From Bolinopsis microptera (lineage: Eukaryota; Ctenophora; Tentaculata; Lobata; Bolinopsidae): 64,000 bases of DNA. The translations under genes were made by a program, and so were the position numbers. The notes beneath the pieces are model-generated. The model saw nothing but the letters and a program-made list of their open reading frames with translations, did not search any database and was not told the origin of the DNA. The stretch covers positions 9,235,669-9,299,668 of the forward strand of contig NC_087072.1 in assembly GCF_026151205.1 (NCBI RefSeq), given 5' to 3'. Shown here in pieces: positions 1-64,000 of the stretch (position 1 is the first letter of the stretch; every line of letters starts with the position of its first letter).

Positions 1-127
1 CTAACATCTACCACTACACGTCTTCTTTATCATAGTGTTGCCTTGTGACTTTCAGTTATCAAATTATATTCTAAATATTATTGATTGCGTCTGTGAGTTT
101 TACTATAATTTCAGTGCCGCTGATATT

Positions 128-1218
128 ATGCCAGTTCAAAAGACGGCCATCTTTTTCCTACTTCTTCTATACGCCATTACCCTCGTCTACTTTTTGAAAG
201 AGGGGAACTTTGGTGACAAATCATCTGTGGTACTTATTGTAGACACTGGAGCTCAAGTGCAAGAATCTGGGTTTTCAGAGGAAAGTAGAGTTGAGAAAAA
301 GTGGGACTCAATCTCTCATCAAAATATTACTGACCTGGATGTTCATGACTCGAACAGTCTAAATATAAAACCTCCTCGCCAGGATTGGGCCGCTTCTCAA
401 ATGAAGAAGACAATGGCTTTGTTAGATATGGAATACCCTACGACTAAAGAATGGAGAGAATGTGGGCCTAGAACGTACTACTTTCCTAACATTAACGCTA
501 TTTTCACCGGCATACCAAAAACTGGCTGCACCAACTGGATCATCGCCTTACTTCGGGCCGAAGGAAAGTTGACGAAAGAACCAAATCCATCCAACGTAAA
601 CTGGGTTCACGGGAAGGTGTCCTACGAGAACCGGATGAACAGAGTCCCTGATCAGTACACCAGTTCAGACTTTCAAAAAGCATTCAGTTTCGCAACCCCT
701 GGACTCGTTTAGTTTCAGGGTTCCGGGACAAATTGTCCGATGAGAATAATCAGGGACCCTCACTCAGAGTTATTGGTATGTGGGTTGTTCGAGATATAAG
801 GGGGGTAAAGGACCGTGAGGTGCTGAGAGAACTTTACCCCACCTTTGAAGAGTTTGCTAGGTATTTAGTCAAGTGGTATGGTGTGCGGGAAGTAAATGCT
901 CATTTCATCCCTCAAACGGATCACTTATGTTTGAGACATGCTATTTATGATTTTATAGTTCCTTTAGAACATTCTGGTAGCCTTGGTCAGGAGGTTTTAA
1001 AGAAAATTAACGCATCTGATACGTCTCTACTGGGCTCTTATGATAAATCTCAAGATCCTCGTCACCAAAAATCAACTTTGTTCGCCAAGAATTGGCTCTC
1101 TGAGTTGGATCAAGACCTCATCGAGCAAGTGTACACTATTTTCAAAGCAGACTTTGCTTTGCTAAATTATAGTAATTTTACGCACCCCGATTTTCCTCTC
1201 CCCTTACATAATATTTAG
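128..1218 (+). pseudogene. Broken carbohydrate sulfotransferase, diverged member of the downstream array
   Basis: This is a diverged relative of the five sulfotransferases at 19.5-28.9 kb. The ATG at 128 opens a type II membrane protein with a hydrophobic anchor (FFLLLLYAITLVYFL). An in-frame ATG at 35 lies before a likely acceptor (tttcag, about 115), so 128 is preferred. The 5'-phosphosulfate motif is intact (PKTGCTNW, near 515-540). The reading frame breaks at about 690: the Phe-Ser-Phe segment is followed directly by RNPWTR in another frame, and the paralogs' residues between them (TVV) are missing. This looks like a deletion of about 10 bp. The second half runs in the new frame to the stop at 1218 and keeps the C-terminal LLGSYD, SNFTHPDFPLPLH region. 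The deletion hits the 3'-phosphate-binding loop, so the copy is probably inactive unless the break is an assembly error. Confidence 0.8.
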
Positions 1219-2234
1219 GTTATACGTTGATCAAACTTGCTTAATTAATCCCTAATTCGGGCATAGAATAACAATGACACAAATAACATTGCGTTATTAC
1301 AACATTGTCTGCTAATATTGTTTACGCCCTCTTCAAATCACAGTTTGAACGTGACTCCATGAAGAAATGATGATATTTGAGATAACATGAAAACATCGCA
1401 TGTTTCATGAAATCTGATTTCGCTCACTGAAATGGCCGGATTAAATATATAGCCGTACCAATGACTGTTAGTGATGTTGACATTCTAACAACTGATCTAA
1501 TGCTGGTGCATGGTTCGTTTTGATTGATGGGAATAGCTCTTTTATTCACGTGTTTAATAACTTTTTGGATGCTTCTTTTCCGCCTGCTAGTAAGGTAATA
1601 TATCTGCTCCTGCAAATATGTCGTGTCAGAAGTTTGGGTAGCAATGTTCTGGTTCTGGGATGAAATTTGGGGCTGAACAACTGTGCTGTTTATCATCTCA
1701 ACACTCTGGTGGGTATGATACTGTTACTTGCGGTCTGGGCAGGGAAGAACTCTAATCTCGACTGATAAACCTACTCAAAGAACTTATGGACCTTGTATGG
1801 GGACGACAGATTTAAACGAGGATAACACCCAAGGGAAATCTTCTGACCTTACTCCTACAGAGCGAGTGTGCTTTATGAGATTGAGACCTTTTGGACCTAG
1901 CTTGAGAACCGCTCCCCTATCTTGAACCTCTATCTTGAATCGGAATGCTTTCATTCATACCTCTGGTTGGGACACGCTACAAATGGCAATATTCAAATAT
2001 CTTCTCATTTTATTTCTATATAGACATTCAACACAGCAAATCTATAACATTTATTGAGTGCTTATATTAATGCTTTTCATACAAAGTTACAACAAAGTCT
2101 TCGTGTTATGTATCCTGGGTTTGAACTGGATATTACCCGCTTAAAATATTTCCATCGCGTTACATAATACTCAATAAATGTAATAGATTTGTAGTGTTGT
2201 AATTAGTTTAAAACTAATTACAACACTTTAAATA
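1219..2234. other. Intergenic, no gene recognised
   Basis: No conserved coding signal is visible. A 90-codon open frame on the minus strand (1424-1696) has no recognisable domain and is not called. Confidence 0.5.
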
Positions 2235-3061
2235 CAGGGTGGCCCATAAAACACTACCCATCCTTATCTCTTAAATTTGTTACAGGTCGCTGAGATCTTG
2301 CTAACTATTTTATTTCAGAATGGAAAAGCGCCATAACTTACGTTCTGATTAATATTTTTGCTTCAAATTTTTAGAGAATGTCAATCATAATTAGACACAA
2401 CTTCGTGCCAAGTTTTGTGTGAGTCTGAGCTTGTCTGACAAAGTTAGCTCCTGAGCGTGCTAGCTTTAATTTCTCACCCAGAACTGTGTACATTGGTTAA
2501 TAGGAACCTCAACAAAAATCCTGGGTAAAAAAATCAAAAAACCACCGATTTATTTATGTTTTACCAATTCTATTCACCATGATCCATCGCACATTCTCTG
2601 GACGATATAAACAAGCAGGGAGGATCATCTGTGATAGTCCTTATCAGTTAAAATATAGGATGTACACTGTACCATAGGCATAATGGAATGTGCGATGGAT
2701 CATGGTGAATAAAATTGGTAAAACATAAAAAAATCGGTGGTTTTTAAATTTTTTTACCCAGGATTTTTTTGGTGGTTCCTATTAACCAATGTAAACAGTT
2801 CTGGGTGAGAAATTCAAGCTAGCTCGCTCAGCTGGGCTAAATTGGTCAAATAAGCTCAGTGAAGCTCGCACTCACACAAAACTTGCCACAAAGGTTTAGC
2901 TACTTGTTATTAACATTCTGTGAAATTTAGAAGCAAAAATATTTATCAGAACATAAGTTATGCCACTTTTTGTTTTTTAAATAGTTAGCAAGATCTCAGC
3001 GACCTGTAACAATTTTAAGAGATAAGGATGGGTAGTGTTTTATGAATTATGGGCCACCCTG
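2235..3061. mobile_element. Foldback MITE with long inverted repeats, TA-flanked (Tc1/mariner-like)
   Basis: The left end (CAGGGTGGCCCATAAAACAC) and right end are reverse complements. The inverted repeats run inward for about 360-380 bp on each side (roughly 2235-2597 and 2680-3061) with scattered mismatches. TA dinucleotides flank both ends (2233-2234, 3062-3063), as expected for Tc1/mariner-type insertion. There is no transposase frame. A similar end (GGCCCACCCTGTA) occurs alone near 49840-49855, so this is a family. Confidence 0.8.
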
Positions 3062-3159
3062 TATAATAAATAAAGTCATATTTTAATTAACATTTAAGCT
3101 TGGTACAAACCCCAATTAAACTTTCCGTTTGTGTTTCACTTGTGTTTGTTGTTTGTTTG

Positions 3160-3416
3160 TTTATAGAACCCGTCCCCAATCTCGTATCGGAAAATGACTA
3201 AACTCAGGTCTGAGTGTGAATACGGGTGGTACCTGCAAGAGTGTTCATTAAGCATTTAGAGTTCTGTAAAACTGCAGTTACAATTGTGCTAGAGTATTTT
3301 TAGTATATACGATTGGTATCAGATATATATCCCTACATGCTTCCAAAATTTGTAAAGCCGTAGTACATACATATCACATTACACCGGAGCCTACACAGTG
3401 CAATCTCCCCCAGTTG
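3160..3416 (+). mobile_element. Internal-deletion derivative of the 7.1-kb LINE
   Basis: From 3160 to about 3332 the sequence matches the 5' end of the LINE at 12129 (GTTT repeats, GAACCCGTCCCCAATCTCGT, through ATACGATTGGTATCA). It then jumps directly to sequence matching the LINE 3' region at about 18856-18957 (GATATATATCCCTACATGC through CAATCTCC.CCAGT). Everything between, both ORFs included, is absent. The junction lies at a short shared TCA. Both outer borders differ from those of the large copy, so this is a separate insertion. Confidence 0.75.
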
Positions 3417-4185
3417 ATCTGCGCCGCGTATGTTTATATAATTATAAGCGCGCGGCGCAGACTGGAGGAAACCACACTCTGCAAGTTCGATCCAGTGCAA
3501 TGCTACATGTACGTACTACGGCTTCATCTCCAACTTTCTGCACAATGTACTGGAATGTTTTGAAGGAAAAGAAAGAACAAAAAAAATGATATATATAAAT
3601 AAAATCAGCGATTTAATGTTAGCCTTAGGAGGGTAACTTTAATTCCCTGGTTTCTAAAATCAGCTTTTTAAAAAAAATAATGATAAAGTATGTAACGTCG
3701 ATACCAAACCGATTATTGAGCGATAATAACTGAGTAGTTGATTCCTGGGTTGCGGAGTCATTCAGATGTTCCAGTTTTTTAATGTGGTTCTTGTTCAGTT
3801 CTTGACCAGAAGTGTCTAATGAAGTAAGTCAGACAAGCAAACTCTTCCTTATATGCTAATATAAGTCGTCTCAATCCCAGAAATTATGAATGATGACCCA
3901 GTGTAAAAGTGCAGAAATCGGCCGAAAATAACAAAGACTAAAAATAGTTAAAAAGTGACAGGATTCAAACACAAGGAAAATTAATAACTTAGAGGGTAAT
4001 AAGGAATATCTCCAAACGGAGTTTTCTGAGAGGGTGAGAGGTTCTTTAATTAGAGCTAATGTGATGGCTGAAAATTGACTGGTTAATTGTAGTATCAACT
4101 CAAAACAACAATGTGTCCAATCTCCATGATTTTACTGCCAGATAAGATACCACATCCTTTTACCTTCGCTTATACTTTATATTTA
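3417..4185. other. Intergenic, no gene recognised
   Basis: The stretch begins with a GC-rich inverted repeat (CTGCGCCGCG near 3419 against CGCGCGGCGCAG near 3449-3460). The rest is AT-rich with no domain-bearing frame. Confidence 0.5.
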
Positions 4186-4501
4186 CTAGCAGGAACCCGT
4201 ATAACCCTAAAATAGTGTCAAGACTCAAGAGACTAAATAATTATTACCAATTTAATTCGCGTTTTTGACACCACTTGGGGGTTCAAATTTTGGGCTCTAA
4301 AACTCCTATTCCTTGGCCAATTTTTTATTTTTTCATGCTGATTTGGAGGCCATTAAAGCATTTGACCCAGTCAAAAAAGTATCAGTTGTATATCTTTTAC
4401 GGTTTTTGCGGAAAGTCGCGTTAAAATTGATGCCGTGGTGTCAGTAAAATGGTACGGATAAACACATCCATATATATCGTCTCGCTTTATATATAGTAAG
4501 A
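4186..4501 (-). mobile_element. Non-autonomous Helitron-like element, copy 1
   Basis: Read on the minus strand, it begins TCTTACTATATATAAAGCGA and ends ACGGGTTCCTGCTAG followed by a host T. The TC start, CTAG end and A/T insertion site are Helitron features. A near-identical copy lies at 7256-7568 with the same two borders and unrelated flanks, which fixes the ends. It has no ORF, so it would depend on a Rep-helicase supplied elsewhere. I did not find a clear 3' subterminal hairpin, so a SINE or other short repeat remains possible. Confidence 0.6.
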
Positions 4502-4905
4502 TGATATTGATGCTGTGTTATAATAAATTGAGAATTACTGTTCACTCCATCAAGTTTTCTTTTTTTGGTGAATATAATTAAGGGAGGAAGCATCTCCTAC
4601 CTGTTACCTCCTCGCTCGGAAACAATATCAGCAACGTGGTGATCATTACCAATCACGTCAGTTGAGGACTCTATCCAGTTCTGATGTGACCACTGCTGCT
4701 CCACTCTGCGAAATGTCAGGCTTGTAAAACTGTCAACTTTGTGTGTCAGTAAATTTCCTCAAAGATGTTAGTTCTCAGCACAGCGTCACGGTTCGTAACT
4801 ACATGTTGCAAAATAATACTCGCGATGAATCATCTGCTGAATGATTGCACATCAACGCACTAACTATCTTTGGGCCGAGTAGTGATTCAAAGCGTGGGAG
4901 CTTAA
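4502..4905. other. Intergenic, no gene recognised
   Basis: No coding signal or repeat recognised. The stretch ends with the TTAA (4902-4905) that abuts the palindromic element. Confidence 0.5.
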
Positions 4906-5630
4906 GGGGGCAGGGGGGGGTCTTCATGGAAATTTTCTCAAAATCGACTTTTTAGTTGTTTCTGATAGAGGGGAGTAATATCTATCAGATGCTGTTAATC
5001 TCGTGGAAAAATATCGTTCCTAGCCGAAATTATTGCTGGTCAAAGGTCAGCGCGTGTGTGTAATTGTATTGCGCGAGCGATTTTTGATCGCGTGCCCTGA
5101 AAATCGAGTCTAAAAATCTATCTTCTCCTACATTTTTTGAGCAATCACCCTGAAACTTTCAGGATATGTTCTAGGGATCATTTAGAAGAGATGAGCCGGG
5201 CAGAATTTTGAGATGGGCCTTTTACATTTTTTTATTCGATTTTGAAAATCGTGGACCTCGTTTTTTGATGATTTTTCGAGGTCCACGATTTTCAAAATCG
5301 AATAAAAATTTTTTAAAGGCCTATCTCAAAATTCTGCCCGGCTCATCTCTTCTAAATGATCCTTAGAACATATCCTGAAAGTTTCAGGGTGATTGCTCAA
5401 AAAATGTAGGAGAAGATAGATTTTTAGACTCGATTTTCAGGGCACGCGATCAAAAATCGCTCGCGCAATACAATTACTCACACGCGCTGACCTTTGACCA
5501 GCAATAATTTCGGCTAGGAACGATATTTTTCCACGAGATCAAAAGCATCTGATAGATATTACTCCCCTCTATCAGAAACAACTAAAAAGTCGATTTTGAG
5601 AAAATTTCCATGAAGACCCCCCCTGCCCCC
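4906..5630. mobile_element. Near-perfect 725-bp palindromic foldback element in TTAA
   Basis: The left arm (4906-5260) and right arm (5277-5630) are almost exact reverse complements around a 16-nt loop (5261-5276). The ends read GGGGGCAGGGGGG inward, and both outer borders are TTAA (4902-4905, 5631-5634), the target site duplicated by piggyBac-type transposases. There is no ORF. A 50-bp form consisting only of the ends lies at 30670-30719. The few mismatches between the arms imply a recent origin or arm-to-arm conversion. Confidence 0.85.
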
Positions 5631-5634
5631 TTAA

Positions 5635-6439
5635 TAGGGATCGTTTCTCAGTATTGAATTCAGTTCTGAAGACAGAATCGAACCTCAGTCATATAATCAA
5701 TCGAAGAATCATCAACTATCTTAAATCTTATTTCATATTTATCGAGATTATTCAAGAATAATATGCTATGTGAACTTCTGGTTTTTTGGAAGATGAATGC
5801 ATAACAACAAGTCAACTGTGCACAATGACCCCGATCAGTTAATCTGCTACTACCTGGGGATAAAATCCGATTGTTCAAAATTACCTACCATGTCCAAAAT
5901 AACCCCTGTCCATAATTAGCCCACCCTACAGAGGCTTAACGTTTGAGCTAACAATTTCACTGCCACAAGTGACATTTTTATCTGATCAGGACAGTAGTAA
6001 ACTGACCAGTGACCACAGCTATACTCAGGGGTGTAGGAAGAGGGGGGGGGGCGGAAAGGGGCCAATATTTTTAGGCTCATTTGGCCAATCCGTCATTGCA
6101 TTATCCAAATTGTCTTACTGCTAAAGACAAAGTGTAGTTCAGATTTACATTCCTCATTGCTAGAATTACTTCCTTTAAGCAAATTGTCCAAAAAAATTGC
6201 AGATTCTCCCTCTTTGCAATTTTATTGACAATTATAAAACTTTTCTTATTTCCTTAATATTAGTACCTCGGTGAACTGAACTCTGTCGACCAACTGTTCA
6301 AATCAGTCGCATAGGTACTAATTTTTCCTGCCTATACCCGTCAGCATTTCTATAAGAATAATTTACTAATCGTACTGATCAACTGGAGGTGTGCTCAAAA
6401 TAAACGTGAAAAATCGAAAATAAGCTCAAAGTTTAGTAA
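5635..6439. other. Intergenic, repeat fragments only
   Basis: No gene recognised. A short motif around 6017 (CAGGGGTGTAGGAA followed by a G run) recurs inverted near 11985-12026, so it is a repeat fragment. The segment at 5985-6014 recurs inverted at 7569-7597 and may be an outer inverted-repeat pair. Confidence 0.45.
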
Positions 6440-7227
6440 TACCTTAATTCCCAAAAATTTGGGCGACAAAAAATTTGAGCGGGCCTTTCGCCCAAATTTT
6501 TTGCAGACCAAATTAATTGCATAAATCTTTTCCGTCTGCTAAATTTGTTGCTAACCAAACTTTTGGCATTTGGCCTGTGGCCCTGAAATCTATAGAAAGA
6601 TGGCTTTTTCTTCATATCTAAGTGAAATAATATTTGAAATTTTAGTTTTCTAATCCGTCATTCATGGCTTGACCAAGTAAAAAGGCTTATATTTTAAATG
6701 AATAGAAATAACTGGAATAGCTAACAGCTACTAATAAAACAAATGGCTAGAGGTATGGATAGCTAGAGATTTAAACAAGATCTGCAAATGGATTATCATC
6801 CACCGTAAAGTCTGATCTACAAGCATCAGTTATACTCGACTTCTCATTGAGAAGTTCTCAAAGCCTTTCCTTATGTCATCTGGCCTCCCTTTTAAATATA
6901 CAAAAAGTTCGTTGATACAACGAGCGTGTACTTCACGGATCACTGTCAAGCGGGTATCAATTTTCACATTGTCTGATGAAACTCCTCCATTGAGCTGACA
7001 CACCTACATGCTTAAAATTGAAAGCAAAATGACAGGAATAATAAGGAATAATAATGAACTGAGGCAAATATCTAACTGAAATTTTAGTGGAAAATCGTTC
7101 ATTTTTCGAAGAATTTGTGCCCAAATTTTCGGTCGCCCAAATGAGTTCAAATTTTCTGCCCAAATTTTTCGGGCTCAAATAAATTGTGCTCAATATAATG
7201 GCACACAAATTTTTGGGAACTAAGGTA
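6440..7227. mobile_element. Non-autonomous DNA transposon with terminal inverted repeats
   Basis: The left end ACCTTAATTCCCAAAAATTT (from 6441) is matched by an inverted right end near 7206-7226 with few differences. Further inverted similarity (GGGCGAC, CCCAAATTTT motifs) continues inside. No transposase is visible, and the target duplication is not certain. Confidence 0.6.
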
Positions 7228-7255
7228 AATTGGAAATAATATGGTTTATTAAGTA

Positions 7256-7568
7256 CTAGCAGGAACCCGTCTAACCCTAAAATGGTGTCAAGACTCAAGA
7301 GACTAAAACAATTATTACCTATTTAATTCGCATTTTTGACACCACTTGGGGTACCAAATTTGGGGCTCTAAAACTCCTATTTCTTGGCCAATTTTTTATT
7401 TTTTCATGCTGATTTGGAGGCCATTAAAGCATTCGACCCAGTCAAAAAAGTTTCAGTTGTATATCTTTTACGGTTTTTGCAGAAATTCGCGTTAAAGATG
7501 ATGCCGTGGTGTCAGTAAAATGGCACAGATAAATATATATATATCGTCTCGCTTTATATATAGTAAGA
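7256..7568 (-). mobile_element. Non-autonomous Helitron-like element, copy 2
   Basis: Near-identical to 4186-4501 with the same TC start and CTAG end on the minus strand and different flanking DNA. Two closely related copies this near each other imply recent activity or local re-insertion. Confidence 0.6.
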
Positions 7569-7940
7569 TAGCTGTGGTCAGTTTACTACCGTCCTCATAA
7601 TATACAAATTTCAAATGTGACAGTGCAATTGTTTCATATTGTAGCTCAAACTTGGCTCTCGTTCAAAGTTTTATCTATGTTGGTTTTATACCCGTAAACT
7701 CTTAATAACTTGTACGTCTTTGTTTTTCGGAGTCAGCCGATACTTTCCCTCATCACATCATGTCCATCATGTTTGTTGACATACCACGGGCCCATACCAC
7801 CATTAATATCATATCATTGTGCACCAACTAATTATATCCATTCCATTGGTCTCGACGTGATGAGGGACAGTCTACTCTTACAGTTATACTGATAGCTTCA
7901 AAAGTTCGAGCTGGAATATTGAACAATTGAGTTGTGGGTA
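7569..7940. other. Intergenic, no gene recognised
   Basis: Apart from the inverted match to 5985-6014 at its left edge, nothing is recognised. Confidence 0.4.
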
Positions 7941-8270
7941 TGGGAGCGTTCACATATTATGACGTCAACAGCCGAGGGGAAGGGCTGGTTTGGACTTTGG
8001 AAATGCTGAACGGGGGGCCGGGGGGGTCTGAGCCCTGCAGAAATGTAACGTGAATTTTGGGAAAAATTGTTGGTTCAAATCAATTTTATTAACCATTTCT
8101 ATACCCCCTCGCTGGCTGACGGGAGGGGGAAGTATTAAGTAAGGGGGTTAAGAAGGCGAGGGGGTCTGGCGAATGCTGACGTCATTAGGGGAGGGGGGTC
8201 ACTCAATACTGATAGTTGCTGACAGGGAGGGGGAGTAAAATTGGCTAAAATCAGTTAAGTTAGTTAGTTA
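7941..8270. repeat. G-rich repeat related to the MITE at 40.16 kb
   Basis: It opens with GGGAGCGTTCACATATTATG and carries GACGTCA, AATGCTGA and several runs of five or more G. The same order of motifs occurs at 40156-40343. The right end is unclear because it runs into GTTAACG-containing satellite-like sequence. Confidence 0.55.
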
Positions 8271-9000
8271 ACGTTACATTATACATTACATATTCTAGAG
8301 TTAACATTAGCTTGTGCCTTACATCTAGAGTTAACAATTAACATTAACTTGTGCCTTACATTTAGAGTTAATGTTACATTATCTATATTATATTTTAAAC
8401 TTGACGAAATTTCCCCGGCAACGGGGACATAGAAGAAAAAACACCGAAAATCGACCTCAAAATGACCCTCTGGTGATGCCAAACCCAGCTCGCAAATGGA
8501 GTTGAAACCTCGCCATTTTTAGCAGGGTTGTAGAAAAAGGATAGGAATAGGCTATAGCATTCTTAGAATTTTGATTTAGGCTTTAGATTTTTTATAATAA
8601 ACGTCGGAAGTGAGGTTAAATAATCGTTAGAATAATGGCGTTATTTTAGCAAAGGTTTACTGCGCTGTTGCGTAGCAACGATAAAAATGCACGTGCGCGA
8701 GCAAGAACATCTTAACTACGCGCGTTGTTATGCTGTATGCATGCTACGTCATAACTTCAAAACTAGCTCACATTTACGCTCACGCTATGACTTATATTCA
8801 TAACTTTGGTTGTGATTGGTATTTTTTGATGCGGTAAAAAGTATCGTTTTGGGAATCCGAATACTAACAACGCTGTCGCCATTGTTAAATAAATTCCATT
8901 ATGTCTACTGTATAACAGAGCTGTATGATGAAGAGAAATTAAAACATAACTGATTTTTAAAATTTCCTCGAACAAAGCTTTCGACTAGCGGGTTTCTAGT
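8271..9000. repeat. Degenerate satellite copies followed by unique DNA
   Basis: From 8271 to about 8395, diverged and spaced copies of the 30-bp satellite unit are seen (CTAGAGTTAAC blocks). From about 8400 to 9000 the sequence is unique, and no gene is recognised. Confidence 0.6.
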
Positions 9001-9915
9001 ACCTTATATCTGGAGTTAACGTTACATTATACCTTACATCTAGAGTTAACGTTACATTATACCTTACATTTAGAGTTAACGTTACATTATACCTTACATC
9101 TAGAGTTAACGTTACATCATACCTTACATCTAGAGTTAACGTTACATTATACCGTACATCTAGAGTTAACGTTACATTATACCTTTCATCTAGAGTTAAC
9201 GTTACATTATACCTTACATCTAGAGTTAACGTTACATTATACCTTACATTTAGAGTTAACGTTACATTATACCTTACATCTAGAGTTAACGTTACATTAT
9301 ACCGTACATCTAGAGTTAACGTTACATTATACCGTACATCTAGAGTTAACGTTACATTATACCTTACATCTAGAGTTAACGTTACATTATACCTTACATC
9401 TAGAGTTAACGTTACATTATACCGTACATCTAGAGTTAACGTTACATTATACCTTACATCTAGAGTTAACGTTACATTATACCTTACATCTAGAGTTAAC
9501 GTTACATTATACCTTACATCTAGAGTTATAACGTTACATTATACCTTACATCTAGAGTTAACGTTACATTATACCTTACATCTAGAGTTATAACGTTACA
9601 TTATACCTTTCATCTAGAGTTAACGTTACATTATACCTCACATCTAGAGTTATAACGTTACATTATACCTTACATCTAGAGTTAACGTTACATTATACCT
9701 TTCATCTAGAGTTAACGTTACATTATACCTTACATCTAGAGTTAACGTTACATTATACCGTACATCTAGAGTTAACGTCACATTATACTGTACATCTAGA
9801 GTTAACGTTACATTATACCTTTCATCTAGAGTTAACGTTACATTATACCTTACATGTAGAGTTATAACGTTACATTATTCCTTACATCTAGAGTTAACGT
9901 TACATTATACATTCA
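9001..9915. repeat. 30-bp tandem minisatellite, about 30 copies
   Basis: The unit is 30 bp and contains TCTAGAGTTAAC followed by GTTACATTATACC. Most units are identical or differ at one or two positions (CTTACAT, CGTACAT and CTTTCAT variants). Some carry a 2-bp insertion (GTTATAAC). Diverged copies precede the array in the same orientation (8271-8395), and others follow it inverted (about 10270-10520). Confidence 0.95.
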
Positions 9916-10255
9916 TGTTATTTTCTTACCTTTCTTTTGACGTATTACCAAGAAATCACTGGACCTCGTTAGTCGATAAGGATCCAGTTAGTGACGAGCT
10001 ATGAAGTAATCATTCGACCTCATTAATACTGATCCTGTCAGTTACGAACTATGAAGTTATTATTCTACCTCTTTAATGCTGATTCTGTCAGCGAAGAGTT
10101 GTGAAGAAATTAATGAAGACCTCGTTGATATCCTCGTTCAACAAATATACTCATCTGGTAACCAAATCCCTTATATGGCCTTCTTCTGAGGATCCGAAAA
10201 CTAAGTCTACCCATATCAGAACCTACTGACTTCATTAAACCAATCAATAAAAAGA
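9916..10255. repeat. Three diverged copies of a roughly 53-bp direct repeat
   Basis: Between about 9959 and 10115 a unit with ACCTC.TTA, GAT(C)CTGTCAG and GA(G)CTATGAAG recurs three times with many substitutions. No gene is present. Confidence 0.6.
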
Positions 10256-10690
10256 AGAAGAACTCTGGATACAACATAAGGTATAATGTAATGTTACAGT
10301 TAACTCTGAAGTAAGGTATACGATAATCTTAACTTTACATGTGGCGTGGAAGGTAATGTTAACTCACGAATCACGATGTAAGGTAAAATGTAACGTTAAC
10401 GGTATAATGTAACGTTAACTCTAGATGTACGGTATAATGTAATGTTAACTCTAGATGTAATGTATAATGGAACGTTAACTCCATATATATAAGGTATAAT
10501 GTAACATTAACTCTAAATTTAAGGCACAAGTAAATGGTAACTCAAATTGTAAGATACAAGGTAATATTAACTACATATGCTAAGTAAAAGGTAAGGTTAA
10601 CTCTAATTGTAAGATACAAGGTAATATTAATATGCTAAGTAAAAGGTAAGGTTAACTTTAAATTTGAGGCAAAAGGCAATAAGTAGTGTA
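10256..10690. repeat. Degenerate satellite copies in inverted orientation
   Basis: Blocks such as GGTATAATGTAACGTTAAC and CTCTAGATGTA are the reverse complement of the 9001-9915 unit, with increasing divergence to the right. Confidence 0.75.
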
Positions 10691-12116
10691 CAACGGAAGG
10701 GGACCATTCTCATAACAGGAGCGTCAACTTATCCGTAAGTAGCCCTAGCACAATCCTTAAATACCGTTAGTTCATCCTTAAACCGTTATAAAGACTTGAA
10801 ATACCGCTTATAGAAGTCCTGGTACAATCCTTGGTAGTCCTTTTCGATATTGGTTGAAATCCGTATTCGTTAATCTTAAGCAAATATTTGAATAAATTTC
10901 TTTCGTCTTCTGAACTTGAGATCTTTCCTTCATAAGCCCGATTATTAGTTGAGAACTAGTAGCGTCGTTGTTTACAATTACTGAGATTCGGCAGAGAGAC
11001 TGGTGCCACCCGATAAGCCGCTCAGGCGCTTAGCTTATAATAACATCTAGATGACATTCAAGTGCATTTTAAAGCAATTTGCCCTTGAGTATGATAATTA
11101 TAACCAGTTTTATCGTGTTCGGCGTCCTCGGAAACATAGGGTTACATGATTTTCGCTTCGATTTTCATCAACAAAAAATCCTTCTATTTTAAAATCTCTG
11201 GCCCAGCTGCCTGCTGGGTTTCAAAAGGTGATCGAGATGCTGCGATAATTGCGCAGCTCATCTTAATTGGATCCAATTACACGTGATACACTATATTATT
11301 CCATATAAGGCCTGGTCAGGAAGCTTGAGCTCTGGTGACGTCACGAGATATCCTAGTCAGCATTCGACACGTTACGAATGTGATCACGTGACCAAGGATT
11401 TACGAATCAAGGTCACGTGATAGGATTGGTGGTCACGTGACTTCAGTTATCCCTTATATGGCACAAGTAGCTGCAACTGATCAGCTCTTAATTGGGCTGC
11501 AATCATTGACAGGCCTATAATTACTCATTTTTCAATGACCGATATCTCGATTTTTAATAGGATTAGAGCGTAAAACGAATGCTTCCCGGAATCAGCACAA
11601 TGAAGAGAACAAGATCCTGTTGGATTCTCAATTATTCATCACCCACCGGTAGTCCCTACTCCTTATGCACCTTTTTCAAACCACATTTATTTAGCAAGAG
11701 CTGCTGGCAGGCTATAATATACATTTAAAATTATAATATTTTGATCGTTCTTAGAACTGTGTTTGAAAATGATCTCTAATGCCAAATTGCTCAGCTAGGC
11801 CTTTTGCACGGTGAAATGTTCTCCATTAATACTCATCTAGAATTTGGACAGGATGCTGCTCTCGGCGGTCCTGTCATAAACTTTAAACTTTAAACTTTTT
11901 ACAGGCATGTGCATGGTTGACACTGAATGTTTCGCTGTTTTGACATTCAGGTGCACAGCGCGCTACATTTTAAAAACTCTATAATTTTGGCCCCCCGACG
12001 AAGAAATTTATTCCTACACCCCTGGGCCTATACTTGATAATAGCCTTTAATTCCTTCAATTTCGAAAATTCGGTGATATGAAATGTCAAGATTTATCAAA
12101 TTATTTAAGGGAGTTG
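10691..12116. other. Intergenic, no gene recognised
   Basis: No coding domain is seen. Several CACGTGA motifs lie at about 11384-11442. Nothing here could be matched to the missing 5' exons of the acinus-like gene. Confidence 0.45.
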
Positions 12117-12454
12117 AATTAACGATTTGTTTGTTTGTTTAAAGAACCCGTCCCCAATCTCGTATCGGAAAATGACTAAACTCAGGTCTGAGTGTGAATA
12201 CGGGTGGTACCTGCAAGAGTGTTCATTAAGCATTTGGAATTCTCTAAAACTGCAGTTACAATTGTGCTAGAGTATTTTTAGTATATACGATTGGTATCAA
12301 TCATTTTTACTTTCATTCAATCATTTTTACTTTTCATTCAATCATTTTTACTTTCATTCAATCATTTTTACTTTACATTACGCATCAACATTTTTGCTCT
12401 CTAATCTTTTCACAAGTGCACTGACTTGCTGATAAGAAACTGCTTGATTTTATC

Positions 12455-14248
12455 ATGTCCGGCCATCTTAACAAGTCGACCTCTGCTGCTAACAAGACTC
12501 CTGCTGCTAAGAAGACTCCTGCTAGGAAGAACAGTATCACTAAACCTGCTGCCTCCGGGTCACCCTCCGACACGGAGGCACCCTCCCTCGGTATGTTGGG
12601 CTTTGGTGTGCCATCAATTTACACGTTTTGCGCTAAGACGTGTTTAAACGTTTTACCTACCCTCTCCAAAGAAGATATAGATTTTGAATACAACAGGCTC
12701 CGTTTAATTGACTCCGCATTTACTGGCAAAGCCACTAAGCCTGACACCAAACAAGCCGCCATCAAACAATATCTAACACGTCAAATAGTCGTTGATATAG
12801 ATCAATCCATGAATAGTCTAACTGCGGCAGCTAACTTACTTTCATGTACTGTTAATGGGGAGTGCGAGAAGGCGGTGAAACATCTAACAGAACGTGCTCT
12901 GACGGCGATCGAAGAAGTCTCTGATGAAACGAAGAAACAGACCACCCTCATCACACAGCAGACTGCAACTCTCATCTCTGAAGCCCCCTCGCAGAACCTC
13001 GACACTTCCAGAGAAGTTACAAGTATGCCTCATTCGCCGGTAAGACTTTTAGAGTGCGATCTTTCCGAGTTAACTTTTGATAAAGTTTCAAGTGAGCTAA
13101 ACTTTGACATGCACCACCCTGGAGGCCGTATCACAACTTATTATGGCTCCGTCCCCTACACGTACGGCAGAACCTCACATCCTGTCTCTGTTGGGCCACT
13201 TCCACCCACTCTGGAACATGCGTACGAGCAACTGCAAAAACTGGACGCTGACATAACCCCAGAGAACTACACTTGCCTTTGCACTTTATACAAGGACGGA
13301 TCGGTCGGCATACCGATGCATAATGACAGCGAACCTAGCATAATGGAGGATAGTCAAATTTATACAGTGTCGATTGGAGCACCTAGAAACCTTAGGATAT
13401 CAAGTACAGTAGGCCCCTTTGTCGAGCATAACATTCCACTTGAGCACGGTTCACTTTACGTCATGTCACGAGCAGATCAGGACAACTGGCGCCACGGCAT
13501 TGACCGCGATATCTCGGTAAGGTTTCCACGCATTTCACTGACTTTCCGCAAACTGAAACAACAAGAGTCATGCACTGTGCCTGCACCTCCAGCTCTCCAT
13601 CGGATACCACCTGTTGCCCCTCCAGCTCAGAACTCCTCCTCTCAGTCTCGTCACTCCAGGGTCCTATTCATACATGACTCTATTCATCGTGAAACACCTG
13701 AATGGTTGTTCGATCAGATACCCGGCCACCGCTGTCAGAAGCGTTTGAACTACCAGCTCATAGACTCTTTGGATCATGACCTCAAACATGCCAAAACTGT
13801 GATCATCTCATGTGGCATAAACGATCTTTCACGGTATGGAAAATCTGCCAAGAGTCTGGCTGATAACTTTTGTCCCCGCCTTGTCGAAAGCTGTAAGAGC
13901 AACAAAAGCACACAGTTTGTTTTTTGTGCTTTGTCTTTAACGAGAATTGGTTGGTTGAACAGAGAAATTGATGATTTTAATCTATGTATGGTGAATCTCG
14001 CCAGGGTGATACCCAATCTGACATTTTACGATGCCCATGCCGTTATCAAGCGGGTTCATTCATACTACGTATGGGACCGCAATGATAAGCATGGCATCCA
14101 TTTACATCACGATGTCAGAAGGGCTGTTGCATATGAACTTGTCAACTGCGTTGGCAAGTTATGTGGATCAGAACTGCCACGCCACAGGAACTGTGCGTGG
14201 CTCTACCACCATGAGCCTAACAGTCCTTTCAGATATCACCGTGGTTGA
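12455..14248 (+). CDS. LINE ORF1: AlkB-like 2OG-Fe(II) dioxygenase plus SGNH hydrolase
   Basis: 597 residues, intact. The first ~50 residues are rich in Lys, Ala, Pro and Ser, which suits nucleic-acid binding. Residues ~225-370 look like an AlkB-family dioxygenase: iron ligands H289 and D291 (MHNDSE) and H347 (WRHGI), then R359-x5-R365 (RISLTFR), which mirrors the RYNLTFR motif of E. coli AlkB that binds 2-oxoglutarate. Residues ~400-575 form an SGNH/GDSL hydrolase: Ser409 (HDSI), GxND at 454-457 (GIND), and D544/H549 (DKHGIHL). SGNH esterase domains are known in ORF1 of CR1-type LINEs. The dioxygenase half could repair or demethylate alkylated RNA or DNA of the element; that is inference. 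All catalytic residues seem present, so the domain is probably selected. Confidence 0.85.
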   Translation: MSGHLNKSTSAANKTPAAKKTPARKNSITKPAASGSPSDTEAPSLGMLGFGVPSIYTFCAKTCLNVLPTLSKEDIDFEYNRLRLIDSAFTGKATKPDTKQAAIKQYLTRQIVVDIDQSMNSLTAAANLLSCTVNGECEKAVKHLTERALTAIEEVSDETKKQTTLITQQTATLISEAPSQNLDTSREVTSMPHSPVRLLECDLSELTFDKVSSELNFDMHHPGGRITTYYGSVPYTYGRTSHPVSVGPLPPTLEHAYEQLQKLDADITPENYTCLCTLYKDGSVGIPMHNDSEPSIMEDSQIYTVSIGAPRNLRISSTVGPFVEHNIPLEHGSLYVMSRADQDNWRHGIDRDISVRFPRISLTFRKLKQQESCTVPAPPALHRIPPVAPPAQNSSSQSRHSRVLFIHDSIHRETPEWLFDQIPGHRCQKRLNYQLIDSLDHDLKHAKTVIISCGINDLSRYGKSAKSLADNFCPRLVESCKSNKSTQFVFCALSLTRIGWLNREIDDFNLCMVNLARVIPNLTFYDAHAVIKRVHSYYVWDRNDKHGIHLHHDVRRAVAYELVNCVGKLCGSELPRHRNCAWLYHHEPNSPFRYHRG

Positions 14249-14988
14249 GCACTAATCCATAAATGAATTAATTATATAAAAATCAACCTTTTCTGTCAAG
14301 CCCTTAAATTAAGCATATCATCAAGTATTTTCATATCTTTTTCAGTACATCCTCACTCCTCATCCAAATTCATCATTTGATTGCTACCACGATCGATTTT
14401 TGAAGAAATGATCTGATTGGTCGAAAATGCTTATCTTCTTAAGCTTATCAGATGAACTGATGAACATTCTTTCACTATCAAGCATTTTTGTCTCTTATCA
14501 TCCCACCATACATTTCCTAAAACATTTTCACATTACCAAACAAAACTGTGCACATTTTATTTAATAATTATAGAAGCTTCTCTGGTAAATCAGCATCAAG
14601 CACGTTTCCTCAGTCAAAGTTCAGTGCAACAGTATTTTCGAAAACTTCACAAACAACTAAATAGCAAAAATCACCACACAAAACTACACAACGAAACAAT
14701 TTCACACATACAAATCACAACGACTTAATATACACTTTAGGTAAAGTCATATTATCATACTGATAAGCCCGAAAATCGAGATAAGGGCACTATATTGTAA
14801 CATTTGATTTAGCGAATATTTTTAACAAATAAGTAGATAAGACTCAGATCACGATTCTGTAGCATACAGGACCTCCGGTTCTCGTGAAAGAATCTGATTT
14901 GCACTAGTATAGATATATTTTACGTTATTTATAAATTTATACATTTTTTATTCTCTAATTCCTCCACAAGCATAAGAGTTAACTTAAA
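14249..14988 (+). other. LINE inter-ORF spacer
   Basis: A 740-bp AT-rich spacer between ORF1 and ORF2 of the same element, with stops in all frames and no domain seen. It separates the ORFs too far for simple stop-restart translation, so how ORF2 is translated is unclear. Confidence 0.6.
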
Positions 14989-17900
14989 ATGGCAGCGAAT
15001 GGAAATGTTACTGATACTTCTGGTCATAAAATCAAAATAAAATGTGGTAGCTGTAGCGGCTGGTGTTATTCTTCCAAAAACATCCGCAGCTGTTCATGGT
15101 GCCAAAACAACGTCCACGTCAAATGTTTTAAGGAAAATTTAGGTTGTACAAGCTGTTGTGAAAGTCTTATTCCTGGATTTTACGCGACTTACTATGAAAT
15201 TTACGATGACTACAATAAGCTTAATTGCGCTATTTATAATCCATACGCTCAAAATAGTCGATGTAATCTTATTGGAGACGCCATGACCAATGAAGAGCAC
15301 CAGGATTCAACATGGAGTGACATTTCGGCTTTCCTAACTCACTGTCAGTATAAACAGCAACGTAACGTAAAAAGGTCGACATCCTCTCAACTTAAAACAT
15401 TTTCCATGAATATCAGATCCCTTTTCAAAAATATTGATCAACTACGAGAAGATATAGAAATATATGATAAGTATGATGTATTGTGTTTTAACGAAACTAA
15501 CTGCACACTAGAAAAATTGCCTAACGGAATAAACGACATCACATTAAATGGATTCCATGAACCGTATATCCAAGATCCCATCCGCACATCGGGTAAAGGT
15601 GGGGGGCTTGCCATATACATACACAAACGTGTAGCTGACTCTGATAAAATTGATATTTTCAATCCCAACCCTGAACCCTCAAATACTAGCGGCGAATTTC
15701 AATTTATCAAGATCCACCAGTGTAAAGGATATAATAGAACAAAGATAATTGGAAATGTTTATCGCTCTCCCGCTAGAAAACCTGAAGCATTTCTTGAAAT
15801 TTTTAAAAGTACGCTTCACAACCTGGGAAGACACTCTCGCAAACATATGACGTTACATGGAGATTTTAATCTAAATTTACTGAAGCACAGTAGCAACCAG
15901 GCATGTCAAAGCATTATAGATATTGCATCCTCTTACGGTTTCATCCAAATTGTATCACGTCCAACTCGCATAACAGACCACAGTGCCACGCTTATTGATC
16001 ATATCTACACGAACAATCTTGAAGATACAATAAGCTGCAACGTATTAACGACAGATCTGTCGGATCACTTAGCGATAGTTACAACAATTAATCTTGATAA
16101 TACATCCACCAGCAGTTACCGCTCCGCATCTTATAATCAAAATCCAACACAAACCAACGTACGTAGTTTTAATGAGGCCAACAACCATAAATTTAGAGAT
16201 TTAATAATGGAAGAAAATTGGTCTGTAATACTAACAAATACCCCTGATGCTAACCAGCAGTTTGATTGTTTAAATTCGGCTTACAACAGGATTTATAACG
16301 CTGCCTACCCGACAAAAAGACAGTCCGAGCGCAGACAAAATGAACGTGTTAATCCCAAACCATGGATACTGCCCTGGCTTGAAGAAGCTATAGAACGTAA
16401 AAATCAGGCATATCATGATTTTGTTAAGGAACCAGTTGATAGGAACCAGCTAAAATATGACCGTTTGAAAAAGTTTTGCACCAAACACGTTGACAAAGCC
16501 AAAAACATACACTACAAAAAATTCTTTGAACAACACAAAGATAATTCTAAGAAGCAGTGGCAGATGATTAACGGACTTCTGAATAGGAAACCAGCCAAAC
16601 CTACATCGATAAAACTGTCGGACGAAAACGGACAAGTCAGCACTCCGGCAGCAGTAGCAGAAAAATTTAATGATCACTTCTCAAACATCGCTCCAAAAAT
16701 TAAATCTGAAATTAGTAGTAGGACCACTTTCGATCCTGGTGGGGCCCAGGGGACACTACGTAACCCTTCTCCAAATAGTATCTACATAAAACCAGTCACA
16801 ACTACCGAAGTTCAAGACGTTATTAACCTATTTAAGAATAAAGCTACTCTTGACACCAAAATCCAACCACTCAAAATTGCCAACAGCTGTCATAATTTTA
16901 CCACTGTATTGGCCCACGTTGTTAACAGCTCGTTCGAACAAGGGGTCTTTCCCCAAGCCTTGAAAACGGCAAAAGTAGTTCCTGTACATAAATGTGGATC
17001 TAAAACTGACATCAAAAATTACAGACCGATATCTCTACTTGCCACTTTCTCAAAAGTCTACGAAAAGCTTATGCACAATCGAGTCATAAATTTCTTGGAT
17101 ACCTACAATATACTTTGTGAAAATCAATACGGCTTCCGCCCAGGTAGGTCTTGTGAACATGCACTTCTTAATGCTAAAGACAGAATCCTCAATTCAATGT
17201 CTAAAAAGCAAGTTACTTTGCTCCTCTTGATTGACTTTAGCAAAGCCTTTGACCTTGTGGATCACTCCATACTCCTGAATAAGCTCGAGCACTATGGCAT
17301 AAGAGGTCTAGCTTTAAACTGGTTTAAATCATATCTTATGAACAGAAACCAGTTTGTATCAATTGGATCCTCTGAATCCTCAGCCAATCCAATTATTTAC
17401 GGTGTACCCCAAGGTTCAATTTTGGGACCTCTCCTTTTTATAATCTACATAAACGATCTTCCTCAAATATCAGAAATAGCTAATTTCATCATGTACGCAG
17501 ATGATGCAAACATTTTCCTAACAGGAGAAAATATAAACGAGGTTTATGATAAGCTCAAAATTCTTAGCGATGTCTTAGTTAAATGGGTAGATAACAACGG
17601 ATTAGCTCTAAATCTTAAAAAAACGAATTATATGATCTTTTCTCGACAAAGAAACCTCATTTATCGCGATGTAGTAATTTCTGGTGTCACAATCGAAAGA
17701 AAAACAGAAGCCCGTTTCTTAGGTGTTATAATAGATAACAAACTGAACTGGTCGCAACATATTTCTGCCATGAAAATGAAAATGGCCAGATACATTGGAG
17801 TCATGTACAAACTTAAAAAATATTTGCCTCTGGAAGCACGTTTACAAATATATCACAGCTTTGTGCAGTCTCACCTTAATTACTGCTCCCTCGTCTGGGG

Positions 17901-18474
17901 TTTTGCTGCCAAATCCCATATAGAAACACTATTTGTTAAACAGAAAATGGGTCTTAGAGCAATACTACCAGGTTTTGTTAATTACTGGTACAAAGATGGT
18001 ACACCACCAGCAAGTACCAAGTCTGGTTTCTATGTACACAAAATATTGACAGTTCAAAGTATCATCGTGAAGAACGCATTAGTTTTTATACATAAGCTAA
18101 AAAACTTCCCAAGTCTAGTGCCTCCCTCTATAAAGAAAACAATACCTAACAGTGCACCAATATTTAACGTCGCCGATCCGGATTCGAGTCTTACAACTTT
18201 ATGGTCAGATGAATACGGTAAACACCCTTACAATAATTCAGTATTCTACAAAGGTCCACTATTAGCAATAAACAGATATAGTGTCGCAGCAACTTCCTTG
18301 CCAAGTCTATTCAACCTTAACATCTACAAAAGGTGCATAAAAAACATGCTCATTGATCAACAAAACGAGGGCATTGCAGACGAATGGCCTAACTTTATGT
18401 TATACAATATAACGGGACTAAGGAAATCAGAGCGCAACATCAACCGTAATGCTAATAATAACTCTGTCCCATAA
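14989..18474 (+). CDS. LINE ORF2: zinc finger, AP-type endonuclease, reverse transcriptase
   Basis: 1161 residues, intact. A Cys/His-rich PHD-like finger lies at ~19-60. An exonuclease-endonuclease-phosphatase domain follows (~135-370), with the Asn of SMNIRSL (~141), Glu of CFNETNC (~171), HGDFNLNL (~290) and the terminal SDH (~358). The reverse transcriptase (~640-890) shows FRPGRSCEH, IDFSKAFD, PQGSILGPLLF and the catalytic YADD at 836-839. The order and motifs fit the CR1/L2/Daphne group of non-LTR retrotransposons. The C-terminal part (~900-1161) matches the usual downstream region of such RTs (SHLNYCSLVWG). The enzyme would nick the target and copy the element RNA in place. Confidence 0.92.
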   Translation: MAANGNVTDTSGHKIKIKCGSCSGWCYSSKNIRSCSWCQNNVHVKCFKENLGCTSCCESLIPGFYATYYEIYDDYNKLNCAIYNPYAQNSRCNLIGDAMTNEEHQDSTWSDISAFLTHCQYKQQRNVKRSTSSQLKTFSMNIRSLFKNIDQLREDIEIYDKYDVLCFNETNCTLEKLPNGINDITLNGFHEPYIQDPIRTSGKGGGLAIYIHKRVADSDKIDIFNPNPEPSNTSGEFQFIKIHQCKGYNRTKIIGNVYRSPARKPEAFLEIFKSTLHNLGRHSRKHMTLHGDFNLNLLKHSSNQACQSIIDIASSYGFIQIVSRPTRITDHSATLIDHIYTNNLEDTISCNVLTTDLSDHLAIVTTINLDNTSTSSYRSASYNQNPTQTNVRSFNEANNHKFRDLIMEENWSVILTNTPDANQQFDCLNSAYNRIYNAAYPTKRQSERRQNERVNPKPWILPWLEEAIERKNQAYHDFVKEPVDRNQLKYDRLKKFCTKHVDKAKNIHYKKFFEQHKDNSKKQWQMINGLLNRKPAKPTSIKLSDENGQVSTPAAVAEKFNDHFSNIAPKIKSEISSRTTFDPGGAQGTLRNPSPNSIYIKPVTTTEVQDVINLFKNKATLDTKIQPLKIANSCHNFTTVLAHVVNSSFEQGVFPQALKTAKVVPVHKCGSKTDIKNYRPISLLATFSKVYEKLMHNRVINFLDTYNILCENQYGFRPGRSCEHALLNAKDRILNSMSKKQVTLLLLIDFSKAFDLVDHSILLNKLEHYGIRGLALNWFKSYLMNRNQFVSIGSSESSANPIIYGVPQGSILGPLLFIIYINDLPQISEIANFIMYADDANIFLTGENINEVYDKLKILSDVLVKWVDNNGLALNLKKTNYMIFSRQRNLIYRDVVISGVTIERKTEARFLGVIIDNKLNWSQHISAMKMKMARYIGVMYKLKKYLPLEARLQIYHSFVQSHLNYCSLVWGFAAKSHIETLFVKQKMGLRAILPGFVNYWYKDGTPPASTKSGFYVHKILTVQSIIVKNALVFIHKLKNFPSLVPPSIKKTIPNSAPIFNVADPDSSLTTLWSDEYGKHPYNNSVFYKGPLLAINRYSVAATSLPSLFNLNIYKRCIKNMLIDQQNEGIADEWPNFMLYNITGLRKSERNINRNANNNSVP

Positions 18475-19230
18475 GCACGCCATCACAGAATCAATTTCAC
18501 TGCATACCATCTCAGTTACACTGCCATCAATTCGCCAGCAAAAACGGCATGACGCTATGCGACTGATAACAGTCGTTAAATTTTAAAAATTTTGGAATTG
18601 CTAGCTAGCAGTAGCTATGCGCCTGTTTCCACTCTAACAACTCTAAAAGCATATTAATATGATAATTTCAACTAAAGGCAACTTTATATGTGCTCAGCTA
18701 TGTTTTGTTTCGACAAGCTCTATTATATACATTTTAATCGTTTTAATGAGATCTAATCTTGTATGAGTTTTGAGTTTGAATTGAAAACACTTATTATATA
18801 TATTATTTTTTGAGTAAACATTGGCTGGTACTTCGGGCCGGTCCCCAACAAAAATCAGATATATATCCCTACATGCTTCCAAAATTTGTAAAGCCGTAGT
18901 ACATACATATCACATTACACCGGAGCCTACACAGTGCAATCTCCTCCAGTCGCGTATTCATAGTTCTGCTTATTTGGTTCACAGGTTTTTCCTAGACTTT
19001 GTGATCGGACTTAACTCTCTGTACCAGTATTTCGTTATCTTAGGAGTTATTCCGCTTTTATTTTATTCCCATTCTCGACTCCTCGCTAGCAGTCCGGTTA
19101 ATTTAGTACCTCTAAGTACCTTATCATTTAATCATTATATTAGGACTTATTAAAGAACATCTCACCCTCTAAGAAAACTCACCGCTTCGTTCATTTTTAT
19201 AGCTTTATTCTTTTTATCTACAAGTCGCGT
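18475..19230 (+). other. LINE 3' untranslated tail
   Basis: Sequence from the ORF2 stop to the right target duplication. The block at 18856-18957 is repeated in the short derivative at 3332-3416. There is no poly(A) or obvious microsatellite at the + strand 3' border. Confidence 0.6.
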
Positions 19231-19242
19231 AATTAACGATTT

Positions 19243-19484
19243 AAGATGTAACTCATTGGATAATTTCCTATGCGACTGTTCTGTATGTCAGATAGATCAT
19301 AGATTAGGCTGATTTAATGTGAAATTAGAAACTCTGTGGCTTTCGTCGCATGAGAAGAAGTGCAAATTACACTCCTTCGTGGTTGACCTATCAGCACTTA
19401 TTTACTTTCAAGTGTTAGTTTGAAACATTGTGTGCATATTCTACTTCATTGTTTGTGTGATTATTTTAATTTTTAATTGCAGTA
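19243..19484 (+). promoter_or_regulatory. Upstream region and leader acceptor site of sulfotransferase gene 1
   Basis: A pyrimidine-rich tract and AG (tttttaattgcag) end one base pair plus T-A before the ATG at 19485. The same acceptor-like sequence precedes every array member, implying a leader intron whose 3' end lies just before the start codon. The donor exon is not identified. Confidence 0.5.
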
Positions 19485-20579
19485 ATGGTAGAGGATGGTC
19501 AATCTGTTATAGTTAAAAAACGGTACATATTCCTTGCGATTTTTGCTCTTGCAGCGGTATTCGTTCTCCTGCTTCCTGACCGAGCTAAAACCGTCTCCAA
19601 TCTTCATGTAAAAACTGTTATTTCAAAGATTTCCTCTGATTCTTCGCTCGTAGAAACGACTGCATCTTCTTCAGAAAATATCAATCACACTTCTTTAGAA
19701 GACGAAACATTTTCGGTTTTGGAACCACCCTCTCAAAAATGGGCTCAAGACCAGTTTGAAAAATCACTGGTCTTAATGCACCAAAAATACAGTCAACCAA
19801 GTATGTGGGAAAACTGTGGTATGCAAACATATTATTTCGAGAACATAAAAACAATTTTCACGGGAATTCCAAAGACAGGATGTTCCAACTGGATTGAGGC
19901 TCTGCTCCGAGCTAACGGAGATCTAAAGAACCAACTAAATCCAACTGAGGTGAAAAAGGTACACGGTGGAATTAGCAACAAGCACAGAATACCGAACATA
20001 TTGAACCGCTTTAACGCCTCAGTATTCCAACAAGATTTCAGTTTTACCGTGGTCAGGAACCCCTGGACCAGAATGGTTTCTGGTTACAGAGATAAATTAT
20101 CAGACGAGAAAACTCAGGGAGGTTCGTTTCGGTCTATAGGGAAAAATATTGTGAAAGAGATGAGAGGCATTACTAACGAGGAAGCACGTGATAAGTTATA
20201 CCCAACGTTTACAGAGTTTGCTTCATGGCTCGTCAACCACAATGGATCGGAGAACCGACATTTTTACCAACAATTCAGAACTTTGTGTATACCTGCAGCT
20301 AGATACGATTATATTATCCCTCTTGAGTATGCTGGACCCTTAAGTCAGGATGTCTGGGGTAGAATCAATGCAAGCACCTCATTGCTAGGATCATATGATG
20401 AATCATCGGACCCTCGCCTTCAAAAATCAACCCTTTATGCTAAGGAGTGGTTTTCAAAGATTGACGAGAACACAATTGAGAAATTGTATAATATTTTTAG
20501 AATAGACTTTGCTCTTATGGACTATAGTAACTTTACACATCCAGATTTCCCGTTACCTTTGCATGATTTAAAACAATGA
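19485..20579 (+). CDS. Carbohydrate sulfotransferase, array copy 1
   Basis: 364 residues, a single coding exon. A type II Golgi enzyme of the Sulfotransfer_2 (CHST8-14-like) family is inferred: basic N-terminus, membrane anchor at ~14-31 (YIFLAIFALAAVFVLLL), a Ser/Thr-rich stem, then the catalytic domain. The PAPS-binding motifs are PKTGCSNW (129-136) for the 5'-phosphosulfate and VRNPWTRMVSGYRDK (from 190) for the 3'-phosphate. Several N-glycosylation sequons are present (NHT, NAS, NGS, NFT). It would transfer sulfate from PAPS to a glycan hydroxyl; the acceptor cannot be told. AATAAA (20580-20585) follows the stop directly. Copy 1 differs from copies 2-4 in the NEEARD and LVNHNGSENRHFYQQFR segments, features shared in part with copy 5. 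Confidence 0.9.
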   Translation: MVEDGQSVIVKKRYIFLAIFALAAVFVLLLPDRAKTVSNLHVKTVISKISSDSSLVETTASSSENINHTSLEDETFSVLEPPSQKWAQDQFEKSLVLMHQKYSQPSMWENCGMQTYYFENIKTIFTGIPKTGCSNWIEALLRANGDLKNQLNPTEVKKVHGGISNKHRIPNILNRFNASVFQQDFSFTVVRNPWTRMVSGYRDKLSDEKTQGGSFRSIGKNIVKEMRGITNEEARDKLYPTFTEFASWLVNHNGSENRHFYQQFRTLCIPAARYDYIIPLEYAGPLSQDVWGRINASTSLLGSYDESSDPRLQKSTLYAKEWFSKIDENTIEKLYNIFRIDFALMDYSNFTHPDFPLPLHDLKQ

Positions 20580-21242
20580 AATAAAGTTAAAATTAAATTG
20601 ACTTTTAAATTTTACAATAATTATATGCGAAAATGAAAAATTACCAATTAATCCCAATGTAGTTCCCGGTGACCAGGAAGTTACCAGTGTTCAATAATTG
20701 TGCTTTGATACAAGAGTAGATAACTTCAATCGAGACGATCAAATTTTCAAACTTGCTCCATGTCTTGAAATTGGTTATTAGGAAATTTCTAGATGCGTAA
20801 AGGAGTCCGAGTAAGCCGTGATGAATAAATGATTTAAGATGCAATTATTATTAGATTATTTCCTGATACGAGATTGGGGACAAGTACATTACAAGTACAT
20901 TACACGTGTACTTATTACTTTTTGTATACTGAGCTTGCGTTAAACCTAATACTGCGACAAACGGAAAGCCCAAAGGTACACGTCAAATGTGGCTTTATGT
21001 AGTGAAGTGTACTTTAATGACTCGCTATCTCAACTGAAGTGTGTCATCAGTCCGATAATTTGTGTTGATATTTGATAACATGCAGTGAAGCAGCATGAAA
21101 AGAAGTCGCATGAAAAGAAGTCGCATGAAAAGAAGTGCAGACTGTAGAGTGTGGATTGACAAAGAATTGAAGAAGGTGTTATGTGCACAAAATCTTCTCA
21201 ATTAAATCATTTGTGTGGTTATTTTAGTCTTGAATTGCAGTA
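20580..21242 (+). repeat. Array spacer 1 (3' flank of copy 1, leader of copy 2)
   Basis: The spacer shares all its blocks with those after copies 2-4: a conserved 3' flank, then GATACGAGATTGGGGAC (the tail of the SINE-like repeat, about 20866) with ACAAGTACATT repeats, then tandem TCGCATGAAAAGAAG units and the TTGAATTGCAG acceptor. No other gene is present. Confidence 0.75.
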
Positions 21243-22328
21243 ATGGTAGAGGATGGTAAATCTGTTAGAGTTAAAAAACGATACGTATTCCTTGGGATTT
21301 TTGCTCTTTCAGCAGTATTCGTCCTCCTGTTTCCTGACCAAGCTACAGCCATCTCCAATCTTCGTATAAAAACTGTTAGTGTTACCTCAACGCCTTCTCC
21401 GGGCATAGAAACGACTGCATCTTCTTCAGAAAATATCAATCACATATCTTTAGAAGACGAAACATTTTCGGTTTTGAAACCACCCTCTCAAAAATGGGCT
21501 CAAGAACAGTTTAAAAAAGCATTGGTCTTAATGGACCAAAAATACAGTCAACCAAGTATGTGGGAAAACTGTGGAAAGCAAACATATTATTTCGAGAACA
21601 TAAAAACAATTTTCACGGGAATTCCAAAGACAGGATGTTCCAACTGGATTGAGGCTCTGCTCCGAGCTAACGGAGATCTAAAGAACCAACTAAATCCAAC
21701 TGAGGTGAAAAAGGTACACGGTGGAATTAGCAACAAGCACAGAATACCGAACATATTGAACCGCTTTAACGCCTCAGAATTCCAACAAGATTTCAGTTTT
21801 ACCGTGATCAGGAACCCCTGGACCAGAATGGTTTCTGGTTACAGGGATAAATTATCAGACGAGAAAACTCAGGGAGGTTCGTTTCGGTCTTTAGGGAAAA
21901 ATATTGTGAAAGAGATGAGAGGCATTACTAACAAGCAAGAGCTTGATAAGTTATATCCAACTTTTACAGAGTTTGCATTATGGCTCGTCAAGCACAATGG
22001 ATCGGGTAACCCACATTTTCACCAACAATTCAAAACTTTGTGTATACCTGCAGCTAGATACGATTATATTATCCCTCTTGAGTATGCTGGACCCTTAAGT
22101 CAGGATGTCTGGGGTAGAATCAATGCAAGCACCTCATTGCTAGGATCATATGATGAATCATCGGACCCTCGCCTTCAAAAATCAGCCTTTTATGCTAAGG
22201 AGTGGTTTTCAAAGATCGACGAGAACACAATTGAGAAATTGTATAATATTTTTAGAATAGACTTTGCTCTTATGGACTATAGTAACTTTACACATCCAGA
22301 TTTCCCGTTACCTTTGCATGATATATAA
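21243..22328 (+). CDS. Carbohydrate sulfotransferase, array copy 2
   Basis: 361 residues, intact. Same plan as copy 1: anchor (YVFLGIFALSAVFVLLF), stem, PKTGCSNW and RNPWTRMVSGYRDK motifs, C-terminal SNFTHPDFPLPLHD. It ends HDI because the terminal codons differ (stop TAA, 22326-22328), whereas copies 1, 3 and 4 end HDLKQ. Distinguishing residues are LKPPSQ, VIRNPW and LWLVKHNGSGNPHFHQQFK. The start is fixed by the shared acceptor (cag-TA-ATG). Probable Golgi glycan sulfotransferase; substrate unknown. Confidence 0.9.
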   Translation: MVEDGKSVRVKKRYVFLGIFALSAVFVLLFPDQATAISNLRIKTVSVTSTPSPGIETTASSSENINHISLEDETFSVLKPPSQKWAQEQFKKALVLMDQKYSQPSMWENCGKQTYYFENIKTIFTGIPKTGCSNWIEALLRANGDLKNQLNPTEVKKVHGGISNKHRIPNILNRFNASEFQQDFSFTVIRNPWTRMVSGYRDKLSDEKTQGGSFRSLGKNIVKEMRGITNKQELDKLYPTFTEFALWLVKHNGSGNPHFHQQFKTLCIPAARYDYIIPLEYAGPLSQDVWGRINASTSLLGSYDESSDPRLQKSAFYAKEWFSKIDENTIEKLYNIFRIDFALMDYSNFTHPDFPLPLHDI

Positions 22329-22948
22329 AACAATGAAATTAAATTAAAATTAAATTGACTTTTAAATTTTACAATAATTATATGCGAAAATGGAAAATTA
22401 CCAATTAATCCCATAGTTCCCGGTGACCAGGAAGTTACCAGTGTTCAATAATTGTGTTTTGATACAAGAGTAGATAATTTCAATCGAGACGATCAAATTT
22501 TCAAACTTGCTCCATGTCTTGAAATTGGTTATTAGGAAATTTCAATATGCGTAAAGAAGTCCGAGTAAGCCGTGATAAATAAATAATTTAAGATGCAACT
22601 GAGTTAGATTATTTCCTGATACGAGATTGGGGACAAGTACATTACAAGTACATTACACGTGTACTTATTACTTTTTGTATACTGAGCTTGCGTTAAACTT
22701 AATACTGCGACAAACGGAAAGCCCAAATGTACACGTCAAATGTGGCTTTATGTAGTGAAGTGTGTCATTAGTCCGATAATTTGTGCTGATATTTGATAAC
22801 ATACAGTGAAGCCGCATGAAAAGAAGTCGCATGAAAAGAAGTGCAGACTGTAGAGTGTAGATTGACAAAGAATTCAAGAAGGTTTTGTGTGCACAAAACC
22901 TTCTCAATTAAATCATTTGTGGGGTTATTTTAGTCTTGAATTGCAGTA
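22329..22948 (+). repeat. Array spacer 2
   Basis: Homologous to spacer 1 and slightly shorter, lacking a segment of about 40 bp around the CACGTCAAATGTGG block. It carries the SINE-tail remnant near 22618 and the repeated GCATGAAAAGAAGT motif. No gene is present. Confidence 0.75.
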
Positions 22949-24040
22949 ATGGTAGAGGATGGTAAATCTGTTAGAGTTAAAAAACGATACGTATTCCTTG
23001 GGATTTTTGCTCTTTCAGCAGTATTCGTCCTCCTGTTTCCTGACCAAGCTACAGCCATCTCCAATCTTCGTATACAAATTGTTAGTGTTACCTCAACGCC
23101 TTCTCCGGACATAGAAACGACTGCATCTTCTTCAGAAAATATCAATCACATTTCTTTAGAAGACAAACAATTTTCGGTTTTGGAACCACCCTCTCAAAAA
23201 TGGGCTCAAGAACAGTTTAAAAAAGCACTGGTCTTAATGGACCAAAAATACAGTCAACCAAGTATGTGGGAAAACTGTGGAAAGCAAACATATTATTTCG
23301 AGAACATAAAAACAATTTTCACGGGAATTCCAAAGACAGGATGTTCCAACTGGATTGAGGCTCTGCTCCGAGCTAACGGAGATCTTAAGAACCAACTAAA
23401 TCCAACTAAGGTGAAAAAGGTACACGGTGGAATTAGCAACAAGCACAGAATACCGAACATATTAAACCGCTTTAACGCCTCAGAATTCCAACAAGATTTC
23501 AGTTTTACCGTGGTCAGGAACCCCTGGACCAGAATGGTTTCTGGTTACAGAGATAAATTATCAGACGAGAAAACTCAGGGAGGTTCGTTTCGGTCTATAG
23601 GGAAAAAGATTGTGAAAGAGATGAGAGGCATTACTAACAAGCAAGAGCTTGATAAGTTATATCCAACTTTTACAGAGTTTGCTTCATGGCTCGCCAAACA
23701 CTATGGATCGGGTAACCCACATTTTCACCAACAATTCAAAACTTTGTGTATACCTGCAGCTAGATACGATTATATTATCCCTCTTGAGTATGCTGGACCC
23801 TTAAGTCAGGATGTCTGGGGTAGAATCAATGCAAGCACCTCATTGCTAGGATCATATGATGAATCATCGGACCCTCGCCTTCAAAAATCAGCCTTTTATG
23901 CTAAGGACTGGTTTTCAAAGATTGACGAGAACACAATTGAGAAATTGTATAATATTTTTAGAATAGACTTTGCTCTTATGGACTATAGTAACTTTACACA
24001 TCCAGATTTCCCGTTACCTTTGCATGATTTAAAACAATGA
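22949..24040 (+). CDS. Carbohydrate sulfotransferase, array copy 3
   Basis: 363 residues, intact, with all PAPS-binding motifs (PKTGCSNW, RNPWTRMVSGYRDK). It is nearly identical to copy 4, differing mainly in the N-terminal anchor and stem (LLFPD, RIQIVS) and AQEQFK. It has LAKHYGSGNPHFHQQFK and FYAKDWF, which mark the copy 3/4 pair. Predicted type II membrane sulfotransferase of the Golgi. Expression from its own leader is likely, since the upstream blocks are conserved. Confidence 0.9.
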   Translation: MVEDGKSVRVKKRYVFLGIFALSAVFVLLFPDQATAISNLRIQIVSVTSTPSPDIETTASSSENINHISLEDKQFSVLEPPSQKWAQEQFKKALVLMDQKYSQPSMWENCGKQTYYFENIKTIFTGIPKTGCSNWIEALLRANGDLKNQLNPTKVKKVHGGISNKHRIPNILNRFNASEFQQDFSFTVVRNPWTRMVSGYRDKLSDEKTQGGSFRSIGKKIVKEMRGITNKQELDKLYPTFTEFASWLAKHYGSGNPHFHQQFKTLCIPAARYDYIIPLEYAGPLSQDVWGRINASTSLLGSYDESSDPRLQKSAFYAKDWFSKIDENTIEKLYNIFRIDFALMDYSNFTHPDFPLPLHDLKQ

Positions 24041-25392
24041 AATATAATTAAAATTAAATTGACTTTTAAATTTTACAATAATTATATGCGAAAATGGAAA
24101 ATTACCAATTAATCTCAATGTAGTTCCCGGTGACCAGGAAGTTACCAGTGTTCAATAATTGTGTTTTGATACAAGAGTAGATAATTTCAATCGAGACGAT
24201 CAAATTTTCAAACTTGCTCCATGTCTTGAAATTGGTTATTAGGAAATTTCAAGATGCGTAAAGGAGTCCGAGTAAGCCGTGATGAATAAATGATTTAGGA
24301 TGCAACTGAGTTAGATTATTTCCTGATACGAGATTGGGAACAAGTACATTACAAGTACATTACACGTGTAATTGTTACTTTTTGTATACTGAGCTTGCGT
24401 TAAACTTAATACTGCGACAAACGGAAAGCCCAAAGGTACACGTCAAATGTGGCTTTATGTTGTGAAGTGTACTTTGATGACTTGCTATCTCAACTGAAGT
24501 GTGTCATTAGTCCGATAATTTGTGCTGATATTTTGTTTTAAGTGCGAACACTTTAATGTAAGTAGTTTACTTGATTTAGACTTTTGGTTTTGTACAAGTA
24601 AGACAACTATCTAAAATGTGGTGATTAGAAATAGCGTCTCACAATAAAAGTGATCTAAACATCATTGATCCTCTTCTTATAAAGGTTGTCACTTGTCATC
24701 TTCTCCGTATGTTTATCCCCTCCATTCTTGATCGTCAAAACATACGTCCTCATCAAACCATCCATCGTTAACTTTCTGCAGTCCTCGCCAAAACATCAAT
24801 CGTTAACTTTCTGCAGTCCTCGCCAAAACATCAATCTTTAACTTTCCGTAGTCCTCGCCAAAACATCAATCTTTAACTTTCCGTAGTCCTCGCCAAAACA
24901 TCAATCTTTAACTTTCCGTAGTCCTCGCCAAAACATCTATCTTTAACTATCCGCATTCACTCCTGTCCACAGGTTTAAACTGTAGACTCTTGTTACATGT
25001 ATGAGGCTTGAATGTGAAAGTAGTACCATGTGACTATGAGATCTGGTTGATCTCTGATCACATGGTATTGGAGTAATGAGATTATGTATCTCTAGTCATA
25101 GATTCCTATAGCTTAGAATTCGGATTTAAATTAGACTACTGGATGGAACCTTGATATAACGACAAGTAACGAGTAATGAGTAAGATTAGATATTACTCTC
25201 TGGACACGAAATCCTATGGATTCGTGGTTACAACAATTTGGTAACATGCAGTGAAGCCGCATGAAAAGAAGTCGCATGAAAAGAAGTGCAGACTGTAGGG
25301 TGTAGATTGACAAAGAATTCAAGCAGTTTTGTGTGCACAAAACCTTCTCAATTAAATCATTTGTGTGGTTATTTTAGTCTTGAATTGCAGTA
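24041..25392 (+). repeat. Array spacer 3 with 700-bp insert and 35-bp minisatellite
   Basis: Relative to spacers 1 and 2, about 700 bp is inserted (roughly 24532-25240) between GATATTT and TAACATGCAG. The insert contains a 35-bp repeat (GTCCTCGCCAAAACATCAAT core) with five copies from about 24781. The rest matches the other spacers. No gene is present. Confidence 0.8.
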
Positions 25393-26484
25393 ATGGTAGA
25401 GGATGGTAAATCTGTTAGAGTTAAAAAACGATACGTATTCCTTGGGATTTTTGCTCTTTCAGCAGTATTCGTCCTCCTGCTTCCTGACCAAGCTACAGCC
25501 ATCTCCAATCTTCGTATAAAAACTGTTAGTGTTACCTCAACGCCTTCTCCGGACATAGAAACGACTGCATCTTCTTCAGAAAATATCAATCACATTTCTT
25601 TAGAAGACAAACAATTTTCGGTTTTGGAACCACCCTCTCAAAAATGGGCTCAAGACCAGTTTAAAAAAGCACTGGTCTTAATGGACCAAAAATACAGTCA
25701 ACCAAGTATGTGGGAAAACTGTGGAAAGCAAACATATTATTTCGAGAACATAAAAACAATTTTCACGGGAATTCCAAAGACAGGATGTTCCAACTGGATT
25801 GAGGCTCTGCTCCGAGCTAACGGAGATCTTAAGAACCAACTAAATCCAACTAAGGTGAAAAAGGTACACGGTGGAATTAGCAACAAGCACAGAATACCGA
25901 ACATATTAAACCGCTTTAACGCCTCAGAATTCCAACAAGATTTCAGTTTTACCGTGGTCAGGAACCCCTGGACCAGAATGGTTTCTGGTTACAGAGATAA
26001 ATTATCAGACGAGAAAACTCAGGGAGGTTCGTTTCGGTCTATAGGGAAAAAGATTGTGAAAGAGATGAGAGGCATTACTAACAAGCAAGAGCTTGATAAG
26101 TTATATCCAACTTTTACAGAGTTTGCTTCATGGCTCGCCAAACACTATGGATCGGGTAACCCACATTTTCACCAACAATTCAAAACTTTGTGTATACCTG
26201 CAGCTAGATACGATTATATTATCCCTCTTGAGTATGCTGGACCCTTAAGTCAGGATGTCTGGGGTAGAATCAATGCAAGCACCTCATTGCTAGGATCATA
26301 TGATGAATCATCGGACCCTCGCCTTCAAAAATCAGCCTTTTATGCTAAGGACTGGTTTTCAAAGATTGACGAGAACACAATTGAGAAATTGTATAATATT
26401 TTTAGAATAGACTTTGCTCTTATGGACTATAGTAACTTTACACATCCAGATTTCCCGTTACCTTTGCATGATTTAAAACAATGA
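25393..26484 (+). CDS. Carbohydrate sulfotransferase, array copy 4
   Basis: 363 residues, intact. Almost identical to copy 3 through the catalytic domain, and its 3' flank and spacer are also near-identical, so a 2.4-kb unit was duplicated recently. Differences from copy 3 include LLLPD, RIKTVS and AQDQFK. It has the PKTGCSNW and RNPWTRMVSGYRDK motifs and the HDLKQ end. Probable Golgi glycan sulfotransferase. Confidence 0.9.
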   Translation: MVEDGKSVRVKKRYVFLGIFALSAVFVLLLPDQATAISNLRIKTVSVTSTPSPDIETTASSSENINHISLEDKQFSVLEPPSQKWAQDQFKKALVLMDQKYSQPSMWENCGKQTYYFENIKTIFTGIPKTGCSNWIEALLRANGDLKNQLNPTKVKKVHGGISNKHRIPNILNRFNASEFQQDFSFTVVRNPWTRMVSGYRDKLSDEKTQGGSFRSIGKKIVKEMRGITNKQELDKLYPTFTEFASWLAKHYGSGNPHFHQQFKTLCIPAARYDYIIPLEYAGPLSQDVWGRINASTSLLGSYDESSDPRLQKSAFYAKDWFSKIDENTIEKLYNIFRIDFALMDYSNFTHPDFPLPLHDLKQ

Positions 26485-27797
26485 AATATAATTAAAATTA
26501 AATTGACTTTTAAATTTTACAATAATTATATGCGAAAATGGAAAATTACCAATTAATCTCAATGTAGTTCCCGGTGACCAGGAAGTTACCAGTGTTCAAT
26601 AATTGTGTTTTGATACAAGAGTAGATAATTTCAATCGAGACGATCAAATTTTCAAACTTGCTCCATGTCTTGAAATTGGTTATTAGGAAATTTCAAGATG
26701 CGTAAAGGAGTCCGAGTAAGCCGTGATGAATAAATGATTTAGGATGCAACTGAGTTAGATTATTTCCTGATACGAGATTGGGAACAAGTACATTACAAGT
26801 ACATTACACGTGTAATTGTTACTTTTTGTATACTGAGCTTGCGTTAAACTTAATACTGCGACAAACGGAAAGCCCAAAGGTACACGTCAAATGTGGCTTT
26901 ATGTTGTGAAGTGTACTTTGATGACTTGCTATCTCAACTGAAGTGTGTCATTAGTCCGATAATTTGTGCTGATATTTTGTTTTAAGTGCGAACACTTTAA
27001 TGTAAGTAGTTTACTTGATTTAGACTTTTGGTTTTGTACAAGTAAGACAACTATCTAAAATGTGGTGATTAGAAATAGCGTCTCACAATAAAAGTGATCT
27101 AAACATCATTGATCCTCTTCTTATAAAGGTTGTCACTTGTCATCTTCTCCGTATGTTTATCCCCTCCATTCTTGATCGTCAAAACATACGTCCTCATCAA
27201 ACCATCCATCGTTAACTTTCTGCAGTCCTCGCCAAAACATCAATCGTTAACTTTCTGCAGTCCTCGCCAAAACATCAATCTTTAACTTTCCGTAGTCCTC
27301 GCCAAAACATCAATCTTTAACTTTCCGTAGTCCTCGCCAAAACATCTATCTTTAACTATCCGCATTCACTCCTGTCCACAGGTTTAAACTGTAGACTCTT
27401 GTTACATGTATGAGGCTTGAATGTGAAAGTAGTACCATGTGACTATGAGATCTGGTTGATCTCTGATCACATGGTATTGGAGTAATGAGATTATGTATCT
27501 CTAGTCATAGATTCCTATAGCTTAGAATTCGGATTTAAATTAGACTACTGGATGGAACCTTGATATAACGACAAGTAACGAGTAATGAGTAAGATTAGAT
27601 ATTACTCTCTGGACACGAAATCCTATGGATTCGTGGTTACAACAATTTGGTAACATGCAGTGAAGCCGCATGAAAAGAAGTCGCATGAAAAGAAGTGCAG
27701 ACTGTGGGGTGTAGATTGACAAAGAATTCAACATTTTGTGCACAAAACCTTCTCAATTTAATCATTTGTGTGGTTATTTTAGTCTTGAATTGCAGTA
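26485..27797 (+). repeat. Array spacer 4, near-identical to spacer 3
   Basis: Carries the same 700-bp insert as spacer 3, but the 35-bp minisatellite has four copies instead of five. The spacing of this unit (2405 bp against 2444 bp) is mostly explained by that one unit. No gene is present. Confidence 0.85.
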
Positions 27798-28889
27798 ATG
27801 GTAGAGGATGGTAAATCTGTTAGAGTTAAAAAACGATACGTATTCCTTGGGATTTTTGCTCTTTCAGCAGTATTCGTCCTCCTGCTTCCTGACCAAGCTA
27901 CAGCCATCTCCAATCTTCGTATAAAAACTGTTAGTGTTACCTCAACGCCATCTCCGGACATAGAAACGACTGCATCTTCTTCAGAAAATATCAATCACAT
28001 TTCTTTAGAAGACAAACAATTTTCGGTTTTGGAACCACCCTCTCAAAAATGGGCTCAAGACCAGTTTGAAAAATCACTGGTCTTAATGAACCAAAAATAC
28101 AGTCAAGCAAGTATGTGGGAAAACTGTGGAATGCAAACATATTATTTCGAGAACATAAAAACAATTTTCACGGGAATTCCAAAGACAGGATGTTCCAACT
28201 GGATTGAGGCTCTGCTCCGAGCTAACGGAGATCTGAAGAACCAACTAAATCCAACTGAGGTGAAAAAGGTACACGGTGGAATTAGCAACAAGCACAGAAT
28301 ACCGAACATATTGAACCGCTTTAACGCCTCAGAATTCCAACAAGATTTCAGTTTTACCGTGGTCAGGAACCCCTGGACCAGAATGGTTTCTGGTTACAGA
28401 GATAAATTATCAGACGAGAAAACTCAGGGAGATTCGTTTCGGTCTATAGGGAAAAAGATTGTGAAAGAGATGAGAGGCATCACTAACAAGCAAGAGCTTG
28501 ATATGTTATACCCAACGTTTACAGAGTTTGCTTCATGGCTCGTCAACCACAATGGATCGGAGAACCGACATTTTTACCAACAATTCAGAACTTTGTGTAT
28601 ACCTGCAGCTAGATACGATTATATTATCCCTCTTGAGTATGCTGGACCCTTAAGTCAGGATGTCTGGGGTAGAATCAATGCAAGCACCTCATTGCTAGGA
28701 TCATATGATGAATCATCGGACCCTCGCCTTCAAAAATCAGCCTTTTATGCTAAGGAGTGGTTTTCAAAGATTGACGAGAACACAATTGAGAAATTGTATA
28801 ATATTTTTAGAATAGACTTTGCTCTTATGGACTATAGTAACTTTACACATCCAGATTTTCCACTACCTTTACATGATTCAAAACGATGA
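27798..28889 (+). CDS. Carbohydrate sulfotransferase, array copy 5 (mosaic)
   Basis: 363 residues, intact, with all catalytic motifs. It is a patchwork. The N-terminus and stem match copy 4 (LEDKQFSVLEPP). Residues ~77-105 match copy 1 (EKSLVLM.QKYSQ, ENCGMQTYY). GKKIVKEMRGITNKQELD matches copies 3/4. LVNHNGSENRHFYQQFR matches copy 1, and AFYAKEWF matches copy 2. It has private changes (GDSFRS, ELDML, end HDSKR). Such alternation points to gene conversion or unequal crossing over. Its 3' flank is unlike the others, so it marks the array's right edge. Confidence 0.9.
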   Translation: MVEDGKSVRVKKRYVFLGIFALSAVFVLLLPDQATAISNLRIKTVSVTSTPSPDIETTASSSENINHISLEDKQFSVLEPPSQKWAQDQFEKSLVLMNQKYSQASMWENCGMQTYYFENIKTIFTGIPKTGCSNWIEALLRANGDLKNQLNPTEVKKVHGGISNKHRIPNILNRFNASEFQQDFSFTVVRNPWTRMVSGYRDKLSDEKTQGDSFRSIGKKIVKEMRGITNKQELDMLYPTFTEFASWLVNHNGSENRHFYQQFRTLCIPAARYDYIIPLEYAGPLSQDVWGRINASTSLLGSYDESSDPRLQKSAFYAKEWFSKIDENTIEKLYNIFRIDFALMDYSNFTHPDFPLPLHDSKR

Positions 28890-29221
28890 TTTTACGAAAA
28901 TTATTTATGTGATATATATTGATAGTATGTATGATGACATTTTCTGGATACCTGTGGTTATCAAATAATTTTTTATAAACTTATGCCAAAACTTCAAGTC
29001 GAAAGGTTAACATTTAGACCCGTGTCCTGGCCAACTTAACGATCAGTCGACGCAAAAAAATATTCTTGGTACAAAAAGATTCAAAGAGGTCTGTACGGAA
29101 TTTCAAGATAGCTACATGTCAGTGTGAAATTGCTGTACACTATAGTGAGCCGTTCTTAGAAATTAATATTAATAGTAAAATATATTTGGCTTATCAAACT
29201 AATGTTAATTCCATATTTCAG
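28890..29221. other. Spacer between array and acinus-like exons
   Basis: Unique AT-rich sequence ending in an acceptor (ccatatttcag, AG at 29220-29221). It lacks the repeated spacer blocks of the array. No upstream acinus exon was recognised here. Confidence 0.5.
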
Positions 29222-31270
29222 TTTGCGACAGTAGGTGAAGCGACACGAGCGCGACAGTCGCTCCATGGTGCGGTGTGGCCGCTAACCAGCCCCAAAACTC
29301 TTAATGTGGATTACGCGGAAGACGAGAGGGTGAGTTCTTTATACTAACATTACCTTTATAGCTGCTGTAATATAGCTATATTGCAACTTTATTATAGCTG
29401 TTGCAATCTACCCTTTCATTTGACGTTTTAATGTGTGTTTTTAGCTTGTTACCGTTGGTTTTATCCCATTTACCCTTCACTTGTAGAACTCTTGAACTTT
29501 GATATGGCTGGGGAGAAAGTACACCTGCAGTTACCATGGCAACCATATAACTACACGGATACCTGCTAACTCCTCCCAATCCTTCTTTCGACCTGGATAC
29601 TATCTGCTCCATCTTCAATCTCTAATTCGTCTTCTGAAGACCATCATTATCAGTTCAGTAATTCCTTCATCACAGACATTATCTAAAATCAAAGACTTTG
29701 TTTTTATAAGAAGAGCTCATTTCATATATATATAAAGTGGACTGTACGATTGTTTATGTTCATCTACCATGGACATGATATGATGGTGAAAGAAGAAACT
29801 CGGTGATTAGAATCGCTTGAAGTTGAGATTACTCCTTAGCGTCGGGTAAACCTTCCCAAAGGAGAGAGATCTTAAAGATAATCCACCCCTAACAGACTGT
29901 ACGATGTAACCATGGGAACTGGGAAGGGCTTTACTTCGTTCCCAAGATCCTATATCCTAATGGTGGTCTGATGGAACTGTGAAATTAGAGCAGACTGATA
30001 GTGCTGGCTACTCGGTAGATATATGGTAAAGTCTAGTCGCCTCAATATAGTTCACACCAGCCCATGTTGACTGTCCCCTGTTTATTGTCTAACATCGTAC
30101 GTGTGATTCAGTTTCACTGTGATTAATCAATGATCTAGGCCTCATCACATCCTCCTAATAGGCGTAGTTGTCTAAGATTGCTGTCATTATGTTTATCACA
30201 TGACTGATCATTGATCAAAGTTTGGGCTATTAACTGTGCCATGATATTATGTACATTGTACACGAAGTTGAACCTAAGTCCTGTTGTGTAACTAAAAATG
30301 TCCTGTTACTGTTACGGCCTTGTGTGGAGCGAGAAAATATTTTCTATCATCGGAAAACGGCCTAAAAAATAAAAAAAGGCTGTTATGTTTTTTAGATGTA
30401 CAGCGAAACAGACGGTGAACTGATCGGAGACAGTATTGACATTCAAGTCTTTGAGGAACAGAAGAGAAAGAAGCCTAGAAAAGAAAAAGGTATTTTTGAA
30501 TCGGCGTTCATTTTTTCAATTTAGAACATTATTCAATGAACAATAATGATGAACGACTTTGACAGTTGACTGTAATAAGCGTTATAAAGGAATCATATTT
30601 GTTGCACTACAAGCACAGTTACTATATATAATCAATAATCATATCAATTGTGTGTGCAAGGTTAGTTAAGAGGGCAGAGGGGGTCTTCATGGAAATTTCC
30701 ATGAAGACCCCCTGCCCCCCTAACTAATGTTTTCAATATATTAAATATGATTATACGATTGACGATAGAATGAAAGTCTTCCTTTTTCAATTTTAAGATA
30801 TTTTATTAAAATCGAATTGCTCGATTCGCAATTGTATTTAACACTGGTATTGTTCAGGAGACAAAAAGGAAGCTAAGAAAACTTTATTGGATGATTTCTT
30901 CAAGAAAACTGTAGCGGTTCCGAGTATTTATTGGCTTCCTCTCAATGAAAAAGAGGTTCGGTCAAACTTTAAGATTTGATTTTGCGACACAATTTTTTCT
31001 TAAATCGCCTAAAAATTTGTAGTATGATACCAGTGAAATAATTTAGCTATTTCTTGTTCAATTAGGGCTAAAAGTGTTTCTTTTGAGATATACAATTCGC
31101 AGGCTAAAGCACGAGCAGAAGAGCGTGCGAAAGGAAAGCCGCGCTACTTTGTCCCGGAGCCGGAGCTAGATGCTGAGTACGTAAGACCACGCGCCATTCC
31201 CAGGTGGAAAACTCCAGAGAGAACCAGGTCCCCCGCCAGAAGGAGGGTCGATGATAGAAGACGCAGATAA
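29222..31270 (+). CDS. ACIN1: Acinus homologue, 3' exons only
   Basis: Four exons are inferred: 29222-29329, 30396-30489, 30858-30955 and 31103-31270 (stop TAA), joined in frame (phases 0, 1, 0). They encode ~155 residues. Exon 1 is the second half of an RRM (FATVGEATRARQSLHG, WPLTSPKTLNVDYAEDE). Exon 3 carries the RNPS1-SAP18-binding motif (LLDDFFKKTVAVPSIYWLPL), closely resembling the human acinus RSB motif. The tail is Arg/Ser-rich (RTRSPARRRVDDRRRR). Acinus is the scaffold of the nuclear ASAP complex tied to exon junctions and splicing. The N-terminal SAP region and the first RRM half are not found in the window. Either they lie upstream across a very long intron that contains the sulfotransferase array, or this is a detached fragment. 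Confidence 0.85.
30670..30719. mobile_element. 50-bp end-only form of the TTAA foldback
   Basis: GAGGGCAGAGGGGGTCTTCA runs straight into its own reverse complement with GGAAATTTCC at the centre. It matches only the outer ends of the 4906-5630 palindrome. TTAA precedes it (30666-30669); the right site has decayed to CTAA. It lies in the second intron of the acinus-like gene. Confidence 0.75.
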
Positions 31271-32810
31271 GGACCACGTGACAGCAGCAAATTTGAGTCA
31301 TGTGACATGTTCGTTATAAACCACTTTAAAGTCCTCAATAAGTTTCGGTTCCCATTGTGATGGTTGACAATGTTAATGGCAGTTTACTCTAACATTTATG
31401 TTATTTAAGTTTTATCAGTTCATAAAGTTCAAAAAACAGTTATTTAATCTATTTAATTTTGAGGCTATATGTCCTGTATTACTTTGTAACTTAATATGGC
31501 ATAATATTCCTGGGACAATATCAAATATAACAGGGGTTCGCACGAGGCATAATATAAGTGTATCTGAGGTTGTTAATTTTATACGCTATTCTGCCAGATT
31601 TTATGACAGTTTGTTTTCTTAAGGCCGGTTGTGGCTGGGGTCAGGTTAATATGTGTAAATATAAATTGTCGTTCGCGGTGCGCGTGTTGAAATTTGGCAG
31701 AATAGGGCGGTCGATCCAATTTTATATCGAAATGCTTTTCCTAGTAAAAACATAGTTATGTCAGAGACGAGAGAGGGAACATTCACCATTGCTACGCTGC
31801 TAAACTTTCGTGCAGGTTCTGTTCGCTTCTACGTCTAGGTTCGGTATACTTGCGCGGCTCAGTTCGCATGCGTATTTTTATTGCAAACTTGGAACCGTGC
31901 AAGTGAACCGAACCTGCACAACAGTTTAACACATAGCTATATCTATGGGGATACCTTTACAATATTATCGGGAGGAGTAATAGTATTGTTAATGCCATCA
32001 ATAATATTGATAATCGTGTATCAGTTTTATCAGAGAGTAGCACCCAGTCTCACATTTTATCTGAGACCGAGGTCGAGTATTATATATTTGACTCTTATTT
32101 TAGCCAGAAGTACCTTGGCACATCTAAAGTATTGGCTTGTGAATGAGAATGATATTGATAACGCGCTGACAATAATTTATGTGAAATTACGAATTTAAAC
32201 ATTCAGCTCTTTGGAATTGAACTTTTTTATTTTGTTATTGTGAGCTTTTATAAATCGGAACACTCGTGAATTTAATTGTGATGTTCTACCGGTGCAGTGC
32301 CACAGTATCTTGCATCTGGGACGCGTATCATAGGTCATGGTCTATATCACTTTACTTGACTCCTGACTGAACCATCAATTTTCTATTTTGATTGATAATC
32401 AGCATCGAATAATGCTACTTTTACGACTCATAAGTAATAATATGATCATTGCTAAAGGCCCTTTTCACTTCTGTAAATATATCAAAAATTCGTGGGGTGA
32501 TTTGGAATCAGCGTCCTAAAATAATAACGATCAAGGTTAGTTTCCATTAACCGTAACGGATGATACTTGCGTGTCTTGGTAGGTTATAAACCTACAAGTT
32601 TCCAACTGTCGGGTAATCACTCTAAGTCTACACGTGACATTTTTAAACATGTTCTCAAGGTGGCCCTGAAGGCCTGAACACTAAATGACTATTCGAAACC
32701 CTAACTGAATTGTCCAATTCCACAATCTTACATCAAACACCTGATCGACGACCAAGTCACCAAACTTAATCAAGAATCATGGATTACTGATGGTCCCAGA
32801 CACGGCTCTT
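31271..32810. other. Intergenic, with one small hairpin repeat
   Basis: No gene recognised. At about 31798-31931 a hairpin-type repeat is seen: TAAACTTTCGTGCAGGTTC faces an inverted GAACCTGCACAACAGTTTA. A 105-codon open frame at 31881-32198 has no recognisable domain. Confidence 0.45.
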
Positions 32811-33289
32811 ACTAATTTGCTCGCCCAAAAATTATCACGTGACTTTGGTTTTTATGGTTTTGTAGCCGAACAAAACGGTTTCACATAAACCCTTCACCTA
32901 ACCATGTGCTTTCGCGCCACTGCGGGCGCGCTTGTTTCACAAGTCAAGAAAAGCACCTATCCACGAACCCCGATGGGAAGGTTCCTTTTTACCGCCGTGA
33001 GGCGGGCGCGCGCTACTGCAAGCGCAAGGGCTCTGGATAGAGCAACATAAACCCTAATCCCAACCCTAACCATAACCCCAAAGCTATCCATAACCCTTAC
33101 ACGAGCCCTAAACAATCAAATTCGTGTTTTACTAGCCTGTCGCGTGACCAAAACAGTTTTTCGCCCATAACTTTCCAGGGAAGCATTTTTAACAGAATCA
33201 GCGTCCAAAAATACATCGAACTAGATTACTTTTAAACCTTCAGGGCCTTTCTACAAGAACTTTCTTAAAATTTGGGCGAGCGATTTAGT
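32811..33289. mobile_element. TIR MITE with telomere-like interior, copy 1
   Basis: The ends ACTAATTTGCTCGCCCAAAA and an inverted AAATTTGGGCGAGCGATTTAGT bracket a non-coding interior. A second copy lies at 43954-44321 with cleaner ends. The shared interior has runs of CCCTAA-like hexamers and CACGTGAC. This copy has about 100 bp extra, GC-rich. Confidence 0.7.
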
Positions 33290-33372
33290 GAGAGCGCCCA
33301 GACACACTAAACTGACATTCGGACACAAAAACATCAACATCATCAAAAAAACTCAACATTACACTCAGTAAC

Positions 33373-33900
33373 AACAGACAAAATTACAGAACTGCAGTGC
33401 ACCTCATCACGGGACATTGTGGCCTTAACAAACACCTTGACGGATGTTACTCGTCTAAATTTCTTCGAAGTAGCGCGCGCCGCTTTCTTGCCCGATGGCA
33501 AGTGCTACGAAGTAGCGCGCGCCGGGCCAGATCATTAACAATGGTCAGACAAACACTTGACCATTGTTAATGATCTAGCCCGGCGCGCGCTACTTCGTAG
33601 CACTTGCCATCGGGCAAGAGAAGAAAGCGGCGCGCGCTACTTCGAAGAAATTTAGACGAGTAACATCCGTCAAACAAACACCTACATACCATTCGCAAAT
33701 CAGACACAAGCTTGCTTGTCCTAAATGCGGCGACGAAGAGGAGACTGTCTCACACTTTCTCGTACAGTGCCCGGCTATTGCCCAAATAAGAGGTCAATAT
33801 TTCCGGGACTACTACCTCTCTGTCAATGACATATTCGACAACCAACACAACTCCACCAATACCATGTGCCAAAGGAGTTGGATCAGCCCGGTATAACATA
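33373..33900 (+). pseudogene. LINE RNase H tail remnant, split by a foldback insertion
   Basis: Translating 33373-33437 gives a segment with TAVHLITGHCGLNKH, typical of the RNase H region in Jockey/RTE-like LINEs. The reading resumes after the insertion with LHTIRKSDT. A frameshift follows, then ACPKCGDEEETVSHFLVQCP, the terminal zinc knuckle of such elements. It ends by about 33900. Only a 3' fragment survives, and it is not functional. Confidence 0.75.
33438..33672. mobile_element. GC-rich 235-bp foldback with 11-bp target duplications
   Basis: TGACGGATGTTACTCGTCTA at the left is the exact reverse complement of the right end. The arms (about 110 bp each, with GCGCGCGCTACTTCG motifs) face each other around an AACACT loop region. 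Identical AACAAACACCT repeats flank it (33427-33437, 33673-33683). Duplications of 9-11 bp suit Mutator-like transposases. Confidence 0.85.
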
Positions 33901-35240
33901 GCGATTACTCAAACTTTGTAGGTTTACAACCTACCAGGACGCGCGCCGAGTTGGACTCGTCGACGGTCCTGGTAGGTAGAAATACGACTCAATTACGGCA
34001 GAAAAGTGCCGTAGATGCTGATTGGCTGAGACGTTTGCGCCAATAGGAGAGCTTATATTGAGTCACGTGAGCTATGCGCGGCGTAAAATCACTCTGCAGT
34101 TCGAAATTCTGTGATAAAATCGAGCGCTCATCAATTTTGTCTGGCTCTGTAACTTCACTTCCTCACGCAGTTTATAATCGATTCACTGTTGTTTTGTTCG
34201 TTGTCTATGACCGTATTGAAATTAAGCTTAACATTTGATAACAGATTCTATTCACTTCCAGCTTTAATTTGATCGCTTGCTGAGTTGCATGTCATTTGTT
34301 TGATTGTTTCCAGATTCAATCTGACCGGTGTATCATCAATCAATATTACGGTTCAGTCATTCAGTGGGCCATAATTAAGCTGCTACCTGTGCATATGCAG
34401 ATGAACAAACGAATATTGTGGTGCATGCCAATGTAAATGAAGGTTTTTGTCGCTTACCTTAGTGTACAGCAGGGTGTCAGAATTATTGGCGTGTTTGAAA
34501 TTTTATGTGTATTTTATGATGAAATCAATATTTTTCGACGGGTCATAACTTTACTTCTGAATATCGAAATTACAAAATTCAAAAACTGGTCTGTAGACAA
34601 TCGTCTGAACTTTTTCTTAAATTCAGAATTTTGTGTTGATGTACCTCAAAACCCATAATTTAGGCCGTTATTTAAAGGGTCGATTCCATACTTGGTTAGA
34701 TTTACGAAGGAGTAAGGGATTTATGTGTAATTTTTTTTGGTGAATTTTTTCTGAAATTATTCTTTAGACTAAAGTGCACAACTCTTCAGGCGACAGCGAA
34801 ACATATAGAAAACTATAGATTTTATAAAAGCTCTCTTTCTCCTCTAACTGACGCAAGAAAATGTAGTCAGGCGGATTCATCCCGGAATTCAGGAGAAGCA
34901 GCCGAAGGCTTCAAGTCCAATTATCCAAATTTTTCTCTTTCGTCGTAATTATCGACGAAATTTAACTTCTTTCGGACTTTGTTTTTAGACTGAACTGTAG
35001 TATGAAGGATTATCTCTCGAATGATTAAGACTCCATAGGAAACTGTACAATTAATTTTGAAGATCAAACATATTTTTACTATTGGCATTGTTGATGCGAC
35101 CTAACCCGATCGTTTTTGCTATAACTATATCCCTTGAACTATATGTTCAAGACTAGAATTTCGAGTTCTCCTTATGCTACAGGTACTCCAAATATCGTAT
35201 GATAATAATAATCTAAATCATTGGCTAGAAATGACGTGAC
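33901..35240. other. Intergenic, no gene recognised
   Basis: A stretch near 34015-34110 has CCAAT-type motifs (GATTGGCT, GCCAATAGG) and CACGTGA, which could be a promoter, but no exon follows that I can identify. Confidence 0.35.
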
Positions 35241-35257
35241 ACACTTGTAATCCAGTG

Positions 35258-36625
35258 GCAGTAATGTTTATTAACGGCATTACATGGAGTCCCTGTTCAT
35301 TTTACCAAATAATGAACTGTGACTAAACTTCCAAGTTGAATTCTTTAACTTGCCCCTCGGACGTTATTCCACAGTAACAGACCTGATACAACGTGAGGGA
35401 CACCAGTTATATATCGGTTATTAAATATAAGGCTGATGTGTTAAGTTATTAATTGTTTCTAAGGTGTGTCCCAATTCCCATACATCCGTTTACACTCAGT
35501 GTGTACTGAACGATTTGCTTATAATAACAAGAACCCATTTGTGTATTAAAACATAGACCTCAGTTTGTAAAGTAAATCTTTTGAGTTTGTAAAGTAAATC
35601 TTTTGAGTTTGAACACCTCCTAGTTACCATGGTGATAATTCCAGAGATATCACGCGATTTGGTAACCAAGTAAATTGTTATAATTGAATGCGTAGAGTAC
35701 ACTAATCATTGGCTTTTACTTTTAGTGGCAGTAATTTTTATTGAACTGTGACTAAACTTCCAAGTTGAATTCTTTAACTAGCCCCTCGGACGTTTCCATA
35801 GTAACAGACCTGATATAATAACGTGAGGGACACCAGTTATATATCGGTTATTAAATGTAAGGCTACTACGATTAGCTATTAAGTGTTTCTAAGGTGTGTC
35901 CCAATTCCCATACATCCGTTTACACTCAGTGTGTACTGAACGATTTGCTTATAATAACAAGAACCCATTTGTGTATTAAAACATAGACCTCAGTTTGTAA
36001 AGTAAATCTTTTGAGTTTGTAAAGTAAATCTTTTGAGTTTGAACACCTCCTAGTTACCATGGTGATAATTCCAGAGATATCACTCGATTTGCTAACCAAG
36101 TAAATTGTTATAATTGAATGCGTAGAGTACACTAATCATTGGCTTTTACTTTTAGTGGCAGTAATTTTTATTGAACTGTGACTAAACTTCCAAGTTGAAT
36201 TCTTTAACTAGCCCCTCGGACGTTTGCATAGTAACAGACCTGATATAATAACGTGAGGGACACCAGTTATATATCGGTTATTAAACGTAAGGCTACAACG
36301 ATTAGCTATTAAGTGTTTCTAAGGTGTGTCCCAACTCCCAATTCCCATACATCCGTTTACACTCAGTGTGTACTGAATGATTTGCTTACAATAACAAGAA
36401 CCCATTTGTGTAAATATTACATTATATCATACCTACTATTTAAGCTTCAATTATCCGTTGAACATGGATATTAAAACATAGACCTCAGTTTGTAAAGTAA
36501 ATCTTCTGAACACCTCCCAGTTACCATGGTGATAATCCAAGAGATATCACGCGTCTTTCTAACCCAGTATCGCTATAATTGTATAATCGAATCCGTAGAA
36601 AGTGCAATTATCATTGGCTATCAAT
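35258..36625. repeat. Tandem triplication of a roughly 430-bp unit
   Basis: Units start near 35258, 35724 and 36154 at the shared GTGGCAGTAAT. They contain the same blocks in order, such as CTGTGACTAAACTTCCAAG, CCTCGGACG, GGACACCAGTTATATATCGG and CACTCAGTGTGTACTGAA. Units 1 and 2 are closest. Unit 3 carries about 50 extra bases near 36410-36470. It has no coding potential. Confidence 0.85.
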
Positions 36626-37250
36626 GACGTGACATAGTTGTAGTCTAGTGGTAATAATGTTTTTGGCTAGCTGACTGAACACGCCATTTTGGAACTAAAT
36701 TGATCGTCTCCAGGTCCCCGGACAGTTTCATCTTTAAATATCTTAGTTAATTAGTTTAAATCAGACTTATAGACAATAGATTACAGAACCCTTGATTTCA
36801 TCGCCTTTGTACACTGCAGTACAGGAGTAAAACTCCTACATACAATCGGAAAATGATCTGACGGTGTACACTCTTTAAATGTATAATAACCTCCTTTTAA
36901 AATAAAATATATATTTTTAACAAATTTGCTGTTAATTAGTACTTGAGTATTTAGTATCCGTGTAAATAAGTCCTCTTTACTGGTTTTTGTCGTTGCTTAG
37001 TAACCTTAAAATGTGTGCTTTTAACGGTATAAATACGGTAAATATTTAACTCTGTGAGATTATCATGAACTAATACTCTTCAAAATTTCGTTAGCCAGGA
37101 CTGATCTAGTGCAAGATGAAGTACTGTTAACTTTTAACGAGAACAAGCAGAGTTAAGTTTTCGTTATGGAGAATGGAGAATGTAAGCAAGTGATTTTTAA
37201 ATATCATTTTCTACTGATAAGTTTTTAATTTATATTACAACAGGTAAAAA
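36626..37250. other. Intergenic, no gene recognised
   Basis: AT-rich; no coding signal and no repeat recognised. Confidence 0.4.
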
Positions 37251-37795
37251 CTGTCTTCTTCTCTGTTGGACGTTGGTAGGTTAAACATTTGTGTCATTGT
37301 AAACTAAAAGTTAAATTATTTAAACGTAATTAAATTGATACATCTCACTAATTCAATATATTTATCCAGGTGTTTGGGCAGAGTCGGACAGATTTTAGAA
37401 AATCGCTAGGGTACCATCCTGCAGAAGATGGTGAACATATTTATTAATAATAAGCACTGCTACATTTGACTAGAATATGATAGAGGAGGGAAAAATCCAA
37501 CAGGCGAATTAAAAGCCCGTGCTATAATACCACTCTTTCTTAACTTTAACTATCTCATCAATCAAGGTTCTTCAAAACTGTCTTCTTCTCTGTTGGTAGG
37601 TTATACATTTGTGTCATTGTAAACTTAAAGTTAAATTATTTAAACGTAATTAAATTGATACATCTCACTAATTCAATATATTTATCCAGGTGTTTGGGCA
37701 GAGTCGGACAGATTTTAGAAAAGCGCTAGAGTACCATCCTGCAGAAGACGACGAACAAATTAGCACTGCTACATTTTACTAGAATATGATAGAGG
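37251..37795. repeat. Direct duplication, two copies of about 220 bp
   Basis: 37253-37470 and 37569-37790 share AACTGTCTTCTTCTCTGTTG, TTGTCATTGTAAAC, TCCAGGTGTTTGGGCAGAGT and CTAGAATATGATAGAGGAG in order with small indels. No gene is present. Confidence 0.85.
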
Positions 37796-38397
37796 AGTTA
37801 TACTGTTATTCTCCCCTTTGCTTTTTCGCTGAAGCTCGTTTACAGACAACACTTCCCCTGGAACTGGATCACGATCACGAAAGATAAAACCCGAAGGTGA
37901 CCTACTCTGATCTTGTTATCTCAGATTCTCACAAAGTAAATTTATCATAATTTCCGCATACCCCTCTAAGTAAGACAGTGCTAATTTAGTCGTTTACTAT
38001 TATATGTTTCGATGACATTTTCGAATTGTTTTAATAGACTCAGTTTCTAATGAAATTAAATCGTGAAATCATTTTCTAATGTCATTTATTGTTAACTTGA
38101 ATGCAACTTGGTTGTGAAATAGGTTATTTTATTTCTGTGCAAATTTGTAGACTTTTAAGTCAACTACTTGCAGGATAAGATTTTCAACAGAACCAAGAGC
38201 GGTACCCAAATCAACGATGTGGTTTGCAAGGGAAGCAGTGGTCAAATATCCTGTTCAAACTAAACAGAATTCTCGTCAGATCCGGTAAATTTATAATGAT
38301 TTGATAAAATTATCGATGCAAATGACAATCTTTTAGATTACAAAATCAGTCAAGCAATCTTAACCATATTGTTGCAGATTTTGAACTATACCGCCGC
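37796..38397. other. Intergenic, no gene recognised
   Basis: Nothing recognised before the SINE insertion. Confidence 0.4.
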
Positions 38398-38407
38398 AAC
38401 CACATAT

Positions 38408-38565
38408 GTTTGTTTGTTTGTTTATAGAACCCGTCCCCAATCTCGTATCGGAAAATGACTAAACTCAGGTCTGAGTGTGAATACGGGTGGTACCTGCAAG
38501 AGTGTTCATTAAGCATTTAGAGTTCTGTAAAACTGCAGTTACAATTGTGCTAGAGTATTTTTAGT
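38408..38565 (-). mobile_element. 158-bp SINE-like element with (AAAC)n tail
   Basis: Exact 10-bp direct repeats AACCACATAT (38398-38407, 38566-38575) bracket it. On the minus strand it starts ACTAAAAATACTCTAGCAC and ends in AAAC repeats. The same sequence forms the left end of the 7.1-kb LINE (12129-12287) and of its short derivative (from 3160). Its GATACGAGATTGGGGAC segment recurs in four array spacers. Confidence 0.8.
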
Positions 38566-38575
38566 AACCACATAT

Positions 38576-40155
38576 AAACCACCAGATTAAATTTTGAGAC
38601 ACAAATTTACACTTTCTGGCCTTTAGAGAATATCACGCTGTATCAACAAAAACATGTACCTTTTGGTCGTTTAAATCGCCCTGGGCAGTGGCACTGCGAG
38701 GTATTGACAGCAAATAGGAGCTATAAATTTGGTTTTCAATTGGTTTAAACAAAACAATGCATGTTTCTCCGCCAATATATTCCTACTAATATGACTAATA
38801 CTGTGTCTGTGATAAAGCGTACGTAAATAATCGATCGGCTGTGCATGGTCTCCCATGATATTTAATGGTTTATTAGGGATGATGTGGTCCCTGGGAAGGG
38901 GCATTCCCAGTTTAACCTACTTACTCTCCAAACTTGGGGTAAATAAAACTTCGCATTATAATTATTATTTATGAAAAGAAAATTGAACATTTCAATTTCC
39001 ATGATCCATTAGGATATTGTTAATAGCACTTGCTAAGTTTTGTAAAGGAATTAGCAATAACTTTAGTGTCACTTTGGCAGTTGCCAATTTATGGGGATAT
39101 TTCCGCATTGCATGACATGGACCATTTAAATAATATCTTAATTTGATATTGCGATTATCGAGTCACTCTGAAACAAATTGTGTCTAACTAGACCAAATGT
39201 AAACAACAGTTGTGCATGGAAATGGATTGGATATCTACATGAATTTAGTCGAAATTGCATAGTGAAAGGTCATTTCATAATAAATTACTCGTATAAACTC
39301 ATACTTCATACAATTCTAAGTTCTTATGTACATGTTCAATGTTCATGATTCGCTGTAGAATAAAGGGCGGTTCACAAAAAACACTTTTCGTTCAAATAGT
39401 TAGATATCACCTTTAATTAGTTGCTCTATAGGGTCAAGAACAACCACAATTTTTTTTGTGTCCCTACGGTTTCGTATAATACTGACTTGGGCCACGCCCA
39501 TATTTTTCACCAATTTTTAAAAGGTAAAATTCTCTAAATCGTCAATTTAGTCACGAAGGAGTATGGAAAGAGTTCTAAATGTGTGCTCCTCTAATATAAA
39601 CAGTAGGAAATGGTTAACTTAAGTCGAGGTCTCAGGTCTCAGGTCTCTACAATGTCGGGAAGTTCCTGCAGGAATTTGGGCATTGCGCTTGAAGCGCAAG
39701 ATTCACTGCGCCAAAAGCGAAGGTCGTAGAGACATGAGACCTTGACTAAAGTTAACCATTTCATACCATTGCTATAAGAGTATGGCACTTTCAGAGCCCT
39801 GAACACACTCCCATATCTCTTAATCGTCAATTATATGAATTTTACCTGTTAAAATATATCTTCTTTTACTGATATCAATTTAGTTTAACACTGTTAGTTT
39901 TTAAAAAGAACATAATACTTCACACCAAACTAACACACAATATGATAATATAGGGTTACTTCTACACACAGACATAACCCTTTATCAACTGTAATATAAC
40001 ATAATTGATTAAAGTATCAATGTCTGGCGAGATATTTGTTTCTGCACACTGAAGATGTAGCGAGGAGCCTACACTGCACGTGGGCGAAATTTTCCCGCTT
40101 AAACTGACTCGATACTAACTGAAACTCTACACTTTGCATTTCATGGGAGCGTTAT
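38576..40155. other. Intergenic with a small inverted-repeat element
   Basis: At about 39606-39770, GGAAATGGTTAACTTAAGTC and GAGGTCTCAGGTCTC are mirrored by an inverted GAGACATGAGACCTTGACTA ... GTTAACCATTTC, which makes a foldback. No gene recognised elsewhere. Confidence 0.5.
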
Positions 40156-40343
40156 AAGGGAGCGTTCACATATGACGTCAGCAGCCGAGGGGGAGGCCGG
40201 AGGGGGTTGTGAAATGCTGACGGGAGGAGGGGGTTTGAGGGGGGGGGGGGGTTGGGTCGCTCAATGCTGAAAGTTGCTGACAGGCGGGGGGGGGGGGTAA
40301 AATTTGCCAAAATAGTGCTGATTTTATATGTTAACGCTCCCTA
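40156..40343. mobile_element. 188-bp MITE with long G runs
   Basis: GGGAGCGTTCACATAT at the left is mirrored by ATATGTTAACGCTCCC at the right. TATAA flanks both sides. The interior has several runs of 5 to 13 G, a strong candidate for G-quadruplex formation. Relatives: 7941-8270, and an end-like fragment near 44560-44600 (ATATGTGAACGCTCC). Confidence 0.7.
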
Positions 40344-40775
40344 TAATAAATGCTCACTCTGCATTAACTAAGAATTGAATTTAGCAGTTGGAAGTTTGAG
40401 GGCTGAGGCGATTTCTTTTCAAAATTTGTGCCGGCCCCCATTTCTTGCCCCCATTTCTTGCGCCCATTGCGAGCTTGCCCCTTGCTGGTTTAGAGTGGTT
40501 ACTTATAGTATGTGTTTGGTGTGTAATAATTACAACCTTGCTATCAAGCTCAACCAAAAATATTAGATCGTAGAGTAAACACTAAACCATGGCCATCTTG
40601 TATTGATCTAAAGACGTTTAATGGTTTGTACTGAAATAGTTGCAAACTTTTCCATAACCGTTTTGCTAAGATGACTACGTAATTAATTTTTATAACTGCA
40701 ATTATACTCAATAGGCGTACGTCATACTATTCTAATGGTAAAATAATAATGGGGCGACATAAGTTGAAGTGTCCG
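40344..40775. other. Intergenic, no gene recognised
   Basis: No coding signal or repeat recognised. Confidence 0.4.
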
Positions 40776-41975
40776 TAGCCTAGGAGCCATCAAAAGTCAT
40801 TACCCAGGTTCATGGAATGAACGGAAATGAACAAACATGAACATTATCCTCAAAGTACTCAAAATTGTTCAAAATTGGTCGGAAAGAGTTTAATATAGGT
40901 CCTAGGAGTACTCAAACCAAGTTTGGGAATCACTGCATGTCTAGCACCGATGTAACCAATGTGCCAATTTCGTCCCAATAATCGTCCCGAGTATCTGCAG
41001 ATTTTTGGAACATGGGGACTTCGAAGTATTGGCTGTATTTGAGTGCTGGGAAGCCTCAATTCGGTTTTCTAAGATGGATATAGTTAAAAACTAGGCCTAG
41101 GAGCCATCAAAGGTCGCATAACATTACCCATGTTCATGGAATGAACGGAAATGAACAAACATGAACATTATCCTCAAAGTGCTCAAAATCGTTCAAAATT
41201 GGTCGGAAAGAGTTTATATTGGTCCTAGGAGTACTCAAACCAAGTTTGGGAATCACTGCATGTCTAGCACCGATGTAACCAATGTGCCAATTTCGTCCCA
41301 ATAATCGTCCCGAGTATCTGCAGATTTTTGGAACATGGGGACATCGAAGTATTGGCTGTATTTGAGTGCTGGGAAGCCTCAATTCGGTTTTCTAAGATGG
41401 ATATAGTTAAAAACTAGGCCTAGGAGCCATCAAAAGTCACATAACATTACCCAGGTTCATGGAATGAACGGAAATGAACAAACATGAACATTATCCTCAA
41501 AGTGCTCAAAATTGTTCAAAATTGGTCGGAAAGAGTTAATATTGGTCCTAGGAGTACTCAAACCAAGTTTGGGAATCACTGCATGTCTAGCACCGATGTA
41601 ACCAATGTGCCAATTTCGTCCCAATAATCGTCCCGAGTATCTGCAGATTTTTGGAACATGGGGACTTCGAAGTATTGGCTGTATTTGAGTGCTGGGAAGC
41701 CTCAATTCGGTTTTCTAAGATGGATATAGTTAAAAACTAGGCCTAGGAGCCATCACAGGTCGCATAACATTACCCAGGTTCATGGAATGAACGGAAATGA
41801 ACAAACATGAACATTATCCTCAAAGTGCTCAAAATTGTTCAAAATTGGTCGGAAAGAGTTAATATTAGTCCTAGGAGTACTCAAACCAAGTTTGGGAATC
41901 ACTGCATGTCTAGAACCGATGTAACCAATGTTCCAATTTTGTCCCAATAATCCTCCTAAGTATCCCATATTCAAT
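40776..41975. repeat. Four tandem copies of a 323-bp unit
   Basis: Units begin at about 40779, 41095, 41418 and 41741 with CCTAGGAGCCATCA. The first lacks a few bases and the fourth is cut short after about 230 bp. They are highly similar (single-base changes), so the amplification is recent. Minus-strand open frames inside repeat with the unit and are not taken as genes. Confidence 0.9.
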
Positions 41976-43953
41976 TTTGCGACCAATTTTGTATTATATT
42001 TTCGTTAAATTTCCTATCAGAATTATGTACACAATTATTAGCACACGTACCTGAATTCTCTCCAAGTGAAGTTGGCAATTAAAATAATATGTTGTTATGT
42101 AATATTCCAACTTCATGACCGAAATGTTATCACGAGATGTACATGTTCGCTTACTTTGTCATTACTTTATTACGGCAGGCTGCGGTAATCTATAAATAAT
42201 CATACTTTACACACATTTCTTTACACGCTGTAGGTTCCACATTGCACATTGGCGTATCATATTCCACTTAAAATTAAAAATTACCATGCACACGCACAAA
42301 TTGCCCATTTTTGTCGATAAATGGTACATAAAAATGTAACCATTTATCGACAGAAATACGATATATATAATGTTCCCGAATAGTATAACCTAAAAATGAC
42401 TTGTTTGAAATCAAATATCTAATTAGCCGAGTTCTGATTATATCTTACCAACCTTCCCGATAACACCAGTTTGTATCTAAACATTTGCTCCTAATAGCAA
42501 CACTGACGTAATGGGTTTTATTTTCAGTTACTGATGGACTGACCTGCCATTGTGTGATACTGATAGTCGCCGAAGGATCTCTCTGACATGAAAACGGCTA
42601 TACTGACGTCTGACAAAGTTACTCAGAATGTTCTTTCTTCTCTAATCTCTGACTCTCATTTTGCTGTGCCGGAGCCCGGAATGTCGTGCCCTTATTATTT
42701 CTGGAAGATAATGTACTGCTGGGAATAATCTATACTCTATTTCTCCTGAAACTGTAAAACATACAGTAGGTGAGGACATACTAGAATTTTTGGAATATAA
42801 TTATATGGCTTACAAATACAATTCAGTCACACTGTAGGCTCAATATTGTGAACAGTCATAATTGTGGGTCAAGTTTTTGTAGCTTAATCAGTAATGCATC
42901 ATGTCTTAACTCCCAAACCATCTGATAAACCGAGTTTCAACCTCTTTGATCAATTAAAATGAATTACTTTCAGTTACTGCCAAAACTTTCTTCTACAAAT
43001 CCTCTACAATGATGCCGAACGCTTGAACTTGAAGATTGAGTTAATCTTCAAGATGTTGCTCCGATCAAAGAATTTAAGATGACAATTCCAGTTCATAATG
43101 TTACACTGTGCACGGGATTTAGAAAGATAAACATTATATATTATAATCCGTTGTTTCAATATTTTGTTTTCTTTGTTAATCACTAACTGATCGATGATCT
43201 AACTAGGTTTTATCTCTAACTTAAACTGTGATCTGAGAGAAGCTTTATCAGTGTGTAGTGTGCGTGCAGTACTGCGCCGTGACGTAATAGGACAAAAAGT
43301 ACCTGCCACCAATGGTCAACACCAAAAGCGCGGCGTACTGCGCGCGACCAACTTTTTCGCCCGTACAATATATGGAACAGATATTTTACGAGTATCACCC
43401 GTTAACTCAAACTGCAAACGTCGTCTTAGTTCGCCTCTCTAGCTTCCACACTCATTACTGGGCGGCGCTCAGCCTAGGTCATTCCGTCGAATCTTTATTC
43501 GGGCTGAGTAAATTACGACTTCCATCGCCCTGAAAAAAGTGCGAATATTCATTGGATGTTAGAGCGCACGTGACTAGCATTCACGTGATCGTTCAGAACC
43601 AATTACAGCCGCGCAAAAGATCACGTGCACGCCAACTACCAATAAGAAAGAAGTGACGTATGCGCTACAAGAGCCGCGCGCTGAGTTAGATTAAACAATC
43701 TGATTATTTGATTGTAAAATCGCATAAACGCGCCTATTTGCGCGTTTTAGAGGGTTCAAATACGCCAGGCTATGTTAATGAACATAATAGCCTGGGGTCC
43801 CCAGGTAACCACACTCAATACCACCGGCCACTTATTAAGCGTTCATCTATGACACAACACTTACCATGTCATCCTTGACTACACATTTTGATTCCGCCGG
43901 TATCCTCCCACAAGACTGCCATACCCCAGAGGTAGGCAAAGCATCTGGCTTTT
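41976..43953. other. Intergenic, no gene recognised
   Basis: A long stretch with no domain-bearing frame. CACGTGA motifs cluster at 43567-43630 beside CCAAT-like and GCGC sequence, which might be a CpG-type promoter, but no transcript model could be built. Confidence 0.4.
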
Positions 43954-44321
43954 ACTAAATCGCTCGCCCAAAAATTTCACGTGACTTTGGTTTTTTTGGT
44001 TTTGCAGCCGTACAAAACGGTTTTACATAAACCCTAATCCCAACCCTAACCCTAACCATAACCCCGAAGCTATCCATAATCTTAACCACAACCTTAACCC
44101 TAACCCGAGCCCTAAATAATCGAATTCACGTTTTACTAGCCTGTCACGTGACCAAAACGTTTTTTTGCCCATAACTATCCAGGGAAGCATTTTAACCCTA
44201 CGTCATGGGGGGTGATTCGGGATCAGCGTCCAAAAATACACCGATCTAGATCACTTTCATTGTTCATGCCTAAAAGGCCTTTTCACAAGAATTTTCTTAA
44301 AATTTGGGCGAGCGATTTAGT
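43954..44321. mobile_element. TIR MITE with telomere-like interior, copy 2
   Basis: The ends ACTAAATCGCTCGCCCAAAA and its inverted partner are clean. The interior includes several CCCTAA-type hexamers (about 44034-44120). It is a shorter form of 32811-33289. Confidence 0.75.
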
Positions 44322-44685
44322 AGGAGTGAAAGCATCCATACGCTTTCCTTTCGTGGGCCAACCAGGCCCAGCCTGATCTCTTTAATAAAATTTAAAACCC
44401 TAACTGCTAACTGAAGCATTAGCTGCTCAAACCTTGTAACAGTGATCACATCGTGACACCCACTGTCGCTTCACTATAGTGTAGAGTTTCAACGATACAT
44501 GTGACATGGGGAGACCCCCGTCAGCAACCTAACCGCCAGCGTTTCCATACTCCCCTTTACTTGGCTGATGACGTCATATGTCATATGTGAACGCTCCTAT
44601 GTATGGCCATATTATATATGACGTGATCGAGTCAGTTTTTTTCGCCAGGGAAGCATTTTAACTTTTTAACTCTATGACATGTTTG
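44322..44685. repeat. Fragments of two repeat families
   Basis: 44430-44515 is a diverged copy of the inverted repeat that bounds the nested cluster (GTGACACCCACTGTCGCTTC). 44560-44600 resembles an end of the 40156 MITE. No gene recognised. Confidence 0.5.
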
Positions 44686-44812
44686 TATTATATCACAACG
44701 TGACCCCCAATGTCGTTTCACTAAAGTGGCGTTTCTAAGCTACGATACATGGGGAGCCGCGCACTCGTGCGCGGCGGGTCATACATTGTATGGCAATGTC
44801 ATGTGTGATGTG
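44686..44812 (+). repeat. Left arm of the outer inverted repeat of the nested cluster
   Basis: AACGTGACCCCCAATGTCGT ... ACGATACATGGGGAGCCG ... GCGGGTCATACA is mirrored in reverse at about 49625-49758. The right arm carries a duplicated TCTACAGTGTGAAAC. Together they probably mark the ends of an old DNA transposon that later took further insertions. Confidence 0.6.
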
Positions 44813-45069
44813 GGGTGATTCGAAATTAGTGTTCCAAATACATGACGAGATACACAAATCATTTGATAATTTTGTCATTTCTAATCTGTTTCACATCATT
44901 TTTTCAGATCAGATGCAACATGTAATAATCTACCGTCTCAGAAAAATTAGGCGTCCAACATGTTCACAGAGAACAATATAGGTGTATATTGCTACCAATA
45001 ATTTTTTCAAAAACATTTTAACAAAACACATGATCTACTCCATTATAGGGGCTCCATTATAGGGGCATT

Positions 45070-48000
45070 ATGTCTCCTATGCCTTCTGCTCCTATACCCC
45101 CTCCTAGAACTCCTAGAACTCGAAAAGATCCTATAGCAGAGTATATAAAATCGGAAAGACTGAAATCAGACAAGGTAGAAGAGAACCCTGTCACTCCAAA
45201 ATCGGATCTATGTGGAATCTGCAATAAAGGAGATGGGAAAAGAACATCCAGATGGGTTGAGTGCGGAAAATGCCAGGTATGGTTCCACATTTCATGTGTC
45301 AATGTTTCAATAAAACAATATGACATGATAAGTAAAGAGTCTACCGAGTGGACATGCCAGAAATGCAAGAAAACTGGCAAGATGGATAAAATTAAGTTGA
45401 CGTGGGGAGAAATGAACAGTGAGGAAGCCATTACTGAAATGGTCAACAGAGTGTATGCAGAGATAATAACATGGGATAAGAATTTAATGCGACTTCCACG
45501 TGGTAAGGCTGGCAAAGACTTCATCCTTGAGCTAACCAGGCTGTTCTCTATGTTCACCCCTGATTCTGTATGGGAGAAGGTTTCACTTTCCCTTGTTCAG
45601 ATATTTATTCCCTTGATCCTTCAGAAACCATCAGCAAGATCTAAAGCTCGTGAGAACAACAAATATCTGATCTCCAGGCTTCAGAAATGGGATATCGGAG
45701 ACATAGAGGGACTCTTAATTGAGTGTAAAGTGATACAGAGCCGCCTTCAGAAAACAAACGTCACTAAAGAGTCCAATGAAAAGAAGGCTTTCTGCCGGAG
45801 AATGCTTCAGGGTAAAGTAAAGGAAGCCACACGACTAATAGACAACGAGAAGAGAACAGGCATTCTTCCTATCGATGACGACACAATCAGACAGCTACGG
45901 GAGAAGCATCCCCCTGCAACAAAACGTGAGGGGCCAGAGAAACTTCCAACAATCGATATCCAACCTGTATTGTTTGAAGAAATCGATGGTGAAGCTATAA
46001 AAGCTGCGGCCAAGAATACCCATGGTTCAGGAGGCCCCACCCTCATTGATGCTGATGGTTGGAAACATATCTTATGCTCAAAGAGCTATGGAAAATCCAA
46101 CGATATCCTAGCTCAAGCCATAGCCGATGTCACCAAAAGACTATGCACAGAAACTATTGATCCTTCCATGCTCAGTGACCTTCTTGCAAGTAGATTGATC
46201 CCTTTAGATAAGCGACCAGGAGTCAGACCTATCGGCATTGGTGAAGTTTTGCGACGTATCATGACAAAAACTGTAACAAGAACCATCAAAGAACACATTA
46301 AGGAAGCAAGTGGGTCTCTTCAAACTTGTAGTGGCATTGAGTCAGGCATAGAGGCTGCAGTTCACTCAATGGCCGAGAACTTTGCCAACGAAAACAGCCA
46401 AGGCCTTCTCCTAGTTGATGCTTCAAATGCGTTCAACAGTTTACACCGAGAGCAGGCCCTAGATACTGTTGCAACAACCTGCCCTGTGTTTCACCAATTT
46501 CTCAAAAACACCTATCAAGCAAGGACAAAGCTCTTTATTTCAGGGTCAAAGTCAGGGGAGTTCATCTGGGGTGAAGAAGGAAACACTCAAGGAGATGTTG
46601 CAGCAATGCAATTTTACTCCATAGCCACTAGACCTATAATAGATGATCTCAGAGCTTATGCAGAAGCAACCATGGTGTGGTACGCTGATGACAGCTCCGC
46701 ATGTGGAAGCTTCATCCAACTTCTTCAGTGGTGGAATAGACTCTGTGACATCGGCCCGGGATATGGGTACTACCCCAACGCTAAAAAGACCATTCTAATT
46801 GTCAAGAATCCCGAAGACCAAACTGAAGCAGAGACTCTATTTGGGCATCTTGGTGTTAAGATCACGACATCTGGAGAACGTCACCTTGGTGCTGTGTTAG
46901 GCTCAAAGAAATACAGGGAAGATTACATCAAAGAAAAAGTTGAGAAATGGATAACAGATATTGAGCAACTTGCTGATATTGCATCTGAAGAACCACAGCT
47001 GGCTTATTCAGCTTTCACCAAAGGAGTATGCCACCGATGGAGGTTCTTCATGAGGACAATACCTGATATTGCTGAGTACTTTGCCCCACTGGAGAGCAAG
47101 ATCATGCATGTACTCATTCCAGCCTTCCTTGGTCGCCCAGTCAGCCAGCACGAGAGAGATATCCTCGAACTTCCTGTTCGATGTGGAGGGCTAGGCATCA
47201 TCAATCCTGTCCGGATAACAACCCGTGAATATGTTTACTCAGTAGCAGTAACTAAAGACCTTGTGAGTTTGATCAACCAACAAGACCAGGATATCACCAA
47301 GCTGGATCTGGGCAAGACAAAAGAAAAGAAAGAAGAACTGAGCAAACAGAAAGAGGAGTTTCTCTCCCAAAGGTTCAAGGTGCTCTATAATGAGTCAGAT
47401 CATCAACTTAAGAACCACCTAGACCAAGCAAGAGAGAAGGGAGCCTCAACATGGCTCTCAACACTACCACTGAAGGACCTCAACTATGTTCTGAACAGGC
47501 AGGAGTTTCAAGACAGCATACGCCTACGTTATGGTTGGAAGATCCAAGGAGTGCCCTCTAAATGTGCCTGTGGAAATGTAAACAGTATCTACCACGCCCT
47601 TGACTGTAAACTAGGTGGATACGTTGCCATGCGCCACAATGCCATAAGAGACACTGCTGCTTTCTTCCTCCGAGAAGCAAAGTGTAAAGACGTAAGGATA
47701 GAACCAGCACTCCTGACAGTCCAACCAAGCTCATTCTCAAGGAAGACCAACACCCAGGATGAAGCCCGTCTTGATGTAGCAGCTGTCGGATTGTATGCAC
47801 CTTTCGAAAGAACATTCTATGACATCAGGGTCACACATCCCAACTGTGACACAAATACATTTAAGCCACTAGATAAGATCTATAGAGATCATGAGAAAGA
47901 AAAGAAAGATTTTTATGAAGAGACTAGAGAGTACTTCAGTCGGAGAAGGGATCCTTTGTCCCTCTAGTCTTCACAACCTCCGGAGGTATGGGACCGCTCT

Positions 48001-48224
48001 GCACAGTGTTTGTAGATCGTGTCTCTGAGATGATAGCTGACCACAAAAAAGAAGCCAAGAGCCAAGTCAAAAATCATATCAGAACACGATTCAGATTTGA
48101 TCTGTTAAGAAGTACACTCATTGCACTGAGGGGAATCAGAGGAAGGTCAACAGCCCAGCATCTTGAACTGCAAGACGTATCCTTCAACCTCATTCCCCAG
48201 AAGACGAGCTTTGAGGTCTCCTAG
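45070..48224 (+). pseudogene. PHD-RT-probable restriction-like endonuclease protein, one frameshift
   Basis: From 45070 the frame runs 965 codons. A PHD finger lies at ~48-100 (CGICNKGDG, ECGKCQVWFHISC, WTCQKCKK). The reverse transcriptase has LVDASNAFNSL (D450), GNTQGD (~512) and YADD at 538-541. A zinc knuckle follows (CACG ... YHALDC, from ~832), then LDVAAVGLY ... FYDIRVTHP (~895-920), which fits a PD-(D/E)XK-type nuclease core. The frame ends at 47967, but a shift near 47935-47940 restores a continuation (EKGSFVPLVFTTSGGMGP) that runs to 48224 with HIRTRFRFDLLRSTLIALRG, the normal end of this family. So the copy carries one frameshift and is otherwise complete. The nuclease assignment is inference from residue pattern. 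Confidence 0.8.
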
Positions 48225-48302
48225 ATTTATTTATGTAAATTTTGTAGATATTTTACTGTACTATTTTATATTGTATACAATTTTACGGACGAAATGATCC
48301 CA

Positions 48303-48430
48303 GGGGGGACTCCCAACCCACCGCTTCGGCGGGTAGTTGATGCACCGATCACAAGCAAGAGCCACTTTGGTCAACTTGCTGTGAGGTGTCTCAGCTACAT
48401 GGGTTGGGGGTCCCCCCTTTTTTTTTTTTT
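48303..48430 (+). other. 3'-terminal hairpin of the PHD-RT element
   Basis: GGGGGGACTCCCAACCCA (48303-48320) pairs with TGGGTTGGGGGTCCCCCC (48400-48417), with one G-T position. Directly inside lies CCGCTTCGGCGG, a small stem with a UUCG loop. A run of 13 T follows to the target duplication. Such 3' structures serve as RT recognition sites in R2-like elements. Confidence 0.7.
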
Positions 48431-48458
48431 ACAATATAGGTGTTTTAATATTATATGG

Positions 48459-49567
48459 CACAGTGGGCTGTGAGTGGGGGTCATGCTAGCATAGGGTATT
48501 TTAGACCATCACACATGCCCCTAACTTTGTTTCTAGGGTAATTTGGGTACAAAAATACGATTCCAATCATTTACAGGGCCGAAAATGTCTCAGAAAAAAT
48601 TTTTGGGCCGATTTTAAGCAATCTTGTAGTCCAAAAATAGGAGGCTGATCCCAGGAAAAGTTGTTTTTTTAGAGGTTTAATCAATTTTAAAGCTCTTTTA
48701 TGAACTGTAAACGAAGGAAGCTATCTTAGGAACTCAAATCTTTTTGAATTATGAAAAAATATTGATCAGAACAAAAGTTGTGCCCATTTATATGACCAAA
48801 ATTTTCTGAAACACCAAAATTGTTCCTGTTATTTTCAAAAATTTCGTTTAAAATCACGATTTTTTGGATTTTTATCAATTTTAACTATAATAATTGTGAT
48901 ATTTTGATTTTTCATCCATATGCATCTGGTCTAGGATGCAAAAAATGCCACAAACATGGAGAATAACTAAAATATGTCAATTTAATAGCAAAATTGAGCT
49001 CATAAATTATCTAAAAATGCAGCAAATTTTACCCAATTTTTGAGTTTCTTAATTTTGTAAACAGAGTTCCCCCAAAAGTTCCCAAAGTGATTCTTATTGC
49101 ATCTGATAGGGAATTGTCTAAGCTTTCTGATGATACCATGCATTATACCGAACTATTGCAAACCAACAACGATTTCTGTCGTTAAATACCCCAAAAATTG
49201 CCTAAAATACACGCCATAAAAAAGGCGCGGTCAAAAATCAGGTGAAAATGTTAAAGTCACACAGTTTTTTTTAGATGGCTGAGTATTCTTAAGTACTATA
49301 CTGTATTTCAATTATTAAAAACTGCCTTGATCAGGCATTTTAGCCCAAAATAATAAATATTAGGCAATTTTTGGCTAAAAAAGGCAAAATTTCTTGACAG
49401 TGAAAAATGCTATTTTTTCACGCGACGCCATTTTGGCATCTTGCAAAGTTTTTAATTACGGTTTTTTGCATGAAATCGGGCTAGAGTTTTACAATAAGGA
49501 AAGCTTATTTTCAAAGAAATTTAAGAAAGTCGATTTTAGGCCTATGCTAGCATGGTAGCCCACTGTG
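48459..49567. mobile_element. 1.1-kb non-autonomous element with CACAGTG ends and 5-bp duplication
   Basis: Both ends read CACAGTGGGCT inward. TATGG lies directly outside each end (48454-48458, 49568-49572). A second shared block, ATGCTAGCATAGG, follows at both ends, 13 bp in from the first block on the left and 3 bp on the right. CACWGTG-type ends with 5-bp duplications are the hallmark of Transib/RAG-type DNA transposons. There is no ORF; the interior is AT-rich. Assignment to Transib rests on ends only. Confidence 0.65.
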
Positions 49568-49624
49568 TATGGGCGTGGTCGAAATATTCGAATTTTAAAA
49601 TTTTGGCGACGGAATCCTCGAGCA

Positions 49625-49758
49625 AGTCGGTACAGTATGCTTGTCATACGTTGTATGACCCGCTGCACACGATTGAGCGGCTCCCCTGTATCGTAGAAAC
49701 TCTACAGTGTGAAACTCTACAGTGTGAAACGACCGTGGGGGTCACAACGTGATACAAC
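49625..49758 (-). repeat. Right arm of the outer inverted repeat
   Basis: Inverted partner of 44686-44812. It includes a doubled AACTCTACAGTGTGA motif (about 49689-49720). Confidence 0.6.
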
Positions 49759-50616
49759 AGTATGCCATCTGCAAAGCAACAACTCTCAAATATAAAAGAC
49801 GGCGGAGGTATAAGACTCAATGAATGGGTACTGACTTTTGGCCCACCCTGTATTATTCTTTTTTACCTGGGGCCAGGCTTAGGTGTTAGTGCTCATAAAC
49901 ACAAATGATATAGAGGGGGTGCAAAATCGTCGTTTGAATGTGGGACAATTTTGAAAAATTTAACTGAGGTACTAGCAAAACTGCACGTTTTGCTCTAGAA
50001 ACATACTTTTTTAGAGATTTTACCGGCGGGGCATATCCTCTAAAATCACCTAATTTGTTCAATTTTAGGGAGAGATGTCAAAAGGGGAGGGGGCGCCAAC
50101 AGGGGGGCGAATCTTCGGCGGGGGCGCCAACACACAACAGGCAACGTTACTTCATTGCAGTCTTACAACCTCATCCCTGCCCGGCCCCTATGATGCAATG
50201 GAGTAGATGTGTATATATATGATTGTTGATATTTCATATATAATATTGGCAGCAGTGGACAATTTCTTTTACCTGTGTATTGTGCTCTGCCAAGTGCATC
50301 ACTCGATTTAATTGAATGCATATATTATATTGTTTGAAAATCTTTCCATTTCTTTTATGAAAGATGCATCACAAATGTCTTTTTCGTTAAAAAAACTGCA
50401 ATATTTAAACTGATAACAATCTGTCCTATCAATACAAATTTGTACAGTATGGTTAATTTACTCACATTTTATCCAAATTTCTAACTCTACATTATAATAG
50501 ACGTGACCATATCCACTATTGTTTCCTTCTTAATCTATCCTCACTTTTCCATGTCGGTAATTTTTATAAAAGTAGTTTCGTGATTTTAGGTTCAAAATTG
50601 CGAAGCTATGCAGTAG
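49759..50616. other. Intergenic, no gene recognised
   Basis: It contains a lone mariner-MITE end near 49840 and a G-rich patch with GGGGGCGCCAAC repeats (50085-50135). Confidence 0.45.
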
Positions 50617-51480
50617 TTGCATGATCATGGTCGAATTATACATGTTAATAAAGTAATTAAAATAAAGATCATCATGTTTAAGTTTAATCCTAGCAAATGC
50701 AAAATAATGCATGTTCCATTTAATGAAAATCCCCTTCAAGAATATGTATTTAGTGGTGTTACACTTGAATGTATTGAAGCAGAGAAAGATCTTGGAGTTT
50801 TAACTTCTTCAGATTTGAAATGGTCGAAACATATTAAAAGTTGTTTTAGTAAAGCAAACAGTATGATTGCATGGGTTACAAGGAATCTCATTATAAGACA
50901 AATTAACGTTATGAGAAATGTTTATAAAACTATAATAAGACCCCACTTGGAGTATTGTGCTCAGTTGTGGTCTCCACCTGCCTGCCATGGGAATTGGGCT
51001 ACTATCATTGAACTGGAAAATGTCCAGAGAAGGTTCACACGCCTTATTGATGATATTGGAACACTTCCTTACAGTGAAAGGTTGGATGCCTTACAGATTA
51101 CAACACTCGCAGAGAGACGGGTTAGAGGAGATTTGATTGAAGCCTACAAAATTGTAAATGGATTGGTTGAGTATGGAAAAGATATTTTCAATTTAAGTAG
51201 ATCGGGAGATAAAATTGTTAGCACTAAATCTAACAATATTGATAGAAATATTAAAACCTTGTCTAATCATTTTTTATCAGAGCGTGTTATCAGCTTTTGG
51301 AATAAATTACCATCTTTTGTTAGAAATTCAGTGTCTGTTATTGATTTTAAAATTAATCTAGAAGAATTTAAAAAGACTAATAATTCAGTAGACACAGGCA
51401 ACTTTTGGGAAGTGTCAAATATAGTTTTAGCAAAAATAGAGGGTGTAAATTATATCGAAAAGAAGAAGCAACAAGTTTAA
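50617..51480 (+). pseudogene. C-terminal remnant of LINE reverse transcriptase
   Basis: The open frame of 287 codons matches the post-catalytic part of CR1-like RTs: FNPSKCKIMH near the start, EKDLGVL..SDLKWSKHI, IIRPHLEYCAQLW, ENVQRRFTRLI, RVISFWNKLP. The palm motifs including YADD are missing, so it cannot act as an RT. The recognisable family match starts at about 50680; the codons before it are probably non-coding read-through. The frame is unbroken to its natural end, so truncation was probably recent. Confidence 0.85.
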
Positions 51481-52400
51481 GTCCAATATTCATATAAAAA
51501 TCCGTGTGTTGCCAAGAAAAAGGGAATAAATATGACAATTATGTTAGTTATAGAATTTGTTTGTTTTTTAATGACGAAGGCTGTGAAATGTTCACAGTTC
51601 TGATAATGAGGAAATCAGAAAGAATGTTTAAAACTAGTGATGATGTTTATAAATCAAGAGGCTTGCATATAATGAACATATTGACATGGGTGCAGAGTTG
51701 AGTCTGTACGGAACCTAGTAGTTTCAGTTCCTTGTTTAACTTGCCGTACAGCAAGGACATCCACTACTTTAGCCCGGCGAGGCACATAGCTCACTCTACA
51801 ACTCTGTGTCAAATGTTTCATATATACTAGCCAAGTTCAGTAAAACAAAATTTTTTAGTAAAACAAAATTTTTATTTACCACAAAACAATCAATACATAT
51901 TTAATATTATTATACATTTACAAATAAATCTAAATTTAAATTCAGCTATATACACAGTACACAGCCCGCCGCGCAGACAGCCACACATTGCTGAGAGATT
52001 CTCAGATATATCCTTGTGTTTGAGAAGCGCTCGTTAGGACTGCTTCCTTTCCCTTCAGTATCCCACAGTCTCTCGAGTTTCGTAACTGCCAGAGAGCTCT
52101 CTTAAACAATTACTAGACCCGGTGATTATAAATCAAGAGGCTTGCATATAATGAACATATTGACATGGGTGCAAAGTTGAGTCTGTACGGAACCTAGTAG
52201 TTTCAGTTCCTTGTTTAACTTGCCGTACAGCAAGGACATCCACTACTTTAGCCCGGCGAGGCACATAGCTCACTCTACAACTCTGTGTCAAATGTTTCAT
52301 ATATATACTAGCCAAGTTCACAAGATATATCCTTGTGTTTGAGAAGCGCTCGTTAGAACTGCTTCCTTTCCCTTCAGTATCCCATGTCATTATTCCTAAT
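50617..52400 (+). mobile_element. 5'-truncated CR1-like LINE with 3' TAATC repeats
   Basis: Begins within the RT C-terminal region and ends in a TCTAATCTAATCTAATC microsatellite near 52397, typical of CR1/L2-type 3' ends. The tail region contains a direct duplication (about 51651-51837 against 52128-52320) with TGCATATAATGAACATATTG and CCTAGTAGTTTCAGTTCC. Part of the tail recurs inverted at 52600-52760. Confidence 0.7.
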
Positions 52401-52438
52401 CTAATCTAATCATAAATGCTCACAATTGACGTTTTTAA

Positions 52439-52599
52439 GGGGTCGTTCACAATAATTACATGATCATTTTTTTGCAATTTTTACCCCTCCCCCTCCGTAA
52501 TAAATTTTAAAAATAGTATTTGTTTCTTAACTTTTACACTAGGTTCATCATTTGGAAAGCCCCCTTAGTGATTAAATTACAAAATATGTGAACGACCCC
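52439..52599. mobile_element. 161-bp MITE with GGGGTCGTTCAC ends
   Basis: GGGGTCGTTCACAATAATTAC at the left, shortened here to its first 12 bases for the repeat proper, is mirrored by GTGAACGACCCC at the right. TAA flanks both sides. A 3-bp TAA duplication fits PIF/Harbinger elements. Confidence 0.75.
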
Positions 52600-53380
52600 T
52601 AATGAAATAAAATGAAGAATATAGATATAAATATCATCACCAATTCCAAATACAGCCATCCAAACTCCTAGATTAGGATTATCAGTGCTGTGAAGTGTGA
52701 ACATTTCACAGCTTTTGTCATTAAAACAAACATATTTTGTTACATCTCGCTTCATGTACACGCTGAATTATCATGTCCCGATATAACCTAAATCTTCAAA
52801 AATGTATAAGCTAGATTTGGCAATTTACTTGAAAAGTGTCGACTTGCATTGACCAGCATTTAACGGAATTCGTTTGAGATTATTTTGGGCACCTTGACAA
52901 AAGCTATTCATATTATTATGCTTTTGTCACCATCATGCTTTCTATACAGAAATAAGCCAACGTTTCTGAGTTTGTTGTTCACTACGATTTGTAGTGCATA
53001 TACTGACATATAAATTATTACAAAAGATTTGATCCTGATTCATGAAGTTTTAAAGAATTTATTGTAATGCATGCATGAGTGTGCTTTTTGTGGAGATATA
53101 AAATGTACCTTTTTCAAATCCTTTGATAAATAATAATGATATCTAGTGTATATATTTCTTTAGTGTAAATCAAAACCATAAATTGCTGCAAATTTAGCCT
53201 AAATTATCCTTCCTATGACCTAACATTGTAGCATATTTTGCATTTCAATCATCAACTATAGCTGGATGAAAGAAGAGGGGAACTTATTCTGTGCGTTCTA
53301 ATTATATTAATTTGAACTGTATGACAGTTTAATTACAATCTTAGTCAAGAAAATGTCTCCTAAACATTCCATCTTAACAG
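52600..53380. other. Intergenic/upstream of PPAN
   Basis: 52600-52760 is an inverted copy of LINE tail sequence from 51540-51670. The remainder has no coding signal. An acceptor (cttaacag) at 53373-53380 precedes the PPAN ATG, so a leader exon may lie in this stretch. Confidence 0.5.
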
Positions 53381-53386
53381 GAAGAT

Positions 53387-54864
53387 ATGAAACAAAGGAG
53401 AAAGAAGAAGCGTACTCATGTTGTAGAAGATGAAGAAGGACCACACACATTTGTTGTAAATAAAGGCAAGATTGGTAAATCTGGTCTAAGTTTAATGCTT
53501 GATGTCAGAAAATGTCTGGAGCCTCTTACAGCCAGAAACTTGAAAGCACGAAAATACAACAAAATTAAAGATTACATTCATGTTTCCTCACAGTTTGGTG
53601 TTTCACATCTTCTTCTAATGTCCAAGTCAATGCTTGGCTACATGAATCTACGTGTTTGCAAGGTTTGTGAAAAGAAAGAATCTTTTGTAATCCTATTTAC
53701 AGGTTACTAATTTTGTAGCATAATCATACGATGGTTTTTTAGGAAAGGTAACAAGAGTTAAGAAGTTTCTTATCTGTTTATGTGTCTGTTTATTCTGAAA
53801 GCTTGTTATTGTGGTTTTATCATTGAAAGTATTTTGATTTAATGAAACTTACTTTTCAGGTACCAAGAGGTCCAACTCTTTCATTTAGAATATCTTCTTT
53901 CCTGCTGTTGAAAGATTTAGTTTCTTCACTAAAGCGTGTGAAAACTCACCAGCAAAGTCATGAATCTGCTCCTTTGTTAATCATGAATGGGTTTGATGAG
54001 TCCCTTCCTCACCACAAGTTAATAACTACTACCTTTCAAAACATGCTTCCAGCTGTCAATGTCAAAACTGTAAAGTTGAACTCTATCAAAAGATGCTTGC
54101 TTCTCAATTATACCGCTGACACTGACACTATTGAATTGCGCCATTACAATATTGCTGCTACTCCTGTTGGTGTCAACAAAGCTGTCAAAAAGTTACTGAA
54201 GAAAGTTCCTGACCTAAGCAGATATTCAGACATTTCAGAGTTTCTCACAAATGGTTATTTTAGCGAAAGTGATGGAGAAGACGGGCCAGAAAATCAGGTT
54301 GAACTTCCTCAAAATCTTTCTGGTAAAGGTAATATGAAGTCCAATAGAAGTGCAGTGCGGCTCACTGAACTAGGTCCAAGACTAACTTTAAAGCTAGTTA
54401 AGATCCAAGAGGGTGTGGGAGAAGGTGAGGTTTTGTACCATTCTCACGTTAAGAAAACCGCTGAAGAAAAGAAGAAACTTCGTGTAAAAATAGAGAAACA
54501 GAAGGTTCTAAAAGAAAAACGTAAGAAAGAGCAGGCAAAGAATGTTGAGAGGAAGAAAAAAGAGAGGGAACAAGAAACTTCTAAAAAGCGGAAGCGTGAG
54601 CGTGCTGTACGTCCAGAAAAAGATGAATACTCTGATGATGATGACGTGCAGTACTACAAAGATGAGATTGGTGAAATGCCAGATGCTGAACTTTTACTCA
54701 GGACTAAAAGGACAAAACGATCTGAAAACTTCAGTAAAGATAACCCCAAGAAGAAAGTGAAATTTGCAGAACCTGAACCTAGCACATCAAAAACTAAAAT
54801 GGAGCATAGCAAGTCAACTAATGTCAAAGGAATCGCTTTTCGCAGGAAGAAGAAGAGTGCTTGA
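53387..54864 (+). CDS. PPAN: Peter Pan homologue (Brix-domain ribosome biogenesis factor)
   Basis: Two exons, 53387-53662 and 53860-54864 (donor AAG/GTTTGT, acceptor ttttcag), phase 0, ~426 residues against 473 in human PPAN. The Brix domain spans roughly residues 18-290: HTFVVNKG, LMLDVRKCLEPLTA, GVSHLLLMSKS, then PRGPTLSFRI, TTFQNMLPAVNV, LNSIKRCLLLNY, ELRHYNIAATPVG, and the signature SAVRLTELGPRLTLKLVKIQ with GVGEGEV. The C-terminus is a Lys/Glu/Arg-rich coiled coil with basic nuclear/nucleolar signals. SSF1/PPAN acts in the nucleolus in 27S pre-rRNA processing for the 60S subunit. The ATG sits 6 bases after an acceptor, so it is either the true start behind a leader intron or follows an unseen upstream exon. 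Confidence 0.95.
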
Positions 54865-55203
54865 TTTAGTTGGGATACCGGGATTATTAATTTATTTACT
54901 CTAGTACCAGTTTTTAATGTTAAGATTCCTACTGACCAGTTTTATTATGATCTTACTAACTTTCTTTTAATTTATAAATCTCTGCTTTCTGAACAGTTTT
55001 TGATATTGCTTTTTATTCGTGTGCTAAACTCGTGAACTAATTATGATAAAAAATTCAGTGTAATTATTATTTGTTCTGGAACATGATCAATCATTTCTAC
55101 ATGAAATCGTTTAACTTTAAATTTAAACTTCAACTACATCACTGACCCCTAACCAATTTAGTTTTGCAATCATAAGGTCTACCGGAAACCAGCTGCCAGT
55201 GCC
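54865..55203. other. Short spacer between PPAN and PPP6R
   Basis: AT-rich, with no clear AATAAA close to the PPAN stop. The two genes are head-to-tail about 340 bp apart, so the PPP6R promoter must lie here or overlap the PPAN 3' end. Confidence 0.5.
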
Positions 55204-58200
55204 ATGTTTTGGCAACAACTGAATCTTGAGGACTCGTTGCTCAATGAGCTTGTGACGAAGGAAGACACTACTCTTGACAGGGTACTGGAAGAGAGTGACA
55301 TCATCCAGGAATGCAAAACAAAGAATGAAAAATTATTAGAGTTCTTGTGCAGGATGGAAAACATGCACCAGCTCATCGATTACATAATTTCAGAACCACA
55401 GGATGAAAGTGATGAGAAAACTAAATTTTATAAATCTTATATCAGCTGTGAACTGTTATCAAGCGACACAACCCTTATCACTGATACTCTCGCTAACGAT
55501 TCTACTTTAATATCACAACTCTGGAGCTTTGTGAGAACTCATGAAGAAATAAATCCTCTTCTTGCTTCATTTTTCAGCAGAGTTGTTCAAATCCTATTGA
55601 ATCGAAGGCCAAATTTAATCCTGGAATTCTTGAAAGACCACCCATCTCTGATAGATGACTTAATTTTCCACATCGATACATCCGCAATCATGGACTTGAT
55701 CTATAGAATTGTCATATGTTTTGAAAATTCCATCACTCGGTTTAAAGTGTGCCATTGGTTGAGGGACATGAGATTAGTTGAAAAGTTGGTATCGTCCTTA
55801 TCAGAGGAGGCGTCCAGTGACACCCTGTGTAATACTTGTCATTTGTTGAGTGACGTCATCAAGGTGTGCAGGGATCCTCAGGAGAGTTTCAAAGGAGCCA
55901 AAGATGCTCTCCTTATCGAGCTCGAGGAGGAAACTACGATACAAAATATTATCACTACCATCACTTCCAGCAAAAACAAGTTTCTTATTAATCATGGAGT
56001 TGGTGTTTTACAGACCTATCTAACTAAGGTGATTTACATCGACACTTTTTTGGATGGCATGTTTTTCAATCCATGGACATCAAAATTGTGTATTTTATTC
56101 GACCTCACTGTTATTCTGATTTATTATGTAACTTACCATTTAAAGTATATAATTATCCTTTATTTCAGCCAACCCCAACATCAATGGTGCCTAACATGAC
56201 TGTTGAAATAGATAAACCTTCTATTGTCTCTTTAGAGTCTTTTAATAAATCTATATCTGCAAATCTAGAAGCTTTACAGGTATATATTATTTCCTTGATT
56301 CCCTGCCTGTTCTCCATTTTAAACGTGATGTTCGTGCTTAGCCTCCCCATTATATTCAATCAAATGTGGATTGTGTTATGAATTTTGTAAGTAACTTAGT
56401 TAGTAATCTAGTTAGTTACCTAGTTTTAAATAACTTCAACATTATACAGGGGTTACTGGTCCAGCCTAAAGGAACGGCTTTTAGATCGGATCGGCTCCAA
56501 ATCGTAAAGTTGATAGTCCTGCTGGTGCAGTGCTATTCTGTAGATATAAACAGCGAGCTAGTCAGACTGAGGACACTGGAACACCTGTGGAAGTTGTTCC
56601 TACAGCACCCTTTCAACAACTTCCTCCACACTCAGGTACCTAGTACACTTCTTCTCTACTTTTAATCTCCTTATATTAGCTACTACTGACATACATTTTC
56701 TTGTTAGTTCTTGTGATATACATTTTGCAGCAGCACTTATTTTTTAGAATGTGTGCAAGTGCCCAGTCCCCAGCCCCTATTATATAGGAATTTACTGTTA
56801 ATCTGGGGATGGCAAATGTAAAGTTTTCCCGGTAAATGAAGGGAATGGCTATGCTAAATGCTATGACTGTACAATGTACAATGTACGTCGGTATATAGAC
56901 TCTCTTTATTGTAGGCTGCTTAACTTCATTTAAAACAGTAAACACTGTCAAAGGTCAGACGTATCGAGCAGACAACTGAGTCGTAGACAATTTACTTGTG
57001 CGGTCAAGAACCTTGTGTTGAAAAAGGGCCCTGGTTCGAACAAATTATCAACTATTAGATCATTTTCAGTATTTATTAAAATTTTCCCATCGTTTGGCTT
57101 TGTTACAAAAATTGCAACAATTGACACATTCCATTCATATTTTAGAATACACGCGAGTTCAAAGTATACAGGAATTAATTAACCTGATGCCCTCCCCACA
57201 GGTAGTGTCGATGATACACCACATTCTGAACACTAAGATAGCGAATAATGACGACGCTATTCTCCTAAACTTTATGATCAGTGACATGAAGATCCTCTCT
57301 AAGATAGAAGATGCTTGGTCGGAACAAACAATACGGGAAGACCACAGCAACCCGTGTAAAAAGCGAGTGAGGAGAGCTGGGTATCTCGGTCACGTGTACA
57401 GAATAGCTTATGATGTTCAGGAGATCATTACAGGCAAGGAGAACAAGAAGTATTTCCAGGAGTGGTTGGACTGTCATGAAGATCCTCAGTTTTGGCAAAC
57501 TTTCTTCGATGAAACCCTCAAGGTAACTTCTTTTCAACTGATCGTGAGATTATCCGCAATCTGCAAAATATTTCTAGAATTTCTTCACTGAGTCTGTACT
57601 TAAGAAATTCGAGAGTGTAACAAATAATAATTTAGGAGCAGAGGAAAAAGAACGAATCAGATCTTGGACCAGATCCACGGAGGTACCTGCACAACATTGA
57701 TAGTGACGATGATTCTGATGATAAGATTGGGATTGGTCTGAAGAATCTTGTAAATAATCCTCTATTCACGGTGAGTCATTCAGTTATTTAGGTTTTGAGT
57801 TATTGATTTATTAAGTTACTGACTGAGGAGTCGGAAATCAAGTCTGTGGTTACACTAAGCCATCTGATTTTTAGATGCTTTGTAAGTATGAATGATTAGT
57901 TATATGATATTGACCGAATGTTCTCACAATCTCAAGGACCTTGTAACTTTCAGTGGAAGACAGATGACGATGACGATGCAGACTTCTCGTTTGAACCCAC
58001 AGGAAACGATTTCTCACAAGTAATGGACTTCAAACCAGTAGTGGTGCCAGAATGGAAAGAGAGGAATATAGAGTTCTGGGATAAAAACATTGGGATATCA
58101 GATACAGATGGGGCTACAAGTATGCAGGTGCGTGGGAAGTTTGTAAACATGTTAACAAAAATGTGTTCTAAAACATTTCAATGTATATACCTACTATGAG

Positions 58201-59707
58201 TACTAATCACCTGTTCAATGCCCATGTTATATCTTACATTGACCGCTTTATTTATAATATTGTAGTCATGAGCACTAGATGGCCCCCCTTCTCCTCTTTT
58301 GGCACCATACTACAAGATATAATACCACCACATTCCACCAGACACAAGAAGGTAGCTCCTCCAGCTCAGAAGACGAGGATATAAAGGACGTGCACGATCC
58401 CTGGGCATCAACCACCCCTCAGGGTGCCACCATACCTGTTAAACAGGTACGTTATGTTCTCGATCTAGAATTTTCGCAGCTGCTGGAGAATGATTTTCTT
58501 TCTAATGTTGAAATGATTTAGTTTACATCTTACGTGTATGTCTATGTTCTTGATATTGAGGCTCACATGTTTTTCTCGCTAAATTTTAGCTTTATAAGAT
58601 CCGAGAGAGAATGTTTTATCTCTGAAAAGGTCGGTTTCAGGTGACCATGCGATTCTAGCAGAGATGAAACACCTGCCTCCAGGGTGCGTTTGCATGGCAT
58701 TCTTGTGATTTGCTATTTTATCTTACCGGAATGTCATGGACCAGTGGATTGCAGTCGCATCACACTTAAAAAATATTGCTCTTTAAAATACTTCTATCTT
58801 CAAGATACCAAGCAATCGGTCTTTTCTTTGTCTGAACCTAGCCAGCATAACAATAATATATAGCAACACTGCAACAGACTAGTTTTAAAAGAGCCAAAGT
58901 TTTGGATAATAACAAGCACATAAAGTAGTATAATAGGCCGAACTAACTGATTTTTTGTGTTGCTTGCGCTGCTGCTTTACTCGACTTGACTTGTTTGTGT
59001 CCATCATCATTACACACGATTAAATCTTCTTCTAAGGGTATGTAGCCTCTTTTAATTTTGGTGTGGAATGTAATCGACTTTGTTATCATGGGTATCATTC
59101 TTAACAATCCTCAACATCGCTTGCCAAGAAAAATAAATATCTATCGTTCTTCACATATATTTCATAGTTCATGTACGTATATATATAGATTTCGGTAGAA
59201 AAATAAATGTTGCCTTCACTGAAGTGAGCATTTACTGAATATTGTAGCTCTTCTTGTAGTCAACACAGTTTTATTAAGATTATGAAGAAAACATTTTGCG
59301 CTTCTGGTTTGGGTCTTTTAACTTGATTCTGTGTCATGTTCAGACATTATCAATAATGCATAAAGTAGTGTTGAGCTAGAACATACACTAAACGACTACA
59401 TCCCCAGGAGTTCTCTAAAATGGACACTGACGTAAGCTGGGCGAACTTCAACAACTTTGAGTCTAGTGGGCAGGTGCCGGAGAAGTGGGACAGTACGCCG
59501 CCCGATGGACAAGTCCTCCACTCCAACCCACCTACCCCGGACGAGAAACACAGCGCCAGCAAGTACGCGGCAGAGGGGGAGTGTTACATGGTTGAGGAGA
59601 TAAAATCTAACGGAATGGTATGTGATGAGAATGTGGCGGGGGAGAATGCCGCTGAGAAGATGGTGACAGAGCAGTGGCCCCCTGCCAGCCAGGAGATTGC
59701 GTCGTGA
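55204..59707 (+). CDS. PPP6R: Protein phosphatase 6 regulatory subunit (SAPS family)
   Basis: Eight exons are inferred: 55204-56028, 56169-56279, 56450-56635, 57202-57522, 57636-57770, 57954-58127, 58342-58446, 59408-59707; all junctions are phase 0 with GT-AG borders, ~718 residues. The N-terminus (MFWQQLN, ESDIIQECK, LLEFL), NPLLASFFSRVVQILLNRR, TSAIMDLIYR and HPFNNFLHTQ are SAPS-domain signatures. YLGHVYRIAYDV matches the GYMGHLTRIA region. The C-terminus is acidic, with WANFNNFE near the end as in other PPP6Rs. The protein is a scaffold that targets the PP6 catalytic subunit. Exon 4 could start earlier (acceptor at 57069), but 57202 keeps the family alignment. A small exon could be missed in the 58.4-59.4 kb intron. 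Vertebrates have three paralogs, and the number suffix cannot be assigned. Confidence 0.9.
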
Positions 59708-61789
59708 GGGAGTGACGCGCACACGTGGTGCGCAGCGGAGATATTATCTGCTGTGGTACCTTGATATAACGCTGTGAGATATCGTGTGGGTGTTACATTG
59801 TAGTTTTTAGTTTGTCCGATCAATTTAAGACGATTAATTATTTGGTTGATTAATTAATTAGTTATAAATTGATTAATTAATTAATCAAGTTAAGATGATT
59901 GATTGATGTGTTATTTCGGCCGGTTGCTTGAGACTATACTTTCAGCGGTATAAATATTTGTTCGCTTACATTAGATAATAACGATTTGATTAGATGATAA
60001 CGAATTGATTTTGTCGACTCGTAGTTGTAATTTTAATTATTCTTATATAGAATTAGACTCGTACTTTAATTATATAATGATCTAAGTAATCAGGTCACGG
60101 CCATTTTAGTGCCAATCATTGAAATATTTTGTGACCCGTTATAAGTACCAATGGATATTTGCAGGTATTGAAAATTATCACTTACACTTACCTTAGGCTA
60201 TGCTATGGTAGTTCTTGATATAACTTTCTTAAGTCAGATCTGTAAATATATTTTTAAAATGGTAGTCCTCCAGTTAAATTTTGTTCACAATCAAGTCTTG
60301 CGCTCGTTTTCTTTTTAGAAAACATATTATATACTTTCAACAAAGAATGAATAATCAGGTTTTTACAGAAATTGGGACACTTATTTTATGTAAAATCGAA
60401 AGACGATCACTCGAAACCATGTGCTAACTTCATACGTATATAAAGGTTAAATAATTACATAATTATTAATAGCATAATTGCATAATTACCAGCAGACGAA
60501 TCAGAGAGATGTTTAAGTGTCTTCACATGTGTAAGTCTTGTTTTGATAATTCTATTACTAATTATTGTCACCAGTATACCCTCATATGATAATAATTTTA
60601 TGTTATTTAGACATGTCTAAAGTCCTTTAAAACTACAATTTAACGGCTTATTTGTCTGTACGACACAAATTCATTTTTTGAAAATCTTTTACAAGGGCTT
60701 TAAGTTTAATATTAAAATTTACTCATTCAAAACGGGGAAAGCCCCCACAAGGGACATGTTTTATACATTCAACATTGATAATTTACGAGATTGTCTCTGT
60801 GCGAGTTTTGTATCATTTGTCAAATTATTACAATTTAAATTTGCTCAGTTTTCCATTAATTTCTCGTCTTCTTCGGACTATGTTAACGTCGTTAACGAAA
60901 TAGTTGAACATCAAATTAACCTGGGTTTGAGTAACACTAATGCACGTCATTCCAGTACGAATCTTTAGTAATTTCTAGTAATTGATCACGAGGTTGAATT
61001 TAACCTGGCAGGAAACCATTAGTAATAGTATTCAGCAAATGACTGGTTACCGTCCGCGCCCTAGGAACCAAAAGGTTGATGAAGGAGTAATTAATCAGTG
61101 AAAAGGCAGGTACAGTACATATGCAGAATAATTATCGATATTTACAGAATCAATTGAACGGATCCTCAAAAGAAAAAAAAAAACTAGTCGTTATAAATAG
61201 AGTAAAGACTTGTTCCGACTTGCAAGGCGCTGTGTTTACAAAGGGTGCGATTAAGAACTATTTAATCGGAGCCTGGCGGATCTAAGTAGGAATATATAAA
61301 ACCGATAGAATGACCGTTAATCAAATTGTGGCTATTTGATGAGGCAGTATAGAGCCTCTGACTCAAAGAGGCCTCCTTGTTTACAAACATTTTTGTCTTG
61401 AGCGAGGTTGTGGTGGAATTAGATTGCAGTTCATTGTCCTTGTTTGTGTTTTAGTACTTTCTGAGATCATGAGCTAATAAATAATGTAAATTTAATGGAT
61501 TGTGTTTTTTATTCACTAGTTGCACTTACCGCGAAGTTTTTATATATAATTTCCAAAGTGGGCTGTGTTAGAATTAATCGTTTTATCCTGGTTCACACCT
61601 CTATTAAGTAAGTAGTAGATTACCTATAGCAATCTGCGCAGTATATTTGTAACGAAATGAGATTAGTTGAGCCCGGTAATTTCTGAGCCCTAGTTACGTC
61701 ACGCGGTCGTCACGTGACTTCACACCAACACGTGACATTTAACTCACTATAACTCACTCCACCCTCTTATCATTTCTTTGTCTTGTAAA
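59708..61789. other. Intergenic between PPP6R and MVK
   Basis: No gene recognised. A TTAATTAA-rich palindromic patch lies at 59835-59890. A 96-codon open frame at 60678-60968 has no recognisable domain. Confidence 0.5.
61695..61789 (+). promoter_or_regulatory. Likely proximal promoter of mevalonate kinase
   Basis: Within 100 bp of the ATG lie two CACGTG E-boxes (61711-61716, 61729-61734) and a TTACGTCA CRE-like site (61694-61701). SREBP-type bHLH factors bind E-boxes and control sterol/mevalonate genes in vertebrates; whether this applies here is inference. No TATA box is seen. Confidence 0.4.
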
Positions 61790-64000
61790 ATGGCTGACGT
61801 TTCTTGTAGGCTGATGAAGGTGAAAGTGCGATGCCCGGGTAAAGTGATATTGTTTGGCGAGCACGCCAGTGTGTACGGTTACCCCTCTCTGGTCACCACT
61901 GTCTCAGCTTATACCCAGGTTAGTTTTTAAAGTAACTTGTTTGTTATCAGCTTTTATCTGATGGTGCAGTTTCGCTGCAAATTCACGTTTTTAATGCCGT
62001 CACGTCACTGTACACAGTACACACTCTACTATAAATCTGTCGAGCGCCTAAAGCACAGTTATTTATCCTCCTTGGCTACAATACAGTTACCACTTACCAT
62101 TAAACAGCTCAAGGATTACCTGTCCTGAAATGGGGCTTTAATCTGTCATAATTCCGGTTCCCTTGTCTTGTAACGTTATTTCTGCAGGTAGAAATAGAAC
62201 AGCTGATAGAACCTGTAATCAGATATGAAGCCCCAGCATTCGATTTCAAGTTGGAGTGTAAGGTGACACTGTTTGATGATGTGACCCCTATCAGAGATGA
62301 AGTGTCTGAGAAACAGGCCTGTCAGCAGATCAGACACATTCTCTCACAAAAACAGGTACGGAGACCAGGGGCGGTGTGGGGGATCAGAAACATACCATCA
62401 TAGAAACAGATAAGACTTGAAGGGTACAAGGGGCCAAGGGTCGGAGGTGAGGGGGTTGCAATAAAAATGACAAAACTGATCTGTAAAAATGTTAAGAAGT
62501 CCTACCTCCTTCCCATAGTTATAATTTTTCCCATATTCTAGTGTTTCGTTAATTTGAAATTACAATAAGTTTATTAAGTTAGACCAAATTTTATCTTATC
62601 GATAACATTGTTATCCTAAAATTTTGCAAGACCTGGCAATTTGAAATATATCGAATCAATAATGTAATTTGATCGAAGTTTTCATGGTGTGTACTGTGAA
62701 GACGTACAAAATATTTCTCCGTTTATTTGCTCAAATATTTCATTGTGAAATTTCGAAAACCGAAAGTTTTACTTTGACACTGCACTTATGACAACATTAT
62801 CACGTGATTAACTTATACAAGAAAGTTCCAACTAAGTTTATAAGATAATAAACTGTAATACCAACTAATCGCATGATCTAATATTCCTGTTGATATCTCC
62901 TTCGTCATCCCAGTTTTTACAGAGCGTCACAGAAGAAAGTTGGTTTCTCCTCCTTTATTTCTACCACAAGATTGTACCTCACACTGACCGATCCCGATTC
63001 GGAATTAAAGTAACCGCTACAACCGACCTCTGGCCCGGCGCAGGTTAACTTAATTACATTATATATTGTTATCTCCAGTGCTCTTATCTATTTGGTGTCT
63101 AAAAATACATGCGGTCAGTTTAATAAACCGGCTCTGAAATCTGCATTTAATTTGGAACTTTGTAATCTGTCGCGGTGGGGTAGCAATTCTATTGTAACTT
63201 TATGTTAGGCTCATTACTGCCAGAAATATTTAGATACGTCTGTAACTTGACGTGTATCTACTTACATTCACATTTGGGACTTGTCATGTTCATGAGTTCC
63301 CTGTAGTCAAACAAACGATTATTGATTATCTAAGCGGTTGAAAAAGACTTAAATAATACTGGAGATGAGCGGACGACTACCATAACTATTCTCATGCCTT
63401 CTTCCTCCCCTGATGACTAACTAGGAACTAACCACACATCTGTGAGATCCCGGATACGTAGTAACTGGTCACTAGTTAGTGATCACCTGGTAATTTGGTT
63501 ACTAGTAACCTGCAACTGATCCTCTGCTAACAACTTGTGCTTGTCAGTCGCTAGATGGCCCGAGTCCAGGCATAATGAGCTACAACTATTTATTATGACA
63601 GATAGATATTTCAGATGTGATCTAAAGCTTTCTCATTCTACTTAAGCCTTGCCCAGTGACCAGCACTCCGACCCGAAATCATTGGCACACCCAAAACACA
63701 CCCGTGACAAGTCATTTTTCGACCCAAACATACTTTCGGTAACAATCACAATCACTAATATCTGCCTCGACCCCACCCGGTCCTAACTCCGGCCTTAACT
63801 CCGGCCATAACTCCGGCCATAACTCCGGCCATAACTCCGGCCATAACTCCGGCCATTACTCCGGCCCTAACTCCGGCCATAACTCCGGCCATAACTCCGG
63901 CCATAACTCCGGAACAGCTCATGAACAGCATTTTTTCAGGTATGGGTTCCTCAGCCTCCTACTGCTGCAGTCTCGCCCTAGGATTGTTAACACTTTGTAA
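61790..64000 (+). CDS. MVK: Mevalonate kinase, 5' exons (cut by the window edge)
   Basis: Exons 61790-61918, 62188-62355, 62914-63043 and 63940 onward. The start gives a short N-terminus, then VRCPGKVILFGEHASVYGYP, the GHMP-kinase N-terminal motif with the GEH of mevalonate kinases. Exon 3 to exon 4 spells TTDLWPGAGMGSSASYCC across a phase-1 junction, the ATP-binding GLGSS loop (here GMGSSAS). The family phosphorylates mevalonate to 5-phosphomevalonate in the sterol/isoprenoid pathway (cytosol or peroxisome). The rest, including the catalytic Asp/Lys and C-terminal motifs, lies beyond the window. Introns contain no other gene. Confidence 0.95.
63783..63912. repeat. 12-bp tandem repeat in MVK intron 3
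   Basis: About ten to eleven copies of a 12-bp unit (ATAACTCCGGCC, with TTAACT, ATTACT and CTAACT variants) end about 27 bp before the exon 4 acceptor at 63938-63939. Confidence 0.95.

Follow-up and report, generated by a model that had tools for sequence, protein, structure and literature searches.

Does the first open reading frame of a LINE in Bolinopsis microptera join an AlkB-type dioxygenase to an SGNH hydrolase, and what would a retrotransposon do with such an enzyme? The window, by which we mean the whole stretch of DNA analyzed here (64,000 nt of NC_087072.1), contains an intact LINE in which ORF1 and ORF2 are both open. A preliminary description of this DNA had assigned to ORF1 a full set of AlkB ligand residues beside an SGNH esterase domain of the CR1 type, and had proposed that the product is a candidate nucleic-acid demethylase.

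The mobile unit and the domains of ORF1

The limits of the element can be read from an uninterrupted copy of the host repeat in the same window. On this empty site (3149-3414), the sequence 12127-12299 (97.7% identity) joins 18854-18950 (99.0%) directly, and the two flanks overlap by four bases, ATCA. Because the flanks fuse at the empty site and share ATCA, the unit is placed at about 12300-18853 with a 4-bp target-site duplication, and the AlkB domain therefore sits within the mobile unit; a host gene lying beside a LINE is ruled out by the empty site. The features of the window are as follows.

3149..3414, + strand: host repeat without the insertion (empty site)
~12300..18853, + strand: whole LINE insertion, about 6.55 kb, from comparison with the uninterrupted repeat copy
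12296..12299, no strand assigned: ATCA, read from the flank overlap as the left copy of the 4-bp target-site duplication
18854..18857, no strand assigned: ATCA, read likewise as the right copy
12297..12379, + strand: array with which the element begins at its 5' end, a 20-bp sequence repeated in tandem about four times
12455..14248, + strand: ORF1, 597 aa, an intact open frame
13094..13564, + strand: AlkB domain, residues 214-370 (Pfam stretch 233-365), from PF13532 and the ALKBH3 match
13319..13327, + strand: H289-x-D291, Fe(II) ligands, aligned with ALKBH3
13493..13495, + strand: H347, Fe(II) ligand, aligned with ALKBH3
13529..13549, + strand: R359-ISLTF-R365, with Ser361 where the host-type AlkBs of this genome have Asn
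13625..14164, + strand: divergent SGNH/GDSL-like region, residues 391-570, from a weak Pfam match and a profile of the subfamilies
14989..18474, + strand: ORF2, 1,161 aa, an open frame
15409..16068, + strand: endonuclease of ORF2, PF03372 (E = 7.1e-6; 26.4 bits; cut-off, 24.5)
17002..17733, + strand: reverse transcriptase (RT) of ORF2, PF00078 (E = 6.7e-38, over the cut-off)

Homology to the sequence upstream in the window begins within the 20-bp array in six of the seven copies of the window's own family A that were compared (L002 to L005, L007, and L010), and the seventh, L006, showed no match to that upstream sequence. ORF2 resembles LINE-1 ORF2p and, more weakly, R2 proteins. An endonuclease and an RT in ORF2, a short target-site duplication, and 5'-truncated copies (see below) characterize the element as an APE-type LINE. 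When a special 3' hairpin was sought, the 3' end folded no better than shuffled sequences (z, 0.05 and -0.37).

Three other stretches of the window were recorded. A row of near-identical open frames, which by eye resemble carbohydrate sulfotransferases, occupies 19452-28810; the frame at 19452-20500 shares about 93% identity with those at 21210-22255, 22916-23961, 25360-26405, and 27730-28810. Upstream of the LINE, 8266-10681 contains arrays with a spacing of about 30 bases, and part of 10501-10670 has many reverse-strand matches of about 70% within this region. Finally, a fragment at 50737-50973 is 28% identical to ORF2 residues 893-971 and is perhaps what remains of another LINE.

That this intact ORF1 contains an AlkB domain is borne out by the Pfam search: PF13532 (2OG-FeII_Oxy_2) matches residues 233-365 with an E value of 2e-17 (64.5 bits; cut-off, 31.2), so far above the cut-off that a chance motif, also ruled out by the ALKBH3 match, is excluded. 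Among solved structures, the closest by sequence is human ALKBH3 (E = 1.8e-16), followed by ALKBH2, and the ligands named in the preliminary description (H289, D291, H347, R359, and R365) align with those of ALKBH3. A profile built from eight element AlkBs gives the same order (ALKBH3, 5e-24; ALKBH2, 4e-23), with far weaker matches to ALKBH8, bacterial AlkB, and a DNA N6-methyladenine demethylase (8haz; E = 4.3e-5).

The C-terminal half of ORF1 was claimed to be the SGNH esterase of CR1-type ORF1 proteins, and this claim holds in part. An SGNH-like match exists, and Ser409, Asn456, and His549 stand at the expected SGNH places; however, the Lipase_GDSL_2 match (E = 0.0097) lies under the Pfam cut-off, His546 stands where the triad Asp would be, and the His that is specific to transposons is absent. 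Against solved structures, a profile of the six subfamilies described below reached a GDSL lipase (3p94) at an E value of 0.13, and the window domain alone had no match up to an E value of 5. For ZfL2-1, the published analysis (PMC3905857) gives a triad of S143, D279, and H282, an oxyanion hole of N195 and G165, and the transposon-specific H191 and S228. The H191 place, which by the ZfL2-1 numbering lies four residues ahead of the Asn in the GxN block, is Ser452 in the window; the block-II Gly corresponding to G165 and a counterpart of S228 were not located in the window SGNH region. In all six window-type subfamilies the Ser and His of the Ser-Asp-His triad are present and the Asp is replaced by His (A and B), Arg (C), or Asn (D, E, and F). 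The acid of the DxxH motif is Asp in eight other lineages, in the frame at L051 (see below), and in the aligned 3p94.

Because this acid is replaced, the window-type esterase may be inactive or may work without the acid. With the DxxH acid absent from six subfamilies and the ZfL2-1-type His absent as well, the SGNH half is, judged by these residues, a divergent domain and not simply a CR1 esterase. The SGNH regions of other lineages are clearer, a profile of five of them matching PAF acetylhydrolase-like structures (best E value, 1.4e-9). When the window-type and other-lineage profiles were compared with each other, the match was too weak (probability, 8.5%; E = 0.004) to establish common descent of the two SGNH sets. 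For a coiled coil ahead of the SGNH region, the best stretch by a home-made heptad score (residues 112-139) was equalled or exceeded by 32 of 1,000 shuffles.

AlkB in copies of the LINE and in other elements

The survey covered one eukaryote genome of 265 Mb. ORF1 has at least 75 matches there (73 of 812 candidates scored), which fall into six subfamilies; B to F are 31 to 62% identical to the window's subfamily A. Among long frames, identities to A are 96 to 100% for A, about 61 to 62% for B, and, by BLAST, 29 to 32% for C, D, E, and F; for these last four, the ORF1 search itself gave 31 to 38%. An ORF1 frame of 560 aa or longer was recovered at 34 loci, and the key AlkB columns were read in all 34. 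A single odd copy is thus ruled out by the many copies and the six subfamilies. Individual deviations include a Lys at residue 293 in L006 (subfamily A) and the loss of seven residues around Tyr235 in L040 (subfamily D).

ORF2 is open in L033 (subfamily E; 1,204 aa) and L034 (F; 1,161 aa), lies in three pieces in L031 (C), and in the 7 kb read at L032 (D) is represented only by a 568-aa N-terminal piece. At least 42 ORF2 match rows were obtained (40 of 7,124 candidates scored), 31 of which start at or before ORF2 residue 39. For 23 of these 31, an ORF1 match lies upstream on the same strand, and it covers residues 289-365 in 20 of the 31. Eight have no ORF1 match; the four that were read are all 5' truncated, with homology ending inside ORF1 or in the intergenic stretch. 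Such truncation is usual for LINEs.

The search for other LINEs with an AlkB-containing ORF1, which the preliminary description had called for, yielded further LINE lineages as well as a Helitron-type frame. PF13532 has at least 151 matches in the genome (150 of 587 candidates scored), and AlkB frames recur at lengths of 551, 611, 644 to 646, 676, and 707 aa, some exceeding 2,000 aa. Among the further loci sampled, five have an RT frame downstream of the AlkB ORF1.

L059: AlkB ORF1 of 551 aa
L060: AlkB ORF1 of 613 aa
L061: AlkB ORF1 of 706 aa
L062: AlkB ORF1 of 843 aa
L063: AlkB ORF1 of 779 aa

These downstream RTs are 25 to 32% identical to the window ORF2, and the endonuclease stretch is also matched in L060, L061, and L063; PHD matches under the cut-off occur in L061 and L063. 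At L064, a giant frame (2583-9899) encodes, in order, an SGNH-like region, AlkB, DUF6570, and Helitron_like_N, and L053 (3.4 kb read) is its close relative; with these frames, AlkB is present in a second class of mobile element. When 10 further element ORFs were scanned, AlkB was above the cut-off in every one; none passed the GDSL cut-off, and seven (all except L061, L031, and L034) have GDSL matches below it, with E values of 0.04 to 9e-6. AlkB in ORF1 is recurrent across lineages and is not a single fusion.

From repetition and similarity, we infer that the 645-, 676-, and 777-aa types (L052, L054 to L058, L065, and L066), for which the sequence read included no RT belonging to them, are element-type. 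Three further loci (L049, L050, and L051) resemble cellular AlkB genes: their motif is RxNLTFR, and no RT frame was seen in the roughly 3.4 kb inspected. Several arrangements were recorded along the way. At L051, an SGNH-type frame lies about 0.7 kb downstream of the host-type AlkB frame (296 aa) on the same strand; at L058, the 645-aa type has next to it (2673-3290, - strand) a further, incomplete frame from a different element, with AlkB and SGNH-like parts; and at L062 (1152-3680) and L066, AlkB is near the front and an SGNH-like region at the end of the LINE ORF1.

Because several kinds of mobile element in this genome carry an AlkB, the domain is probably used by the elements rather than accidental. 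That one element captured a host gene by chance, leaving it functionless, is contradicted by the six subfamilies and the further lineages with an intact AlkB, and we regard it as very improbable. Outside this genome, no confirmed relative was found among viral contigs queried with ORF2 or the AlkB stretch or among prokaryote genomes queried with ORF1; an alignment query returned one 28% match (L071), with no frame of at least 150 aa over the match. Among plasmids and phages, the AlkB stretch matched 74 plasmid and 7 phage records, all below 60% identity; the annotations listed for them read AlkB, 2OG oxygenase, or hypothetical protein or are blank.

Conservation of the ligands and possible exchange of ORF1

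After one partial domain was dropped from 67 AlkB domain hits, 66 were kept, of which 63 are element-type and 3 host-type. Family copies lacking the ligand residues had been named in advance as evidence against the AlkB assignment; all five canonical ligands are intact in each of the 63 element-type domains, many of which are near-identical copies. In an alignment of 15 lineage representatives, 145 columns are free of gaps; 16 of these do not vary, and all five ligands are included (chance P = 9e-6). At two sites where all three host-type AlkBs have Asn, the window has Thr277 and Ser361; both sites may bear on 2-oxoglutarate binding. Asn occurs at the first site in 13 of the 63 element-type domains. 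At the second, all 63 have Ser, and the Ser of RxSxTFR was considered as an element-only mark; it is not diagnostic, because two of five bacterial or phage AlkBs share it.

The retention of the ligands bears on an alternative in which AlkB is a nearly or wholly noncatalytic nucleic-acid-binding module, replacing an RNA-binding domain that is missing from ORF1 proteins of the esterase type. Pfam detects neither an RRM nor a zinc knuckle in the window ORF1, and, according to PMC3905857, a structural RNA-binding domain is absent from every Repbase esterase ORF1p, both of which agree with such a replacement. However, binding alone would need no metal site, and every one of the 63 element-type domains retains the ligands for metal, cosubstrate, and substrate, at an AlkB identity of 23 to 48% between the compared lineages; we therefore consider a pure binding module decidedly unlikely.

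The preliminary description had also proposed dN/dS across copies as a check of function, and here the outcome is divided. Between A and B, the AlkB ratio is low, about 0.10 (dN, 0.242; dS, about 2.4 and saturated; NG86), the corresponding ratios being 0.07 for SGNH and 0.25 for the N terminus (NG86), and pN/pS for AlkB is likewise low within subfamily E (0.12). In contrast, it is 0.36 within B, 0.60 within D, and 0.85 within the window's subfamily A, the last value resting on 46 synonymous and 131 nonsynonymous changes summed over 28 nonindependent pairs. Within A, the N-terminal part (0.20) and SGNH (0.11) have lower values, and subfamilies C and F have almost no internal changes. The newest A copies thus give no picture of strong AlkB constraint, the changes being few and nonindependent.

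The RT tree, which contains elements of this genome only and a partial piece for subfamily C, groups the 551- and 613-aa LINEs, the 706- and 779-aa LINEs, and E, A, F, and C, with the 843-aa LINE far out. The AlkB tree agrees with it in part: 551 and 613 pair (together with 645), A to F form a group, and 843 stands apart. For 706, which groups at 82/87 with 779, 676, and the Helitrons in one AlkB tree, the agreement is weak, because its placement is not resolved in the larger tree that includes bacterial, phage, and host-type rows. In this larger tree, a single clade (96/93) contains 14 of the 16 element-type AlkBs; the two Helitron rows lie inside it, adjoining 676 and 779 (95/89), and the three host-type AlkBs lie outside. 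LINE_843 and TE777 are placed with rows from bacteria and of the host type, and the AlkB of L062/L066 is perhaps a separate capture; a single clade for all 16 element-type rows is neither supported by the tree nor rejected (AU p = 0.31).

The clearest disagreement concerns subfamily F. Its RT (L034) joins C (99/98) and then A (97/97), whereas its AlkB joins E (94/90; 97/93 in the larger tree). Likewise, A and F share 64% identity in RT and 29% in AlkB, and E and F share 51% in RT and 48% in AlkB. Because the RT of F is closest to C and A and its AlkB is closest to E, the comparison points to an exchange of ORF1 between elements. Together with the nesting of the Helitron AlkBs in the element clade, this mismatch leads us to suggest, tentatively but as a serious possibility, that AlkB and its SGNH-like partner constitute an accessory cassette, kept with its ligands intact by dissimilar transposons of this one genome (Helitrons and several LINE lineages) and passed from one to another, as an element-borne eraser of nucleic-acid methylation, whether that methylation is host defence or damage.

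Possible roles and comparison with known systems

The reading that we favor, with a probability of about 0.5, is that this intact LINE encodes an ORF1p with an ALKBH3/ALKBH2-like Fe(II)/2-oxoglutarate dioxygenase, predicted from its sequence to demethylate the element's own RNA or cDNA. ALKBH3 and ALKBH2 act on m1A and m3C, with ALKBH3 preferring single strands, and both marks block reverse transcription. The predicted RNP role, activity, substrate, and benefit would fit together as follows: ORF1p would assemble on the RNA of its own element, and AlkB would oxidatively strip methyl groups from that RNA or from the first-strand cDNA. The likeliest targets would be m1A and m3C as blocks to the element's RT, m6A being possible, and an AlkB in the RNP protein could thereby clear the template for the RT of the same element. 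The SGNH-like domain may have a structural or membrane role, and its ordinary esterase catalysis may be lost. m6A is a less obvious target because, in human cells, L1 is reported to be favored by m6A writers and suppressed by the eraser ALKBH5 (PMC7873242). Precedents for the favored reading are the orchid Ty3/gypsy AlkB (PMC9289625), active as a demethylase in vitro, and the conserved AlkBs of plant RNA viruses (PMC544882).

Two alternatives concern the target of the same enzyme. (i) It may work in trans, targeting either marks on the DNA or chromatin of the host (e.g., 6mA) or host transcripts, and so blunt silencing. It is established that Helitrons have no RNA template to clear, and template clearing therefore fails to explain the AlkB of L064; this Helitron-type, DNA-copied element keeps a DNA- or host-directed role open, and the weak match of the clade profile to 8haz (E = 4.3e-5) is in line with it. 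Nevertheless, ALKBH3 and ALKBH2 match better by 16 to 19 orders of magnitude, and we hold trans action to be rather unlikely. (ii) The enzyme may be a general repair activity that shields element RNA or cDNA from alkylation damage instead of removing regulated marks. The similarity to ALKBH2 and ALKBH3 would suit such an activity, as would the AlkBs of plant RNA viruses, judged functional from their conservation (PMC544882); we think it improbable, and sequence alone cannot separate it from the demethylation of the element's own RNA or cDNA that we favor.

If the domain is active, LINE ORF1 proteins would include an enzyme that modifies nucleic acids, and these elements would allow one to test in a natural setting whether LINE copying is limited by methylation of RNA or cDNA. 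Direct testing is feasible because the 34 long ORF1 frames (560 aa or more), like the further lineages, come from one genome. The Helitron-type AlkB raises the question of which mark or lesion RNA-copied and DNA-copied elements must both remove.

A search of titles and abstract starts among 5.39 million open-licence papers returned no report of an AlkB in a LINE; subscription papers, preprints, and Repbase lay outside this search and may contain one. The words AlkB, dioxygenase, and oxygenase are all absent from a survey of ORF1 in Jockey, CR1, and L2 (PMC4120745), and the ZfL2-1 paper (PMC3905857) calls esterase ORF1ps unique among ORF1ps for enzymatic function. The type IV ORF1 of CR1/L2 elements such as ZfL2-1 (PMC3905857, PMC4120745) likewise has a C-terminal SGNH-like domain and no RRM found; the window ORF1 differs in having AlkB ahead of SGNH, a replaced DxxH acid, and Ser452 at the H191 place. 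Bdelloid LTR retrotransposons with a GDSL esterase ORF3 (PMC5408684, in which the word AlkB is absent) show, as here, that accessory enzyme frames are common to unlike retroelements. Human ALKBH3 and ALKBH2, the top solved-structure matches with aligned ligands, are cellular enzymes. Plant flexiviruses, which like this element are RNA-copying parasites, have an AlkB with HxD, H, and RxxxxxR as well, but theirs belongs to a replicase polyprotein with neither RT nor SGNH (PMC544882). A retrotransposon-encoded AlkB-type domain is also described for an orchid Ty3/gypsy element, where it binds RNA and has demethylase activity in vitro (PMC9289625); that AlkB occupies an additional ORF of a plant LTR element, whereas the one described here is known from sequence and is fused into the ORF1 of a LINE.
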